DNA of 57,369 nt from Elusimicrobiales bacterium (GTDB lineage: Bacteria; Elusimicrobiota; Elusimicrobia; Elusimicrobiales; UBA9959), in NCBI GenBank assembly GCA_031082205.1, contig JAVHLJ010000014.1, positions 1 through 57,369 on the forward strand, given 5' to 3'. This document shows, in pieces, positions 1 through 57,369 of the stretch. Numbering within the stretch: the stretch's first letter is position 1; each line of letters begins with the position of its first letter. The notes below the pieces were generated by a model, which searched no databases, had not been told where the DNA came from, and saw nothing but the letters and a program-made list of their open reading frames with translations. The translations under genes were made by a program, and so were the position numbers.

Positions 1-374
1 AGCGCCTCCAACAGCGGCAGGGACAGGCTTCCGGCGCGTACGACGGGGCGGCGCAGCGTCAGGCGGCCCCAAAGGCCGGGCAGGCTCTTTAACTTGTAGC
101 CGTTGCGCTTGGTGGCGCCGCCTCGTTCATAGGGCTGGCTACCCAAAATGGCGTCGCGCTCGGCTGCCAGTCGCGCGTTCAAGGCCTCTGAAATCATGGC
201 ATTGATTTCCTGGCTAACGATATAGCTTATCGTGCCTGACTGAATTGCTGACTTGACCTTGGCCCGCAACTGGCGGTGCGCCAGCCGCTCGATCAGTTCT
301 GTTGATGATGGGGTGCGGCTGAAAGCGCCTTGACGATAGTCTATTTTTTCAATATTGTCACTATTGGTAAGCAT
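1..374 (-). CDS. IS256/mutator-family transposase, N-terminal fragment
   Basis: Reading leftwards from ATG at 374, about 124 codons are open to the window edge. The product begins MLTNSDNIEK. It contains a QPYERGGATKRNGYK stretch followed by LTLRRPVVRAG, which matches the N-terminal pattern of mutator-type transposases (a YERxxxxRNGY motif, then a basic TRxGxLxLxVPRxRxG-like strand). A strong ribosome-binding site, GGAGG, lies 6-7 bases before the ATG. The catalytic DDE domain would lie outside the window. The element may be intact in the genome; the truncation is at the window edge. Confidence 0.75.
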   Translation of the reverse strand, partial: MLTNSDNIEKIDYRQGAFSRTPSSTELIERLAHRQLRAKVKSAIQSGTISYIVSQEINAMISEALNARLAAERDAILGSQPYERGGATKRNGYKLKSLPGLWGRLTLRRPVVRAGSLSLPLLEA

Positions 375-475
375 GGGTATCCTCCGTTGATTAAATGCTC
401 GATACACTTATTCTACGAGATGCCCATGCTTCCTTCAATTTACACCCGAAATCTTAACACAACCTTGTAGCCGGC
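1..475 (-). mobile_element. IS256-family insertion sequence, 5' end only
   Basis: The window opens inside a transposase gene read leftwards. Its upstream end shows a GTGTTAA stretch (reverse complement of 454-460) about 10-20 bases before the GC-rich DNA starts at 471. IS256-type termini commonly carry a GTGTAA-like stretch close to the tip. The DNA from about 375 to 470 is visibly AT-richer than what follows. The outer boundary (470-480) is an estimate, because the opposite end of the element lies outside the window and no target duplication can be checked. Confidence 0.6.
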
Positions 476-934
476 CGGCCGCGCAAAGGGGGTGTTAATA
501 AGTGTGGGACTCCGCGTGGTGGAGCAGAGCGAGCCCGCAGCCGGCCGCCTAAAGCGGCCGGCGTGTGGGCGAGCCTGCGAACCCTCCTTCTCGCGGCGAG
601 GCGCGGTGTGCGGCCGCGCAGTGGCCGCGCCCGCGACGGCTTCTCGCGGATAAGATCCGCCTACCGCAGCTCCAGGGGAAAAGCGGAACTTATAAAGTTA
701 CCTCGGGATGTTGCGCAAAGTAGTCTCGAACGATGTCTAAATGACGGCGCCAAATTTAAAAACCCCGCGAGGGGTTTTTTAATTAACGACGGCGCCCCAA
801 AGCACGACAACAATTTGTCGTGCGTCGGGATTCGAAAGCCGGAGCCGCGAGCCAGCTGGCGGCAGCGGCGAGGCGGGGCCGCGGCCCGAGGCGCGCGACG
901 GCGCGCCGAGGAGCTGTGGCCGAATCCCGTAGGG
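476..934. other. Non-coding GC-rich region with hairpins
   Basis: No convincing gene is seen between the IS end and the membrane protein gene ending at 983. Open frames here have low-complexity Arg/Ala/Pro composition and no ribosome-binding site. The stretch holds a 9-bp stem hairpin with a 5-base loop at 540-562, a 9-bp stem with a 4-base loop at 802-823, and a distant inverted pair (827-834 GGGATTCG, 921-928 CGAATCCC). It also carries the first copy of a 33-bp repeat. It could be a degraded gene or an intergenic repeat region that attracted the IS. Confidence 0.5.
746..778. repeat. 33-bp direct repeat, copy 1 (terminator-like)
   Basis: This copy is identical over 33 bases to 935-967. Its core is AAAACCCC-GCGA-GGGGTTTT, an 8-bp stem with a 4-base loop and T-tracts in both directions, preceded by GGCGCCAAATTT. 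It resembles a bidirectional intrinsic terminator. No gene ends next to this copy. Confidence 0.75.
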
Positions 935-967
935 GGCGCCAAATTTAAAAACCCCGCGAGGGGTTTT
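935..967. repeat. 33-bp direct repeat, copy 2
   Basis: This is a second perfect copy of the repeat at 746-778, 189 bp away. It sits just downstream of the stop codon of the membrane protein gene at 983. The neighbouring bases extend the pairing (CCAAAT on one side, ATTTGG on the other), so the full hairpin is longer than in copy 1. Confidence 0.8.
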
Positions 968-976
968 CTATTTGGC
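942..976 (-). terminator. Intrinsic terminator of the sensor kinase/membrane protein pair
   Basis: In minus-strand sense, CCAAAT and AAAACCCC pair with GGGGTTTT and ATTTGG around a short TCGC loop, with a T-run directly after the inner stem. It lies 7 bases past the stop codon at 983. Confidence 0.7.
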
Positions 977-982
977 GCGCCG

Positions 983-1384
983 CTACAGCAGCGCGCCCTG
1001 CGCGACCGCCCAGTAGCGCAGGAAACGCCCGGCGGCCGAGACCAGCGCGACGGCGGCCCAGTTGAGGCGCGCCCAGCCGGCGGCCAGGCAGAAGCCGTCG
1101 CCTACGACGGGCAGCCAGGCGAAGAATAACAGCGGCACGCCGTAACGGCTGACCTTTTCGAGCTGGGCCAGCGGCTTTTTTGACGCGCCGTAGCGGCCGA
1201 TGAGGTAGGTGGTGAGGCCGCCGGCGGTATTGCCCAGGGTCGCGACGGCCAGCGCCGGCCATAGGATGCCGGAGTCCAGCTTGAGGGCGGCGAAAAGAGC
1301 GGCCTCCGAGCTGACGGGCAGGACGGTGGAGGCGAGGAAGCTCGTCCCGAGAACGCCCAGCAGCGCGAGTTCCGTCCCGGTCAA
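983..1384 (-). CDS. YqaA/DedA-like (VTT-domain) membrane protein
   Basis: A 133-residue small polytopic membrane protein of the SNARE-associated/DedA (YqaA) type. The N-terminal stretch has FLASTVLPVSSEA, the typical YqaA LPxSSE motif. It is followed by ATLGNTAGGLTTYLIGR, with the Gly-rich GNxxGG...GR segment, and then by two further hydrophobic segments. Relatives take part in membrane homeostasis or lipid handling; the exact substrate is unknown. The start is TTG at 1384: it overlaps the stop codon of the upstream kinase in a TTGA arrangement and has GGGAGG five bases before it, so the two genes are probably translationally coupled. An ATG-only search would miss this start. Confidence 0.75.
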   Translation of the reverse strand: MTGTELALLGVLGTSFLASTVLPVSSEAALFAALKLDSGILWPALAVATLGNTAGGLTTYLIGRYGASKKPLAQLEKVSRYGVPLLFFAWLPVVGDGFCLAAGWARLNWAAVALVSAAGRFLRYWAVAQGALL

Positions 1385-3438
1385 GCCGGCCTCCCGCCGC
1401 CGGGAACATCCCCCCGCTCCCAGGGCGGCTCCTTGCCGGAGACCTTCAGCCAGGGCAGGCGGCGGAAACGCTCCGGGCCGTGGCCGGTGGCCATGGTGAT
1501 GTCGGTGAATCCTTTTTCCCTCAGCCCCGCGGCTATCTCCTCCCCGGAAAGGCCTCCGCCCAGGTCGGAATCTATGTAGAGCGGCGTGCCGGCCGGAGCT
1601 CCCGCCGCCGCGGAGATGAATTCGTCCGGGTCCTTGAAGGCGCGCAGCGAGGCGCCGGCGGCTTTGGCCGCGGCGCGCCAGGTCATGATCACCAGGTCGT
1701 CGTCGTCGAGCAGCAGGGCTTCCCTCGGGCCGGGGCCGCCGCCGGCCAGCGGCAGGCGCAGCTTCACCGCCGTCCCCCTGCCTGGCTCCGACGATATCTC
1801 CAGCGAACCGCCCCACGCCTCCGCCGCGGCGCGGGCGTGGGCCAGGCCGAGGCCCGAGCCGCCGGCCTTGCCGTGAGTCCCGCCGCTCTCCTCCAGCCGG
1901 CGCAGTACTTCCGGCGGTATGCCTTTCCCGTCGTCGCTGACCGTCACCGCGGCCGAGCCCCCGTCGCGCGCGAGGGCCACCGTCACCCGGCCGGCGCCTT
2001 CGATGGCCTCGGCCGCGTTGTTGACCAGGTTCGAGATCACGCGAGAGAATTCCACGGGGTCCGCGGAGGCCGAAAGAGCCCTGGCTTCCTCGGGGATGGA
2101 GCAGACTATCTCGAGGCCCCCGCGCCCGCCGTACTGCAGGCGCTTCTCCTCTATCACCGGCGCGATGAGCCCCGCCAGCGGCAGGCGCCCCACGCCGCGC
2201 TTCTTTCCGAGCAGGTCGTCGGCTATGCCGCTTATCCGCCCCGCCGCCGCGCGTACGAGCCCGAGCTTCTCCGGCGGCAGGTCGCCGATGCCGCGCAGGG
2301 CGGCCTCTAGCGCGGCCAGGGGGCTGCGTATGTCGTGGGCGACCTGGGCCGCCACCGACGACAGCGCCGAAAGGCGGGCCTGGGAGCGGATGGTGGCGTA
2401 GGCTTTCTCCAGCTTGTCGGCGAAACGGCCGGCCTCGTGTATGTCCACGCGGTAAGGCGGACCGTCCCCCGCCGCGCCGACGCCGTCTATCATCAGGTTT
2501 ATGTCCTCGGCGATCCTGAAAGAGATGAGGTTCGAGGCCAGCCAGACGGCGAACAGCACGAAGAGCACCGAGGCGAACTGGTAAACTCCGCCGATGGTGA
2601 AGGCCCCGGCGAGGTACATGCCTCCGAGCAGGACCAGGTTGAAGACCAGGGCCAGCCAGGCCAGCCTGACGCGGGCCCCGTTCCAGGGGGCGAAGGTCTC
2701 CGTCCGGCGCGGGGAGTAGGCCTGCGCGGCGAGGATGAGGAAGAGGCCGAAAAGCCAGCCGTATTCCTGGGTGGGCACGCCTTCGAAAGTGGCGTTGTTG
2801 ACCATATAATAGCCGATGGCTATGGACGAGATGGAGACCAGCGTTATGCCGTGGGTGAGCAGCAGCCAGTGCCTGGTGCGGGCCTTCATGCCCAGCAGTA
2901 TGGCCAGCGGGAAGACGGCGGATTCGGCCAGGCGGTTGAAGACGCCGTTGACGCTGAAGAACACCGGGAACGCGCCGGAGGCGATGAGCGGTATGACCAG
3001 GTAGAAAGTCGAGAACCAGGTCATGCCCAGGCAGAGGAGGACGAGCAGCCATTTTTCGGCGGGCCTCAGCGTCCTCAACGGCGGCAGGTGGGCGTAGAGG
3101 TAGAGCGCCATGAAGAAACGGGCCAGGGTATAGCAGGTCTCCTGCAGCATGATGGCCCAGATCGGGAAAGGCGGGAACAAGTGGGCTCCCATGTAGAGGG
3201 AATCGCCGCCGAGCAGGGCCAGCGCCCCGGCCCGCCACCAGCGGCGGCCGGCGTCGGTATAACGGAAGGCGAAGAAGACTATGAACAGGTCGGCGAATAC
3301 TTCGAGCGGCAGTACGGTCTTGTCGCCGGGAACGCCCGGCAGGAAGGAGGCCAGTATGCCGGCGCCCAGCAGCAGCGCGGGCAGCAGCGCGTAGAACGAG
3401 GGCTTCTCGGGCCCCGCCGCGCTCGCGTTATTCTCCAT
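1381..3438 (-). CDS. Membrane sensor histidine kinase with C-terminal receiver-like domain
   Basis: 685 residues. The first 310 or so contain roughly eight to nine hydrophobic segments, forming a membrane sensor region without a recognisable periplasmic domain. A linker leads to the dimerisation/phosphoacceptor motif VAHDIRSPLAALE (His near residue 372), then the ATPase N box (NLVNNAAEAI), G1 (DDGKGIPPE) and G2 (GSGLGLAHA). The last 110 residues resemble a degenerate receiver: an LLDDDD acidic cluster, then LYIDSDLGG where a phosphoacceptor Asp would be. It may act as a hybrid kinase or carry a pseudo-receiver. No separate response regulator lies beside it. The next gene is the YqaA-like protein, overlapping by three bases. 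Confidence 0.8.
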   Translation of the reverse strand: MENNASAAGPEKPSFYALLPALLLGAGILASFLPGVPGDKTVLPLEVFADLFIVFFAFRYTDAGRRWWRAGALALLGGDSLYMGAHLFPPFPIWAIMLQETCYTLARFFMALYLYAHLPPLRTLRPAEKWLLVLLCLGMTWFSTFYLVIPLIASGAFPVFFSVNGVFNRLAESAVFPLAILLGMKARTRHWLLLTHGITLVSISSIAIGYYMVNNATFEGVPTQEYGWLFGLFLILAAQAYSPRRTETFAPWNGARVRLAWLALVFNLVLLGGMYLAGAFTIGGVYQFASVLFVLFAVWLASNLISFRIAEDINLMIDGVGAAGDGPPYRVDIHEAGRFADKLEKAYATIRSQARLSALSSVAAQVAHDIRSPLAALEAALRGIGDLPPEKLGLVRAAAGRISGIADDLLGKKRGVGRLPLAGLIAPVIEEKRLQYGGRGGLEIVCSIPEEARALSASADPVEFSRVISNLVNNAAEAIEGAGRVTVALARDGGSAAVTVSDDGKGIPPEVLRRLEESGGTHGKAGGSGLGLAHARAAAEAWGGSLEISSEPGRGTAVKLRLPLAGGGPGPREALLLDDDDLVIMTWRAAAKAAGASLRAFKDPDEFISAAAGAPAGTPLYIDSDLGGGLSGEEIAAGLREKGFTDITMATGHGPERFRRLPWLKVSGKEPPWERGDVPGGGRPA

Positions 3439-3474
3439 CGTGATATCCCCTCCCCGGCGGGTTCCCCGCCCGTT

Positions 3475-5025
3475 TTACGGCGCCGGCGGGAAGACGAAGC
3501 TGGAGCCGATGCCCAGCGGTATCCCCAGCCACCAGAAACCCAGCAGGAACAGCGTCCACAGGACGAGGAGCGCTATCGAATAGGGCAGCATTATCGCCAC
3601 CAGCGTGCCGATGCCCGTCGAGCGCACGTATTTCTGGCAGAACACCACTACCAGCGGGAAATACGGCATCAGCGGCGTTATGATGTTGGTGGAGGAGTCG
3701 CCCACGCGGTAGGCGGCCTGCGTCAGGTCGGGCGAGACGCCCAGCTGCATGAGCATCGGCACCATGATGGCGCCGATAAGGGCCCATTTGGCCGAGGCCG
3801 AGCCGACCAGCAGGTTGATGAAGCCCGACAGGAACACTATGCCCGTCAGCGTGAAGCCCATCGGCAGGGCCATGTCCGCCAGCCAGTTGGCTCCCTTTAT
3901 CGAGAGGAGTGCGCCGATATTGGACTGGCCGAAGGCGTGTACGAATTGGGCGCAGAAGAAGGCCATCACGACGTAGTAGCCCATGCCGCTCATCGATTTG
4001 GTCATGCCCTTGATGACGTCGCGGTGGGTCTTGACCGTCTTAGCGGCGTAGCCGTAGACGACGCCGGGAATGAGGAAGAAGACGAAGATGAGCGGCACGA
4101 TGGACTTCATCAGCGGCGCGGCGGAGTTGGTCAGTTCGCCGGCTGGCGACCGCCAGGGGGAGGAAGGGTAGTAGGCCGACAGGAGCAGCACGGAGAGCGC
4201 GGCGAAGATGGAGAAGGTGGCCAGCGCCAGCGCCCGTTTTTCCTCCCGCTTGAGAACTTCCATTTTGGGCAGCTCGTCCTTGTGGCCGTCCACGGCGACA
4301 TGCGCCAGGCGGGGCTCCACCAGCTTATCGGTTATGAACCAGCCGATCAGGACGACCAGGAAGGCCGAGGCCGTGGTGAAGAAATAATTGTTGAGCGGGC
4401 TGACAAGCAGTTCCTGCGCGCCGGGGAGGGCCGAGAGGCGGGCCGAGGCCTGCGTCAGGCCGGCGAGCAGCGGGTCCAGGCTCGACGGGATGAACAGCGT
4501 GGCCGAGAAGCCGCCGGAGACGCCGGCGAAGGCGGCGGCCACGCCGGCCAGCGGGTGGCGGCCGGCGGCGTAGAAGACCACTCCTCCCAGCGGTATGACC
4601 AGCACGTAGCCCGCGTCGACGGCGACGTGGCTGAGCACGCCGACCAGAACCAGCACCGGGGTAAGCAGCTGCCGCGGAGTGACGGACATTATGGCGCGGA
4701 TGGAGGCGCCGATATAGCCGGTATACTCGGCCACGCCGAGGCCCAGCATCGCCACCAGTACCACGCCCAGCGGAGGGAAGGAGGTGAAGATGCCGACCAT
4801 CTGGGACATGTAGGCGGTGAAGGCGGCGCCGTCGAGCAGGTTGTTTATCTTTATCGGCAGCTGCGTGCGCGGGTCCAGTTCGGCGAAGGTGACGCCCGCG
4901 AGCATCCAGGAGAGCCCCCAGACGGCGAACATCAGCAGCGCGAACAGCGCGGCGGGGTCGGGCAGCCTGTTGCCGGCCTTCTCGATTACATTGAGAGCCT
5001 TGTTGAAAACGCCTTTTGCGGTCAT
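3475..5025 (-). CDS. AbgT-family transporter
   Basis: 516 residues with about 11-13 hydrophobic segments, close to the usual length of the AbgT family (p-aminobenzoyl-glutamate importers and sulfonamide or antimetabolite exporters). Features typical of the family are the N-terminal NRLPDPAALFALL segment, the re-entrant-loop region GGFSATLFIPSSLDPLLAG, and the C-terminal LVGSASAKWALIGAIMVPM and GDSSTNIITPLMPYFPL segments. It would sit in the inner membrane, driven by an ion gradient. Substrate cannot be predicted: family members carry folate catabolites, sulfa drugs or peptide-like compounds. Ribosome-binding site GGAGG lies about six bases before ATG. Confidence 0.85.
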   Translation of the reverse strand: MTAKGVFNKALNVIEKAGNRLPDPAALFALLMFAVWGLSWMLAGVTFAELDPRTQLPIKINNLLDGAAFTAYMSQMVGIFTSFPPLGVVLVAMLGLGVAEYTGYIGASIRAIMSVTPRQLLTPVLVLVGVLSHVAVDAGYVLVIPLGGVVFYAAGRHPLAGVAAAFAGVSGGFSATLFIPSSLDPLLAGLTQASARLSALPGAQELLVSPLNNYFFTTASAFLVVLIGWFITDKLVEPRLAHVAVDGHKDELPKMEVLKREEKRALALATFSIFAALSVLLLSAYYPSSPWRSPAGELTNSAAPLMKSIVPLIFVFFLIPGVVYGYAAKTVKTHRDVIKGMTKSMSGMGYYVVMAFFCAQFVHAFGQSNIGALLSIKGANWLADMALPMGFTLTGIVFLSGFINLLVGSASAKWALIGAIMVPMLMQLGVSPDLTQAAYRVGDSSTNIITPLMPYFPLVVVFCQKYVRSTGIGTLVAIMLPYSIALLVLWTLFLLGFWWLGIPLGIGSSFVFPPAP

Positions 5026-5065
5026 CCGTTTCCTCCGTGCCGCCTCTCCGTCGGGCGGCGGCGAT

Positions 5066-5071
5066 ATTATA
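5066..5071 (-). promoter_or_regulatory. Possible -10 element for the AbgT gene
   Basis: TATAAT in minus-strand sense lies about 40 bases before the AbgT start, immediately after the stop of the SpoIID gene. No good -35 is visible, so this is a weak call. Confidence 0.3.
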
Positions 5072-5076
5072 CCTGT

Positions 5077-7143
5077 TTAATAGGCGAGCTTCTCCAGGAC
5101 CGTGTTCGGATAGTAATGCCGCAGTATGCGGAGGTGGTCCTGTCCGGCCAGGGCGCGGCCCGCGGCCCCGTGCTGGCAGAGGCCGACGCCGTGGCCCCAG
5201 CCCCCGCCGTGGAAAACGAACTCCGCCGGCCGGCCGCCGGCCCCGCGCTCGGCCTCCACCACGAAGAGCGTGCTGCGCAGCGAGGAGAGGCCCAGCACCG
5301 AGCGGATGGCCTGCTCGCGGTCGACGGTAAGCGCGCCGGCCGAGCCTTCGAAACGCACTGAATTGACGTGGCCGGAGCGGCTGCGCCGCCTGACGGTCAC
5401 GCTTTGGAGCTCGCCTATCTTTTTTATCCGGGCGACGCGGTCGCGCAGTTCCTCGGCGGAGACCACGCGGGTCCAGCGGAAATGCGCGTGGCCGGCGGCC
5501 TCGGGGACATTGCAGAAGACCCTGGGCCGGCCTTTCAGCCAGCGGTAGAGTTCCCACGGCGTACCCGGGGCGTCAGCCGGCGGGTCGGCGTCGAGCGAGC
5601 CCCTCAGGTAGGGACTCTCGAACCAGCCCCCTATCTCCCCGGAATCCTGCGTGTGGCCGCCGCAGTTGGCGGAATAGAGCGTGTGGGCGGGGCGGCCGGA
5701 ACTGTGAAGGGCCAGGGCGCGCGTGCCATCCACCGCGGCGCGGCCCTCCGCCGTCTCTCCGGGCACGCCGCCGTAGACCTGGCAGTGCTGTCCGTCGCAG
5801 ACGTCGTAGCCGTCGCGCGCGTGGCGGGGGTGGCGCTTCCACACCAGCGCGTTGCCGCGCGTTATGACGGCCTGGGCCTTGAGCGCCTCGACGGGGAAGG
5901 TCCTGGGCATCTCGCGCGTCACCACCCCGTAGAGATAATCCTCCAGCGTCAGGCGGTTGACGGCGTAGAGTTTCTCCCCCTTGGAGCGGACTTCCACGCG
6001 GCCCTTGAGCTGGCGGTCGCGCACGGAGGACCAGGCGTAACCCGGCTCGACGCGCGCGTCGCGCAGTATCAGGCCGTGGCGGGAGGGGTCCTCAGCCTCC
6101 ACGGCCAGGGCCCGGCGGAAGCGCCCCAGCGACCTGCCGCCGCGGCCGGTCGCCTGGAAAAGGCCGGCGGAGAGGCGGCTGAAAAGCAGGTCCTCTCCCG
6201 ACGGCAGCCGCGCCAGGACCCTGCCGGTATCGGGGTCGACAAGACGGGCCGGTCCCGTGGGGCTGAGAACGAGCGCGTCGCGCAGGCCGGGACCTCCCGA
6301 GGGGCCGGTGCCTACGCCGACGGCGATGGACGGCATCTTCGCCGACGGGGCGGCCCGGACCACGGGCAGAGGCTCGTCTATCCGCTGGCGGGGCAGGGCG
6401 TCCTCGGGGACGCGGCCGAGCAGGGCGCCCAGCGCCTTCTCCCGCTCGCCCGACTCGCGGTGGCGCGGCGAGACGCCGAGTATGCGCGCGTAATGGTTCC
6501 AGGCGACGTCCATGTCGCCGAGCCGCTCGTGCAGCCGGGCCAGCGGCAGGCGGGCCTCGAAGAAGGTCCAGTCCTCCTTGAAGACTTTCTCGTAGGCGGA
6601 GACAGCCTTGCGCGGCTCGCCCGCCTCCTTGTAGGCCCTGGCGAGGTAGAACCAGGCCGGCGTGAATTCCGGGCGGTCGGCTGAAAGTTTCTCGAGGGCC
6701 GCGGCGGCCGCCGCGGGCTTCTTCTCCGCCATAAGTACGCGCGCCAGTCCCAGCCGCGGCGAGGGGTCCAGCGGGTCGAGCGCGGCGGCGGCCGAGAAGG
6801 CCTTGCGGGCCTCGGCGTTCCGCCCCAGCCTGAAAGCGGCCCAGCCCAGCGCCGACCGGGCGCCGGGGATGTCCGGTTCCAGCGCTGCGGCTTTACTGAA
6901 AGCGTCCAGCGCGTCCTTGTCCCGGCCCAGGTCGCGGAGAACTACGCCCGCGTTGAGATGGGCGGCGGCGCCGGCTTCGTCCGCGCAGCCGGCGGAGGCG
7001 AAGAGCGCGGCCGCGTCCTCGAGCCTGCCCGAGCGGTAAAGCGCGTAGCCCCGGTCGAGGCAGCCTTCAGCGGCGGCGGCCGGAACGGGGGCGGCGCAGA
7101 GCGGGACGGCGAGGACGAGGAGCAGCCGTGAAGATATTCTCAT
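5077..7143 (-). CDS. Secreted TPR-SpoIID/LytB domain protein
   Basis: 688 residues. A signal peptide (about 1-24) is followed by five or six tetratricopeptide repeats (about 25-220; for example LNAGVVLRDLGRDKDALDAF). The second half is a SpoIID domain: LEDYLYGVVTREMP with the conserved glutamates, ALKAQAVITRG, a YSANCGGHT segment, and the C-terminal HGGGWGHGVGLCQHGA motif. SpoIID relatives are peptidoglycan lytic transglycosylases that cleave stem-less glycan strands after amidases have acted. The combination with TPRs suggests a periplasmic cell-wall remodelling enzyme scaffolded by protein contacts; this is inference. The gene appears to be monocistronic or to precede the AbgT gene. Confidence 0.85.
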   Translation of the reverse strand: MRISSRLLLVLAVPLCAAPVPAAAAEGCLDRGYALYRSGRLEDAAALFASAGCADEAGAAAHLNAGVVLRDLGRDKDALDAFSKAAALEPDIPGARSALGWAAFRLGRNAEARKAFSAAAALDPLDPSPRLGLARVLMAEKKPAAAAAALEKLSADRPEFTPAWFYLARAYKEAGEPRKAVSAYEKVFKEDWTFFEARLPLARLHERLGDMDVAWNHYARILGVSPRHRESGEREKALGALLGRVPEDALPRQRIDEPLPVVRAAPSAKMPSIAVGVGTGPSGGPGLRDALVLSPTGPARLVDPDTGRVLARLPSGEDLLFSRLSAGLFQATGRGGRSLGRFRRALAVEAEDPSRHGLILRDARVEPGYAWSSVRDRQLKGRVEVRSKGEKLYAVNRLTLEDYLYGVVTREMPRTFPVEALKAQAVITRGNALVWKRHPRHARDGYDVCDGQHCQVYGGVPGETAEGRAAVDGTRALALHSSGRPAHTLYSANCGGHTQDSGEIGGWFESPYLRGSLDADPPADAPGTPWELYRWLKGRPRVFCNVPEAAGHAHFRWTRVVSAEELRDRVARIKKIGELQSVTVRRRSRSGHVNSVRFEGSAGALTVDREQAIRSVLGLSSLRSTLFVVEAERGAGGRPAEFVFHGGGWGHGVGLCQHGAAGRALAGQDHLRILRHYYPNTVLEKLAY

Positions 7144-7161
7144 GAAGGGACAGTGGCTGAA

Positions 7162-7200
7162 AATGAAAACCGCGGCCGGGGCGACTCTCCCCGGCCGCGG
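7162..7200 (-). terminator. Intrinsic terminator after the ornithine carbamoyltransferase gene
   Basis: A 12-bp GC stem (CCGCGGCCGGGG paired with CCCCGGCCGCGG, 7170-7200) is followed in minus-strand sense by GGTTTTCATTTTC, just past the stop at 7211. Confidence 0.8.
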
Positions 7201-7210
7201 CGAATCGGGC

Positions 7211-8215
7211 TCAGGCGCCCAGCGTGGCCACCATGACGGCCTTGATGGTGTGCATGCGGTTCTCGGCCTGGTCGAAGGCGACGCAGGCGGGCGACTCGAA
7301 GACGTCCTCGGTCACCTCGATGCCGTTCTTGAGGCCGAACTGCTCGCTGACCTGCTTGCCGACCTTGGTGTCGGCGTTGTGGAAGGCGGGCAGGCAGTGC
7401 ATGAACTTAACGTTCTTATTGCCCGACTTCTTCATCAGCGCCGGCGTGACCTGGTAGGGCTTGAGCAGCTTGATGCGCTCGGCCCAGACTTCCTTGGGCT
7501 CGCCCATCGAGACCCAGACGTCGGTGTGGATGAAGTCGACGCCCTTTACGGCCTGCGCGGGGTTGGAGGTTATCATGACGCGGGCGCCGGAGGCTTTGGC
7601 TATTTCCTTGCACTTCGCTATAAGCTCCGCGTCGGGCAGCAGGGCCTTGGGCGCGCAGATGCGCACGTCCATGCCCAGTATGGAGCCGATGACGAGCAGC
7701 GAGCGGCCCATGTTGAACCGGGCGTCGCCGACGAAGGCGTAGGAGATCTTCTCGAGCGGCCTGGAGCAGTGCTCGGTCATGGTCAGCACGTCGGCCAGCA
7801 TCTGCGTGGGATGCCACTCGTTGGTCAGGCCGTTCCAGACGGGCACGCCGGCGTATTTGGCCAGTTCCTCGACTATCTCCTGGCCGAAGCCGCGGTACTC
7901 TATGCCGTCGTACATGCGGCCCAGCACGCGCGCCGTGTCCTTGACGGTCTCCTTGTGGCCCATCTGGCTGCCGGTGGGCTCGAGATAGGTGACGTGCGCG
8001 CCCTGGTCGTGGGCGGCCACTTCGAAGGCGCAGCGGGTGCGGGTGGAGGTCTTCTCGAATATCAGGGCGATGTTCTTGCCCTTGAGCTTCTGCCGTTCGG
8101 TGCCGGCGTACTTGGCTTCTTTCAGGTCGGCGGAGAGCTTGAGCAGGAACTTCAGCTCCTCCCTGGTAAAATCGAGCTCCTTGAGGAAGTGGCGGTTGCG
8201 AAGGTTAAAGGCCAT
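7211..8215 (-). CDS. argF: Ornithine carbamoyltransferase
   Basis: 334 residues, the full length of the family. It converts carbamoyl phosphate and ornithine to citrulline (arginine synthesis), or the reverse in the arginine deiminase route. The carbamoyl-phosphate loop FEKTSTRTR is at residues 53-61, HPTQ at 135-138, and the ornithine-binding MHCLPAFH at 272-279; the end reads [20 protein letters not shown]. The length and this C-terminus resemble catabolic ArcB/ArgI-type enzymes, but no arginine deiminase or carbamate kinase gene is nearby, so the direction in the cell is undecided. It is flanked by its own -10-like sequence and a strong terminator, so it is probably transcribed alone. Ribosome-binding site GGAGA lies about 10 bases before ATG. 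Confidence 0.93.
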
Positions 8216-8270
8216 GTTATGGGGTCTCCTTTTTTCGATATAAAAGCGGCCGGCCCGGGGGGCCCGACCC

Positions 8271-8283
8271 GGATATTATATCC
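8271..8283 (-). promoter_or_regulatory. -10 element and short palindrome upstream of argF
   Basis: TATAAT (minus strand, 8275-8280) lies inside a 13-bp palindrome GGATATTATATCC, about 60 bases before the argF start. No clear -35 is visible. The palindrome could be an operator or chance. Confidence 0.4.
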
Positions 8284-8319
8284 TTTTAAATAAAATTTGG
8301 CTCGCCGCGGGCCGGAGGG

Positions 8320-9057
8320 TCAGAAATCCATCTCGCCGCCGGCGGCGCTGACGCGCCCGCCGGGGCCGTAGAGGACCAGCAGGCCGGCGTCGTCGATATC
8401 GGCCGTTCCCTCTAAAACCTCGCCCGAAACAGAGCGTATCTTCACCCGCTCTCCGATAAAGCCGGCGCGGCCGCGGTACCGCGCGGCCATGGCCGGAAAC
8501 CCTCGCTCTTCCAGCGCCGGGCGGAGCGCGAAGAATTCTTCCAGCACCGCCGACAGGAAACCACCGGGCTCCGGCGCCGCCCCGCCGCGCAGCATGGCGA
8601 TCGAGACCGCCGGGCGGTCGAGGCCGGCGAAGTCGGCGGGGTCCTGCGAAAGGTTTATCCCCGCCCCCACGGCCGCGCCGACGGGGCGTCCGCCCTCTAC
8701 GACGGCCTCCGCCAGTATGCCGGCTATCTTCCCCCCGCCGCAGAGCACGTCGTTGGGCCATTTTATGGACGGGGACAGTCCGAGCCGCTCCAGCGCCGCG
8801 CAGACGGAAACGGCCAGCAGGTGGGTATAACAGGGAAAGACTTCGGGCCGCGGCGCGGCGGGCTTCAGGACTATGGTGAAATAGAGCCCTTTCCCCTCGG
8901 ACAGCCATGTCCGGCCAAACCGGCCGCGGCCGGCGTCCTGGCGCCGGGCCGTGACGACGTCCCCGTCGGCCAGAGAGGAGAAGTCGCTCAGGGCGCGCGA
9001 GTGGGTGGAGTCGAGCCGCTCGTGTTCGAGGACGGTGAAAGGCCTGCCGGCGGACAT
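8320..9057 (-). CDS. birA: Biotin--[biotin carboxyl carrier protein] ligase, no DNA-binding domain
   Basis: 245 residues, a group I biotin protein ligase lacking the N-terminal helix-turn-helix of bifunctional BirA. It activates biotin as biotinyl-AMP and transfers it to a carrier-domain lysine. Seen: the adenylate loop GRGRFGR at residues 43-49, KWPNDV at 99-104, the conserved Lys of GGGKIAGILAE (K110), and the C-terminal beta-barrel domain with a G(E)xV-like stretch. It starts 13 bases after oadB stops, so it is the last gene of the oadGAB operon. The obvious local substrate is the EAMKM lysine of OadA. Confidence 0.92.
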   Translation of the reverse strand: MSAGRPFTVLEHERLDSTHSRALSDFSSLADGDVVTARRQDAGRGRFGRTWLSEGKGLYFTIVLKPAAPRPEVFPCYTHLLAVSVCAALERLGLSPSIKWPNDVLCGGGKIAGILAEAVVEGGRPVGAAVGAGINLSQDPADFAGLDRPAVSIAMLRGGAAPEPGGFLSAVLEEFFALRPALEERGFPAMAARYRGRAGFIGERVKIRSVSGEVLEGTADIDDAGLLVLYGPGGRVSAAGGEMDF

Positions 9058-9070
9058 GGACGCCCGACGG

Positions 9071-10252
9071 TCAGCCGAAGACGGCCAGAAGTATGCCGGC
9101 GGCCACCGCGCTGCCGATCACGCCCGAGACGTTCGGGCCCATGGCGTGCATGAGCAGGAAATTCTGCGGATTGTATTCCTGGCCGACCTTGTTGGCCACG
9201 CGGGCGGCCATTGGCACGGCGGAGACGCCGGCCGCGCCTATCAGCGGGTTGATGTTCGCGCCGAAGCGGTTCATGAACCTGGCCATGAGCACGCCGGCGG
9301 CCGTGCCGACGCAGAAGGCGAAGAGGCCCAGCGCGATTATGCCCAGCGTTTCGGGGCGAAGGAACTTGTCGGCGGATAGCTTGGACCCCACCGCCAGTCC
9401 CAGCAGGATTGTCACGATGTTTATGAACTCGTTCTGGGCGGTCTTGGAGAGGCGCTCGGCCACGCCGCTCTCGCGCAGCAGGTTCCCGAACATGAGGCAG
9501 CCGACCAGCGGGGTGGCGTCGGGGATGAGCAGCACGCAGACGGAAAGCACCAGAAGCGGGAAGATTATCTTCTCCCGGCGGGAGACGTGGCGCAGCTGCT
9601 CCATTTTTATCACGCGCTCGGCCGGAGTGGTCAGCAGGCGCATGATGGGCGGCTGTATTATCGGCACCAGCGCCATGTAGGAATAGGCGGCCACGGCTAT
9701 GGCGCCCAGCAGGTGCGGCGAGAGCTTGGAGGCCAGGAAAATGGCCGTGGGCCCGTCGGCGCCGCCGATTATGCCTATCGAGGCGGCGTCGCGCAGCGTG
9801 AAGCCGAAGCCGAAGAGCTGGGAGAGCAGTATCGCGCCTATCAGCGTGGTGAAGATGCCGAACTGCGCCGCCCCGCCCAGGAAGGCCGTCTTCGGGTTGG
9901 CTATCAGCGGGCCGAAGTCCGTCATCGCGCCCACGCCGATGAAGATGAAGAGCGGGAAGAGGCCGGTCTCTATGCCGAAGCCGTAGATCTGGCCGAGGAA
10001 GCCGCCCAACTGCGTCACTATCTGCCCGCCGTCGCCGACCGACAGCGAGCTCATGGCCGCGATCTCCGCCACCGGGATATTGGCGAGGAGGCCGCCGAAG
10101 CCTATAGGCAGCAGCAGCAGCGGCTCGAACTTCTTCGCCACGCCCAGCCAGAGCAGGCCGAAGCAGACCAGGAGCATCACGCCCTGGCCGGCCGTCATGT
10201 TATAGACGCCGGTGGAGCGGGCCAGGTCGAGCAGGGAGGTCAGGAGGTCCAT
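9071..10252 (-). CDS. oadB: Sodium-pumping decarboxylase beta subunit
   Basis: 393 residues with about ten hydrophobic segments. This is the membrane subunit of oxaloacetate/methylmalonyl-CoA/glutaconyl-CoA decarboxylases. It decarboxylates carboxybiotin and couples this to Na+ export. The conserved [10 protein letters not shown] motif is at residues 163-172; Asp166 corresponds to the Na+/proton-coupling aspartate of the family. The N-terminal [17 protein letters not shown] segment is also characteristic. It starts one base after oadA stops, so expression is tightly coupled. The pump would turn a decarboxylation into a sodium motive force. Confidence 0.92.
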
Positions 10253-10253
10253 C

Positions 10254-12080
10254 TCAGGCCCCCTTTATCTCGGCGATGAGGTCGCCGGCGTGGACCTGGT
10301 CGCCTTCCTTGAGCGGCAGCGAGGACAGCGAGCCGGCCGACGGGGCCTTTACCGGTATCTCCATCTTCATGGCCTCGAGGATGAGGAATGTCTCGTTGAG
10401 GGCCACGGTGTCGCCGGGCTTCTTGAGCAGCTTGAATACCTGCCCGGGCATGGGGGCCTTTACCTGCACGGCGGAGCCGCCGCCTGAGGCCGCGCCGGCG
10501 GCGGGAGCGGCTGACGCGGAGGCTTGGGCGGCCGCGGCCGGTTCGGCGTCGAAGCCGGGCTTGACGGCGGCCCTGTATTCGGTGCCGTTGACGACGGCGG
10601 CCCCTTCCTTTATCTCCACCTTGTAGTTGGCGCCGTTGAGCGTGACGGTATAGCGGTTCGAGGCGGCGTCGGGCTGGCGCTTGCGCACCGCCACCTTGGC
10701 CTTGCCCTGCAGGAAGGCGATGCCTTTCTCCAGGCAGGCGGCGGCGATGAAGACGTTCTCGGGCGTGTCGGGCAGGCCGGCCTCGGCCAGCTTCTTGCGC
10801 GCGGCGCCGGCGCCCTTGGCCGGGTTCTCGTTGTCCATGTCCATGGGGTTCTTCGTCGTAGGCGGCAGGCCCAGTTGGGCGGAAGCGATGGCTACCACCT
10901 CGGGATCGGCCGGCAGCGGCGTGCGGCCGAAATAACCCAGCACCATCTTGCCGTAGCCCGGGGCTATCTTCTTCCAGCGGCCCATCATGACGTTGTTGTA
11001 GGCCTGCTGGAAGTAGAACTGCGAGACCGGCGTGACGGAAGTGCCGTAGCCGCCCAGGCGCACCACTTCGCTCATCTCCTTTATGACGGCCGGGTACTTG
11101 TCCATGATGCGGTTGTCGCGCATCATCTGCGTGTTGGCGGTCAGCGCGCCGCCCGGCATGGGCGAGAAGGGGATGAGCGGCTCTACGGCCTTGGACTCCG
11201 GCGGGACGAAATAGTCCTTCATGCATTCCTTGAGGACTTCCTCCGCTTCCACGATCTTCTCTATGTCGAAGCCCAGGTCGTACTCCGTGCCGCGCAGGGC
11301 GTGCCACATGGAAAGGATGTCGGGCTGGCTGGTGCCGCCGGAGACGGGCGCCATCGAAAGGTCCAGCGCGTCGGCGCCGCCCTCGAGAGCGGCGAGGTAG
11401 CAGGCCACGCCGGTGCCGGCGGTGTCGTGCGTGTGGAAGCGCAGCGGATGGCCCTCGCCCAGCAGCGCGCGGGCGGCGCGCATGGTCTCGCGCACGACGG
11501 CCGGGGTGGCCGTGCCCGAGGCGTCCTTGAAGCAGACCGAGTCGAACTCTATGCCCGCGTCCATGATGGAGCGCAGGACGCCGGCGTAGAAGCCGGGAGT
11601 GTGGACGCGGTCGGCGCCGGGGCAGCCGGGCGGCAGCGACATCATCGAGACCACGGCCTCGTGGCGGAGGCCGGCCTCTTTTATGCAGCGGCCGGAATAG
11701 ATGAGGTTGTTGACGTCGTTGAGAGCGTCGAAATTGCGTATGGTGGTGATGCCGTGCTTCTTGAAGAGCTCGGCGTGGAGCTTGATGATGTCGGCGGGCT
11801 GGGAGTCCAGGCCGACCACGTTGACGCCGCGGGCCAGGGTCTGCAGGTCGGCGCCGGGGCCCGCGGCCAGGCGGAAAGCGTCCATCATGGCGAAGGCGTC
11901 CTCGTTGCAGTAGAAATAGAGCGACTGGAACATGGCGCCGCCGCCGGCCTCGAAATGGGTCACGCCTGCGCGGCTGGCGGCCTCGACGGCGGGCAGGAAG
12001 TCGGCGCTGAGCACGCGCGCGCCGTAGACGGACTGGAAGCCGTCCCTGAAAGCGGTGACCATCACGTCTATCTTCTTCAT
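10254..12080 (-). CDS. oadA: Decarboxylase alpha subunit: carboxyltransferase plus biotin carrier domain
   Basis: 608 residues. Domains in order: an HMG-CoA-lyase-like carboxyltransferase barrel (about 1-270), a conserved OadA/PycB domain (about 280-460), an Ala-rich linker (about 490-520) and a biotinyl domain with EAMKM at residues 569-573 (biotin Lys572). Metal and active-site residues are visible: FRDGFQS (RDxxQS), VCFKDASG (catalytic Lys) and FHTHDTAG. The barrel start is unusual: [13 protein letters not shown] replaces the common LRDAHQSLLATR, and GGGAMFQ replaces GGATFD. The substrate could therefore differ from oxaloacetate. ATG at 12080 is chosen because GGGAGG precedes it and it overlaps oadG by four bases; the frame remains open further upstream. 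Confidence 0.9.
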
Positions 12081-12310
12081 GAATGCCTCCCGGTGTTGTT
12101 GTGCCAGGCCAGGGCTATGGCCGCGGCGGCCGCGGCGTCGCCGGCGGCGTGATGCTTGTGCTTGCCGGGATGCTCCGGCTCTTCTGGCGAGATCCTGGCG
12201 AGGAAAGGCAGCAGGGCGCGCAGCGCGTCCATGGCGGCTATCATCACCGCGAGGAAGACGAAGACGACCCCCATGCCGAGAAGGGAAACGATCACCGAAT
12301 CCAGTATCAT
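12077..12310 (-). CDS. oadG: Sodium-pumping decarboxylase gamma subunit
   Basis: 77 residues: one N-terminal membrane helix (about 5-27, SLLGMGVVFVFLAVMIAAMD) and a short hydrophilic tail rich in His, Pro and Ala. That is the build of OadG, which assembles the complex and in known enzymes binds Zn2+ through its tail. The histidine cluster HPGKHKHH fits a metal-binding role. It is first in oadG-oadA-oadB-birA and overlaps oadA by ATGA. Confidence 0.85.
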   Translation of the reverse strand: MILDSVIVSLLGMGVVFVFLAVMIAAMDALRALLPFLARISPEEPEHPGKHKHHAAGDAAAAAAIALAWHNNTGRHS

Positions 12311-12385
12311 GGCGCGCTCCTGATCTAAGCGGGAAAAGGGCCCCGGAAACGCCCGGGGAGGGCGGGCGGGGATTTTCCTGTCTTT

Positions 12386-13393
12386 TTATTCTAACATTTT
12401 CGCCGCCAGCGCCAGTTCCCCGGCGCGGCCGGCGTAGCCGGGATGGGACGGGAGGGAAGGCGCCTCCATATGCGCGCGGACGACGGAGGGCATATATTCC
12501 GCCGGGCCGCGGGCGGTAAAACCCAGGGCGAAAGCGGCGGCGGGATCGGGCCGGGAGCACCAGCGCCCCCAGTAGGGCGCGCAGGTGTCCGCGAGACCGG
12601 CGGCGGACAGGTCCGCGACGCTCACGGGCACGAATCGCGGCCGCAGTCCCGCGAGTGCGGCGGCCATATCGAGAAATTCCTTTAAGGTGGTGTCGGCGGG
12701 CTGGGCCAGGTTCAGCGCCGGCATGGCAGGCCACTCCGGCGTCTCCGCCAGCCGCAGCAGGGCCGCGGCGGCGTCGCCGGCGTATACGAAGCGCACGGGC
12801 TGGACTCCCCCGTCGGGCAGCAGCACCGGGCCGCCGTCCTTCATCCTCTCCAGCCAGGCCCAAAGGCGCGACGAACCGTCGGCCTCGCCCTGCACCACGG
12901 GCAGGCGCAGCGCCAGCGCGGGAACGCCGCGCGCCGAGGCCGACAGCTTAAGCGTCGCCTCCGCCGCCCGCTTGCCCATCCCGTAATCCCATTCGCGCCT
13001 GTCCCTTGTCCCGTCCGGCGGGGCGGGCATGAGCGGGGCGTCGGCGTCGGCTTCGCGGAAAGGCGGAGTTCTCCCCTCCGTCACAAGATAGACCTGGCCG
13101 CTGGAGATCATGACGACCCGGCCCGGCGAAAATCCGGGAACGGAGAAGAGACGCGAAACATCGTCCCCGTCGTAAGCGAGGAAATCGGCGGTGAAATCGA
13201 ACTTTTCGCCGCCGAGGGCGGCGGAGAGAGAGGCGTCGTCCCGCCGGTCGGCGGCCAGCCGGCGCAGCCCCGGATGAGGCGGCAGGGGCCGCGAGCCGCG
13301 CGACACTACGGCGACGTCGTGGCCGGCGGCGAGGAAGGCCTCGCGCGCCGCGCCGCTGAGCAGGCCGGAAGCGCCCAGCAGCAGGACCCGCAT
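12386..13393 (-). CDS. NAD-dependent epimerase/dehydratase family protein
   Basis: 335 residues, an extended short-chain dehydrogenase/reductase fold. The N-terminal nucleotide-binding motif LLLGASGLLSGAAREAF deviates slightly from GxxGxxG. An ISSGQVYLV strand and a YGMGKRAAE segment supply the catalytic Ser and YxxxK. Such proteins act on nucleotide-activated sugars or isoflavonoid-like substrates; substrate unknown. Its ATG overlaps the stop of the ankyrin-CsgG lipoprotein gene (TGATG), so the two are probably co-expressed. Confidence 0.8.
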   Translation of the reverse strand: MRVLLLGASGLLSGAAREAFLAAGHDVAVVSRGSRPLPPHPGLRRLAADRRDDASLSAALGGEKFDFTADFLAYDGDDVSRLFSVPGFSPGRVVMISSGQVYLVTEGRTPPFREADADAPLMPAPPDGTRDRREWDYGMGKRAAEATLKLSASARGVPALALRLPVVQGEADGSSRLWAWLERMKDGGPVLLPDGGVQPVRFVYAGDAAAALLRLAETPEWPAMPALNLAQPADTTLKEFLDMAAALAGLRPRFVPVSVADLSAAGLADTCAPYWGRWCSRPDPAAAFALGFTARGPAEYMPSVVRAHMEAPSLPSHPGYAGRAGELALAAKMLE

Positions 13394-14316
13394 CAGTTCA
13401 CCCAGTCCCGGGGAACGCGGCCCGAGGCGGCGCCGACGGCCTGGCCCGATTCGACCTCGGCCAGGCGGACATTGAGCTCAAGGACGGCGCCGGGCAGCTC
13501 CACCATGCCGCCGATGACCAGCAGGTCGGCGCCCAGCATCCGGCCGATGCGCCTGGCCGACTCGGGGTCGATGGCCCCGGCGTTCTGGAGCTTGAGTTCC
13601 GATAGCACCCGCTCGATCTGGTCGCGCTCCACCACTTTGAGCTTCTTCAGGCGTATCAGTTCGGTCGTGAAGCGCTCCGCCACGATATTGCCGTCGGTGG
13701 AGGGGCGGCCGTCCGCGTAGGAGAACCTGGTCACGGCTATGGTCCGGCCCTCCCCGGCATAATCTTTCAGCAGCGCGGAGACCAGCGGCGCGTACTGCCC
13801 GGCGACGGCCGCGCCGCCCGCGGTTATGCCCAGTTTGCCCTCTATCGCGGCCCTTATGAGGCCGGCCGCCATGGAGTGGCCGTTCTTCTCGGCCAGCTCG
13901 AGAGGGGCGCCTTCCTTGACCTTGACGTTGGAAACGGACCAGCAGCCGCCGGGGCCGGGATCGGGGTCGGCTCCTTTTTCGAGCAGGAGCCGCACCATGC
14001 TCGCGTGACCGACGCAGGCCGCGTAATGCAGCGGGGTGTTCTTCTGGACCCCGCCCCAGGTGCCGCGCGCATTGACGTCGGCGCCGCGCTCTATCAGGAG
14101 CCTGGCTGTATCGAGCGCGCCGACTTCGGCCGCGCGATGAAGGGAAGTCGTACCGTGCATGAAACCCCACCGCTCGTTAGGATCGGCGCCCCGCTTCAGC
14201 CGCTCCGTCACGCCGGCGGCATCATTCCTCCCCGCGACATGGTAAAGGGCCGGAGCCTTCAGGAAGCACCCCGCGCTAAAAAATAACGGCAGCAGCAGCA
14301 ACGAACGGTTATTCAT
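13393..14316 (-). CDS. Lipoprotein with ankyrin repeats and a CsgG/FlgO-like domain
   Basis: 307 residues from ATG at 14316. A GGAGGGG ribosome-binding site directly upstream and a lipobox right after decide this start: the signal peptide ends LFFSAGC with Cys17 as the lipidated residue. Residues about 25-155 hold ankyrin repeats (LHRAAEVGALDTARLLIERGADVNARG, then LHYAACVGHASMVRLLLEKGADPD; longer runs not quoted). Residues about 165-300 resemble the CsgG/FlgO family of outer-membrane assembly lipoproteins: TIAVTRFSY, FTTELIRLKKLKVVERDQI and GRMLGADLLVIGGMVE. CsgG forms the curli secretion pore; FlgO-like proteins do not obviously do so. Function here is unknown. The downstream epimerase overlaps it. 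Confidence 0.75.
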   Translation of the reverse strand: MNNRSLLLLPLFFSAGCFLKAPALYHVAGRNDAAGVTERLKRGADPNERWGFMHGTTSLHRAAEVGALDTARLLIERGADVNARGTWGGVQKNTPLHYAACVGHASMVRLLLEKGADPDPGPGGCWSVSNVKVKEGAPLELAEKNGHSMAAGLIRAAIEGKLGITAGGAAVAGQYAPLVSALLKDYAGEGRTIAVTRFSYADGRPSTDGNIVAERFTTELIRLKKLKVVERDQIERVLSELKLQNAGAIDPESARRIGRMLGADLLVIGGMVELPGAVLELNVRLAEVESGQAVGAASGRVPRDWVN

Positions 14317-14351
14317 CTCCCCTCCAGGAACCGTCGACAGGACCCATTCTA

Positions 14352-14400
14352 TAAAAAAAGGGGCGGCCGCCTTACTCCCCCCCGCGAAGGCGGCCGCCTT
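14352..14400 (-). terminator. Intrinsic terminator after the NarL-type regulator
   Basis: A 12-bp stem (14362-14373 with 14387-14398) is followed in minus-strand sense by a run of seven T (14353-14359). It separates the kinase/NarL pair from the lipoprotein gene. Confidence 0.75.
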
Positions 14401-14487
14401 TAAGCGGTCAACACGAACGGGAGCCCGCCTCAACGACGGGCCCCCAAACCTGTATAGAGAGGATACAACTTGGGTTTATTGCGTTAA

Positions 14488-14505
14488 ATACCCTTTTTAG
14501 GGTAT
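14488..14505. promoter_or_regulatory. Inverted repeat ATACCC-N6-GGGTAT
   Basis: A near-perfect palindrome lies between the NarL-type regulator gene and the lipoprotein gene. The left half, TACCCTT, matches six of seven positions of the NarL heptamer TACYYMT. The arrangement reads 7-2-7, as in NarL operators, but the right half matches less well. A terminator lies between it and the lipoprotein gene, so a regulatory role is only a possibility. Confidence 0.3.
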
Positions 14506-14521
14506 GCGGCCGCGGGCCGGT

Positions 14522-15184
14522 TCAGGGCCTGGAAAGGCCCTCGCGTATGGCGTAGCGGACCAGGTCGGTCTGCTTGTGTATGCCAAGCTTGCGGGAAATA
14601 TTGCGCCTGTGCACGTGCACGGTATTGAAGGCGATGCCGAGCCGCGCGGAGATCTCCTTCTCGGAGAGGCCGTCGCCTATCAGTCCGACTATGTCGCGCT
14701 CTTTCTCGGTAAGTTCCGGCTCGTCCGGCTGGCGGCAGAAACGGGACGCCGGCATCGCGCCGGAGTCGCCGAAATAGCGGACGAGGGAGGCGCTGAGGTA
14801 GCAGTCGCCGCCGTAGACGGCCCGCACGGCCGGGGCTATCTCCTCGGCGGCGGTCTCCTTTACCAGGTAGCCCCTGGCGCCGGAGCGCATGGCCTTCTCG
14901 ACGGTGGGCTTGTCGTCGTGCATGCTGAGCATTATCGCGCGGGCGCCCCGCGCCGACCTGGACAGCCTCGCCGCCACCTCGAGCCCGTTGGGATGGGGCA
15001 TGGCCACGTCCAGGACATAGACGTCGGCCAGGCCGCGGGAGGCCGCTTCCAGAGCCTGGCGGCCGTCGCGGGCCTCGCAGGTGACCTTTATGTCGCGGGC
15101 CGTGCGGTGAAGGACGGACTTGAGCCCTTCGATGACAACGGGGTGATCGTCGGCTATCAGGACGCGTATGGCCTTTCGTTTCAT
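14522..15184 (-). CDS. NarL/FixJ-family response regulator
   Basis: 220 residues. Receiver domain (1-125) with acidic pair D12-D13, phosphoacceptor D59 (YVLDVAMP) and K109-type lysine in GYLVKE. The C-terminal LuxR helix-turn-helix (about 155-215) contains LTEKERDIVGLI, LSEKEISARLGI and TVHVHRRNI. The start overlaps the kinase stop by four bases (ATGA), so this is the cognate partner of the PAS/HisKA_3 kinase. It would bind DNA as a phosphorylated dimer; targets are unknown. Confidence 0.92.
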   Translation of the reverse strand: MKRKAIRVLIADDHPVVIEGLKSVLHRTARDIKVTCEARDGRQALEAASRGLADVYVLDVAMPHPNGLEVAARLSRSARGARAIMLSMHDDKPTVEKAMRSGARGYLVKETAAEEIAPAVRAVYGGDCYLSASLVRYFGDSGAMPASRFCRQPDEPELTEKERDIVGLIGDGLSEKEISARLGIAFNTVHVHRRNISRKLGIHKQTDLVRYAIREGLSRP

Positions 15185-16254
15185 AAACCTGCGGTTCCTC
15201 CCGAAGACGGGATATCGGCGCGGATGCGCGTGCCTTTACCGGGCCTGGAATAGACGGAGAAAGAGCCCCCCGCCGAGGCGGCCGCGTCGGCCATGATCCT
15301 GAGGCCGAGACAGCCGGCCCGGTCCTTGCGGGACTTCGACGCGCCCTGGGCGAAGCCGCGGCCGTCGTCGCGCACTTCCAGGGTCAGCCACTTGTCGTCA
15401 CCCGAGAGCGAAAAGTCCAGGACCGCGGCGCCGGAATGCTTCTCGGCGTTGTTAAGCGCTTCCTGCGCCAGCCTGTAGATTATTATGGCGGCGGGGCCCG
15501 TGGAAACGGGTTTCCCCCCCGGGAGACGTATATCCCGGCGCACCTTCATGCCGGAGCGGCGGGAGAAGGCGGCCAGCAGTTCTTCGAGAGCTCCCTGCAG
15601 GCCGGACACGGGCAGGGCCGGAGGCCAGCTCTCCACGCAGGAGCGCTTTATACCCGACGAGAGTTCTTTAAGCAGGGCCCGGGCGCGCGCCGACGAGGCC
15701 AGGGCGCCGGCCTTGCCGCCGCGGCGCAGCCGGTCCTCCAGCAGCAGCAGTTCGGCCGAGAGCCCCACCTGCATCGCGCCCAGGGCGTCGTGCAGGCCGG
15801 CGGCCAGCCGCTTCTTCTCCTCCTCGCGCGCAAGCATGATGCGCGCGGAGAAGGCGCGGGCGTCCTCCTCCAGCGCGCGGCGCCAGGTCACGTCGCGCTC
15901 GATGAGTATGCCGTAAAGTTCGCCGCCGGAGCGGAAATTGCGGGCCGTCACTTCGGCCACCAGCGGGGAACCGTCGCGGCGGCGCTGCTTAACCTCGAAG
16001 ACGGAAGCGTCGCCGGACTGGAAGCGGCCGCGGCTGAGCGAGGCCCCAAGCCGGCCGACCGGCTTGCCCACCAGCTGGCCGCGTGAATAGCCGTGCATGG
16101 CCAGGGCGGCCGGGTTGGCGTCGACGATGACGGGAGAGCCGCCCTGCTTTATACGCAGGACTATGATGGAATCCCGGGACTGCTCGAATACCATCCGGTA
16201 AAGGGCGCCCCCGGGAAGACTCGCCTTGGTGCCTCCGCCCATATAAGGACCCAT
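15181..16254 (-). CDS. PAS-domain sensor histidine kinase (NarX/HisKA_3 type), cytoplasmic
   Basis: 357 residues from ATG at 16254. A PAS domain (about 15-125, LYRMVFEQSRDS through LIERDVTW) is followed by the HisKA_3 motif AAGLHDALGAMQVGLS (phosphoacceptor His near 155) and an HATPase with QEALNNAEKHSG and DDGRGFA. No membrane segment is seen, so the signal is probably cytoplasmic. The frame is also open to an ATG at 16332. That start has no ribosome-binding site and lies against an AT-rich -10-like sequence shared with the divergent regulator gene, so the shorter start is preferred without certainty. Confidence 0.85.
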   Translation of the reverse strand: MGPYMGGGTKASLPGGALYRMVFEQSRDSIIVLRIKQGGSPVIVDANPAALAMHGYSRGQLVGKPVGRLGASLSRGRFQSGDASVFEVKQRRRDGSPLVAEVTARNFRSGGELYGILIERDVTWRRALEEDARAFSARIMLAREEEKKRLAAGLHDALGAMQVGLSAELLLLEDRLRRGGKAGALASSARARALLKELSSGIKRSCVESWPPALPVSGLQGALEELLAAFSRRSGMKVRRDIRLPGGKPVSTGPAAIIIYRLAQEALNNAEKHSGAAVLDFSLSGDDKWLTLEVRDDGRGFAQGASKSRKDRAGCLGLRIMADAAASAGGSFSVYSRPGKGTRIRADIPSSGGTAGL

Positions 16255-16337
16255 ATTCTCGCAAAACGCGAGGGTAAAATCAAAGCGCCCGGCCGATTTT
16301 CCGGTTAACGCCCTCCATGTCAGGGGGACCATTTTTA

Positions 16338-16343
16338 TATAAT
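16338..16343 (+). promoter_or_regulatory. -10 element of the Rcp1-type regulator/TonB receptor operon
   Basis: TATAAT lies about 38 bases before ATG 16382. The surrounding TTATATAA is nearly symmetric, so the same AT-rich block may serve the divergent kinase gene. Confidence 0.45.
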
Positions 16344-16381
16344 GCGTTCAGGTGCCGGGGACCGGAACGCGGGAGACATCT

Positions 16382-16849
16382 ATGCAAAAAATAAAAGTTC
16401 TACTTGTGGAGGACAATCCCGGCGACGCCGAACTGACCAGGCAGGCGCTGGAATCGTCCAAGCTGGCGGTGGAACTGGTCACGGTGGACGACGGCGAAAA
16501 AGCCCTGCGCTACCTGAGGCGCGAACCCCCGTACCGGGACGCCGCCCTGCCGGACCTGGTGCTGCTGGACCTCAATCTCCCCAAGGTCTCCGGCGAGGAG
16601 GTGCTGCGCGAGATAAAGGCGGACAGGGCCCTCCGGAGCCTGCCGGTGGTGGTCCTCACCTCCTCCGACGCCGAGGCCGAGATCACCCGCTGTTACGCCG
16701 AGGGCGCCAACTGCTACGTGGTCAAGCCCGTCGATTTCAGTTCCTTCATGGAGATAGTCGCTTCCATAGAACAGTTCTGGTTCTCCGTGGTGAAGCTCGC
16801 CGGCCGGCAGGCCCGGGACGCCGAAAAGAAGAGCGGCAGGGGCCGCTGA
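16382..16849 (+). CDS. Rcp1-type single-domain response regulator
   Basis: 155 residues consisting of a receiver domain and a short basic tail. E10-D11 acidic pair, phosphoacceptor D63 (LLDLNLP), the T of VVLTSSDAE and the K of VVKPVD are all present. The LVEDNPGDAELT start is characteristic of Rcp1-like regulators that pair with phytochrome/Cph1-type kinases. The kinase three genes downstream carries the matching ASHDLQEPLRTI motif. GGGAGA lies five bases before ATG. No output domain, so it probably passes on a phosphoryl group or acts by protein contact. Confidence 0.9.
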   Translation: MQKIKVLLVEDNPGDAELTRQALESSKLAVELVTVDDGEKALRYLRREPPYRDAALPDLVLLDLNLPKVSGEEVLREIKADRALRSLPVVVLTSSDAEAEITRCYAEGANCYVVKPVDFSSFMEIVASIEQFWFSVVKLAGRQARDAEKKSGRGR

Positions 16850-16876
16850 AAAAGCAGAAGGGGGTCTCAGCGTATA

Positions 16877-18823
16877 ATGCTCAAACCAATCCCGGCCGCG
16901 CTGGCGGCCTTACTGGCCGCCGTCCCGGCCGCGGCTTCCGAGGCCATAGACCTCGACTTCTTCAGTTTCGAGCGGGCCTCCCTTGAGGAAATACTGAACA
17001 TCCGTACCAGCGTCGCCTCGCGCCTGGAATTCGCGGCGCGCGAGGCTCCCGCCATCGTCACCGTCATCACGCGCGAGGAACTGCTCAATTCCGGCGCGCG
17101 GAACATGATCGACGCACTGCGCCTGGTGCCGGGCCTGGATTTCGGCGTGGACGTGGAAAGCCTGCTGGGCGCGGGCATGCGCGGCAACTGGGGGCACGAG
17201 GGCAAGATCCTGGTACTGGTGGACGGTCAGCGCTACAACGAATATTTCCTCGGGACGGCGCAGCTGGAGCGGGTGCCGGTGGAACAGGTGGAGCGCGTCG
17301 AGGTGATACGCGGCCCCGGCTCGGTAGTTTACGGAGGAAGCGCGGGGCTGGGCGTCATAAAGGTAATGACGCGCGGGGCCGGCTCCATAAAAAAGGGCGA
17401 CGCCTCCGCCTCTTTCGGCGCCATGCGCGGCGGCCCGTCCGGCTATACCGGCAACCTGGCCGTGTCCGGCGCGGGCGCGGACTGGGAGCTGACGGCGCAG
17501 TCGTACAACGCCGACCTCGCCAGGGGAGACCGGCGCTACACGGCCTTCGACGGGACCTCTTATTCCATGAAAGAGGACTCCGACATGGAGACGCGCAATC
17601 TCAATATCGGCCTCAGGAAAGGCCTCCTTTCCGCGCGGCTCATAGCCGACCTGCACAGGACCTGGCAGCGCGACGGCTACAGCACCGGCACTTACGTCAC
17701 GGATCATGAAAGGAACTTCGACGCCTATTTCGGGGAGATCAAGTACGAGCTCAGGCCCGCCGAAGCCCTCTCGCTGACGCCGGCTTTCAATTACAGCTAC
17801 CAGAAGCCCTACAGCGGCTACGACGCGGCGGTTTATCCCCGCGAGCGAAGCAGCACGCACCTGACCGGGTCCCTTACGGCGGTCTACGCGGCCTCCCCGC
17901 GGATAAGGGTCTCCGCCGGAGCGGAAACTTCACTGGACAGGGGCAAGATGGACGCCAGGACCCCGACGGTCTACCGTTTCGACGGGACCAAGGACGCCGT
18001 ATCCTACTCCAACAACGCGCTTTTCGCCGAGACGGTGGCGGAGTCCCCTTTCGGACTTATCTCCGCCGGAGCGAGATACGACAAGCATCAGAAATTCGAT
18101 CCGGCCTTATCCCCCCGCCTGGCCTGGACCAAGGTCTTCGGGGGCGGTCACTTCAAGGCCATCTACAGCGGCGCTTTCAGGGCGCCGGGCATCGACAACC
18201 TGGATTCGAACCAGAACCTGAAACCGGAGAAAGCCTATGTAGCGGAGCTGGAAGCCGGCCTTAAGGCGGGCGAAAACTTTTACCTTACCGCCAATGTCTA
18301 CGACATCAGGATAAAGGACCCGATAATATTCTTCGTGGGCGGCACGCAGCAGTACATAAACGCCGGGGACACCGGCACGCGCGGCCTGGAACTGGCGGCC
18401 AGGCTGAAGAAGGACTGGGGCTATTACGACTTCTCCTACTCCTGCTACACCGCGGCCGACAACGAAGTGGATCTCTACGAAGCGGGCGCGGGCCACGCCC
18501 TGCTGGGGCTTGCCAGGCAGAAGGTGGCCTTCAACGCCAGCTTCAAGCTGGCGGAAAAGTTATCCCTGAACCCCTCGGCGGTCTATTACGTCGGCCGTTA
18601 CGGCTATCACACCTACGACCGGGTGCGCCGCTACGGCGACAAGCTGCTGGCCAACCTCTGGCTGTCGCGCGGCGGACTGCTGGGCGGCCGCCTTGAAGCG
18701 GGCGCGGGCGTCTACGATATTTTCGACTCGGGCTACGGTTACCTGCAGCCTTACGACAGCGGCCACGCTCCGCTGCCCGCCCCGTCCAGGGAGATACGCG
18801 CCCGCCTGTCGTACAAGTTCTGA
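16877..18823 (+). CDS. TonB-dependent outer-membrane receptor
   Basis: 648 residues. Signal peptide (about 1-20, ending AAASEA). The plug domain (about 35-165) has ILNIRTSVASR, APAIVTVITREEL, and VEQVERVEVIRGPGSVVYG, the typical plug end. The barrel follows and the protein finishes ARLSYKF with C-terminal Phe. It would bind a scarce ligand at the surface and use TonB energy to pass it into the periplasm. Ligand unknown. It lies between a response regulator (27 bases upstream) and a periplasmic binding protein (seven bases downstream), not beside an ABC permease. Confidence 0.9.
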   Translation: MLKPIPAALAALLAAVPAAASEAIDLDFFSFERASLEEILNIRTSVASRLEFAAREAPAIVTVITREELLNSGARNMIDALRLVPGLDFGVDVESLLGAGMRGNWGHEGKILVLVDGQRYNEYFLGTAQLERVPVEQVERVEVIRGPGSVVYGGSAGLGVIKVMTRGAGSIKKGDASASFGAMRGGPSGYTGNLAVSGAGADWELTAQSYNADLARGDRRYTAFDGTSYSMKEDSDMETRNLNIGLRKGLLSARLIADLHRTWQRDGYSTGTYVTDHERNFDAYFGEIKYELRPAEALSLTPAFNYSYQKPYSGYDAAVYPRERSSTHLTGSLTAVYAASPRIRVSAGAETSLDRGKMDARTPTVYRFDGTKDAVSYSNNALFAETVAESPFGLISAGARYDKHQKFDPALSPRLAWTKVFGGGHFKAIYSGAFRAPGIDNLDSNQNLKPEKAYVAELEAGLKAGENFYLTANVYDIRIKDPIIFFVGGTQQYINAGDTGTRGLELAARLKKDWGYYDFSYSCYTAADNEVDLYEAGAGHALLGLARQKVAFNASFKLAEKLSLNPSAVYYVGRYGYHTYDRVRRYGDKLLANLWLSRGGLLGGRLEAGAGVYDIFDSGYGYLQPYDSGHAPLPAPSREIRARLSYKF

Positions 18824-18830
18824 GAAGAAG

Positions 18831-19672
18831 ATGAAGCTAAAGCCCCTGCTGGCCGCCCTGTGCCTCTTCTGCCCCGCCCCGGCGGCGGCCCAGGAAGTGG
18901 CGGCCGTGCTGGCCAAGGGAGCGGGGCCTTACTTCGAGACCTATCTGGCCTTCCAGCGGGCCATGGGCAGGCCGGTGACGCCTTTCGACCTTTCCGTGGA
19001 CCCGAAGCCCAGGCTGCCGTCCGGACTCAAGGTCGTGGTCACTTTCGGGGCCAAGGCGGCCGCGCTCAAATACCCCGCCGGGACCACGGTCGTCTTCACG
19101 CTCTCCCCGGGCTATGTCCCGGGGGACGGGCCGAAGTACCGCAGGGTGGCGACGCTCCCGGACCCGGCACTGGCGCTGCCCGCCTATAAACGCCTGCAGC
19201 CGGGTCTCAGGCGGCTGACGGTGTTCCATCTGAAGGGTTCGATGGGGCCGTACCTGCTTAAGATCTCTTCGGCGGCGGCGCGGGCCGGTATCCTGATAGA
19301 CCCGGTGCCCCTGGCCTCCCCCGACGAGTTCCCGGAGAAACTGCGGGAACTGACCGGCAGGGCCGACGCCTTCTGGCTGCTCTCGGACCCGCCGCTGATA
19401 AGCCGGGAATCCATGCTGGTCCTCTCCAAGTTCTCCTGTTCCAACCGCGTACCTTTCTACGCGCCGGCCCCGGGACTGCTCCCGCTGGGAGCGACGGCGG
19501 CCTTCGCTCCCGACTTCGGTGGTATAGGAGAGGCCGCGGCGGCGGCCGTGAAAAAAGCCCTGGCCGGGGAGGAGCTTCCCGGCGTGACTTACGTCGAAAA
19601 CCCGAAACTGTCGATAAACTTCGAGGCGGCGGAAAAATGCGGTTTCCCGCTGGCGAAAGAGGCTTTCCCGAA

Positions 19673-19676
<4 letters not shown>
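18831..19676 (+). CDS. Periplasmic ABC-type substrate-binding protein (uncharacterised family)
   Basis: 281 residues with a signal peptide ending APAAAQ. The two-lobed layout resembles the uncharacterised ABC substrate-binding family often seen without transporters: VVVTFGAKAAALKYP, LTVFHLKGSMGPYLLKIS, ADAFWLLSDPPLISRESM, then NRVPFYAPAPGLLPLGATAAFAPD (a typical strand order for that family). No permease or ATPase gene is nearby. It starts seven bases after the TonB receptor and overlaps the sensor kinase, so a role as ligand-sensing partner of that kinase is plausible. Confidence 0.75.
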
Positions 19677-21480
<1,804 letters not shown>

Positions 21481-21484
<4 letters not shown>

Positions 21485-22227
21485 CCATGGAATCCGACAC
21501 CGAAGGGAAGAACAGGCTGGCCATAGCCGGCATAATCGCGCTGGGGATAGCGCTGGGAGGGTTCCTCCCCGGAAGGTATTACTACAAGGCCAAGGCTTTC
21601 GACCGCACCGTCACCGTGAAGGGCCTGGCCGAGCGCGAGGTCAAGGCCGACCTGGCCGTCTGGAACCTGCGCATCATCAGGACCGGCGGCAACCTGGAGT
21701 CGCTGCGCGGCAAACTTCAGGCCGACCAGAAGGCGGCCGTGAAATTCCTGCTGGACGGCGGCATGGAAGAGGCGGAGATAATGACCGGCCGGCTGGAGAC
21801 CAACGACCTGATGGCCAATCCCTACCGCTCCGACAAGATAGGGGCCGACAACCGCTACATACTCAAGCAGACCATAACCGTGCGCACCGGCAAGGTGGAC
21901 GCTATCGAGAAACTGGTCGGCAGGACCGAGGAACTGCTCAAGAAAGGCGTCATCTTCGACGGCGAGTCTTATCCCCCCTCGGTCTCATACCTCTTCACCC
22001 GGCTCAACGACGTGAAGCCCGAGATGATAAAGGAAGCCACGGCCAGCGCCAAGGAGGCCGCCGAGGAGTTCGCCCGCAATTCCGGCGCGAAGGTCGGGGA
22101 CATACGCTCGGCCTCGCAGGGCCAGTTCAGCATACTGCCGCTCTACCAGACGCCGGACGCCCAGGAGAGCCAGCAGAAGGAGAAGAAGGTGCGCGTCGTC
22201 TCCACGCTGGAATATTACCTGCGCTGA
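21481..22227 (+). CDS. SIMPL-domain (DUF541) periplasmic protein
   Basis: 248 residues. One N-terminal membrane anchor (about 12-30, then KAKAFDRTVTVKGLAEREVKADLA, of which the VTVKGLAEREVKAD portion is typical of SIMPL/Oxidative-stress-defence-like proteins). The body has GRLETNDL, YILKQTITVRTGKVDAIEKL and the helix TASAKEAAEEFARNSG. SIMPL proteins form oligomeric rings in some bacteria; their function is unclear. ATG overlaps the kinase stop by four bases (AAAATGA), so it is the end of the regulator-receptor-kinase operon. Confidence 0.85.
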
Positions 22228-22271
22228 CCCGCGCCGGCTTATTGTCGGCGGCGGCCGCAAAGTTGTATCAT

Positions 22272-22287
22272 CGTAACCGTTGTTACG
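22272..22287. repeat. Inverted repeat CGTAAC-CGTT-GTTACG before the porin gene
   Basis: A 6-4-6 palindrome lies 32 bases before the porin start and is followed by a small GGGG-CAAAA-CCCC hairpin with a T-run (about 22287-22302). Together these could act as an operator plus terminator of the preceding operon. The evidence is sequence symmetry only. Confidence 0.35.
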
Positions 22288-22318
22288 GGGCAAAACCCCT
22301 TTTAAAGGAGCTTATAAA

Positions 22319-23431
22319 ATGAACAAGGTCATCATTTCCGCGGCACTGACCCTGTGTTGCGCCACCGGCGCGTCCGCTCAGGAAACGGCCACGGCGAAGT
22401 ACAAGGTTAATTTCTACGGCCATATCAAGAGCGATTTCATCTACGACAAGCACGGCGTCGCGGCGGACGACTACATGAAGTACGTGGCCACCGAGCGCGA
22501 TCTGGACCGGGACTACCGCTCCAGCGCGCGCGGCACCCGCTTCGGCCTGGACATAACCGACGGGGACAAGGTCTCCGGGAAGATAGAGACCGACTTCCTC
22601 GGCCTCAGCGAGAACGTGGACGCGGCGGCCACCAGCGCCGGAACCACCGCCGACCTGCGCATACGCCACGCCTACGTGAATCTCAAAGCCGGGAAATGGG
22701 ACGTACTGGCCGGCCAGACCTGGCACCTGCTGCCGCTGGAGTTCTCCGGCACCAATAACGAGTTCGCCCTGGGCTACAGCGGCGTGCTGTGGATGCGCGC
22801 CCCCCAACTCCGCGCCACCTACAAGGCCGACGACCGGATGACCTTCGCTCTCGCGGCCGTCCGCCCCACCGTCAAGCTGACAGACTCCGAGGGCACCGCC
22901 TCGGGTATGCCCCAGTTCCAGGCCCAGGCCCAGCTCAAAGCGGGCAAGGCCAAATTCACCCTCATGGGCGCCTACGGCAAATGGCGCAACACCACGACGA
23001 TGTCGACCGGCGAGGTTCAGCTCCTCGACCTCGGCTACAATATCCCCCTCGGCTCAATGTTCACGCTCAACGGCCAGATATGGACCGGCCAGAACCTGGC
23101 CGACTTCCTGGGCGGTATCGGCAACATGGGCTACGGCGGCGACGAGGTCAAGGCCTCGGGCGGTTTCGCGAACCTGGCGATAAAGCCGGCCGGCCGGCTT
23201 TCCTATAACCTCGCCTACGGCGTGGACAATCCGTCGGATTCCAGAATAGCGGCCTCGGCCACGGCCAGGACGAAGAACACCACGATGATGGCCAATGTCA
23301 GCTGCGCGGCCTACGACAGGGTCACGGTCACGCTGGAGGCCGCGAAGCAGACCACCGAGTATAAGCTGACCACCGGCTACGCCGAGCTGGACAATCTTCA
23401 CTACCAGCTCAGTTTCAGGTTCCCGTTCTAA
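22319..23431 (+). CDS. Outer-membrane porin (DcaP-like)
   Basis: 370 residues from ATG at 22319, preceded by AAAGGAG eight bases away. Signal peptide ends GASAQ. The mature protein opens with VNFYGHIKSDFIYD, alternates hydrophobic and polar strands throughout, and ends LSFRFPF with terminal Phe. FGLDITDGDKVSGKIETDF and LRIRHAYVNL followed by WDVLAGQTWHLLPL are typical of DcaP/trimeric porin-like barrels. It probably allows passive entry of small anionic or dicarboxylate-like solutes, but selectivity cannot be read. A terminator follows, so it is likely a single-gene unit. Confidence 0.85.
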   Translation: MNKVIISAALTLCCATGASAQETATAKYKVNFYGHIKSDFIYDKHGVAADDYMKYVATERDLDRDYRSSARGTRFGLDITDGDKVSGKIETDFLGLSENVDAAATSAGTTADLRIRHAYVNLKAGKWDVLAGQTWHLLPLEFSGTNNEFALGYSGVLWMRAPQLRATYKADDRMTFALAAVRPTVKLTDSEGTASGMPQFQAQAQLKAGKAKFTLMGAYGKWRNTTTMSTGEVQLLDLGYNIPLGSMFTLNGQIWTGQNLADFLGGIGNMGYGGDEVKASGGFANLAIKPAGRLSYNLAYGVDNPSDSRIAASATARTKNTTMMANVSCAAYDRVTVTLEAAKQTTEYKLTTGYAELDNLHYQLSFRFPF

Positions 23432-23451
23432 AAAGGACGGGCATAAAAACG

Positions 23452-23476
23452 AAAGGCCCGGCCTCCGCCGGGCCTT
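23452..23476. terminator. Bidirectional terminator between the porin and phosphoesterase genes
   Basis: AAAGGCCCGGC and GCCGGGCCTTT form an 11-bp stem with loop CTCC, and T-runs follow in both directions. The two flanking genes converge. Confidence 0.85.
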
Positions 23477-23490
23477 TTTATTTCCCCTTA

Positions 23491-24189
23491 TTAAGAAGCG
23501 AAGTAAGAGCCGAGTATCTTTTCGGCGTCGGGCATGCCGCAGGCGGCGAAGCCCGCCAGCAGCTCGGAGCGGTCATAGGGCACGGCCCTGTGCTGTATCG
23601 AGGCCTTCCCCTTGTGGAAGCGGACTATGGCGTAGCGCGCGGCCGGCTTGTGCCAGCAGCCCAGCGAGCCGGGATTTATATAGCGCACCTTCCCCTTTAT
23701 GTCCGAGGCCTTGTGCCGGTGTCCGTGGAAGACCATCAGCGAGGAATGGCGGCCTATGAGGCCGTCGAGGTCGGCGGTGATCTTCTCGGCTATGTCGAGC
23801 TTGACCTGCCTGCCTGAATCTCCCAGCGCGTAATGAACGAAGGCGGCGCGAACCCCCTCGAAATCGTGCTCGGTCAGGTAGGGCCAGGCCGCGGCGGCGT
23901 TGATATGCCGGCGCATTACGCGTTTCCGCATCCAGGCGTAATGATCGGCCAGCCAGCGGGCCGAGCCCTCGGGCAGTCCGCCGCAGAGCCAGGCGTCGTG
24001 GTTGCCCGTGAGCAGGTGGAGGCGCGGCATCTCCCCCAGCATATCGACGGTCTCGCCGGGCCAGGGGCCTATGCCTACGGCGTCGCCGGTGTGGAACGCG
24101 GCGTCGTAGCCCTCGCGGCGCGCGGCGGCGGCGAAGGCCCGCAGGGCGGGCAGGTTGGCGTGCGCGTCGGTGAAGACTATTACCTTCAT
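23491..24189 (-). CDS. Calcineurin-like metallophosphoesterase (YfcE/MJ0936-like)
   Basis: 232 residues. Metal-binding motifs in order: DAH (Asp8, His10), GDAVGIGPWP (Asp36), GNHD at 62-65, and GHRH with the preceding VFHGH near 155; the SLGCWHKP stretch follows INPGS, the typical end of the family. Two-metal phosphodiesterase fold; relatives hydrolyse phosphodiesters or cyclic nucleotides, and natural substrates are mostly unknown. It stands between the convergent porin gene and the actP terminator. Confidence 0.88.
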   Translation of the reverse strand: MKVIVFTDAHANLPALRAFAAAARREGYDAAFHTGDAVGIGPWPGETVDMLGEMPRLHLLTGNHDAWLCGGLPEGSARWLADHYAWMRKRVMRRHINAAAAWPYLTEHDFEGVRAAFVHYALGDSGRQVKLDIAEKITADLDGLIGRHSSLMVFHGHRHKASDIKGKVRYINPGSLGCWHKPAARYAIVRFHKGKASIQHRAVPYDRSELLAGFAACGMPDAEKILGSYFAS

Positions 24190-24208
24190 GCGGGACCTAT
24201 TATGCCAA

Positions 24209-24243
24209 AAAAAAGAGCGGGGAGGGGCGCGACGCCCCTCCCC
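24209..24243 (-). terminator. Intrinsic terminator of the actP operon
   Basis: An 11-bp stem (GGGGAGGGGCG with CGCCCCTCCCC, 24219-24243) and loop CGA are followed in minus-strand sense by CGCTC and a run of eight T. Confidence 0.88.
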
Positions 24244-24259
24244 GCCGGGCGGGAACGGT

Positions 24260-26170
24260 TCAGGCCTGCGCCTGGACCGGGGCCTGCTCCTTCTTCTGCG
24301 TCATCAGCGAGACCAGCACGAGCACGATGAAGCTCAGCGGTATCGAGACGATGCCGGGATTGTCCAGCGGGAACGGCGCCGTCGCCGGGTCCAGGCCGAA
24401 CTTGTCGTACATCGAGGGCGAGAACATGATGATGCCGACGGCCGAGACCATGCCGGTCACTATCGAGGCGGCTATGCCTTTGGCCGTGGTCCGCTTCCAG
24501 AACAGTATCATGATGATCGACGGCAGGTTGGCCGAGGCCGCCACCGCGAACGCCAGGCCCACCAGGAAGGACACGTTCATGCCCTTGAAGATGATGCCCA
24601 GGATTATGGCGATGATGCCGACGACGAACGCCGCTATCTTGCCCGCGCGCACCTTCTGCTTCTCGTTGAAGCCCACCTGCAGGTAGCGGTCCATCAGGTC
24701 GTGCGCGACGGCTCCCGAGGCGGCGATGATGAGCCCGCTGACGGTGCCGAGCACGGTGGCGAAGGCGATGGCCGAGATGATGGCGAACAGGAAGGTCCCG
24801 AACGACCTGGCCAGCAGCGGCGCCGACATGTTGTCCGTCACGGGGTTGAGCACCGCGTTGACGACGGCGCCGAGGCCCATGTACATCGTCAGCACGTAGA
24901 AGAAGCCGATGGCGGCGATGGCCACTATCGTCGACTTGCGCGCGCAGGCCGGGCTGGGCACGGTGTAGTAGCGTATGAGGATGTGAGGCAGCGCGGCGGT
25001 GCCCAGGAACAGCGCAAGCATCAGCGAGACGAAGTCCAGTTTCTGCAGCGGCGTGCCCTCCACCTTGAACTTGAGGCCCGGGCGCATGATCCTGTTGCCG
25101 GGCTTCACGCTGGGGGCGTAGACTACGACCTTGTCGTCCCCGTCGGAGAACTTCACTATCTTCCAGGTGTTGACCCTGGTCTCCGGGTCGCCCAGTATGG
25201 AGAGGAATTCGAAGGGGCCAACCGGGCCGGTGTCGGCCTCGGGGCCGCTCTTGCCCTTTATGGACTCCAGTCCGCCGTTCTGGCGCAGGACATTGTCCTT
25301 GGAGGCGGGCAGGCCGTTGACGACGGAGGAACCGTCGGCCTTTTTAGCCTCGTACTGGGTCTCCTTGAGGTAGACCTTGCCGTCCTTGTCCGAGCGCAGC
25401 CACCAGGTCGCGACGCCGTCCTTCTCGAGCTTGACGTAGGTTTCGCCCTTGACCGACTGGGAGCCGGCCACACTGTAGGCCTTATCCTCGGTGAAGAGCT
25501 GGCCCTTGGCCTCTATGGCGCCGAGGGTCCGGTACTCGTAGAAGGGCACGCGGCCGCCCTGGTCGGGCTGCGTCGAGAGGCCGCGGTAGAGCACCGCCGC
25601 CGTAACAATCAGGGAGAATACCACCAGCATGCCGCCTTTTATGAACTGCACGTAGGTGGTGGAGGTCATGCCGGCCGTCGCTACGATCGTTATGACTATC
25701 GCGCCGACCATGATGACGCCCCAGGAGTGGGGTATGCCCAGCAGCGGCTCCACAAGCACGCCCGCGCCCACCATCTGCGGTATCAGGTAGAACACGGAGA
25801 CCACCAGCGTGCTGATGGCCGCGAACAGCTTGATGCCGCGCGAGTTGAACTTGGCGTCCAGCGCGTCGGTGAAGGTGTACTTGCCGAGGCGCTTCATGGG
25901 TTCCGCCACCACGAACAGCGCCACTATCCAGCCGGCCAGGTAGCCGATCGAATAGAGGAAGCCGTCGTAGCCGGCCGTCGCGATCATGCCGCAGATGCCG
26001 AGGAACGAGGCCGCGCTGAGGTAGTCGCCGGCGAAGGCGACGCCGTTGACGGCCCAGTGTATCTGGCCGCCGGCGGCGAAGTAGCCGCTGGCGGACTTGG
26101 TCTTGGCGCCCAGGTAGAAGGAGAGGCCCAGGACGAGGCCGACGAAGGCGAGGAAAATAGCTATAGCCAT
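24260..26170 (-). CDS. actP: Cation/acetate-type sodium:solute symporter with a large extra domain
   Basis: 636 residues, longer than the roughly 550 of E. coli ActP. The SSS-family core is clear: GYFAAGGQIHWAVNGVAFAGDYLSAASFLG near the N-terminus (shorter motif FAGDYLSAASFLG), AGWIVALFVVAEP, and the C-terminal NLPSIIMILFWKRTTAKG. An insertion of about 170 soluble residues (about 200-370) sits between a membrane helix ending AAVLYRGLS and the helix LDFVSLMLALFLGTA. It is predicted to import acetate or another short carboxylate with Na+. It starts one base after the DUF485 gene stops; that pairing is standard for actP. Confidence 0.88.
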   Translation of the reverse strand: MAIAIFLAFVGLVLGLSFYLGAKTKSASGYFAAGGQIHWAVNGVAFAGDYLSAASFLGICGMIATAGYDGFLYSIGYLAGWIVALFVVAEPMKRLGKYTFTDALDAKFNSRGIKLFAAISTLVVSVFYLIPQMVGAGVLVEPLLGIPHSWGVIMVGAIVITIVATAGMTSTTYVQFIKGGMLVVFSLIVTAAVLYRGLSTQPDQGGRVPFYEYRTLGAIEAKGQLFTEDKAYSVAGSQSVKGETYVKLEKDGVATWWLRSDKDGKVYLKETQYEAKKADGSSVVNGLPASKDNVLRQNGGLESIKGKSGPEADTGPVGPFEFLSILGDPETRVNTWKIVKFSDGDDKVVVYAPSVKPGNRIMRPGLKFKVEGTPLQKLDFVSLMLALFLGTAALPHILIRYYTVPSPACARKSTIVAIAAIGFFYVLTMYMGLGAVVNAVLNPVTDNMSAPLLARSFGTFLFAIISAIAFATVLGTVSGLIIAASGAVAHDLMDRYLQVGFNEKQKVRAGKIAAFVVGIIAIILGIIFKGMNVSFLVGLAFAVAASANLPSIIMILFWKRTTAKGIAASIVTGMVSAVGIIMFSPSMYDKFGLDPATAPFPLDNPGIVSIPLSFIVLVLVSLMTQKKEQAPVQAQA

Positions 26171-26171
26171 G

Positions 26172-26456
26172 TTATTTCCCCTCCCCGGCCGGTTTATTGT
26201 CCGCTTCGTGCGTGCCGCACATCGTATTGTAGATGAGCGCCATCACCAGGGCGAGCCCTATCAGGCCGAAGCCGTAGACCACGGCCAGGTTGAGGCCGAA
26301 CATTATCTCCTTCTCCATCCAGAGCGGGCGGAGAAGGTTTATGGCGACGAAAGCGGCGTAAATGGCCGCGTAGAACAGGAACATCCATACGCCTATGCGC
26401 TGCTTGTACTCGGCGGAAGCGTCGGGTCCGCATTCAGCGGCGGGCTCGTGAAGCAT
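26172..26456 (-). CDS. DUF485 small membrane protein (YjcH-like)
   Basis: 94 residues with two membrane helices (about 23-45 and 55-78; FYAAIYAAFVAINLL and VVYGFGLIGLALVMALIY). DUF485 proteins are regularly encoded immediately before actP-type symporters and may be an accessory subunit. GGAGA lies about eight bases before ATG. Confidence 0.85.
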   Translation of the reverse strand: MLHEPAAECGPDASAEYKQRIGVWMFLFYAAIYAAFVAINLLRPLWMEKEIMFGLNLAVVYGFGLIGLALVMALIYNTMCGTHEADNKPAGEGK

Positions 26457-26478
26457 TTTTCATTCTCCTGTTAAAGAA

Positions 26479-26506
26479 CGGGCGTCCTCAAAACCGCGGA
26501 CGTCCG
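26479..26506 (-). terminator. Hairpin between the CBS/DUF294 gene and DUF485, possible attenuator
   Basis: In minus-strand sense CGGACGTCC pairs with GGACGCCCG (one G-U pair) and is followed by TTCTTT. It is weak as a terminator and may reduce rather than stop transcription into actP. Confidence 0.4.
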
Positions 26507-26513
26507 TAACTTT

Positions 26514-29408
26514 CTAAACGATGTGGAATTTTATCAAATCTTTCAGTTTATTGACAGCGGCGGCGGCGGCCGCGGCGGTTTCCCGGAGCGCCTGCTGGTC
26601 GGCCTGGGAAAGTTCGGAGGGCTTAATGCGGTTGTCGGGCGCCAGGCCCGCGGCGGCCCTGGCGGCCTGCCTTTTGAGGCGGAGGCGCGTAAGCGCGTCG
26701 AAAGCCTGGGCGAAGGACTCTTTCTCCGCCCGGTCCAGGACATTGGCCTCGGCCAGGGCGGCCAGGCGGGCGGGAGTGGGCAGGGCCTGTATGTCCGCGC
26801 GGAGGGCGTAGACCCGGGCGAAGTCGGTGAAGACGCGCAGCAGTTTCTTGGCGTCGAAGGTCCCTTTATGTTCCCCCTCTCCCTCCAGTTCCAGCGCGTT
26901 GCGGAAGCCGAGCGGCACCTTGAAGCCCAGGGCGTTATTGGCCAGGTTGAGGAAGAGTATGGTACGGTCCTTCACCGCGGAGCGCACGTGCGAGCGCAGT
27001 TCGGCCTCCAGCGCGCGCTCGCCCCAGGCGCACCTGAAATCGAAGAAAACATTGACGTCCAGCAGGGCCTGGGCTTCGGTGAGCGCCGCCCAGCCGGTGA
27101 AATAAGTTTTCCAGTCCTTGAGGGGGCGGCACCATTTCGGGTTGGAGGCCATGGCCCCGCCCTTGCAGTAGGGATAGCCGGCCGCGTCCAGCCAGGCGCA
27201 GACCTTGCCGCCGAGGGCCTGGAAATATTCGGCGCAGGCGGCCTCGCGGCCGGAAGCCGGATCGGCGTAGACTATGGCGTTGTCCTGGTCCGTCACCAGC
27301 GTCTGCTCGCGGCGGGCCTGGCTGCCCAGCGCCATGAAAGCGAACGGCGCCGGCGGCTCCCCGAGTTCGTTGACGGCGAACTCGACGAAACGGGCCGTGG
27401 CCGCGTCGGCGGCGGCCGTGACAAGGCGCGTGACGCCGGCGCTGTCGGCGCCGGTTTCGGAAAGGGTCCTGACCAGCCGGGGCAGGCTCCCCTTAACGGC
27501 GATAACGCCTTCCACGTCGGCGGCGCGGGCGAATTCCTCCATCAGCGTGGCCGGGGAATACCATTTGAGCGCCAGCAGTTCCTTCTCGTCTATCACCCCG
27601 GTAACGCGGCCGGCCGCGTCGCGCACGGCCAGGTGGCGGATATTCCTCTCCTGCATCAGCAGGACGGCCTCGAAGAGCAGCGCCGTCTCCGGCACGCTGA
27701 CCAGCGGGGAACTCATGACGCGCGAGACCGGCGCCGCGGCCCCGGCGCCGCCCGCGAGCACGCGGGAGCGCAGGTCGTGATCGGTGAGTATGCCTATGAC
27801 CTCCCCCTCGCTCTCTACCAGCACCGAACTGCTGCCGGCCCTGGTCATCGTCTCCGCCGCCTTGGCCGCGGTGGAGGAAAGGCCGCAGCGGGGGGCTTCG
27901 CGGGCCACGCCCCGGGCCGACTGGTTGAGGGAGCCGAGGGAGAGCTGCAGGTCCGATACCAGCTTCTCGCGCTCGGCGTCGGCGCGCTCGCGGGCTGTGA
28001 TGTCCTCGAGCAGGCAGTCGAAGACCCGGGCCCCGGCGCCTTCCCCGGGCTGTCCCATGATGGAGACCAGCAGCGTGCGGGGGCCGTTATCGGAGAGTAC
28101 GGAGACCCGGGCTTCTTTTATCGTCCGGCCGGCCGAAGCCTCTTCAAAAAGTTTTTCGAACGGCGCCAGCGGCGCGCGGCCGGCGGCGGCGAGCCCCTCG
28201 GTCGAGGCGTAGCCGAGCATGCGGCAGGCGGCGGGGTTGGCCTCGGTGACGCGGCCGGCGTCCAGGCCGGCGCGCAGCACGCCCAGGTCGATGCTGTCGG
28301 TCAGCAGCCTGAACTTCTCGCGGCTGGCGCTGAGCTCCTCCTCGGTGCGCTTATGGCTGTCTATGTCCTTCACGGAGAGGATGAAACCCTTGCGGCCGCC
28401 GAAGACTATGCCCGAGGCGGTCAGGAGCGCGCGCAGCGTCTCCCCGTCGCGGCGGCGCAGGCGGGCCTCCACCTGCGGCGGGGCGTCGCCGGTCTCCAGC
28501 AGCTCGGCCAGGTACTCCACGGAAGCGGAGGACTCGGGATGCAGCAGGTCGGAGAGGTCCAGCCGCTCGAACTCCTCCGCGGAATAGCCGAGCATGTCCA
28601 GGACCATGCGGTTGGAATAGGCGGGACGCCCGTCGAGCACCATGATGATGCCCTCGGTGGCCGCCTCGACCAGCTTGCGGTACTTCTCCTCGGACTCGGC
28701 CAGTTTCTTCTCCGCGGCGCGGCGGGAGCGCTCCACCCGCAGGCTCTGCTGATTGACATAGACCAGTATGCCGGCGATGATGAAAGCCATCAGGAGGGAT
28801 ATCTTGATGAGGCTGGCCTCGAGGCGCTTTATCTCCTCGCGCACGTCCTCTATGTAGATGCCGGTGCCGACCACCCAGCCCCATGGCTCGAAGAGCTTCA
28901 CATAGGAGAGTTTCGGCACCACCCGGCCGGCCTCGTCCTTCCATTGCCACATGTAATCGACGTAGCCGGCGCCGTCCCTGCGGGACACATCGGCGAACTC
29001 CACGAACATCAGCTTGCCGTGCGAATCGCGGAAATCGGAGAGGTCCTTGCCGTCGAGGTCCGGCCGGTAAGGATGGACTATCATCCGCGGGGTGAGATCG
29101 GTTATCCAGAAATAGTCCTTCTCCTCGGGGCCGTAGCGCAGCGCGCGCACGGCGTCGGCGGCCGATCTCTTCGCCTGGGCCGCGGTCAGGCGCCCGGCCA
29201 GTTGTTCGGAGTGGAACCGCTCCAGCAGGCTGTGGGCGGAATTGGTCAGTTCCGTGATGGTTTCGCGCTTGCGGTCCATCATGTTGCGCTCGAAAGAGGG
29301 GATTATGTAGAGGAAAGTGGCGGCGACAAAAAGGATTATCGCCAGCGCGCTGGGCAGCGCTATCCTCGCGGCGAAGCTGCCGCCTGCGGTTCCGGGGTCG
29401 GTATCCAT
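26514..29408 (-). CDS. Cache-PAS-PAS-CBS-DUF294 nucleotidyltransferase-like signalling protein
   Basis: 964 residues. In order: membrane helix (about 17-34), single-Cache sensor (about 40-205, EKDYFWITDL and PWGWVVGTGIYIEDV), second helix (about 210-225), PAS (about 240-355), PAS (about 360-475), a CBS pair (about 505-620, SSVLVESEGEVIGILTDHD shortened to GVIGILTDHD-like), then the DUF294 nucleotidyltransferase motif GSQARREQTLVTDQDNAIVY at 695-714 and a DUF294 C-terminal domain. There is no kinase or cyclase domain. Soluble CBS-DUF294 proteins commonly neighbour actP; here the module is joined to an extracellular sensor, so it probably controls the symporter in response to a periplasmic ligand. 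The -10 box lies only eight bases before ATG. Confidence 0.88.
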   Translation of the reverse strand: MDTDPGTAGGSFAARIALPSALAIILFVAATFLYIIPSFERNMMDRKRETITELTNSAHSLLERFHSEQLAGRLTAAQAKRSAADAVRALRYGPEEKDYFWITDLTPRMIVHPYRPDLDGKDLSDFRDSHGKLMFVEFADVSRRDGAGYVDYMWQWKDEAGRVVPKLSYVKLFEPWGWVVGTGIYIEDVREEIKRLEASLIKISLLMAFIIAGILVYVNQQSLRVERSRRAAEKKLAESEEKYRKLVEAATEGIIMVLDGRPAYSNRMVLDMLGYSAEEFERLDLSDLLHPESSASVEYLAELLETGDAPPQVEARLRRRDGETLRALLTASGIVFGGRKGFILSVKDIDSHKRTEEELSASREKFRLLTDSIDLGVLRAGLDAGRVTEANPAACRMLGYASTEGLAAAGRAPLAPFEKLFEEASAGRTIKEARVSVLSDNGPRTLLVSIMGQPGEGAGARVFDCLLEDITARERADAEREKLVSDLQLSLGSLNQSARGVAREAPRCGLSSTAAKAAETMTRAGSSSVLVESEGEVIGILTDHDLRSRVLAGGAGAAAPVSRVMSSPLVSVPETALLFEAVLLMQERNIRHLAVRDAAGRVTGVIDEKELLALKWYSPATLMEEFARAADVEGVIAVKGSLPRLVRTLSETGADSAGVTRLVTAAADAATARFVEFAVNELGEPPAPFAFMALGSQARREQTLVTDQDNAIVYADPASGREAACAEYFQALGGKVCAWLDAAGYPYCKGGAMASNPKWCRPLKDWKTYFTGWAALTEAQALLDVNVFFDFRCAWGERALEAELRSHVRSAVKDRTILFLNLANNALGFKVPLGFRNALELEGEGEHKGTFDAKKLLRVFTDFARVYALRADIQALPTPARLAALAEANVLDRAEKESFAQAFDALTRLRLKRQAARAAAGLAPDNRIKPSELSQADQQALRETAAAAAAAVNKLKDLIKFHIV

Positions 29409-29416
29409 CTGTTAGG

Positions 29417-29422
29417 ATTATA
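29417..29422 (-). promoter_or_regulatory. -10 box immediately before the Cache/DUF294 gene
   Basis: TATAAT in minus-strand sense ends eight bases before the ATG at 29408, and no Shine-Dalgarno sequence fits in between. The transcript would start at or within a few bases of the start codon. Confidence 0.5.
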
Positions 29423-29452
29423 ATAAATCCGCCGGCCGGACGGGCCGCGGCG

Positions 29453-30730
29453 TCAGTCTTCCAGCGACCGGGAAACGGGAAGGGGCCACGGGGTCCCGCC
29501 CGTATATTCGACGAGGCGCTGGAAACCGGCGAAGGCCGGCCCGTTGGGCGCGAACCGTTCGCGCGTTTTCATATTGGCGAAGAGCGTGTTCAGGTCGAAG
29601 AGGTCGTGCGAGTACTGGAAGCCCAGCGCCCAGCAGGCGTAGGCAAAGCCGTGCTTCTCGAATATCTTGAAGCTTTCCAGGGCGAAGTCCTCGCTGTGCG
29701 GCATGGTCTTTAAAAAACCGTTCCAGTCCTTTACCGGGACCTTCCTCTTTTGGGCGAACCGGACCACGTCCCGGTTCGTCCTGATCTTAAAGACGGATCC
29801 GCCGGAAGAGCGGCTTATTTTTTTCAGGACGGCCTCCGGGGCGGGCTCGCGAAGCCACGCCTTGACCCCGTGAAGCCCGGCCCACTCGGTAGTTATAAGA
29901 GCGCGGTCCGTGTGCTTTTTGACGTAAGAAATGAGTTCGTCCATCCTCTCCGGGGGCGTCTCCAGGAAATGGAGGTCCACGTAGTCGCAGTACTTGTTCG
30001 ATATGTCCACGATCTCGCCCAGAAGACTTATTTTGGGGTTCGGGTGACGCTCCGGGATCATGCCCCCCTGTAAGGCGACCGCGCCGACCCCCTGCCAGAC
30101 CGGGGAGGCTATTTTAAGATGGGAGAGGCGGGGATCTCCCGATATGGCCCCCCTGACGGTCACAGCCACGTCCTCCAGCCATCGGCCGGCTGGCGACCGC
30201 CCGCCCGGTTCTCTTATCATATCGGATTCGGCGTAACGGCCGGGGCCGCCCAGGCATTCGTTCTGAATGGAGACGACGGCGATATGCGGTCCGAAATCGG
30301 CCAGGAACCTTTTAAGAAGGGCGAGCGATCTCTCGCGGTCGGCTCCTTCCGGGACCCTGTCGAGCAGGGCGGCGGGATCATCCGTGCCGCCGGCCGTTTC
30401 GCCGCCGGGGAACGCTTTCTCGTCCTTCGGCCAGCGCAGCGTGACGATAACGTCCACACCGGCCTTTTTGAAATCTTCAAGGAGCCTCAGGGCTTTTATC
30501 TCTCCCGCGTCTTTCCCGCCGTCCAGTTCTTCGTAAATTCTCCTTATTTCGAAATCTTTCAGTATCTTCCGGGTGACTTTAAGCCCGGCCTTTTTGAACA
30601 GGCCCGGTTCCGGCAGATAAAAAACGCCGAGTTTAGTGACGGTTCCCGCTCCGGCCGCGAGGCACGGAACCGCCGGCGACAAAAGAACGGCGGTCAAAAA
30701 CAGGAGAATTGTCTTAATTTTTCTTTTCAT
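29453..30730 (-). CDS. Secreted TIM-barrel glycoside-hydrolase-like protein
   Basis: 425 residues with a signal peptide ending PCLAAG. The layout resembles clan GH-A glycosidases: VSIQNE (Asn157-Glu158) in the position of the acid/base strand, and ITTEWAG (Glu282) as candidate nucleophile, with VDVIVTLRWP and YVDLHFLE strands between. I cannot assign a GH family, and no neighbouring sugar gene helps. It may be an exported endo-acting hydrolase or a non-catalytic relative. It is divergent from the CheC-like regulator gene, with about 140 bases between. Confidence 0.6.
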   Translation of the reverse strand: MKRKIKTILLFLTAVLLSPAVPCLAAGAGTVTKLGVFYLPEPGLFKKAGLKVTRKILKDFEIRRIYEELDGGKDAGEIKALRLLEDFKKAGVDVIVTLRWPKDEKAFPGGETAGGTDDPAALLDRVPEGADRERSLALLKRFLADFGPHIAVVSIQNECLGGPGRYAESDMIREPGGRSPAGRWLEDVAVTVRGAISGDPRLSHLKIASPVWQGVGAVALQGGMIPERHPNPKISLLGEIVDISNKYCDYVDLHFLETPPERMDELISYVKKHTDRALITTEWAGLHGVKAWLREPAPEAVLKKISRSSGGSVFKIRTNRDVVRFAQKRKVPVKDWNGFLKTMPHSEDFALESFKIFEKHGFAYACWALGFQYSHDLFDLNTLFANMKTRERFAPNGPAFAGFQRLVEYTGGTPWPLPVSRSLED

Positions 30731-30847
30731 GGCGGTTGTCCCGTGCTTTATGGCTCCCGGGAAGCTTTTTCAAGGCTTATAGTATCAAAAAGAGGCTCAG
30801 GCCCGCCGGAATTACGGCGGCCCGCCCCGGCCGGCCGCGGCCTTGTT

Positions 30848-30856
30848 TGATACAAT
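30848..30856 (+). promoter_or_regulatory. Extended -10 of the CheC-like regulator gene
   Basis: TGATACAAT (TG-N-TACAAT) ends 14 bases before ATG 30871. No convincing -35 and no strong ribosome-binding site are present, so the leader would be at most a few bases. Confidence 0.5.
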
Positions 30857-30870
30857 ATCGCTTGAACGAA

Positions 30871-31830
30871 ATGAAGATACTTATCGTGGACGACAGCGCC
30901 GATATCAGGAGCCTGATGAGGGCCATCCTGGAAAGCAAAGGGCATACCGTGGTCGGCGAGGCCGGGGACGGCGCCGCGGCCCTGAAGCTTTTCCGGGAGA
31001 CCGGGCCCGACATAGTGCTGCTCGACATCATCATGCCCGGCATGTCCGGGGTGGAGGTGCTCGAGGCCATCCGCGGGATAGACCCGTCGGCCAGGGTCGT
31101 CATGGTCACCGCCGTCGAACAGGACCGGATAAACAGGCGGCTGCTGCTCAACGGGGCGGACGGGATAATCTACAAGCCTTTCAAGCAGAGCGATTTCGAC
31201 GATTCTTTCCGCGACGTGATGCAGAGGAAGCCTCCGTCCGCTCCCGCGGCCGAAAAGGGCACCATAAAGCGCATGGTGGCCGGCGGCCTGAGCAGGTGCA
31301 TGCTCAAGACCTCCGAGGCCACCTCGTGGTCCTGGGGGCTGCACGGCGTCGAGGTCCTGCCGGGCCGCGCGGCGGACCTGGTGAGGCTGGCGTCCGGCTT
31401 CGGCGCCGAGGCCGCCGCGGTGCAGATCAATGTCCGCGACGCTTCCCCGTTCTCCGCGGCGCTCGTCTGCCACTCCAGGAACATCGCCTTCATCTCGGGG
31501 TGCTTCGCCCAGGAACCGCTCTACCGCACCGGGGCCATCGGGGACCTGGAGGAGAGAATGTTCATGGAGGTAGGGAACATCATTCTAAACGCCCTCGCCG
31601 GCCCGCTCATAACGGCCCTTAACACGGAGGCCATCCCTTCCGTGCCCATACTGGTCAAGGGCGGCCCCGCCTCAATCGCGGCGTCGCTGACCGCCTGCAT
31701 GGAGCGGGACGGGGATTTCCGCGTCATCTCGGCGGGGCTGGCCATGAAGCGCGAAGGAAGCGTGGCCCGGGCCGGCGTGCTGTGCGCGCTGCCGAACGAG
31801 CTGGCTGCCAGGCTGGAACCCGGGACCTGA
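30871..31830 (+). CDS. Response regulator with CheC/CheX-like output domain
   Basis: 319 residues. Receiver domain at 1-120: D7-D8, phosphoacceptor D52 (LLDIIMPGMSG), T of MVTAVEQ and K of IYKPFK. The remaining part resembles the CheC/CheX phosphatase family: the helix EERMFMEVGNIILNALAGPL carries the ExxN signature of the CheC active site, and a second half has a similar strand order without the motif. CheC-like proteins dephosphorylate CheY. Fusing one to a receiver suggests a phosphorylation-controlled phosphatase. No other chemotaxis gene is in the window. Confidence 0.75.
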   Translation: MKILIVDDSADIRSLMRAILESKGHTVVGEAGDGAAALKLFRETGPDIVLLDIIMPGMSGVEVLEAIRGIDPSARVVMVTAVEQDRINRRLLLNGADGIIYKPFKQSDFDDSFRDVMQRKPPSAPAAEKGTIKRMVAGGLSRCMLKTSEATSWSWGLHGVEVLPGRAADLVRLASGFGAEAAAVQINVRDASPFSAALVCHSRNIAFISGCFAQEPLYRTGAIGDLEERMFMEVGNIILNALAGPLITALNTEAIPSVPILVKGGPASIAASLTACMERDGDFRVISAGLAMKREGSVARAGVLCALPNELAARLEPGT

Positions 31831-31859
31831 AACCGCCTCCGCCGGACGTTCGCGGGACG

Positions 31860-34451
31860 TTAACCGCCCGCGGAGAATTCCAGAACTCCTTCTTTGCCGG
31901 CTCCCGCGACTATGCGGGAGCCTGTCTTTATCTCCCCCTCCAGCAGCTTTATGGCCAGCGGGTCCTGCACCAGCCGCTGTATGGCCCGCTTCATGGGCCG
32001 CGCGCCGTACTGCGGGTCGAAACCCTCGCTGAAGAGCAGGTCGCGCGCGCTCTTGTCGAGCTCCAGCGCGATGTTCCTGTCGGAGAGGACTTTGGAGAGC
32101 CGGGCGAGCTGGAGATCGACGATGCGCGAGATCTCCTCTTTGCCCAGCGCGTTGAAGACCACTATCTCGTCCACGCGGTTGATGAACTCCGGCCGGAAAT
32201 GTTCGAGCAGGCTGTCCTGCACGGCCTTCTTCACCTTCTCCTGCGACTTGCCGGCCTGCTCCAGTATGAGCCGCGAGGCGATATTGGAGGTCATTATTAC
32301 CACGGTATTGCGGAAGTCCACCGTTCGGCCCTTGCCGTCGGTAAGCCTCCCTTCGTCCAGGACCTGCAGGAAGATATTGAAGACGTCGGGATGGGCTTTC
32401 TCTATCTCGTCGAAGAGCAGGACGGAATAGGGCCGCCGCCGCACGTGCTCGGTCAGCTGGCCGCCCTCGTCGTAGCCGACATAGCCGGGAGGCGCGCCGA
32501 TGAGCCGCGAGACCGAGTGCTTCTCCATGTACTCGCTCATGTCGATGCGGGCCATGGCCTTTTCGTCGTCGAAGAGGAACTCGGCCAGCGCGCGGGCGAG
32601 CTCGGTCTTGCCGACGCCCGTGGGGCCCAGGAAGATGAAACTGCCTATGGGGCGCGCGCCTTCGCTCACGCCGGCGCGGCTGCGGCGCACGGCGTTGGCG
32701 ACCAGCGACAGCGCCTCGTCCTGGCCGACCACGCGCGAACGCAGCTTCTCCTCCATCTTCACCAGCTTGGCTATCTCCCCCTCCATCATGCGGGTGACGG
32801 GCACGCCGGTCCACTTGGAGACTATGCGGGCGATATCGTCCTCGTCCACCTCTTCTTTGAGCAGCGCGCCCTTGGCCTGCAGGGCCGCGAGTTCCTCCTC
32901 CGCCTTCTCCAGTTCTTTCTTAGCCCCGGGCAGGCGCCCGTACTGTATCTCGGCGGCCTTGTCCAGGTCGCCGCGGCGGCGGGCGCCCTGCTCCTCGATA
33001 TTGAGGTTCTCGATGGTCTCCTTGAGGCCGCGGGCCCTGGAGATCAGGTCCTTCTCCCCCTTCCAGCGGAGTTTGAGGGCCGAGGACTTCTCCTTCAGGT
33101 CGGCGAGTTCCTTCTCCAGCGCTTTCAGCCGGTCCGCCGAGGCGGCGTCGGTCTCTTTTCTGAGCGCCTGCCGCTCTATCTCGAGCTGCACCACCTTGCG
33201 CTCCAGGCCGTCGAGCTCCGCCGGCATCGAGTCTATCTCTATGCGCAGCGAGGAGGCGGCTTCATCGACCAGGTCTATGGCCTTGTCGGGCAGGAACCGG
33301 TCGGTGATATAGCGGTGCGATAGCCGGGCGGCCGCTATGATGGCCGCGTCCTTGATGCGCACGCCGTGATGTATCTCGTACTTCTCCTTGAGGCCGCGCA
33401 GTATGGCGATGGTCTCCTCCGGGCCCGGCTCGCCGACATAGACCTGCTGGAAGCGGCGCTCGAGAGCGGCGTCCTTCTCTATGTATTTCTGGTATTCGTT
33501 GAGCGTGGTGGCGCCCACGCAGCGCAGCTCGCCGCGCGCCAGGGCCGGCTTGAGCATGTTCGACGCGTCGATGGCGCCCTCCGCGGCGCCCGCGCCGACG
33601 AGCGTGTGCAGCTCGTCGATGAAAAGTATCACGCCGCCCTCGGCCTTCTCTATCTCTTTGAGCACGGCTTTCAGCCTGTCCTCGAACTCGCCGCGGAACT
33701 TGGCGCCGGCCAGCATGGCGCCCAGGTCCAGCGCCACCAGCCGCTTGTTCTTGAGCCCCTCCGGCACCGCGCCGCCGGCTATGCGCTGGGCTATGCCCTC
33801 GACGATGGCCGTCTTGCCCACGCCGGGCTCGCCTATTAGCACCGGGTTGTTCTTGGTGCGGCGGCTGAGCACCTGTATGACCCGCCTCACTTCTTCGTCG
33901 CGGCCTATTACGGGGTCCATCTTCCCCTTGCGGGCGAGGTCGGTCAGGTCGCGCGCGTATTTCTGCAGCGCCTGGTACTTGGCCTCGGGCTCCTGGTCGG
34001 TGACGCGCTGGCTGCCGCGCACCGACATCAGGGCCTTGAGTATCGCGTCGTGGCCGACGCCGTGGCCGGCGAGAACGGCCTGGGCAGGGTCGCCGGAAGC
34101 CTTGGCTATCGCCAGGAAAAGATGCTCGGTGGAGGCGAACTCGTCCTTGAAGACGGACATTTCCTTGAGCGCGCCTTCCAGGACTTTCTTCAGGCCCGAT
34201 GAGAAATACCGCTCGCCCCCGCTGACTTTCGGCAGCCGCTCGCAGGCCCGCTCCGCCTCGTCCGCCAGCGCCTCGGGCCGGGCGCCCAGCTTGCGTATTA
34301 CGTCGGGGATAAGACCCTCGTGCTGTTCGAGCAGCGCCAGCAGCAGGTGCAGCGGTTCCACCTGCTGGTGGCCGCGCTTTTCGGCCTGATGCTCCGAAGA
34401 TTGAACCGCTTCCTGGGCCTTTATGGTGAATTTATCGAATCTTATGGTCAT
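31860..34451 (-). CDS. clpB: ATP-dependent disaggregase ClpB
   Basis: 863 residues, the normal length. Clp N-domain repeats (1-145), first AAA+ module with GEPGVGKT at 207-214, the coiled-coil middle domain (about 400-525, rich in Lys/Glu/Leu), and the second AAA+ module with GPTGVGKT near 600 and the C-terminal [11 protein letters not shown] sensor segment. It rescues aggregated proteins with DnaK. GGAGG lies about six bases before ATG. A good sigma70 promoter and a CIRCE-like operator lie 80-115 bases upstream, so heat-shock control by an HrcA-type repressor is likely. Confidence 0.97.
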
Positions 34452-34528
34452 ATTGCCTCCCGGCGGGGATCCGGCGTATATGTGAGCGGGAAAGCCGGCC
34501 GGCCGCCCGATGATATGAGGATATATAT

Positions 34529-34557
34529 AGTATAGATAATTAGCAGTCTATTGTCAA
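34529..34557 (-). promoter_or_regulatory. clpB promoter, near-consensus sigma70
   Basis: In minus-strand sense TTGACA (34552-34557), a 17-base spacer, then TATACT (34529-34534). This is the best promoter in the window. The -35 lies exactly in the spacer of the CIRCE-like inverted repeat. Confidence 0.85.
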
Positions 34558-34566
34558 GACTGCCAG
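34540..34566. promoter_or_regulatory. CIRCE-like operator between clpB and metG
   Basis: TTAGCAGTC-N9-GACTGCCAG. The spacing and ends match the HrcA operator CIRCE (TTAGCACTC-N9-GAGTGCTAA). The left half differs at one base. Both halves carry a symmetric C/G swap at the same position, and the halves are complementary at seven of nine positions. It covers the clpB -35. Confidence 0.65.
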
Positions 34567-34588
34567 TTATAAGCCGCACCCCCCTAAT

Positions 34589-34597
34589 TGATATAAT
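34589..34597 (+). promoter_or_regulatory. Extended -10 promoter of metG
   Basis: TGATATAAT is a perfect extended -10. It ends six bases before the metG ATG, so the transcript would begin at or next to the start codon. No -35 or ribosome-binding site is visible. Confidence 0.6.
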
Positions 34598-34603
34598 CTA
34601 AGC

Positions 34604-36295
34604 ATGGCTAAATACCTCATTACAAGCGCTCTCCCCTACGCCAACGGCCCCATACACTTCGGCCACATAGCGGGGGCCTACCTGCCGGCCGATATTTTCA
34701 ACCGCTTCCTCCGCCAGAGCGGCGACGAGGCCCTCTATATCTGCGGCACGGACGAGCACGGCGTGGCCATCACCATCAACGCCGAGAAGGCCGGCGTCCC
34801 CTACAAGGAATACGTGGACAGGTACCACGCCGAGATAAAGGCCTTCTTCGACAAGCTCGACATCAAGTTCGACCATTTCTCCCGAACCACCATCCCCGCC
34901 CACTTCCCGCTGGCCCAGGAGTTCTTCACCGACCTCTACAGGAAGGGGCATATCGCGGCCGCCGTGGAGAAACAGTTCTTCTGCGCCAAATGCGACCGCT
35001 TCCTGGCCGACCGCTACGTCTCGGGCTCCTGCCCCAAGTGCAGCGCCCCCAATGTGCGCGGCGACGAATGCACCGTCTGCGGCGAGTGGCTGGAGCCGTC
35101 CAAAATAATCTCCCCCTCCTGCAAGGTCTGCGGCTCCAAGCCCGAGATACGCGAGGCCACGCAGTACTTCCTCGACCTTCCCGCCTTCGAGCCCAAGCTC
35201 AAGGCCTGGCTGGAGTCCAAGACCGACTGGAAGCCGAACGTCCGCAACAAGGCCCTGTCCATGATAAAAGAGGGGCTGGTCAAGCGCGCCATAACCCGCG
35301 ACCTCACCTGGGGAGTGCCCGTGCCGCTCCAAGAGGCCAGGGGCAAGGTGCTCTATGTCTGGTTCGAGGCCCCGATAGGCTATGTCTCCGCTACGATGGA
35401 ATGGGCCGAAAAGCAGGGCAAACCGGAAGCCTGGAAGGACTGGTGGTTCGACAAGAACTCGAAGCTGGTCCATTTCATCGGCAAGGACAATATCGTTTTC
35501 CACACTATAATCTGGCCGGCGCTGATCATGGGCCAGGACAAGCCCTACATTCTGCCCGACAATGTCCCGGGCAACGAGTTCTACAACCTGGAAGGGCGGC
35601 AGTTCTCCAAGTCGGAAGGCTGGTACATAGACACGGCGGACTTCTTCTCGAAGTATTCCGTGGACGCGCTGCGCTACGCCATAGCCTCCAACGCGCCCGA
35701 GACCGCCGACTCGCAGTTCACCTGGGAGGGCTTCCAGTCGGCCAATAACGAGCTGGCCGACACGCTGGGCAACCTGGTCAACCGCTGCTTCTCCTTCATG
35801 AAGAAGAATTTCGACGGGAAGATCCCGGCTCAGGGCGAACTCAGGGACGAGGACAAGGCGCTGCTGGCCCTTTTCGCACCCGCCTTCGCCGAGACCGGCG
35901 GGTTCTACCGCGATTACAAGGTGCGCCAGGCCGCCTCGCGGGCGATGGCGCTGGCCATAGCCGCCAACAAGTACGTCAACGACACCGCGCCGTGGACGCT
36001 GCGCAAGACCGATATAGCCAGGTGCGGCACGGTGCTCAATGTCGCCTCGCGCGCGATAATAAACGCGGCCGTGCTGCTCTACCCGATAGTCCCGTCCACG
36101 GCCATGAAGATACTGGCCAAGGCCGGCCTGCCTGCTTCGGACGCGGCCCCCGCCTTCAAACCGTTCGAAGGCCCGCTCGACGGCGTGACGCTGGGCGAAG
36201 ACGCCTCGCTGCTTTTCGCCAAGATACTGCCCGAGCAGGTCAAGGCGGAAGTGGAAAAGATGCGTGAGATGTCCGAGGCCGCGGCCAAGAAATAA
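34604..36295 (+). CDS. metG: Methionyl-tRNA synthetase
   Basis: 563 residues; charges tRNA-Met. Class I signature HFGH at residues 18-21, and a KMSKS loop in variant form QFSKS at 333-337. The connective peptide holds four CxxC pairs (C127/C130, C143/C146, C156/C159, C173/C176), i.e. the two-zinc form. An anticodon-binding helical domain follows from about 390. The C-terminal dimerisation/tRNA-binding domain of longer MetG proteins is absent. It diverges from clpB and probably uses leaderless initiation. Confidence 0.96.
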   Translation: MAKYLITSALPYANGPIHFGHIAGAYLPADIFNRFLRQSGDEALYICGTDEHGVAITINAEKAGVPYKEYVDRYHAEIKAFFDKLDIKFDHFSRTTIPAHFPLAQEFFTDLYRKGHIAAAVEKQFFCAKCDRFLADRYVSGSCPKCSAPNVRGDECTVCGEWLEPSKIISPSCKVCGSKPEIREATQYFLDLPAFEPKLKAWLESKTDWKPNVRNKALSMIKEGLVKRAITRDLTWGVPVPLQEARGKVLYVWFEAPIGYVSATMEWAEKQGKPEAWKDWWFDKNSKLVHFIGKDNIVFHTIIWPALIMGQDKPYILPDNVPGNEFYNLEGRQFSKSEGWYIDTADFFSKYSVDALRYAIASNAPETADSQFTWEGFQSANNELADTLGNLVNRCFSFMKKNFDGKIPAQGELRDEDKALLALFAPAFAETGGFYRDYKVRQAASRAMALAIAANKYVNDTAPWTLRKTDIARCGTVLNVASRAIINAAVLLYPIVPSTAMKILAKAGLPASDAAPAFKPFEGPLDGVTLGEDASLLFAKILPEQVKAEVEKMREMSEAAAKK

Positions 36296-36316
36296 GCGCG
36301 CTCCCATGAAAAAGAA

Positions 36317-36350
36317 AAGCCGGCTGGGCGGACCAGCCGGCTTTCTTTTT
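36317..36350. terminator. Terminator after metG
   Basis: AAAGCCGGCTGG and CCAGCCGGCTTT form a 12-bp stem with a 5-base loop, followed by CTTTTTT. A-rich DNA on the other side lets it also serve the convergent secreted-protein gene. Confidence 0.9.
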
Positions 36351-36363
36351 TGCGCCTATCGCT

Positions 36364-37050
36364 TTACAGGCCGAAAGGGGTCTGCTGGGCGGTGGGGGCG
36401 CAGGGGGTATGTATCGGGCCGACCCACTGGTTGGGGGCCGGTATCGGCGGGAAGGGATTGGGGCGTGAGATATAGTTCCCTTCCGGGCAGCGGTAGATGC
36501 AGGTATTGCCGGCATCCATGGCCAGCGTGCAGCGGCCGGTGCTGACGGACTTGGCGGTCTCGATGAGGCCCTTGGGGGTCATGTAGATGCCGTCGAAAGT
36601 GACGCGGCTCTTGTACTTATAGACCGATTCGACCGGCTTTATGGTGAGGAAGGGCCCCCACAGGCAGACCTCGAACACTTCCTTCTGATCCGGCTTTAGT
36701 TCGCGCGGCTCGGTGATTATCACGCGGGTGGTCTCATTGTAATACTGCGGGCGCGGAGTGCAGATCTGGCCCACGGGGTAGCCGATATTGTGGCAGTCCT
36801 GGTACATCTCCATGCTGCTCAGCTTGATATCGGCGGAGGTCAGCGGGCTGTCGGCCTTGAACTCGACCTTTTTGCAGTCGCGGCTGCTGTAGGTCGGAAT
36901 GCCGGTCATTTTGGACTCGGGCAGGGCTATCTCCGCGGAGGAGGCCTCGGCGACGAAGGCCTTGACGTCCACGCCCTGGTCGAAGTTGACCTGGGCGCTC
37001 AAAGGGAAGGCGAACGACATCAGTACGGCTATGGCTGTCAGTTTTTTCAT
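36364..37050 (-). CDS. Secreted protein of unknown function
   Basis: 228 residues from ATG at 37050; the signal peptide (MKKLTAIAVLMSFAFPLSAQ) decides this start over an open extension upstream. The mature part has paired cysteines (DCKKVEF, DCHNIG, GQICTPR, RCTLAM, CIYRCPEG), suggesting disulfides in the periplasm or outside. A Pro-rich tail (PNPFPPIPAPNQ) ends the protein. I recognise no family. It is a single gene between the metG terminator and an AT-rich gap. Confidence 0.65.
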   Translation of the reverse strand: MKKLTAIAVLMSFAFPLSAQVNFDQGVDVKAFVAEASSAEIALPESKMTGIPTYSSRDCKKVEFKADSPLTSADIKLSSMEMYQDCHNIGYPVGQICTPRPQYYNETTRVIITEPRELKPDQKEVFEVCLWGPFLTIKPVESVYKYKSRVTFDGIYMTPKGLIETAKSVSTGRCTLAMDAGNTCIYRCPEGNYISRPNPFPPIPAPNQWVGPIHTPCAPTAQQTPFGL

Positions 37051-37237
37051 TATTCCATTGTCTCCTGTATATCTGCCGCGTCGCGGCGTTTTTAGAGGGC
37101 CCAAACCCGGCCCATGATCAAAGTGTATCGAAAAATTGACCGGACGGTAAGGTACGGAGGTCCCGGCTGGAAAGTTTTTGGACCTACGGAAAAGCGGGAC
37201 CGTTTATCCGTGTTTTAGTGCCCCCGGAGGGCACCGC

Positions 37238-38083
37238 TCAGAAATCGCGGATCTTTATGACCCGGCCTTCCACCGCGAAAAGGGCGGACTTGGGCGTCTT
37301 CTCTTTGACGGCGTATACATGAGAGGAAGAGATGTTAACCGCCATCAGCGGATAGAAGTCCCGCAGGGCGTCGGCGTCGGCCCGGAAGATTCCCCTGCGG
37401 TGATAGGCCTGCAGGCCGCTCATGACCAGTTCCTGCTGGCGCCGCCTGAGCAATTCGAACACTTCCGGCGCCGCGGCGCGCGGCGGCATCTCCGCCATGG
37501 CCCCGGCCAGCGGGCATTTGTAGGCGGCCCCGGCCTTGCGCAGCAGCCTGGCCGCGAAGAACTTCCTCAGCGTCGCCGCGGCCTCCGGCTTCTTAAGTCC
37601 GGCCGCCTCCGCCAGCCTTTCCGGGGTCCACGGCCCCGCGTCGTTGGAGAGCAGCTGGAAGCAAAGATAGTCGGCGGCGGTTGCCGTGACCAGGCGCAGG
37701 TGGTCGGGCGTCAGGTAGAACTTCCTGCCCGCCACGGCGTCGCCCAGCACTTTCTGAGAAGGCGAAAGGCGCAGTTTCTCCGGATGTTCGGCCAGCATCG
37801 GCTCGAGTATCTCGCCGTAGAGCTCGTCGCCGGCCATGGTCCTGAGCCAGGCCCTCACCAGCTCCCGCGAGGCCGCGCTGCGCCGCACCAGGCGCAGGCC
37901 GAAGATGAAACCGCGCAGGTGTTTGAACTGCGGCAGTATCCGCCCCTGTTCCATCATCAGGTACTTGCGGTAGCACATCCCCAGCACCTTATCCCCCCCG
38001 TTGTCATGGAAGAAGCGGTAGGCCGTGGCGAAGCCTGCCTCCCTGCGCAGCCTTGTAAGGGTTTCGGAGAAAATGGTGGCCAT
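37238..38083 (-). CDS. Probable HTH-containing regulatory protein, unknown family
   Basis: 281 residues. The first 60 resemble an XRE-like helix-turn-helix (FSETLTRLRREAGFATAYRFF, then KYLMMEQGRILPQFKHL; each shortened here). A central segment, LTPDHLRLVTATAADYLCF with WTPERLAEAAGLKKPEAAATL, looks like a winged-helix. The layout recalls TIGR02147-type proteins of Fibrobacter and Bdellovibrio, but I am not certain. No membrane segment. It stands alone between two hairpins. Confidence 0.55.
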   Translation of the reverse strand: MATIFSETLTRLRREAGFATAYRFFHDNGGDKVLGMCYRKYLMMEQGRILPQFKHLRGFIFGLRLVRRSAASRELVRAWLRTMAGDELYGEILEPMLAEHPEKLRLSPSQKVLGDAVAGRKFYLTPDHLRLVTATAADYLCFQLLSNDAGPWTPERLAEAAGLKKPEAAATLRKFFAARLLRKAGAAYKCPLAGAMAEMPPRAAAPEVFELLRRRQQELVMSGLQAYHRRGIFRADADALRDFYPLMAVNISSSHVYAVKEKTPKSALFAVEGRVIKIRDF

Positions 38084-38120
38084 GTCGAAATTCTACTTTA
38101 AAGCGGGCTCCGGATTGAAC

Positions 38121-38151
38121 AAAAAAAAGGCCGGCTCGCGGGAGCCGGCCT
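38121..38151 (-). terminator. Terminator of the thep1-like-DUF134-pdaD gene string
   Basis: GGCCGGCTC and GAGCCGGCC pair with a short loop (38129-38151); in minus-strand sense a run of eight T follows. It lies 20 bases past the pdaD stop. Confidence 0.85.
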
Positions 38152-38172
38152 CTTCTTTTGTCGGGACGCCGC

Positions 38173-38718
38173 TCAGCGGACGAAGACGGCGGCGGAAACG
38201 ACTGTGGTCCAGACGCCCTCGCGGCCGATGGCGCTCTGGGTCATGTTGAGCGTGCGGACTATCTTGCCGCTCATCTCCCAGACCTCTTCCTTCTTGTCCC
38301 AGGTGGCGTCGGAATCGAATTCTATGCCCAGCGTGGTGGACAACATCATGGCGGCCAGGTCCTCGGCGTACTCGCCGGCCTTGCTGTCGGTCTCGCCCCA
38401 GCTGTGATGCTCGGAGATGTAGCCGTGGTTCTTCCTGTCCTTGGGGATGGCCATGCCTATGGAGGCGGTCACCAGGCGGTGGTTCTCCTGCACGGCGTTG
38501 CGCGCCAGGACGGCGTGGACGATCTGGCCGCTCTTGAGATGGGCCAGGCCCCTGGCCGGGGAGATCAGCTTGCACTTGGGCGGGAAGATGCTGGACACGT
38601 GGACGAGGTTAAAACGGGCGATCTTGGCGTCGCGCAGCGCCTCCTCGAAGCTGGCGAGCTTCTCGACGTGGCGGCCCACGCCCTTGGTCAGGAATATCTC
38701 TTTGGGAACGAATTGCAT
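38173..38718 (-). CDS. pdaD: Pyruvoyl-dependent arginine decarboxylase
   Basis: 181 residues. Converts arginine to agmatine using a pyruvoyl group made by self-cleavage. The cleavage site is HVSSIFPP: Val41-Ser42-Ser43, with Ser43 becoming the pyruvoyl group of the alpha chain. The family stretch CKLISPARGLAHLKSGQIV and the proton-donor region GYISEHH are present. This decarboxylase is common in archaea, chlamydiae and some bacteria. It is the last gene of an overlapping string and begins 13 bases after the IscU-like gene stops. The route may feed polyamines or acid resistance. Confidence 0.92.
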   Translation of the reverse strand: MQFVPKEIFLTKGVGRHVEKLASFEEALRDAKIARFNLVHVSSIFPPKCKLISPARGLAHLKSGQIVHAVLARNAVQENHRLVTASIGMAIPKDRKNHGYISEHHSWGETDSKAGEYAEDLAAMMLSTTLGIEFDSDATWDKKEEVWEMSGKIVRTLNMTQSAIGREGVWTTVVSAAVFVR

Positions 38719-38731
38719 TCGGCCTCCAGGC

Positions 38732-39091
38732 TCATGACTTCAGCATATGATCCGCTACGGCACGGTAAAAAGTCGTAGAAGCGAGTATAGCACAATGTCT
38801 ATGGTCTTCGGAAACCTCCCCGACGGACGCCAGCACGAGCCCCGGGGAGATGAACAAGGCCTCCCCGAGAGCGCGGCCGTCCGCGTGAAAGGCTACGACC
38901 GCGCCGCAGGCTTCCGTCATCCGGCAGCCGTCCGCGTGAAAACGGACCTCGCGTATCCTTCCCCCGGGGTCTATATCCAGGTAAAACTCCATCGTGTCGC
39001 CGCAGGGGCCGGTGACGCGGGAGGACGCGGAAGGGTCGTTCAGCCTCCCGGAATACTTCCTGACGGCTTCCTCCAGATTCGTCTTAGACAT
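38732..39091 (-). CDS. IscU/NifU-like Fe-S scaffold protein
   Basis: 119 residues. Three Cys ligands are spaced as in IscU: C30 in GPCGD (with D32), C56 in DGCRMTE, and C100 in HRHCA; the first two are 26 apart, as in IscU. An extra Cys62 follows. Sequence similarity beyond the ligands is modest and the LPPVK chaperone motif is missing, so it is a divergent scaffold, probably not the housekeeping IscU. It overlaps the thioesterase gene by eight bases. Confidence 0.75.
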   Translation of the reverse strand: MSKTNLEEAVRKYSGRLNDPSASSRVTGPCGDTMEFYLDIDPGGRIREVRFHADGCRMTEACGAVVAFHADGRALGEALFISPGLVLASVGEVSEDHRHCAILASTTFYRAVADHMLKS

Positions 39092-39494
39092 GGATATCCC
39101 CCGCCATGAATTTAGCCTCGGCGCGCACCCGCACTTCGCCGTCCTGCAGCAGTTCGGCCTCGACGACGTAAAGCGGGGAGTGGTCCGCTTTCACCCTGGA
39201 AGTCAGCTCCGCGTACCGGCCGATGCGGACGGGCGACCTGTACTTTAGGGACATCTCTGCGGTATAGGCGGTCACACCTGCCGCGAAGAGGCAGCTGACC
39301 ATGGCGCTGTCGAGCATCAGGGCGGCGACGCCGCCGTGGAGCAGCCCGTCGTAGCCGGTCAGTTCCTTACGGCAGAACGCCGAAGCCCTGACCGACCCGT
39401 CCGGCTGGCGCCGGAAACGGAGATTGAGCCCGGCCGGATTGCCCTCCCCGCAGGCCACGCAATTCCCGTGGGACGGGTGCCTAATGACAGCCAT
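39084..39494 (-). CDS. PaaI-type hotdog thioesterase
   Basis: 136 residues. Hotdog fold with the motif GLLHGGVAALMLDSAM, containing the HGG turn and the active-site Asp. The N-terminal HGNCVACGEGNPAGLNLRF carries two Cys, as in a thioesterase subgroup of unknown substrate. It hydrolyses acyl-CoA thioesters in relatives. It overlaps the NifX-like gene by 14 bases. Confidence 0.85.
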   Translation of the reverse strand: MAVIRHPSHGNCVACGEGNPAGLNLRFRRQPDGSVRASAFCRKELTGYDGLLHGGVAALMLDSAMVSCLFAAGVTAYTAEMSLKYRSPVRIGRYAELTSRVKADHSPLYVVEAELLQDGEVRVRAEAKFMAGDIHV

Positions 39495-39846
39495 GCCCCT
39501 GGCAGCAGTCGGAAGCGGTGAGCTCGGGCAGTTCGCCTTTTTTGAACAGCTCGAGCGCGGCGGAGAGCGGCCCCTGCGGCGAGCGGTACACCTTCAGGCC
39601 GCTGTCGTTTAGGCGCTGCAGCGCGCGGGCGCCTATGCCGCCTACCAGTATCCCCCCGACTTTCCGCCCGGCCAGCGCCCCCACCGGGTTGCACTGCCCG
39701 TGCTCATGGTGAAGGTTGGCGTTGTCCATGAACTCTATCCCGCCGCCTTCCGTGTCGCAGATAGCGAAGAAAGGCGCGCTGCCGAAATGGCCGTAGACCT
39801 TCGACTTCAAGCCCTCGTTCTTTTCGACCGGTACGCAGATGTTCAT
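39481..39846 (-). CDS. NifX/NifB-C-terminal-like protein (dinitrogenase Fe-Mo cofactor family)
   Basis: 121 residues. The family core is visible: MNICVPVEKNEGLKSKVYGHFGSAPFFAI in part, then NPVGALAGRKVGGILVGGIGARAL and YRSPQGPLSAALELFKKGEL. The tail CCQGHGCH and the HHEHGQC segment are Cys/His-rich and could hold metal. Small members of this family occur widely without nitrogenase and are thought to bind Fe-S or Fe-Mo-type clusters; role unknown. It overlaps DUF134 by four bases. Confidence 0.88.
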   Translation of the reverse strand: MNICVPVEKNEGLKSKVYGHFGSAPFFAICDTEGGGIEFMDNANLHHEHGQCNPVGALAGRKVGGILVGGIGARALQRLNDSGLKVYRSPQGPLSAALELFKKGELPELTASDCCQGHGCH

Positions 39847-40163
39847 TTCCCGTCTCCTCCGCAGTAAGGGCGGACCAGGCCGTCCGGGCCGCCCTCGATC
39901 TTAAGGGCCTTGCCGTTGACGACGGCGTCGGCCAGCTTCCGCCTGGCGGAAGCGAGTATGTTCCCGAAAGTCTGCCTCGATATCCCCATGGCGGCGGCGC
40001 CGGCGGCCTGCTCCCTGCCGTCGAGGTCGGAGAGCTTGAGGGCCTGGAACTCCTCGAGCAGGAGAACGCTCTCCTCCAGCTCGCAGAGAGGCACGGCGCG
40101 GGGCTTGAAGTAATAGGCCCTGGGGGAGTCCTTTATTCTTCTGCATTTTCTGGGTCTGGGCAT
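39843..40163 (-). CDS. DUF134 DNA-binding protein
   Basis: 106 residues from ATG at 40163. The start is chosen because DUF134 proteins usually begin MPRPRKCRR, as here. A helix-turn-helix follows (AAGAAAMGISRQTFGNILAS). DUF134 genes commonly precede NifX-like genes, as seen here. A perfect palindrome lies just before the ATG, so autorepression is likely. The end, VRPYCGGDGK, is Cys-containing. Confidence 0.88.
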   Translation of the reverse strand: MPRPRKCRRIKDSPRAYYFKPRAVPLCELEESVLLLEEFQALKLSDLDGREQAAGAAAMGISRQTFGNILASARRKLADAVVNGKALKIEGGPDGLVRPYCGGDGK

Positions 40164-40164
40164 A

Positions 40165-40186
40165 GTTATTGGCATATGCCAATAAC
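40165..40186. promoter_or_regulatory. 22-bp perfect palindrome, likely DUF134 operator
   Basis: The core reads TATTGGCATATGCCAATA, and the symmetry extends to 22 bases. It abuts the DUF134 start codon (one base apart), where bound protein would block transcription or translation initiation. Confidence 0.7.
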
Positions 40187-40214
40187 TAGATGGTAGCAAT
40201 ACGGGCGGCGGCTG

Positions 40215-41837
40215 TCAACGCGGAAGGGAGCGGAGAAGGGTTTCAGGGGAGACGGTGGGCTCGAAAATGCCGGAAGGGACCAGGCCCCATTTTCCAAGCA
40301 CCCGCGGCAGCAGGTAGTCGCGGACCGATATGACCAGGGGGACGCGGGCCTGGCGCAGGAGCCGTTCCAGGGCCGGGGCCCAGCCGTCGCCTTCCAGTTC
40401 CAGAAAACCGACCTCGTCGATAAAAACAGCGTCGGCGCCGGCGGTCCGTTCCGCCGACAGGGCCGCCAGGCCGGCGGCCAATCCCTCTTTGAAAAAGCCG
40501 AATTCCCCCGCCTTCACCGCCGACGGGGCGCCGCGCCGGCAGAGAGAAGTCCGCTCGCCGGTTGCGAGGTCTACCAGGTCGAAGCCGGAACGGACGCCGT
40601 TCTGCCATAGTCCTTCGGCCAGTATGCCGGCGGGCTTTTTCCCCGCCGCGCGCATAAGGGCGGCGAGTTCCGCGACGAGCGAACTTTTGCCGGAGCCGTG
40701 ACCGCCGGTTATGAAGATCACCCGGGGGCGGGCGCCTTCCAGCAGTTCCGGCGCGCGTGAGATCAGCGTGCGCAGCGAGGCGGCGGGCCGCAGCGCCATG
40801 TCGCGCCCCGACGGAAGCGCGCCCAGGACCAGCGGCAGCGAGGCGAAGGCGTATTCCAGCGTCTCGAAGAAGACCGGTCCCGCCAGGCGCTCCAGCGCGC
40901 GCCTCACGCGCGGGTTCATGAGTTCCTGCGCCACGGCGGCGAAGCCCAGGGCCAGGGCGAAGGCGCGCGAGGCCATGCGCAGGCCCGAGCCCCAGTCGCC
41001 CAGCAGCCAGCCGGCCAGCACGGAGACCAGCGCCACGCCCCCCCAGAGCCCGGTCCTCGACATGAGCGCCGCGGAGCGGGAATAGAAAACGGCGCAGACG
41101 AGGCCGTAGGAGACCGAGAGCCCCGCCGCCAGCGGCAGGGGCAGGCGGCCGGAGACCATGAGGCCCGCGACGACGAGAATATGCGCTCCCAGCAGCGCGG
41201 CCGACCGGTAGCCGGGAGTCCCCCCGGCGCGCGGGCGGAACAGCCCCGCTTCGCGGCGGCGCAGCGGGACGGTCCCGCCCGGAGAACCGGCCTTCATGCC
41301 GATCAGTGCCGCGGCCGCGCCGGCCGCCCCGTAAAGCCCCAGCAGCAGGAGCACAGGCCCCCATACCCCGCCGGGCTGGCCCAGCCAGTCCCGCAGTTTC
41401 TCTATGCCTTTCACGTAAATGTCCAGCGAAGCCGGGCCGTAGAATATGAGGAGTTTCCCCACTTTATGTACAAGGCCCCAGGTCATGGCGAGGACCCCGG
41501 CCAGCAGGTAGCCGGCGGCATTGCCTCCCAGCAGCCGAACGGCGGCTTCGGCCAGGAGGCCTTCGGCGAGGATGGCGACCATGGGGCTGAGAAGCACGGC
41601 GCTGGGAGAGACCGACTTCATCGCGGCGCAGACCAGCCCGGCCCGCCAGAGAAGTCCCCTCACGGGCCAGAGCCGGTGGCCGGCCACCAGTATCGCTATA
41701 CCTATACCGGTGAGCAGCAGGCCGGCGAAAGGGATACGCGCGTTCTTTAAAAAACTGCCCAATATTATCTCGGAGGCCGCCCAGAGGCTGCCTATGACCG
41801 CCGCTTTGCGCCAGAGAAGGATATCGCGGGCCGGCAT
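40215..41837 (-). CDS. Polytopic membrane protein fused to a THEP1-type NTPase
   Basis: 540 residues. Residues 1-330 have about eight hydrophobic segments (WAASEIILGSFL, AGLLLTGIGIAILVAGH, AGYLLAGVLAMTWGLV, AHILVVAGLMV and others). The last 171 are a THEP1/nucleoside-triphosphatase domain: P-loop GGHGSGKSS at 378-386 and Walker B AVFIDEVGFLELEG from 470. Stand-alone THEP1 proteins hydrolyse NTPs slowly and their job is unknown. The membrane part has a small-molecule transporter look, but I recognise no family. It precedes DUF134 by 52 bases, so it may or may not share that operon. Confidence 0.7.
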   Translation of the reverse strand: MPARDILLWRKAAVIGSLWAASEIILGSFLKNARIPFAGLLLTGIGIAILVAGHRLWPVRGLLWRAGLVCAAMKSVSPSAVLLSPMVAILAEGLLAEAAVRLLGGNAAGYLLAGVLAMTWGLVHKVGKLLIFYGPASLDIYVKGIEKLRDWLGQPGGVWGPVLLLLGLYGAAGAAAALIGMKAGSPGGTVPLRRREAGLFRPRAGGTPGYRSAALLGAHILVVAGLMVSGRLPLPLAAGLSVSYGLVCAVFYSRSAALMSRTGLWGGVALVSVLAGWLLGDWGSGLRMASRAFALALGFAAVAQELMNPRVRRALERLAGPVFFETLEYAFASLPLVLGALPSGRDMALRPAASLRTLISRAPELLEGARPRVIFITGGHGSGKSSLVAELAALMRAAGKKPAGILAEGLWQNGVRSGFDLVDLATGERTSLCRRGAPSAVKAGEFGFFKEGLAAGLAALSAERTAGADAVFIDEVGFLELEGDGWAPALERLLRQARVPLVISVRDYLLPRVLGKWGLVPSGIFEPTVSPETLLRSLPR

Positions 41838-41931
41838 AGTTCAGAGCGGGAAACCACGGCGGTTTTGTTCAGGATGGAAGGCGCGCTTTTTCATTCTTGT
41901 ATATTCCCGGGCGAAAGCCGCGCCCTGGCCC

Positions 41932-41960
41932 AAAAAAATCCCCGGGCGGCCGCCGGGGCG
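41932..41960 (-). terminator. Terminator at the end of the nikR-headed operon
   Basis: CCCCGG and CCGGGG pair with a 7-base loop (41940-41958); in minus-strand sense ATTTTTTT follows. It lies directly after the last barrel gene, which stops at 41964. Confidence 0.8.
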
Positions 41961-41963
41961 GGC

Positions 41964-42824
41964 TCAGAAGGACCAGGTCAGCCCGAGCGAGAAATAATTA
42001 TCCATCGCGGAGCCGCCGTGGCTCAGCCCTTCCCAGGAGGCGGAGACCTCGGCGGGGCCGGCCGGCAGGGAGAGGCCGGCCATGAGGGCTTCGCCGGAGG
42101 GCTGGTCCAGCAGGTAGCGCGTGCGGGTGTACCCGGCCCAGGGCGAGAGCGTGACGGACGGGAGCGACGCCCTCAGGGAGAGGGAATGGTCCGGGAAACC
42201 GCTGGAGCCGATGGCGCCCAGGTCCGTCGGCAGGGCCCTCGCGTCGCCGGCTATGTCCTTGTCATAGGAGGTCAGCGTGAACCTGGCCGAGAACCTCACC
42301 CCGCCCGACCGGGCGGAACCGGAAAGACCGTAATCGTACTGCGCGAGGCGGAAAGGGGCGCTCCTGGCGGCGCCGGGCTGGCGGCGCCCGGGACCTGACG
42401 AGGCCGCGGAGGCGGCGTAAAGGTCCTCATGAGCCGTGAAGCCGGCGAAAACCCCCAGGTAGAGAGCGTCCAGTGAAAAGTCGCCCGGAGGGTCCCAGGT
42501 CAGTTCCCCCTGCAGCCCCGTGGCGGAGTACCCGCCGGTCTCGGGGGTAACCGAGAGCCCGGCCGAAACGGCCCATTCCCCGCGGTCCGCTCCGCCGAAA
42601 AGGGCGAACGAAGAATAGCGCTCCGCCCCGTCGCTCGAATAGGTGTTCAGGGAGGGCCGGAGATGGTAAACATCGTCGCCCCATTGCGCGAACAGGTTCA
42701 GCCCGGAATAGCCGCCCGGCCCCGCCGTGAGCGTCAGCCCCGCGTCCGTGTACGCCTCCCCGTCGGGCGCGGCGGCGGCCGCGGCCGGAACGCAGAGCAG
42801 GAGGCAGGCGAGCAGGCAACTCAT
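41964..42824 (-). CDS. Outer-membrane beta-barrel protein, unknown
   Basis: 286 residues. Signal peptide ends AAAAAAPDG. The rest alternates polar and hydrophobic residues in about ten to twelve strands with short turns (for example YSGLNLFAQWGDDVYHLRP) and finishes YFSLGLTWSF with terminal Phe, the outer-membrane insertion signal. No family recognised. It is the last gene of the nikR operon, 43 bases after the frameshifted barrel gene. Confidence 0.65.
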   Translation of the reverse strand: MSCLLACLLLCVPAAAAAAPDGEAYTDAGLTLTAGPGGYSGLNLFAQWGDDVYHLRPSLNTYSSDGAERYSSFALFGGADRGEWAVSAGLSVTPETGGYSATGLQGELTWDPPGDFSLDALYLGVFAGFTAHEDLYAASAASSGPGRRQPGAARSAPFRLAQYDYGLSGSARSGGVRFSARFTLTSYDKDIAGDARALPTDLGAIGSSGFPDHSLSLRASLPSVTLSPWAGYTRTRYLLDQPSGEALMAGLSLPAGPAEVSASWEGLSHGGSAMDNYFSLGLTWSF

Positions 42825-42867
42825 AGGACGCGGTCAGAGCCAGGCTTTTATGGCGGCGCCTTCCATA

Positions 42868-43606
42868 TCAGAACCTTATGGTCAGGCCGGCGACAAGGCC
42901 GAAGTCGTCGGCGGAGTCGTTGAGGCCGAACCTGGCGCCGGCGGAGAGGTCGAGCGAAGGGGTCGTCTCCCAGACAAGGCCGAGCACGGTCTGCACCGGG
43001 TGCGAGGCGGCGCCCTTGTCGGCGTTGGTCTCTATCGCCAGTTCCGCCGCGGCGAAAAGACCGGGCAGCACCTTGTGCGCCGCCATGGCCGAGGCGCTGA
43101 AGATGTTCCGCTCCTCTCCGCCGGAATTGCTGTTGTTCTTATAGCCCGCGTTCAGATAATATTCCCGCGGGCCGTCGACATGGCCGGCCACGCCTATGAC
43201 CCAGGCCTGACCCTTGCCGGCGCCCAGGCCTTTGGCGTCGTCCCCTGCCGGAAGGGAAAAGCCGGGCTTGAGGGCCAGGTCCCAGCCGCCGCGCGAAGCC
43301 ACCCAGAACTTGGTCTCCAGCGAGACGTCGCCCAGGCCGCTCTCGGAAAGGCCGCCGGAATTCCAGCCCTGAGGGAGCGCTTATCATGATCTCCAGCTTG
43401 TCCCAGAGGCCGTAGGAGAACTGGGCCGCCAGTTCATTGGTGAAAGTATCGGGGCCGCTGGTCTTCTCGGAATGGTCGAAGCCTACCTCGGCCTGTATCT
43501 CGTCGCGGTCGAGGAAACCGGTGTCCTCCGTAGACATCGGGTGGAAAGCGGCGGCTCCGGCCGGCAGCGCCAGCAATATGGATAAAGCAAAATGGGAAAC
43601 GCGCAT
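42868..43606 (-). pseudogene. Outer-membrane barrel protein interrupted by a frameshift
   Basis: The N-terminal part (from 43606) has a signal peptide and reads AAFHPMSTEDTGFLDRDEIQ to KLEIMISAP, typical of the MetA-pathway-like barrel family. Near 43369-43376 the frame runs into low-complexity sequence. A different frame continues sensibly as QGWNSGGLSESGLGDVSLET and runs to a C-terminal GLTIRF at 42868. One extra base (or two missing) in CTCCCTCAG explains this. It may be a real inactivating change or a sequencing/assembly error; the reading frame on both sides is otherwise intact. The combined product would be about 245 residues. Confidence 0.8.
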
Positions 43607-43615
43607 GATGTTCTC

Positions 43616-44662
43616 CTAATACTCGTTCACGGACAGTGTTTTCGCGGTCAGAAGCGCCCTGACAGCCCGCTTAATTCTATCAAAAGACGCGCGGGATGAA
43701 CCCTTTCCGGAAAAAATTTCCGACAGTACCCTGAGCCCCTGTACATCGTCCGCTTTGACGGTCAGGACCACGGAGCCGGGGGCGAGTTCTCCCGCGTGCA
43801 GGCCGTCGCCGTCGCCGTCCACTATGCCGATCACCGGGACGCCGAAGCGGCGCAGTATATCGCCGGCTATCGCCGTGGTATCGTCTCCGACAGTCACAGC
43901 CCCGGCCACGCCCGCCGCCAGTTCATAGACGTGCATGCCGGCGTGGTCGATGAAGGCCACGCCTTTTCCCGCGCCGCGCACGGGCCTGGCCTTCCCCCCG
44001 CGCCGGAGGGCCCGGGTCGAGGCCAGCTTGGCATTGCGGAGGTCCACGCCGCCCAGGCGCTCCAGCTTTTCAAGGCCGTGCGGCTTCACGCGCACGCCGC
44101 GCAGTTCGGTCAGGCGGCGGCCGGCGGAGGTCAGCACCACCTCTCCGCCAAGGGCGCGGCCGACAACTATCCCGTCGACCAGGACGAAATCCCCTTTACC
44201 GGCGGTGGTCATGCGCCGGCAGAGCCTCCCCCCCTCCTCCCATATACCGGCCCGGGCCTTCGGCGCGCGGACCGGGGAGAGTCCCAGCTTCTTAAGCGCG
44301 GCGGCGACGGAGGCGGGGCAGGCCCCGGCCTGCGGAGCGAAGACGCGGCCGGTGCATTCCGCCTGCACCAGCGGGACGCCGGGCGCGGCCCTTTCCGCTA
44401 TCATGCTCCCGAAAACGAGTCCCGAGCGGCGGGATTTGCCGCGCGTGGCCAGTATAACGGCCGAACAGTCCCGCTCCAGGAGTCCGACGCAGGCCGACGG
44501 CAGCAGGCCGGGGGTTTCCACTTTTTTCAGGCCGCTGTCGTGCAGGGCGGTGCGCGACATGGTGCCGGCCAGCATGAACCTGGCGAGCGGGAAGGCACGC
44601 ATTATTTTCGCGGCCCAGCCGCTGTCGAATACCTCCGGGCCGTGGAAAAGCACGCCGGTCAT
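43616..44662 (-). CDS. DUF2117-like protein
   Basis: 348 residues, no signal peptide or membrane helix. The start [19 protein letters not shown], then [15 protein letters not shown], and later [18 protein letters not shown] agree with my memory of DUF2117, described mainly from archaea such as methanogens. Later segments [17 protein letters not shown] and [20 protein letters not shown] look like a nucleotide- or metal-binding fold. Function unknown. It overlaps the upstream TPR gene by four bases and lies in the nikR operon, so a nickel-related role is a guess. Confidence 0.55.
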
Positions 44663-45213
44663 TTCTTTATGGACTCCAGGTAAAGTTCCGCGCGCCGGCG
44701 GCTCCAGGCCTCGTCGCCGGAATTATTTTTCTCAGCCCAGTAAGCGGCGTTGCGCTCCCACAGTTCGGCGGGGCGGCCGTAAGACGAGATATCCCGTCCC
44801 CCGGCTTTGAGCAGTTCGGCGGCGTGCTCGGCGGCGTCGGCCGCCAGGAACCAGGCGCCGGAGCTTTCGCAGAACGAGCTAAGCGCTTCGTAGGCCGCGG
44901 CCGCCCCGCCGGCGTCGCCTTCCCTTTCCAGCAGGCCGGCCAGCCGCGAGGCCAGAAAAAGCGCGGGTTCCCTAAGGGCCCCCTTCACGCAGACATCGAA
45001 GCCCCGTCGGTAGCATTGGCCGGCGCCGGGGTCCCGGCGGGCTTCCAGCAGCGCACCGGCGTTGAGATAGCCCATGGCCGCCAGCGCGTAGCTGCCCTTG
45101 GAGGCTTTCAGCTCCGCGAACTCCAGCCAGGGCGCGGCGGAATTCTCCCCCCGCGCGCGGGCCTCCAGGCGCCGTCCCTCCAGGTAACTGTCCTTGACGG
45201 GTGAACTCTCCAT
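44659..45213 (-). CDS. Small helical-repeat (TPR/SNAP-like) protein
   Basis: 184 residues, almost all helical: [30 protein letters not shown] and [13 protein letters not shown] resemble tetratricopeptide or SNAP-type repeats (shorter runs quoted in part). No signal peptide. Probably a cytoplasmic scaffold. It lies eight bases after the permease-like gene and overlaps the DUF2117-like gene. Confidence 0.55.
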
Positions 45214-45221
45214 TTCTCCTC

Positions 45222-46175
45222 CTAGGAAATAAGCATGACCAGGCCGGCGAGCACCGCGCCGTAGGCCGCTATGCGCGAGGCCATGGACGCGGCGATGATC
45301 ACCGTGCCGTCCGAGGCGCCGAAGATGGCGAAGTAATAGGGCACGGTATAGCGCAGGCTGGTGGCGGTGGCGGCGAAGGCCCCGGCGAAAAGCCCCAGCA
45401 CCAGTTCCCAGCCCGTGGCCGCGCCGGAAGCGTAAAGGCCGCCGGCGACGGTATAGGCGCCCGCCGGGCTTATCAGCCTGGCCGCCACCACCGGCAGCAC
45501 GGCCGGATTGAGCGGGATATAATCCGTCATGAAGGCCAGCGGACCGGCCGCCCTGTCGAAGAAGCCCGCGGCTATCAGGAAATAGACGAGATAGGCCACG
45601 GGGACCATGGTTTTGAGCACCTTCATTATGGTCCTGAGCGAAGGCTTGAGCGCGGAGCTGGCCGCCGCGGAAAAAGGGACCGCCGCGGCGGAGGAGGCGG
45701 CGACGGGCGAATGCGCCCGCCTGGGAAGGATCAGTCGTCCAGCGAGCAGCATTATAAGCGCCTTGAGAGCGGACGCCGCCAGGAGGACGCCGTAATACGC
45801 GGCGCCGAAAAAGCCCAGCACCGGCAGGGCCAGCGGCAGGACGCTCTTGCCGGTGGCTATCTCGCCGGGCAGATTGTTGACTATGGCGGCTATTGTCAAT
45901 TCGCGCCTGTCCAGCCTGCCCGAGACGCGCAGATCGGCGAGCAGGGCGTGCCCGGCCGTCGGGGAGACCACGCTGGTGACGAAGCCCGGTCCGCAGGCGG
46001 GGCTCAGGCGCCCCAGGCGCATGACGGGCCCGGCCAGCCAGGCCAGGCCGGAGAGCCAGCCCATCCTGCCCAGCAGGTTGGCGGCGTAAACGGCCGCGGC
46101 GAAGACCGGCACGACCCTCAGCAGGAATTTTGAGCCGCCGGCGAGGGCGTAGGACAGTTCAGGGGAGAGGACCAT
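45222..46175 (-). CDS. Gate-domain (nucleoside-recognition) membrane protein, candidate transporter
   Basis: 317 residues with about eight hydrophobic segments arranged as two similar halves. TSVVSPTAGHALLADL and IVNNLPGEIATGKSVLPL resemble the Gate/nucleoside-recognition family, which includes parts of ion and nucleoside transporters. It begins three bases after the TonB receptor stops, under apparent NikR control, and is the only inner-membrane protein of the operon. It is therefore the best candidate for moving nickel or a nickel chelate into the cytoplasm. That role is inferred from position alone. Confidence 0.65.
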   Translation of the reverse strand: MVLSPELSYALAGGSKFLLRVVPVFAAAVYAANLLGRMGWLSGLAWLAGPVMRLGRLSPACGPGFVTSVVSPTAGHALLADLRVSGRLDRRELTIAAIVNNLPGEIATGKSVLPLALPVLGFFGAAYYGVLLAASALKALIMLLAGRLILPRRAHSPVAASSAAAVPFSAAASSALKPSLRTIMKVLKTMVPVAYLVYFLIAAGFFDRAAGPLAFMTDYIPLNPAVLPVVAARLISPAGAYTVAGGLYASGAATGWELVLGLFAGAFAATATSLRYTVPYYFAIFGASDGTVIIAASMASRIAAYGAVLAGLVMLIS

Positions 46176-46178
46176 CGG

Positions 46179-48362
46179 TCAGAGTTTCCAGGCGAGCTCG
46201 GCGAACCAGGAGCGGCCCGGCGCCGGATAATAGTCGTAATATTCCTTGTCGAAGATGTTCTGGGACAGCAGCGACAGGGATACCGTATCGTTTAATTTAT
46301 ACGCCGCTCTCGCGTCGGCGGTAAAATGAGCCCCGCGAGATCCGTATACTCCGTCCACGATGTCGGTATTGGCGTCGGTGGTCCAGCGCTTCCCGACATA
46401 ACGGCCGGAGCCGCTCAGGGTAAGGCGACCGGCGCGCAGCTCGCCGCCAAAGGACCAGAGCTTATCGGGAAGATAGGTGAGCTTCTTGCCCACGCTGGCG
46501 GGGCTGGCGGCGTTCTCCCGTATCCGCGCGTCGTTGAGGGTCAGGCTGGCGTAAAGCCGGCTCCCGCCTTCGAAGAGCTGCTCGGCCTCCAGCTCCCAGC
46601 CTTTGCCGAAAGCCCGCCCGGCGTTGGAGTAGAGCCGGTCGGAGCCCGAGGCGTAACGGTAGATAAGGTCCTTCATCCTGTTCTCGAAGTATACGGCGCC
46701 GACTTTTGCTCCCCACCAGAGGCGCTGATCAACGCCGAAGTCCCAGGAAACCACGGTCTCCGGCCGGAGGCCGGGATTGCCGGCGTAAGTGACCGATCCC
46801 GAGGTCCAGGTACGGTAAAGTTCGTATACGGCAGGAGCGCGGAAAGAGCGGCCGGCCGAGCTCCGCAGCGTAGTCCGGGCCGCCGGCGACCAGACCAGCG
46901 AGGCCTTGGGGCTCAGGGCCGAGTCCGAGCGGGACGCGTAAGTTTTAGGATACCCGGCCGTGCCGGGCTGGTCGGCCATGCCGTCGTAGGTGCGCCAGCG
47001 GTCGCCGCGCAGCGAGAGCCAGGCGGTAAGAGAGCGGTGGAGCGCTATCTCGTCCTGTATATAAAGGCCCAGGTCCGCGTTCTTGCCGGAGGACATATAG
47101 GTCACGGCTCCCTTCTCTTCGGGAAGCAGCCAGTCCGCCAGCGCGCGCTCCTCGGTACCAGCCCGGGAGAAACGGAAAGAAGCGCCGACGGTCAGGGAAT
47201 TGGCCGGGACCAGCGCCGGCAGCTTAACCTGGGCTTCGGAGTTATGAGAGAAGGCGGGAGTGTCGGCTATTTTCCCCGGCCCGCCGGCGCGCGTGGCGCT
47301 GGCGGCCTCGGGCGTTATATACCAGGAGCGGTCCGTATCCACCAGGCCGAAGGCCACCCTGAGACCGCAGGGATCTCCCGCTCTCTCATAAACGGCCGAG
47401 AAAGAGCTCTGCCGGCGCCCGCCGTCGCCGCCGAGGAAAGTTCCCTCCTTTACCGTGCCGTAAGTCCAGACCTCCGCGCCGGAAGCGTCGCGCAGGTAAG
47501 TGGCGGGGTCCTTGTAAAAATAATCGTAAGCGGCGCGCGAGAAGGAGAAGCTCAGTTTGTCCGAGCCGGAAAGGTCGTACCAGGCTCGCAGGGAGCCGCT
47601 GAGTTCCTTCCAGCCGTTATTCCCCTTGTCGCCGACGATATAGCGGGCCGCGCCGGTATTGCTTGTCGTGCTCTCCCAGCCCGTCAGCCCGGCCGTCGGC
47701 GCAGCGCTCTGCACATTGAGGTCGGCGGGATAGCCGTCGGTGCGCTTATATCCGAAGCTGCCGAGGAAACTAAGGCGGGAACCGACGCGGTCCCCGTACG
47801 AAAGATAGCCCTTTACCAGGTCCTCCATAGCCGGGGACGGGCCCAGCCGGCCGCCATAGCCGCCCTTTAGCGTTATCTCCCGCTTCAGCGGCCTGCGCGG
47901 CACGAAGTTGACTACCCCTCCCATGGCGCCGCCGCCGTAAAGGCCGGAAAAAGGCCCGCGGGCGACCTCTATCCTTTCGATGTCCTCCGGCTGAAGGCCG
48001 CCGTAGGCAACGGCGCCGGTATAGGCGTCGTTCATCGGGACACCGTCGAAAAGGATCAGCGTGCGCTTCTGGTCCGGGACGCCGCGCAGCGTAAGGGCCG
48101 AGGAGGTGTCCATGAACCCTTTGCCGCGGCGGTTGAAGACGCCGGGCAGCGCGTTGAGCGCCTGGTCGGCCGTCTGCGCGCCCCTGGCCTCGATCTCGTC
48201 CTTTAAGACGACCGAGACCGCGCCGGGGGACAGGCCGGAAACGGCGGTCCCCCTGGCCGCTATGCCTACTATCTCGCCTGCCCAGACCTCCGCCGCGCGG
48301 GCGGGAGCCGCGGCCGGAGGGAAAAAAGAGGTCAGAGCGATGAGCGCCAACACCTTTTTCAT
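46179..48362 (-). CDS. TonB-dependent receptor, probable nickel(-chelate) receptor
   Basis: 727 residues. Signal peptide ends ARAAEVWAG. Plug domain (about 40-160): AQTADQALNALPGVFNRRG, ALTLRGVPDQKRTLILFDGVPMND (partly quoted), and EDIERIEVARGPFSGLYGGGAMGG. The large barrel ends WFAELAWKL. A region LRSSAGRSFRAPAVYELY is typical of the family. It resembles vitamin B12/siderophore receptors in general form. It follows nikR by 57 bases, with a NikR-type half-site in between, which points to nickel. FrpB4 of Helicobacter is a precedent for a NikR-controlled TonB receptor. Confidence 0.88.
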   Translation of the reverse strand: MKKVLALIALTSFFPPAAAPARAAEVWAGEIVGIAARGTAVSGLSPGAVSVVLKDEIEARGAQTADQALNALPGVFNRRGKGFMDTSSALTLRGVPDQKRTLILFDGVPMNDAYTGAVAYGGLQPEDIERIEVARGPFSGLYGGGAMGGVVNFVPRRPLKREITLKGGYGGRLGPSPAMEDLVKGYLSYGDRVGSRLSFLGSFGYKRTDGYPADLNVQSAAPTAGLTGWESTTSNTGAARYIVGDKGNNGWKELSGSLRAWYDLSGSDKLSFSFSRAAYDYFYKDPATYLRDASGAEVWTYGTVKEGTFLGGDGGRRQSSFSAVYERAGDPCGLRVAFGLVDTDRSWYITPEAASATRAGGPGKIADTPAFSHNSEAQVKLPALVPANSLTVGASFRFSRAGTEERALADWLLPEEKGAVTYMSSGKNADLGLYIQDEIALHRSLTAWLSLRGDRWRTYDGMADQPGTAGYPKTYASRSDSALSPKASLVWSPAARTTLRSSAGRSFRAPAVYELYRTWTSGSVTYAGNPGLRPETVVSWDFGVDQRLWWGAKVGAVYFENRMKDLIYRYASGSDRLYSNAGRAFGKGWELEAEQLFEGGSRLYASLTLNDARIRENAASPASVGKKLTYLPDKLWSFGGELRAGRLTLSGSGRYVGKRWTTDANTDIVDGVYGSRGAHFTADARAAYKLNDTVSLSLLSQNIFDKEYYDYYPAPGRSWFAELAWKL

Positions 48363-48375
48363 GCCGTCCCCGATG

Positions 48376-48402
48376 ATGCCATGTTTTTTTAAATAGTAAC
48401 AC
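48376..48402 (-). promoter_or_regulatory. Candidate second NikR operator, upstream of the TonB receptor
   Basis: In minus-strand sense GTGTTAC-N13-ATGGCAT. The first half is perfect and followed by TAT, exactly as in the nikR site; the second half is weaker. The shared layout GTGTTACTAT...ATGRCAY supports a common regulator. Confidence 0.5.
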
Positions 48403-48419
48403 GAAAAATCAAAAAAATA

Positions 48420-48836
48420 TTACCGCCCGGCGCTGGTGACGCTGAGCGTGGCGTGCTTGACGCCTTTGACGGCCTTGAGAGCGTCGGCCAGCAGCTTCAC
48501 CTCCGCCCCGAGCCCTTTTACCGCTATGATCTCCAGGCAATTGTCGTGGTCCAGGTGCACGTGCTGGGCCGAGATTATGATGTCCCCGTGATCGTGCTGT
48601 ATGTCCAGCAGGCGGTTGACCACCTCGCGCTTGTGATGGTCGTAGACCACCGTGACGGCGCCGGCCACCGTGGCGCCCTTGGCGAAGTCGTCGGCGACGA
48701 ACTCCTTGCGGATGAGGTCGGCGATGGCCTTGGAACGGCAGGTATAGCCCTCGCGGGCAATATAGGCGTCGAAGCGGCCGAGCAGGTCCCCGTCCAGGGA
48801 GACGCCGAAGCGGGAGAGGGTCTTTTTGCGTGTCAT
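48420..48836 (-). CDS. nikR: Nickel-responsive regulator NikR
   Basis: 138 residues. N-terminal ribbon-helix-helix (RFGVSLDGDLLGRFDAYI) binds DNA; the C-terminal ACT-like domain binds Ni2+. All four high-affinity ligands line up with E. coli H76, H87, H89 and C95 at a constant offset of five: His81, His92, His94 and Cys100 (QHVHLDHDNCLE). It represses its targets when nickel is plentiful. The operator overlaps its own start codon, so it should be autoregulated. First gene of the downstream operon. Confidence 0.96.
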   Translation of the reverse strand: MTRKKTLSRFGVSLDGDLLGRFDAYIAREGYTCRSKAIADLIRKEFVADDFAKGATVAGAVTVVYDHHKREVVNRLLDIQHDHGDIIISAQHVHLDHDNCLEIIAVKGLGAEVKLLADALKAVKGVKHATLSVTSAGR

Positions 48837-48856
48837 CTTTACGGATATAGTAACAC
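48830..48856 (-). promoter_or_regulatory. NikR operator overlapping the nikR start
   Basis: In minus-strand sense GTGTTAC-N13-ATGACAC. The pattern agrees with the GTGTTAC-N13/14-GTAACAC box I recall for NikR in deltaproteobacteria, with two mismatches in one half. That half contains the nikR ATG. TACTAT inside the site may be the -10, ten bases before the ATG. Confidence 0.7.
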
Positions 48857-49045
48857 TTTGCCCGGAACGCCGTCAAATCCGGGGCGGGGCCCGGCGCGGC
48901 AGGATTGACCGCCGTCATAGGCCCAAAGTCCCCCCCGGCCGGGGGCCTTTTTATTCCAGGCGGCTTCCCCGAACAGCCCATAAGAGGAAAGTCATTGATT
49001 AGTAATATATGGGAGCAGTCAAAACGCAGCCGCACAGGAGAAAAG

Positions 49046-50455
49046 ATGAGGAAAACCGAACTAGCGAAAGTATTCTCGGCGCTTTTCCTGGCCGCTTCGG
49101 TCGCGCAGGCCCGGAACGTGTCGTTCGACACGCTGACGGACCTGAATGACGTGATCGGGCAGGCCGGAGAGATAGCGACCCCCGAGGTGGCCGAACCCGC
49201 CGCGGAGACCAAGTCCGTCAAGGACTGGACCATAATGGTCTTCATCAACGGCAAGAACAACCTCTCGTCCTATGTCATACAGGACATGAACGAGATGGAG
49301 AAGTACGGCCCCACCGGCAACATCAACATAATCACGCAGTCGGCGAGGATGAAGTACACCCCGCCGTCCTATCCCTCCTATCCCGGCGGCGGCTATTACG
49401 ACGACTGGAGCAATCCCGGCCCGACCGTTCCGCATCCCGGCTGGCCCAACCCCTACTGGCCCCACCACATACCCCCGATGATGATGAAGGACGCGGCCAA
49501 GGACGCCAGCACCGACTGGTCCGGCGTGCGCCGCTACGAGATAGTCAAGGACGGCGACAATTCCTCCATCAGCTCCAAGCTCATCCAGGACATGGGCAAG
49601 GTGGACATGGGCGACTGGCGTCAGCTGGCCGAGTTCGGCAAATGGGTCAAGGCCAATTATCCGGCCAAGCGCTATATGCTCGTCGGCTGGAACCACGGCT
49701 CCGGCTGGGAGATGAAGGGCGACGCCCCCGAGATCATGAAGGGCATCTCCTATGACGACGAGACCGGCAACCACATCAACACCGTGGACCTGGCCCGCGC
49801 CATCCGCGAGATGGGCGGCGTGGACATCTACGCCTCCGACGCCTGCCTGATGCAGATGGCCGAGGTCGTCTACGAGATCAAGGACACCGCCAAGGTCGTG
49901 GTCGGTTCCGAGGAGAACGAGCCCGGCGACGGCTGGGGCTACCACGAGTTCCTCTCCCGCGTGCACGCAAACCAGGACAACCTCACCCCCGAGGTGATGG
50001 CCGCGGCCGCGGTGCAGGGCTACAAGGCCTTCTACGCCTCCGGCTCCAAGGCCACCACCCAGTCGGCGGTGCGCACTTCCGGCATAGTGAAGTACCGCCA
50101 GCTGCTCGACCAGTGGGTGGACCTCGCCATGCAGGAGGACAAGGAAATGATCAAGGCGGCCCGCAACGCCTCCGTCGGCTTCGGCGGCGCCGGCTCGCGC
50201 GACCTGACCCACTTCATGGAGCTGGTCCACGAGAAGACCCAGAACAAGGCGCTGCAGTACAAGACCGTCGAGGTCATGAACCACCTCTACGACAAAGTGC
50301 TGATAGACAACGCCACCACCGGCTCGCGGTTCGAGAAGGCCTACGGCCTGGCCGTCTACCTGCCGACCTGGAGCTTCGACTCGACCTATAACCAGCTCGC
50401 CTGGGCCAATGACGGCAAATGGGACGAGTTCGTGCAGTGGATGACCGCCAAATAA
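49046..50455 (+). CDS. Secreted clostripain-family (C11) cysteine protease
   Basis: 469 residues from ATG at 49046, preceded by AGGAG five bases away; the frame is open further upstream but lacks a signal there. Signal peptide ends SVAQA. DWTIMVFINGKNNLSSYVIQDMNEME (part) opens the caspase-like fold. The catalytic pair is His217 in GWNHGSGW and Cys267 in SDACLMQM. A Pro/Tyr-rich insertion (about 105-145, PSYPSYPGGGYYDDW) interrupts the first part. Such proteases cleave after Arg or Lys and often self-process. It shares a terminator with hypF. Confidence 0.88.
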   Translation: MRKTELAKVFSALFLAASVAQARNVSFDTLTDLNDVIGQAGEIATPEVAEPAAETKSVKDWTIMVFINGKNNLSSYVIQDMNEMEKYGPTGNINIITQSARMKYTPPSYPSYPGGGYYDDWSNPGPTVPHPGWPNPYWPHHIPPMMMKDAAKDASTDWSGVRRYEIVKDGDNSSISSKLIQDMGKVDMGDWRQLAEFGKWVKANYPAKRYMLVGWNHGSGWEMKGDAPEIMKGISYDDETGNHINTVDLARAIREMGGVDIYASDACLMQMAEVVYEIKDTAKVVVGSEENEPGDGWGYHEFLSRVHANQDNLTPEVMAAAAVQGYKAFYASGSKATTQSAVRTSGIVKYRQLLDQWVDLAMQEDKEMIKAARNASVGFGGAGSRDLTHFMELVHEKTQNKALQYKTVEVMNHLYDKVLIDNATTGSRFEKAYGLAVYLPTWSFDSTYNQLAWANDGKWDEFVQWMTAK

Positions 50456-50473
50456 GTTAAGGCGATCTTCAAG

Positions 50474-50508
50474 AAGCCGTCCGCCGGATCCGGCGGGCGG
50501 CTTTTTTA
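50474..50508. terminator. Bidirectional terminator between the C11 protease gene and hypF
   Basis: AAGCCGTCCGCCGG and CCGGCGGGCGGCTT pair with one non-Watson-Crick position and T-runs follow. It overlaps the hypF stop codon. Confidence 0.85.
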
Positions 50509-52815
50509 TTTGTCGGGGGAGGTTTTAATGCCGGCAGCGGCGAAGTAGGCCTGGCCCAGGGCGATGCAGCCGTCGTTGACGGGAGAAAGGCGGTTGGCCA
50601 GCGGCCGCAGGCCGCGGGCGGCCAGCAATTCCGAGGTCCATTCCAGGAGGATACGGTTCTGGAATACGCCGCCGCAGAGTATCACATTTTTCGTGCCCAG
50701 GCGGCGGGCCATGCCGGCGAGTATTTCCGCCGCGGCCTCGGCCAGGCCGAGGTGGAATTTGGCCGATATGCGGGCAGCCCTGGCGGGGTCCTTCTCCGCG
50801 AGCGCCGCGGCTATCACGGGCCGCCAGTCCAGTTCGGTCATCCCGGCATTACCGGATATCCCGAATTCATACCCGTCGCGGTTGCGGGGGCCGCAGAGGC
50901 TTTCCAGTTCCATCGGGCCCTGCGCCTCGTAGGTGGAAAAGGAACCGAGGCCGGCAGCGCAGGCGACGGCGTCGAAGAGCCGGCCCATCGAAGAGGAGAC
51001 CGGCGAGTTAACCCCGGCGGAGACCATTGTAAGCGCGGTGGACGCGGCGGAGGACGACGGGGCCAGCCTGAAAACTTTGGCCAGGGCGGCCGGGCCGCAG
51101 TCCGCGGCCATGGCCAGCAGCGGCCGCCAGGGCTCGAGGGCGGCGGCGTCGCCGCCGGGCAGGCGGAAAGGGCGCAGGCGTCCCTCCCGGCGCCAGGATC
51201 TGCCGGTGACGGAGAGGAATTCCCCTCCCCAGATAGAGCCGTCGGAGCCATAGCCCGTGCCGTCGAAAGCGGCGCCGCAGAAAGGGGGCTTGAGGCCGTT
51301 CTCGGCCGCCACCGAGAGAAGATGCGCCAGGTGATGCTGGCAGCGGTCCGCCTTCAGGCCGAGCCGGGCGGGCAGGGCGGAAGAAAAATAGTCGGGGTGA
51401 AGGTCGGCCACGGCACGGCGGGGCTTAACGCCCAGCAGCGCCGTCATCTTGCGATAGGTTTCCAGGTGGAAATCCCTGTTGCCGCTCTCTTCAAGGTCCC
51501 CTATGTACTGGGAAAGATAGGCCTCGTCGCCGCGCGTCAGGCAGAACGAGCTCTTGAGATCGGCGCCGGCGCAGTATAGGGAAGTTTTCGGCTTGAAAGG
51601 GAGGCTGACGGCGCGGGGCACGGCGCCCCTGGCCATGCGTATGTAGCGCGGCTCGCCGGCGGCGACGAAGGTCACGCTGTCGTCGATGCGGTTGTGTATG
51701 GGGCGGTCGTGGAAAAGGAAGAATTCGGCTATACCCGCGGCGGCGCCGGTCCCGCGGCCGGACAGGGCCGCCTTAGCCTCGTCGTCGTCCTTGGAGATAG
51801 GCTCGTCGCGCCTGTTGCCTGAGGTCATGACGAGCCCACCAGCGAAGCCGCGGGCGGCCAGCGCCGCGAAGAGGGCCTCGTGCAGCGGGGTATAGGGCAG
51901 CATGACGCCGACGGAGGAGAGCCGAGGCGCGGCGCCGCCGAAGGAGCCGGGGCGCAGTTTGCGCAGCGTCACGATAGGGGATAAAGGCGAGGAAAGCAGC
52001 TCGCGTTCACTGGCGGAGACGTCGAAATGCCGGACGGCCCAGGCCAGCGAGGGGGCCATTATCGCCAGCGGCTTATGCGGGCGCCGCTTGGCCGCGCGAA
52101 GGCGGGCTATCGCCGCGGCGCCGGCAGCGTCGCAGGCCAGGTGGAAGCCGCCGAGGCTTTTCAGCGCCACTATCTTTCCCCCGGCCAGCGCGGCGGCGGC
52201 CAGGGACATGGCCCTCGCTCCTTCTATCTTCTTCCCGCCGGAGAAACAATAAACGCGCGGGCCGCAGGCCGGGCAGGCGTTGGGCTGGGCGTGGAAGCGG
52301 CGGTCCAGCGGGTCGCGGTACTCTTTGGAGCAGGCGGGGCACATCTTGAAGCCGGCCATAGTGGTCTTGGGCCTGTCGTAAGGCAGTGTCTTCACTATGG
52401 TGAAGCGCGGGCCGCAGTTGGTGCAGTTGGTGAAAGGGTACAGGTGCCGCCGGTCCCGCGGGTCGAGCATCTCGCGGCGGCAGTCGCCGCAGAGGCCCAG
52501 GTCGGCCGGGATGATGGCCGAAGAACTTCCGGCGGAAGCGCTCTCTTTGATAGTGAAAGGACCGGAGGGGCCGGGCTTCAGGGCGGAGACGGCAAGGGAG
52601 TCTATCCGGGACTGGGGCGGCGACTTGTGTCGTATGCCGGAGATGAAGGCTTCTACGGCTGGGGCGGGGCCCTGGGCCTCTATGGTGACGCCGCCGAGGT
52701 CGTTGCGGACCCAGCCGGAGATACGGTTCTCGAGGGCGAGCTTATAGACGTTCGGCCTGAAGCCGACGCCCTGCACCACGCCTTTTACGATTATTTTCTT
52801 CCTGATGTCAGCCAT
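50506..52815 (-). CDS. hypF: Carbamoyltransferase HypF
   Basis: 769 residues. Makes the cyanide ligand precursor of [NiFe] hydrogenases by transferring a carbamoyl group to HypE. Acylphosphatase domain (VVQGVGFRPNVYKLA, near 14-30), two zinc fingers (CGDCRREM; CTNCGPRF; CPACSKEY; CPACGP; about 110-190), YrdC-like domain (about 200-385), Kae1-like domain with HHLAHLLSV and VILCGGVFQN. Complete and of normal length. Last gene of the hyp operon. Confidence 0.96.
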   Translation of the reverse strand: MADIRKKIIVKGVVQGVGFRPNVYKLALENRISGWVRNDLGGVTIEAQGPAPAVEAFISGIRHKSPPQSRIDSLAVSALKPGPSGPFTIKESASAGSSSAIIPADLGLCGDCRREMLDPRDRRHLYPFTNCTNCGPRFTIVKTLPYDRPKTTMAGFKMCPACSKEYRDPLDRRFHAQPNACPACGPRVYCFSGGKKIEGARAMSLAAAALAGGKIVALKSLGGFHLACDAAGAAAIARLRAAKRRPHKPLAIMAPSLAWAVRHFDVSASERELLSSPLSPIVTLRKLRPGSFGGAAPRLSSVGVMLPYTPLHEALFAALAARGFAGGLVMTSGNRRDEPISKDDDEAKAALSGRGTGAAAGIAEFFLFHDRPIHNRIDDSVTFVAAGEPRYIRMARGAVPRAVSLPFKPKTSLYCAGADLKSSFCLTRGDEAYLSQYIGDLEESGNRDFHLETYRKMTALLGVKPRRAVADLHPDYFSSALPARLGLKADRCQHHLAHLLSVAAENGLKPPFCGAAFDGTGYGSDGSIWGGEFLSVTGRSWRREGRLRPFRLPGGDAAALEPWRPLLAMAADCGPAALAKVFRLAPSSSAASTALTMVSAGVNSPVSSSMGRLFDAVACAAGLGSFSTYEAQGPMELESLCGPRNRDGYEFGISGNAGMTELDWRPVIAAALAEKDPARAARISAKFHLGLAEAAAEILAGMARRLGTKNVILCGGVFQNRILLEWTSELLAARGLRPLANRLSPVNDGCIALGQAYFAAAGIKTSPDK

Positions 52816-52837
52816 TTAAAATCGAGAACTTTCCGGG

Positions 52838-53647
52838 CTACCGGCCGGTGACGACCCGGCCGGTGGAGTAATCGAGCTGGCTGCCGTACATGCTGTGCGG
52901 GATGAAATAGACGAGGAGGGTGGCGGCGAAGGCGGCGACGAGCCAGGGCCGGGGGTTCTTCGCTTTGAAAGAGGCCCACAGGGCGGCGAGCCAGAAGAGC
53001 AGCAGCGCCAGGGTCTTATTGTCGGTGAGGTCGTGGCCGAAGGGCCAGCCGGTCCAGTAATGTCCGAAGGCGTGGTACTGGGTCAGCGGGCCGAAAATAA
53101 AACCGCCCAGTATCAGGAAGGCCGTGTTCCAGGCCACGGCGTGGCGCACGACCAGGTCTTTGGTGAATAGGGAGATCATGACGCGCACGGAAAAGACCAT
53201 GAAGAGGAACATCAGAAGGACGTGCGGGACAAGTATCCAGGCCGGCACGTCGCCCTTGAAGCGTACGACTATGAGTTCCGGGCCGAGCCGCATGGTCTCG
53301 CCGCCGCGGCGCAGCGTGACATGATATTCCAGCTTGCCGGCGGGAGGCTGGTCGGGCAGGCGCGCGGAATAGAGCGGCCCTTCGGAGGCTATCTCAGTGC
53401 CGGAAAAAGGCTCGCCGGTACCCAGGCGGCGCCAGGCAAGGCCGGCCTCAAGTGGAGCCCCGCTGACGATCTTGACCAGGCAGTCGCCGACGGTGCAGCT
53501 GCGCGGCAGGCGGTAGGACGATATCTCCGCCCCGGCGAATTCCAGGTTCTTGCCCTTTATCGGGTAGGTGGGGCCGGTCGCCCGCTGGAAGACGGCGAAG
53601 AAAAGCGTGACCAGCAGGGCTATGCCCCAGTAGGATACTTTTTTCAT
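52838..53647 (-). CDS. Membrane protein of unknown function within the hyp operon
   Basis: 269 residues. N-terminal helix (about 8-22), a periplasmic beta-rich part (about 25-130, ending ELIVVRFKGDVPAW), then four membrane segments (ILVPHVLLMFLFMVFSVRV; AWNTAFLILGGFIFG; LALLLFWLAALWASF; LVAAFAATLLVYFIP). His and Asp residues lie in the loop between the second and third (QYHAFGHYWTGWPFGHD), which could bind metal or haem. Family not recognised. ATG overlaps the hypE stop (TGATG) and hypF follows after 22 bases, so co-expression with hydrogenase maturation is likely. Confidence 0.6.
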   Translation of the reverse strand: MKKVSYWGIALLVTLFFAVFQRATGPTYPIKGKNLEFAGAEISSYRLPRSCTVGDCLVKIVSGAPLEAGLAWRRLGTGEPFSGTEIASEGPLYSARLPDQPPAGKLEYHVTLRRGGETMRLGPELIVVRFKGDVPAWILVPHVLLMFLFMVFSVRVMISLFTKDLVVRHAVAWNTAFLILGGFIFGPLTQYHAFGHYWTGWPFGHDLTDNKTLALLLFWLAALWASFKAKNPRPWLVAAFAATLLVYFIPHSMYGSQLDYSTGRVVTGR

Positions 53648-54669
53648 CAGCAGATGCGCGGCAGCTGCTCGCCTTCGAGCATGCGGAGGAGTCGCGAGCC
53701 GCCGACGGCGGTGCGCAGCGAGACGTCGCCGCCCTTTCCTAGGACGCGTCCCGCTATGACGGCGCCGCGGCCGTAGCGGTGGGAGCGCAGGGCCTTGAGC
53801 ACTTTCGCGGAAGAGGACGGCGGGCAGAAGAGCATAGCCCGGCCCTCGTTGGCCGAATAGAGCGGGTCCAGGCCCAGCAGGGCGCAGGCGTTGGCCGTGA
53901 CAGGCGAGACCGGGACCTTCTCCTCGTCGAGCTCGATCGAGAGCCCCGAGGCGGCGGCGGCCTCGTTGAGAGAGGTGGCCAGACCGCCGCGCGTCAGGTC
54001 GCGCATGGCGCGCACCGCGCCGGCGGACAGGGCTTTCTCCAGCATGGCGTTGAGCGGGGCGCAGTCGCTCCTGAGGCCGCTCAGGCCGAGGTTATTGCGG
54101 GCGTTCATTACGGCCACGCCGTGGTCGCCAAGCGGGCCGCTGACGATCAGTTCGTCGCCGGTACGCAGGCCGGAGAAAGAGAGGCTCCTGCCGGCGGGGA
54201 TAAGTCCGACGCCGGCGGTGGAGATGAAAAGACCGTCGGCCTTGCCCTTGTCCACCACCTTGGTGTCGCCGGTGACGATATCGACGCCGGCCTCGGCGGC
54301 CGCCGCTTTCATCGACAGGACGGCCTTCTTGAGCAGTTCCCCGTCGAAGCCTTCTTCGATTATGAAAGAGGCCGACAGCGCCAGCGGGCGCGCGCCCTTG
54401 ACCGCCAGGTCGTTGACGGTGCCGCAGACGGCCAGCTTGCCGATGTCGCCGCCGGGAAAGAAGAGCGGGCTGACCACGTAGCCGTCGGTGGTGAAGGCCA
54501 GGCGCTCGCGGCCGGCCTTTATCTCGGCGGAGTCGGCCAGTTCGGCGAGGGCCTTGTTGGCGAAGGCGCGGGCGAAAAGGCCCGAGACCAGCTCGTGGGT
54601 CAGGCGGCCGCCGCTGCCGTAGGCCAGCGCTATCTTAGCGGGGACTTTCAGGCCGCTTTTTCCGGGCAT
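53647..54669 (-). CDS. hypE: Hydrogenase maturation protein HypE
   Basis: 340 residues, PurM-like ATP-dependent dehydratase. It turns the C-terminal thiocarbamate to thiocyanate for the Fe(CN)2CO centre. N-terminal AYGSGGRLTHELV, MRDLTRGGLATSLNE, and the essential C-terminal PRIC (Cys340) are all present. It overlaps the LysR-type gene by 22 bases. Confidence 0.95.
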   Translation of the reverse strand: MPGKSGLKVPAKIALAYGSGGRLTHELVSGLFARAFANKALAELADSAEIKAGRERLAFTTDGYVVSPLFFPGGDIGKLAVCGTVNDLAVKGARPLALSASFIIEEGFDGELLKKAVLSMKAAAAEAGVDIVTGDTKVVDKGKADGLFISTAGVGLIPAGRSLSFSGLRTGDELIVSGPLGDHGVAVMNARNNLGLSGLRSDCAPLNAMLEKALSAGAVRAMRDLTRGGLATSLNEAAAASGLSIELDEEKVPVSPVTANACALLGLDPLYSANEGRAMLFCPPSSSAKVLKALRSHRYGRGAVIAGRVLGKGGDVSLRTAVGGSRLLRMLEGEQLPRIC

Positions 54670-55559
54670 AGTGGTTTTCCTTTTTCGAAGACGGTATTGA
54701 GGAAATGCCGCGCGGCCGGGCTGAGCTTGCGCGTGCGGGAACGGAGCAGGTAGACGGTGCGCCTGAGGTCGAGGTCCCGGAACTTCACGGCCTTTATGCC
54801 GCGCGAATCCCCCCCGCCGAAGGCGGAGACCGGCAGTATCGAGGCGCCCACGCCCGAGCGCACGGCGGTCTTTATGGTCTCGATGTCGTCGAGCTCCATC
54901 TTCACCCTGAGAGGCAGGCCTTCCCTGCCGAAGAAATCGTCTATGAACTTCCGGGACGGGTAGGCCTTGTCGAAAAGGACGAAATCCAGCGAGCGCAGGG
55001 CGTCGCGGCCGATATCGGCGGAGCGCGCGGCCTCGGAATTCTCCGGCGCGGCCAGCATCATCTCCTCCGCGCAGACCGGCAGGTAGGAAATGTCGCCCTG
55101 CTTTTTGGGGGCGCAGGCCAGGAAACCGAAATCGGCGCGGCCGGCCTGCACGTCGCCGGCCACCTGTTCCGACTGCCTGTACTCGACGCTGACCTTTATC
55201 TCGGGGCGGGCCGACATGAAGCGGCTAATGTAGCCCTGCAGGAGGTAGAGCCCCGTGCTGTAGATCGTGGAGATGCGCACCGAGCCCGCGGACTTGCCCG
55301 GGTGCGACTTGACGATGGAGGCGAGGACGGAGGAATAGAGGGAGGAGATCTTTTTAGCCGCCTCGTAGAGCGAGGCCCCCTCGTCGGTGAGCGTGACCCC
55401 GTCGCGGCCCCGGTTGACGAGGGGGCAGCGGAACACCGTCTCCAGTTTCCTGAGCTGCTGGCTGACGGCCGACTGCGTGACGCCGTTGAGCTCGGCGGCG
55501 CGCGAGAAGCTGCCGGTATCGGCCAGGTCGCGGAAGAGCTTGAGCGTCTCTATCGTCAT
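54648..55559 (-). CDS. LysR-family transcriptional regulator
   Basis: 303 residues from ATG at 55559. N-terminal winged helix (FRDLADTGSFSRAAELNGVT, SAVSQQLRKLE), then the substrate-binding-like effector domain (VRISTIYSTGLYLL to the end). It lies two bases after the hypD stop and overlaps hypE, inside the maturation operon rather than diverging from it, which is unusual for LysR genes. It may sense a metabolite linked to hydrogen metabolism; effector unknown. Confidence 0.9.
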   Translation of the reverse strand: MTIETLKLFRDLADTGSFSRAAELNGVTQSAVSQQLRKLETVFRCPLVNRGRDGVTLTDEGASLYEAAKKISSLYSSVLASIVKSHPGKSAGSVRISTIYSTGLYLLQGYISRFMSARPEIKVSVEYRQSEQVAGDVQAGRADFGFLACAPKKQGDISYLPVCAEEMMLAAPENSEAARSADIGRDALRSLDFVLFDKAYPSRKFIDDFFGREGLPLRVKMELDDIETIKTAVRSGVGASILPVSAFGGGDSRGIKAVKFRDLDLRRTVYLLRSRTRKLSPAARHFLNTVFEKGKPLCPEKAA

Positions 55560-55561
55560 CT

Positions 55562-56695
55562 CTATCCGCCGTACTTGAACCAGGCGGCGCAGGCGCCTTC
55601 GGAAGAGACCATGCAGGGGCCTACCGCCGACGACGGGGTGCAGGCCTTGCCGAAGAGGCGGCAATCCGGCGGCGAGGCCTTGCCGGTCAGCACAAGGCCG
55701 CAGATGCAGCCCTTCGGCTCGGGGGCTTCCCGCTCTTTCACCCCGAATTCGGCGAAGGCGTCGTAAGCGGAGTAAGCCCGGGACAGCGCCAGGCCCGAAC
55801 CCGGGATCTTCCCGATGGCCCGCCAGGAGGCGCCGGCGGGGGCGAAGACCTCCGACATCAGCTTGAGCGCGGCGGGATTGCCCCCCGCCTTTACCACGCG
55901 GCTGTACTCGGTGTCGACTTCCGGGCGGCCGGAGAGCATCTGCCCGAGCAGGGCGTCGACGCCGCGCAGTATATCCAGCGGCTCGAAGCCGGCTATGACG
56001 CAGGGGACCTTGTACTTCTCTGCCACGAAACGGTAGGGCTCGGGGCCTATTATCGCGCTGACATGGCCCGGCATGATGAAGCCGTCCACCTCGGTATTCC
56101 CGGCGGAGAGCAGCGCCTCCAGCGCCGGCGGCACCAGCTTGAAGAGAGGGGCGACGAAAAAATTCTTAAGCCCGGCGGCCCTGGCGCGGACCAGCACGCC
56201 GCCGATGACCGGGGCGGTGGTCTCGAAGCCGACGCCTATAAAGACGACCTTGCGGGAGGGCTCCGTCCGGGCTATCTCCAGGGAGTCGAGCGGGGAATAG
56301 ACCACCCGCACGTCGGCTCCTTTCTCGCGGGCGGCCTGCAGGTCGAGCCCCTTGCTCCCCTTTACCTTCAGCATGTCGCCGAAAGTGGCGACCGTCACGC
56401 CGCCGATGAGGGCCAGTTCTATCAGCCGGTCTATGTCGCCCTGCGAGGTGACGCAGACGGGGCAGCCGGGACCGGAGAGCATCTTTACAGGGGGCGGGAG
56501 GAGGCGGCGCAGGCCGGCTGCGGCGATGGACATGGTGTGGGTGCCGCAGACCTCCATGAAGTTGGCGCGGCGGCCGGCGGCGGCCAGGCTGGCGGCTTTT
56601 TCCGCGATTGCCGCCACCATCCGCCCGGCCAGGGCCTTATCGCGGAAAAACGGGGCCGTATCGGCGGGCAGTTTAAGGCCTGAACCCTTTTTCAT
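55562..56695 (-). CDS. hypD: Hydrogenase maturation protein HypD
   Basis: 377 residues from ATG at 56695. Carries a [4Fe-4S] cluster and, with HypC, assembles Fe(CN)2CO. FMEVCGTHTMSI, GPGCPVCVT, GFETTAPV and the C-terminal Cys set (GCICGLV, PDCRLFGKACTP) are conserved. The frame is open beyond this start, but the extension lacks HypD similarity. It overlaps hypC by 23 bases. Confidence 0.95.
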   Translation of the reverse strand: MKKGSGLKLPADTAPFFRDKALAGRMVAAIAEKAASLAAAGRRANFMEVCGTHTMSIAAAGLRRLLPPPVKMLSGPGCPVCVTSQGDIDRLIELALIGGVTVATFGDMLKVKGSKGLDLQAAREKGADVRVVYSPLDSLEIARTEPSRKVVFIGVGFETTAPVIGGVLVRARAAGLKNFFVAPLFKLVPPALEALLSAGNTEVDGFIMPGHVSAIIGPEPYRFVAEKYKVPCVIAGFEPLDILRGVDALLGQMLSGRPEVDTEYSRVVKAGGNPAALKLMSEVFAPAGASWRAIGKIPGSGLALSRAYSAYDAFAEFGVKEREAPEPKGCICGLVLTGKASPPDCRLFGKACTPSSAVGPCMVSSEGACAAWFKYGG

Positions 56696-56900
56696 AGAGC
56701 TCCTGGAATACGTCGAGGGTCTTTTTCGCCTCGTCCGGGTCGAGCACCTGTATGGCAAAGCCCGCGTGGACCAGGACATAGTCGCCTTTTTTGGCGGCGG
56801 GCACAAGGTCCAGCGCCACCTGGCGGCGGGTACCGCCGAAATCCACCTCGGCGGAAGCGTCGTTCTTAACCATTATTTTTCCGGGAACAGCCAGACACAT
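56673..56900 (-). CDS. hypC: Hydrogenase maturation chaperone HypC
   Basis: 75 residues. MCLAVPGKI with the essential Cys2, then DFGGTRRQVALDLVPAAKKGDYVLVHAGFAI (part), the HypC/HupF signature. GGAGG lies five bases before ATG. First gene of hypC-hypD-lysR-hypE-orf-hypF. HypA and HypB, the nickel-insertion pair, are not in the window. Confidence 0.95.
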   Translation of the reverse strand: MCLAVPGKIMVKNDASAEVDFGGTRRQVALDLVPAAKKGDYVLVHAGFAIQVLDPDEAKKTLDVFQELYEKGFRP

Positions 56901-56931
56901 GTGACCTCCGAACGGGGGCGCTGATGCCTAA

Positions 56932-56937
56932 ATTATA
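56932..56937 (-). promoter_or_regulatory. -10 element of the hyp operon
   Basis: TATAAT in minus-strand sense lies 31 bases before the hypC ATG. The region upstream is AT-rich without a clear -35. Confidence 0.5.
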
Positions 56938-56960
56938 CTATTTTTGGATTTTTCAAATTT

Positions 56961-56969
56961 TGATATACT
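56961..56969 (+). promoter_or_regulatory. Extended -10 promoter of the tRNA genes
   Basis: TGATATACT (TG-N-TATACT) lies about 54 bases before tRNA-Tyr. It is the same extended -10 type as before metG. Confidence 0.5.
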
Positions 56970-57022
56970 ATTGGCGTGAACATGGCGGTACCGCGCTTCG
57001 CCGCGGCCGTCTTCGACACTGC

Positions 57023-57109
57023 GGTTGGGTGGCTGAGCGGTCAAAAGCAACGGTCTGTAAAACCGTCGGGCTACGCCCTACAGAGGTTCGAATCCTCTCC
57101 CAACCACCA
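57023..57109 (+). tRNA. tRNA-Tyr (anticodon GTA)
   Basis: Acceptor GGTTGGG pairs with CCCAACC; discriminator A and encoded CCA end at 57109. The anticodon GTA is at 57057-57059 in a loop closed by CGGT/ACCG. A long variable arm (about 57068-57080) and the T-loop GGTTCGAATCC fit tRNA-Tyr. Confidence 0.95.
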
Positions 57110-57128
57110 GATTTAAAGGAAGTCACAC

Positions 57129-57150
57129 GGAGCCGGGCAAGGCTCCTTTT
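57129..57150 (+). terminator. Short hairpin between the two tRNA genes
   Basis: GGAGCC and GGCTCC pair with a 6-base loop and TTTT follows. It may separate or process the two tRNAs. Confidence 0.5.
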
Positions 57151-57162
57151 GCTTGAAAGTAA

Positions 57163-57253
57163 GGAAGGGTGGCCGAGCGGTTGAAGGCGCAGACCTGGAA
57201 AGTCTGTAAGCTCCAAAAGGGCTTCGAGGGTTCGAATCCCTCCCCTTCCGCCA
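57163..57253 (+). tRNA. tRNA-Ser (anticodon GGA)
   Basis: Acceptor GGAAGGG pairs with CCCTTCC; discriminator G and encoded CCA end at 57253. Anticodon GGA is at 57197-57199 with CAGAC/GTCTG stem. The long variable arm and GGTTCGAATCC T-loop fit serine. Confidence 0.95.
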
Positions 57254-57276
57254 GATTCCAAGGGCGGATAATAAAG

Positions 57277-57303
57277 AAGAGCGCGCGAACCGCGCTCTTT
57301 TTT
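57277..57303 (+). terminator. Terminator after tRNA-Ser
   Basis: AAGAGCGCG and CGCGCTCTT pair with a 5-base loop, then a run of T. Confidence 0.85.
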
Positions 57304-57320
57304 ATTGCGGAAGGGGTGTA

Positions 57321-57366
57321 TACCGGACACATCGGTAACACATTATACCGGATACATAGGTAACAC
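57321..57366. repeat. Tandem 21-bp repeat, probable insertion-sequence end
   Basis: Two near-identical 21-bp units (57321-57341 and 57346-57366), of the form TACCGGAYACATMGGTAACAC and differing at two positions, lie 25 bp apart at the window edge. Repeated CCGG...GGTAACAC units of this kind occur at the ends of integrase-type IS elements such as IS481 or IS21 relatives. The transposase itself would lie outside the window. Confidence 0.5.
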
Positions 57367-57369
57367 TTT

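Follow-up and report, generated by a model that had tools for sequence, protein, structure and literature searches.

How does a bacterium that encodes a NiFe hydrogenase obtain its nickel when none of the importer families searched for can be found in its genome? The question is raised by a 57,369-nt stretch of DNA (the window) from an Elusimicrobiales bacterium, in which nikR and six ORFs follow one another on the minus strand, downstream of NiFe-hydrogenase maturation (hyp) genes. An earlier note proposed that the operon is an undescribed route for nickel from the outer membrane to the cytoplasm. Of this proposal, the NikR control and the lack of the tested importers hold, and that nickel is the species imported is something we infer.

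The layout of the operon is given in Table 1. On re-checking, all the gaps between the genes came out as first described, as did the single terminator, seen as a hairpin followed by a T-run, and the frameshifted barrel, whose frame changes near 43375. The exception is the gene count: six ORFs follow nikR, not seven, which is reached only if nikR itself is counted.

Table 1. Features of the nikR operon and of the hyp genes upstream of it (hyp context, 50506..56806, minus strand)
Feature	Position	Strand	Remarks
nikR, nickel-responsive RHH repressor, 138 aa	48420..48836	-	PF08753; NCBIfam PRK04460 and PRK02967; ligands
NikR operator, convergent GTGTCAT-N13-GTAACAC	48830..48856	.	spans nikR start
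NikR operator, everted GTAACAC-N14-ATATTAC	48396..48423	.	34 bp upstream of TBDT start
TonB-dependent outer-membrane receptor (TBDT), 727 aa	46179..48362	-	gap 57 after nikR; Plug and barrel profiles
Putative Gate-domain inner-membrane protein, two predicted repeats, 317 aa	45222..46175	-	gap 3 after TBDT; PF07670
TPR/SNAP-like protein, 184 aa	44659..45213	-	gap 8 after Gate; SNAP E 1e-3
DUF2117 protein, 348 aa	43616..44662	-	4-bp overlap with TPR gene; PF09890
Barrel 1, Phenol_MetA_deg-like outer-membrane barrel	42868..43606	-	gap 9 after DUF2117; PF13557 1e-7; two frames
Barrel 2, outer-membrane, 286 aa, no family	41964..42824	-	gap 43; last gene of transcription unit
Intrinsic-terminator-like hairpin and T-run	41940..41958	-	3' of barrel 2
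hypF	50506-52815	-	TIGR00143 1e-209
Unnamed ORF between hypF and hypE	52838-53647	-	
AIR-synthase-related protein, taken as hypE	53647-54669	-	AIRS domains
LysR	54648-55664	-	
hypD	55562-56806	-	HypD 5.5e-140

The product of nikR is predicted to be a NikR-type nickel repressor. It matches NikR_C (E 1.1e-31) and scores over the cut-off of both NCBIfam equivalogs. The nickel ligands of the His-His-His-Cys set, H81, H92, H94 and C100, are all retained and are invariant in six NikRs; the RHH part scores poorly by HMM, at 12.5 bits where the cut-off is 20.5. Both operators that had been claimed, at the operon head and before the receptor, are present. The one at the head has two mismatches to the published NikR signal, a delta-proteobacterial reference that is known in convergent and everted orientation (PMC545781). 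The two are the sole matches at two or fewer mismatches in 57 kb, where dinucleotide shuffles average 0.04. A genome-wide search for the palindrome with zero mismatches gave no match, that threshold being too strict.

The operators are not peculiar to the window. A convergent site recurs at the matching position, the nikR start, in L004 and L005, and everted sites with a common ACGAAWT core precede the receptor or Gate gene in L005, L007 (two sites) and L011. Over five loci (120 kb), all nine NikR-type sites lie 4-47 bp from the start of nikR, receptor or Gate, against shuffle means that sum to 0.25. Palindromes at promoters, conserved across carriers, are what a NikR regulon would display, and the predicted operators at the nikR and receptor starts support the control that had been proposed.

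The need for nickel and the lack of the usual importers can both be read from the genome, which is 100% complete. It encodes a NiFe hydrogenase with the RICGIC and DPC.SC motifs, plus hyp genes. The operon holds no known nickel-transporter family, NikABCDE included, as had been stated, and the tested families are absent genome-wide as well. CbiM/NikM was found neither here (G000) nor in G178, G199 and G202, and NikA did not exceed the cut-off in this genome (two SBP_bac_5 proteins reach 118 and 107 bits, against 393 and 600). Searches of the same genome for NicO, HupE(_UreJ) and a UreH-like protein were negative. Since the Pfam NicO model misses the UreH/NicO-like protein of the MAG GWB2_63_16 (G199), the genome was also searched with that protein, with the same outcome. 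The absence applies to the families tested; the genome may still encode a divergent form of NikABCDE or a permease that is not on the list.

Recurrence defines which genes belong together. Further copies of the cassette are found in Elusimicrobia and Acidobacteria, mostly in MAGs: the same string, with different flanks, is present in GWB2_63_16 (L004) and in a second genus of the family (L003/L005), and rearranged strings are present in two Acidobacteria (L007, L011). The four genes recur jointly in several orders. Judged by gene content, the unit is TBDT-Gate-TPR-DUF2117, rare, transferable and often linked to nikR. The single nikR-headed system first envisaged included the two barrels, which we have rejected as members. 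Neither shows conservation across the strings: barrel 2 was not found in the others, and an intact homologue of barrel 1 directly follows nikR in L070. The collinear locus of the related MAG GWB2_63_16 reads hypD-hypE-hypF-peptidase-nikR-barrel, then the UreH/NicO-like permease, with all four cassette genes absent. By this gene order the barrels are residents of an older nikR locus, outside the transferable cassette.

The association of the string with nikR and NikR sites is seen in Elusimicrobia and Acidobacteria but not in Desulfobacteraceae. There, a TBDT of a different family, Peripla_BP_2, FecCD and ATPase genes precede (Gate)-TPR-DUF2117, with Gate present or absent. All five carriers have CbiM, and none has nikR or a NikR site at the string; control by NikR is therefore not a general property of the string. 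Three Desulfobacteraceae without nikR have a single NicO gene in the genome, which shares a contig with the string at a distance of 0.4 to about 20 kb.

The receptor carries both parts expected of a TBDT (Plug 1e-24, barrel 2.5e-37 with Pfam profiles). Homologues over its full length occur in every string linked to nikR and also in L068, an operon of the CobN type (E 1e-100). Its plug resembles CntO (6i96, E 1e-13). The Gate assignment is tentative and draws on several matches: PF07670 scores under its curated cut-off (E 3e-5), the family profile also retrieves FeoB, and the AF2 model (pLDDT 79) has two helical halves whose best PDB folds are the nucleoside transporters CNTnw and CNT3 (Foldseek probability 1.00, E 4.6e-3, TM 0.5). 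A PDB sequence search with Gate gave no significant match. The protein is not a FeoB, as it has no N-terminal GTPase domain. Its proposed role as the inner-membrane step is plausible but not obligate, because the Desulfobacteraceae strings have the FecCD-type ABC importer beside or instead of Gate; the constant core is TPR-DUF2117.

The two core genes overlap by 4 bp in all 11 loci. The TPR/SNAP-like protein, conserved in each of them, has TPR matches in the PDB and neither a signal peptide nor a TM segment. Its partner had been called DUF2117-like. The family was right, and the protein is DUF2117 proper, since the PF09890 match covers the full length (E 4e-83, 279.5 bits against a cut-off of 25, profile 1-325 of 325). 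Invariant residues are H7, E10, D13, E102-C103, H195, D239-H240, GDDTT and DGD.D. A cytoplasmic location had been suggested, and it is probable given that the protein has no signal peptide. We claim no fold for it, because Foldseek gave no match at E <= 0.001; a PDB sequence search gave no significant match either. DUF2117 was not found in plasmids and viral contigs, and the literature searched assigns it no function.

Taking gene order, operators, recurrence and the lack of other tested importers together, we consider it reasonably likely that the operon is a NikR-repressed route of nickel acquisition. The receptor would carry nickel over the outer membrane, most likely chelated by a small molecule. 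Gate, a putative two-repeat CNT/FeoB-type membrane protein without the GTPase domain, would be the permease of the inner membrane, accompanied or replaced by the FecCD-type ABC importer in the Desulfobacteraceae relatives. The translationally coupled, cytosolic TPR-DUF2117 pair would take the import product and free the nickel or pass it on. The released metal, nickel rather than cobalt, would serve NiFe-hydrogenase maturation by the adjoining hyp genes. When nickel suffices, Ni-NikR on the convergent (nikR) and everted (receptor) operators would turn the unit off. The path of the metal into the cytoplasm, likely in complex with a small molecule, would thus probably be one that is so far undescribed.

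Parts of such a route have known counterparts. Outer-membrane TBDTs for nickel that are controlled by NikR or by the metal itself are known in FrpB4/FecA3 of Helicobacter, NikH and CntO; in H. pylori the inner steps are NixA (NiCoT) and the ABC system NiuBDE, whereas here they would be Gate and TPR-DUF2117. FeoB, the Fe2+ transporter, has a Gate-type membrane core like the one predicted for the stand-alone protein of the cassette, which differs in lacking the GTPase domain and FeoA. NikMNQO/NikKMLQO (ECF) and the NiCoT/HupE/UreH permeases are likewise NikR-linked and found beside nickel-enzyme genes, but no component homologous to theirs is in the operon. BtuBFCD/FecBCD resembles the Desulfobacteraceae arrangement; the window version is without an ABC importer. 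The Hmu heme system of Bacteroidota shares the TBDT operon and a step taking metal from a chelate, and in B. fragilis both FeoAB and CobN-like proteins are required for heme-iron use (PMC6460266). The window operon differs in being under NikR and in having TPR-DUF2117 in place of CobN.

It is possible, if unlikely, that the unit scavenges nickel tetrapyrroles, such as methanogen F430 or what it breaks down to, and that the TPR-DUF2117 pair removes the metal from them in the cytosol as HmuS does with heme iron. M. jannaschii has Gate proteins, MJ0871 and MJ0880, that presumably lie near CfbC (F430 synthesis). Related receptor and Gate families occur in nikR-TBDT-FecBCD-Gate-CobN operons (L068/L069, one of the two headed by nikR), the only ones where CobN and a ChlI/VWA ATPase, tetrapyrrole-metallation enzymes, occupy the place of TPR-DUF2117. 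The CobN-like HmuS, encoded in a TBDT operon, is a proven heme de-chelatase that works near the periplasmic face (PMC12583661). Methanothermobacter makes a CobN and a NikR solely under nickel limitation (PMC12350162), and the CobN-type genes MTBMA_c10550-10570 were proposed to encode nickel chelatases (PMC3087415); their locus numbers are near that of c10530, a transporter induced when nickel is limiting. PF09890 is archaeal according to Pfam, and its profile matches both methanogen control genomes. Against this, DUF2117 has no likeness to CobN/Mg-chelatase or any other chelatase by sequence or fold, the receptor sequence is not diagnostic for tetrapyrroles, and the methanogen DUF2117 could have another role. 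The bolder form, that TPR-DUF2117 is a previously unknown cytosolic pair de-metallating imported F430 or a relative, and an unrelated counterpart of CobN/HmuS, we regard as unlikely; if true, the hydrogenases of these bacteria would be fed with nickel recycled from an archaeal cofactor.

Could the metal be cobalt, with NikR merely co-regulating corrinoid uptake? BtuB is also among the receptor matches, Peripla_BP_2/FecCD/ATPase of the ABC-bearing strings resembles BtuFCD, and CobN-type relatives exist. Yet the key promoters carry NikR sites, and the equivalent locus holds hyp genes and the UreH/NicO-like permease. The scan of the related loci L004-L013, L068-L070 and L072-L074 found no cobalamin riboswitch near any of them, and riboswitch control was rejected on that basis. 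A cobalt system is quite unlikely.

It is more doubtful still that the receptor alone concerns nickel, with Gate, TPR and DUF2117 serving another pathway (e.g., nucleosides or chelate synthesis) from the same operon. The roles of the three are positional and the best fold matches of Gate are nucleoside transporters, but the Gate profile also matches FeoB, a NikR site stands before the Gate gene itself in L007 and L011, both from Acidobacteria, and the four genes keep together through rearrangement.

Some NikR proteins control genes other than those of uptake. Nickel export, storage or detoxification is nevertheless very improbable, even with a hydrogenase operon predicted under NikR (PMC545781), as TonB receptors import and a maker of NiFe hydrogenase would be left without a nickel importer among the tested families.

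The cassette is a candidate for the nickel importer that is missing from hydrogenase-bearing Elusimicrobia and Acidobacteria, and a Gate transporter standing alone may have a role with nickel. For DUF2117, which is found in methanogens too, it offers a first clue to function. The NikR-governed CobN sister operons point to organic complexes as a possible source of nickel for bacteria, something that would be without precedent for this metal.

The operon follows the gene order claimed in the earlier note, and its gaps of 57, 3, 8, -4, 9 and 43 bases are all as described. After nikR, on the minus strand, come a TonB-dependent receptor (TBDT), the Gate protein, a TPR/SNAP-like protein, DUF2117 and two barrels, the first of them read in two frames. 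The family of the protein first called DUF2117-like was named correctly but too cautiously, as the full-length DUF2117 match is strong (279 bits). The window's NikR keeps all four nickel ligands. Upstream of nikR are hypF and hypD and, between these two, an AIR-synthase-related gene that we read as hypE, with a C11-peptidase gene on the opposite strand between nikR and the hyp genes. A LysR-type regulator gene (54648-55664, minus strand) sits between hypE and hypD; its ends overlap its neighbours, and it is conserved in L070, a cassette-free nikR locus of MAG GWB2_63_16. At 40215-41837 (minus strand), a 540-aa protein has an N-terminal membrane part that matches no Pfam family, fused to an NTPase_1/THEP1-like P-loop domain; DUF134 and Nitro_FeMo-Co genes come after this fusion.

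Operon elements in the window, gene orders around DUF2117 and neighbouring NicO pairs
Feature or gene order	Position or locus	Strand	Remark
nikR	48420-48836	minus	head of operon
Convergent NikR site	48830-48856		over nikR start
Everted NikR site	48396-48423		before receptor
Terminator-like hairpin	41958-41940		end of operon
nikR–TBDT–Gate–TPR–DUF2117	window, L004, L005
nikR divergent from Gate–TPR–DUF2117	L007		TBDT adjoining
Gate–TPR–DUF2117–TBDT	L011
TBDT–binding protein–FecCD–ATPase–Gate–TPR–DUF2117	L008, L009, L010
TBDT–binding protein–FecCD–ATPase–TPR–DUF2117	L012, L013		without Gate
TPR–DUF2117 divergent from TBDT and binding protein	L006		contig binned as Brachymonas
DUF1007-NicO pair	L072 5152-9884		near DUF2117 string; adjoins DtxR/MntR-type regulator and divergent FeoB-like gene
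DUF1007-NicO pair	L073 9029-13733		near DUF2117 string; adjoins DtxR/MntR-type regulator and divergent FeoB-like gene
DUF1007-NicO pair	L074 9941-11550		near DUF2117 string

The genome (2.75 Mb, 100% complete) encodes a NiFe hydrogenase with both CxxC motifs. No CbiM/NikM, NicO, HupE or relative of the UreH-like protein was found in it, and its two SBP_bac_5 proteins fall far below the NikA cut-offs. For the importer families tested, the lack of known nickel transporters claimed for the operon extends to the genome. CbiM, NicO, HupE and the UreH-like protein are all absent also from G178, a genome of another genus of the family, whose L003 contig is the one that carries L005.

The NikR signal known from delta-proteobacteria, GTGTTAC-N13/14-GTAACAC, also has a reported everted counterpart, GTAACAC-N13/14-GTGTTAC (PMC545781). 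Searching for both with up to two mismatches gave exactly two matches in the 57-kb window (shuffles average 0.04), placed at the operon head and before the receptor as had been proposed. Seven further matches were found in L004 (GWB2_63_16), L005 and the acidobacterial L007 and L011; nikR adjoins the string in L004, L005 and L007, and for L011 it is located elsewhere in the genome. With some start codons in these four relatives re-read from sequence, site centres fall 4-47 bp from nikR, TBDT or Gate starts in all nine matches. The everted sites have an ACGAAWT core in common, loosely kept in the window's site. Taken as phylogenetic footprinting, the sites indicate that the receptor and Gate genes are both under NikR control. 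The nickel regulation and nickel context of the operon are well supported. L070 likewise has a NikR-type site just before nikR.

A complete route from outer membrane to cytoplasm is plausible; which protein is the permease and which serves the cytosolic step we infer. The Gate protein has two helical halves in its predicted structure, its best PDB neighbours being concentrative nucleoside transporters (probability 1.00, TM 0.5, E ~5e-3), and its family profile also recovers FeoB. The DUF2117 model is fair (pLDDT 83, pTM 0.65) and gave no significant structural match. Its invariant residues (H7, E10, D13, E102-C103, H195, D239-H240, GDDTT and DGD.D) are candidates for a site that binds a metal or another ligand.

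Few genomes of the phylum have DUF2117 (2 of 199), and a single scan across 84,980 species genomes yielded ten loci. With the window there are eleven, and in each of them the TPR and DUF2117 genes share a four-base overlap, which makes the pair an invariant, translationally coupled core. In L008, ~1.6 kb from the string, an apparently secreted tetrapyrrole-methylase-domain protein adjoins a DUF4198 (NikK-like) protein (10676-12515, minus strand); export of a TP_methylase would be odd.

The tie to nikR fails in one lineage: it has strings without nikR, of the kind that the earlier note named as refuting its reading. All five Desulfobacteraceae carriers (counting L008, titled Pseudomonadota, which groups with them) lack nikR genome-wide, their strings show no NikR sites, and the receptor they use belongs to a different family from the window's. 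They have CbiM, yet a nickel/cobalt neighbour is still there: in three of the five, the genome's sole NicO gene follows DUF1007 on the string contig (L072, L073 and L074 in the table), at a distance of 0.4 to ~20 kb, and a DtxR-type regulator was seen in two of the three. A DtxR protein may replace NikR here. With this neighbour still present, we shift the reading from a NikR system to a module that imports nickel or a metal chelate and is under NikR control in Elusimicrobia and Acidobacteria.

The two barrels, proposed as members of the uptake system, are bystanders. Between hypD and nikR, L070 and the window are collinear (peptidase 67%, NikR 78% identical), but at 7260-9127 L070 continues from nikR directly to an intact barrel 1 homologue (Phenol_MetA_deg-like) and then to a permease with a His-rich loop. 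Pfam gives this permease DsbD_2 (PF13386) alone and the NicO model misses it; its motifs suggest a UreH/NicO-like protein. In the window, TBDT–Gate–TPR–DUF2117 lies exactly between nikR and barrel 1, and no permease gene is present. On a separate contig (L004), GWB2_63_16 carries a cassette of its own together with another nikR. The cassette therefore appears to be a transferable unit, which seems to have entered a hyp-linked nickel operon at the position that a relative uses for a nickel-type permease. The window's barrel 1 gene (42868-43606, minus strand) has a single frame change near 43375, a true mutation or an assembly error.

What the module imports is suggested by two sister operons. 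L069 (G006:C5, same phylum; 2472-15772) reads nikR–TBDT–Peripla_BP_2–FecCD–ATPase–Gate–CobN–ChlI/VWA ATPase–ExbB–ExbD–TonB; L068 (G150:C151; 1985-14814) has the same string from the receptor onwards, preceded by another CobN. Both Gate proteins are related to the window's; of the receptors, that of L068 is related to the window's over its full length (32%, E 1e-100), that of L069 only distantly (22%). From this order and kinship, CobN and a chelatase ATPase stand in place of the window's TPR–DUF2117. The CobN-like HmuS, encoded in a TBDT operon, strips iron from heme (PMC12583661), and in B. fragilis heme-iron use requires both FeoAB and CobN-like proteins (PMC6460266). In Methanothermobacter marburgensis, a CobN and a NikR appear only under nickel limitation, when transporter MTBMA_c10530 rises (PMC12350162), and a role as nickel chelatases was suggested for the CobN-type genes c10550-10570 (PMC3087415). 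On these grounds, we think that the imported species is probably a chelate, on which TPR–DUF2117 would act; the boldest version, a nickel tetrapyrrole, is a long shot. In the open-access literature that our search covered, there was no earlier account of a nickel system made up of TBDT, Gate and DUF2117; DUF2117 came up in one unrelated paper, and NikR together with nucleoside recognition was not found. The nikR-headed L069 operon and its L068 counterpart may do for nickel what CobN-based de-chelation does for heme iron, and arguably deserve as much attention as the cassette.
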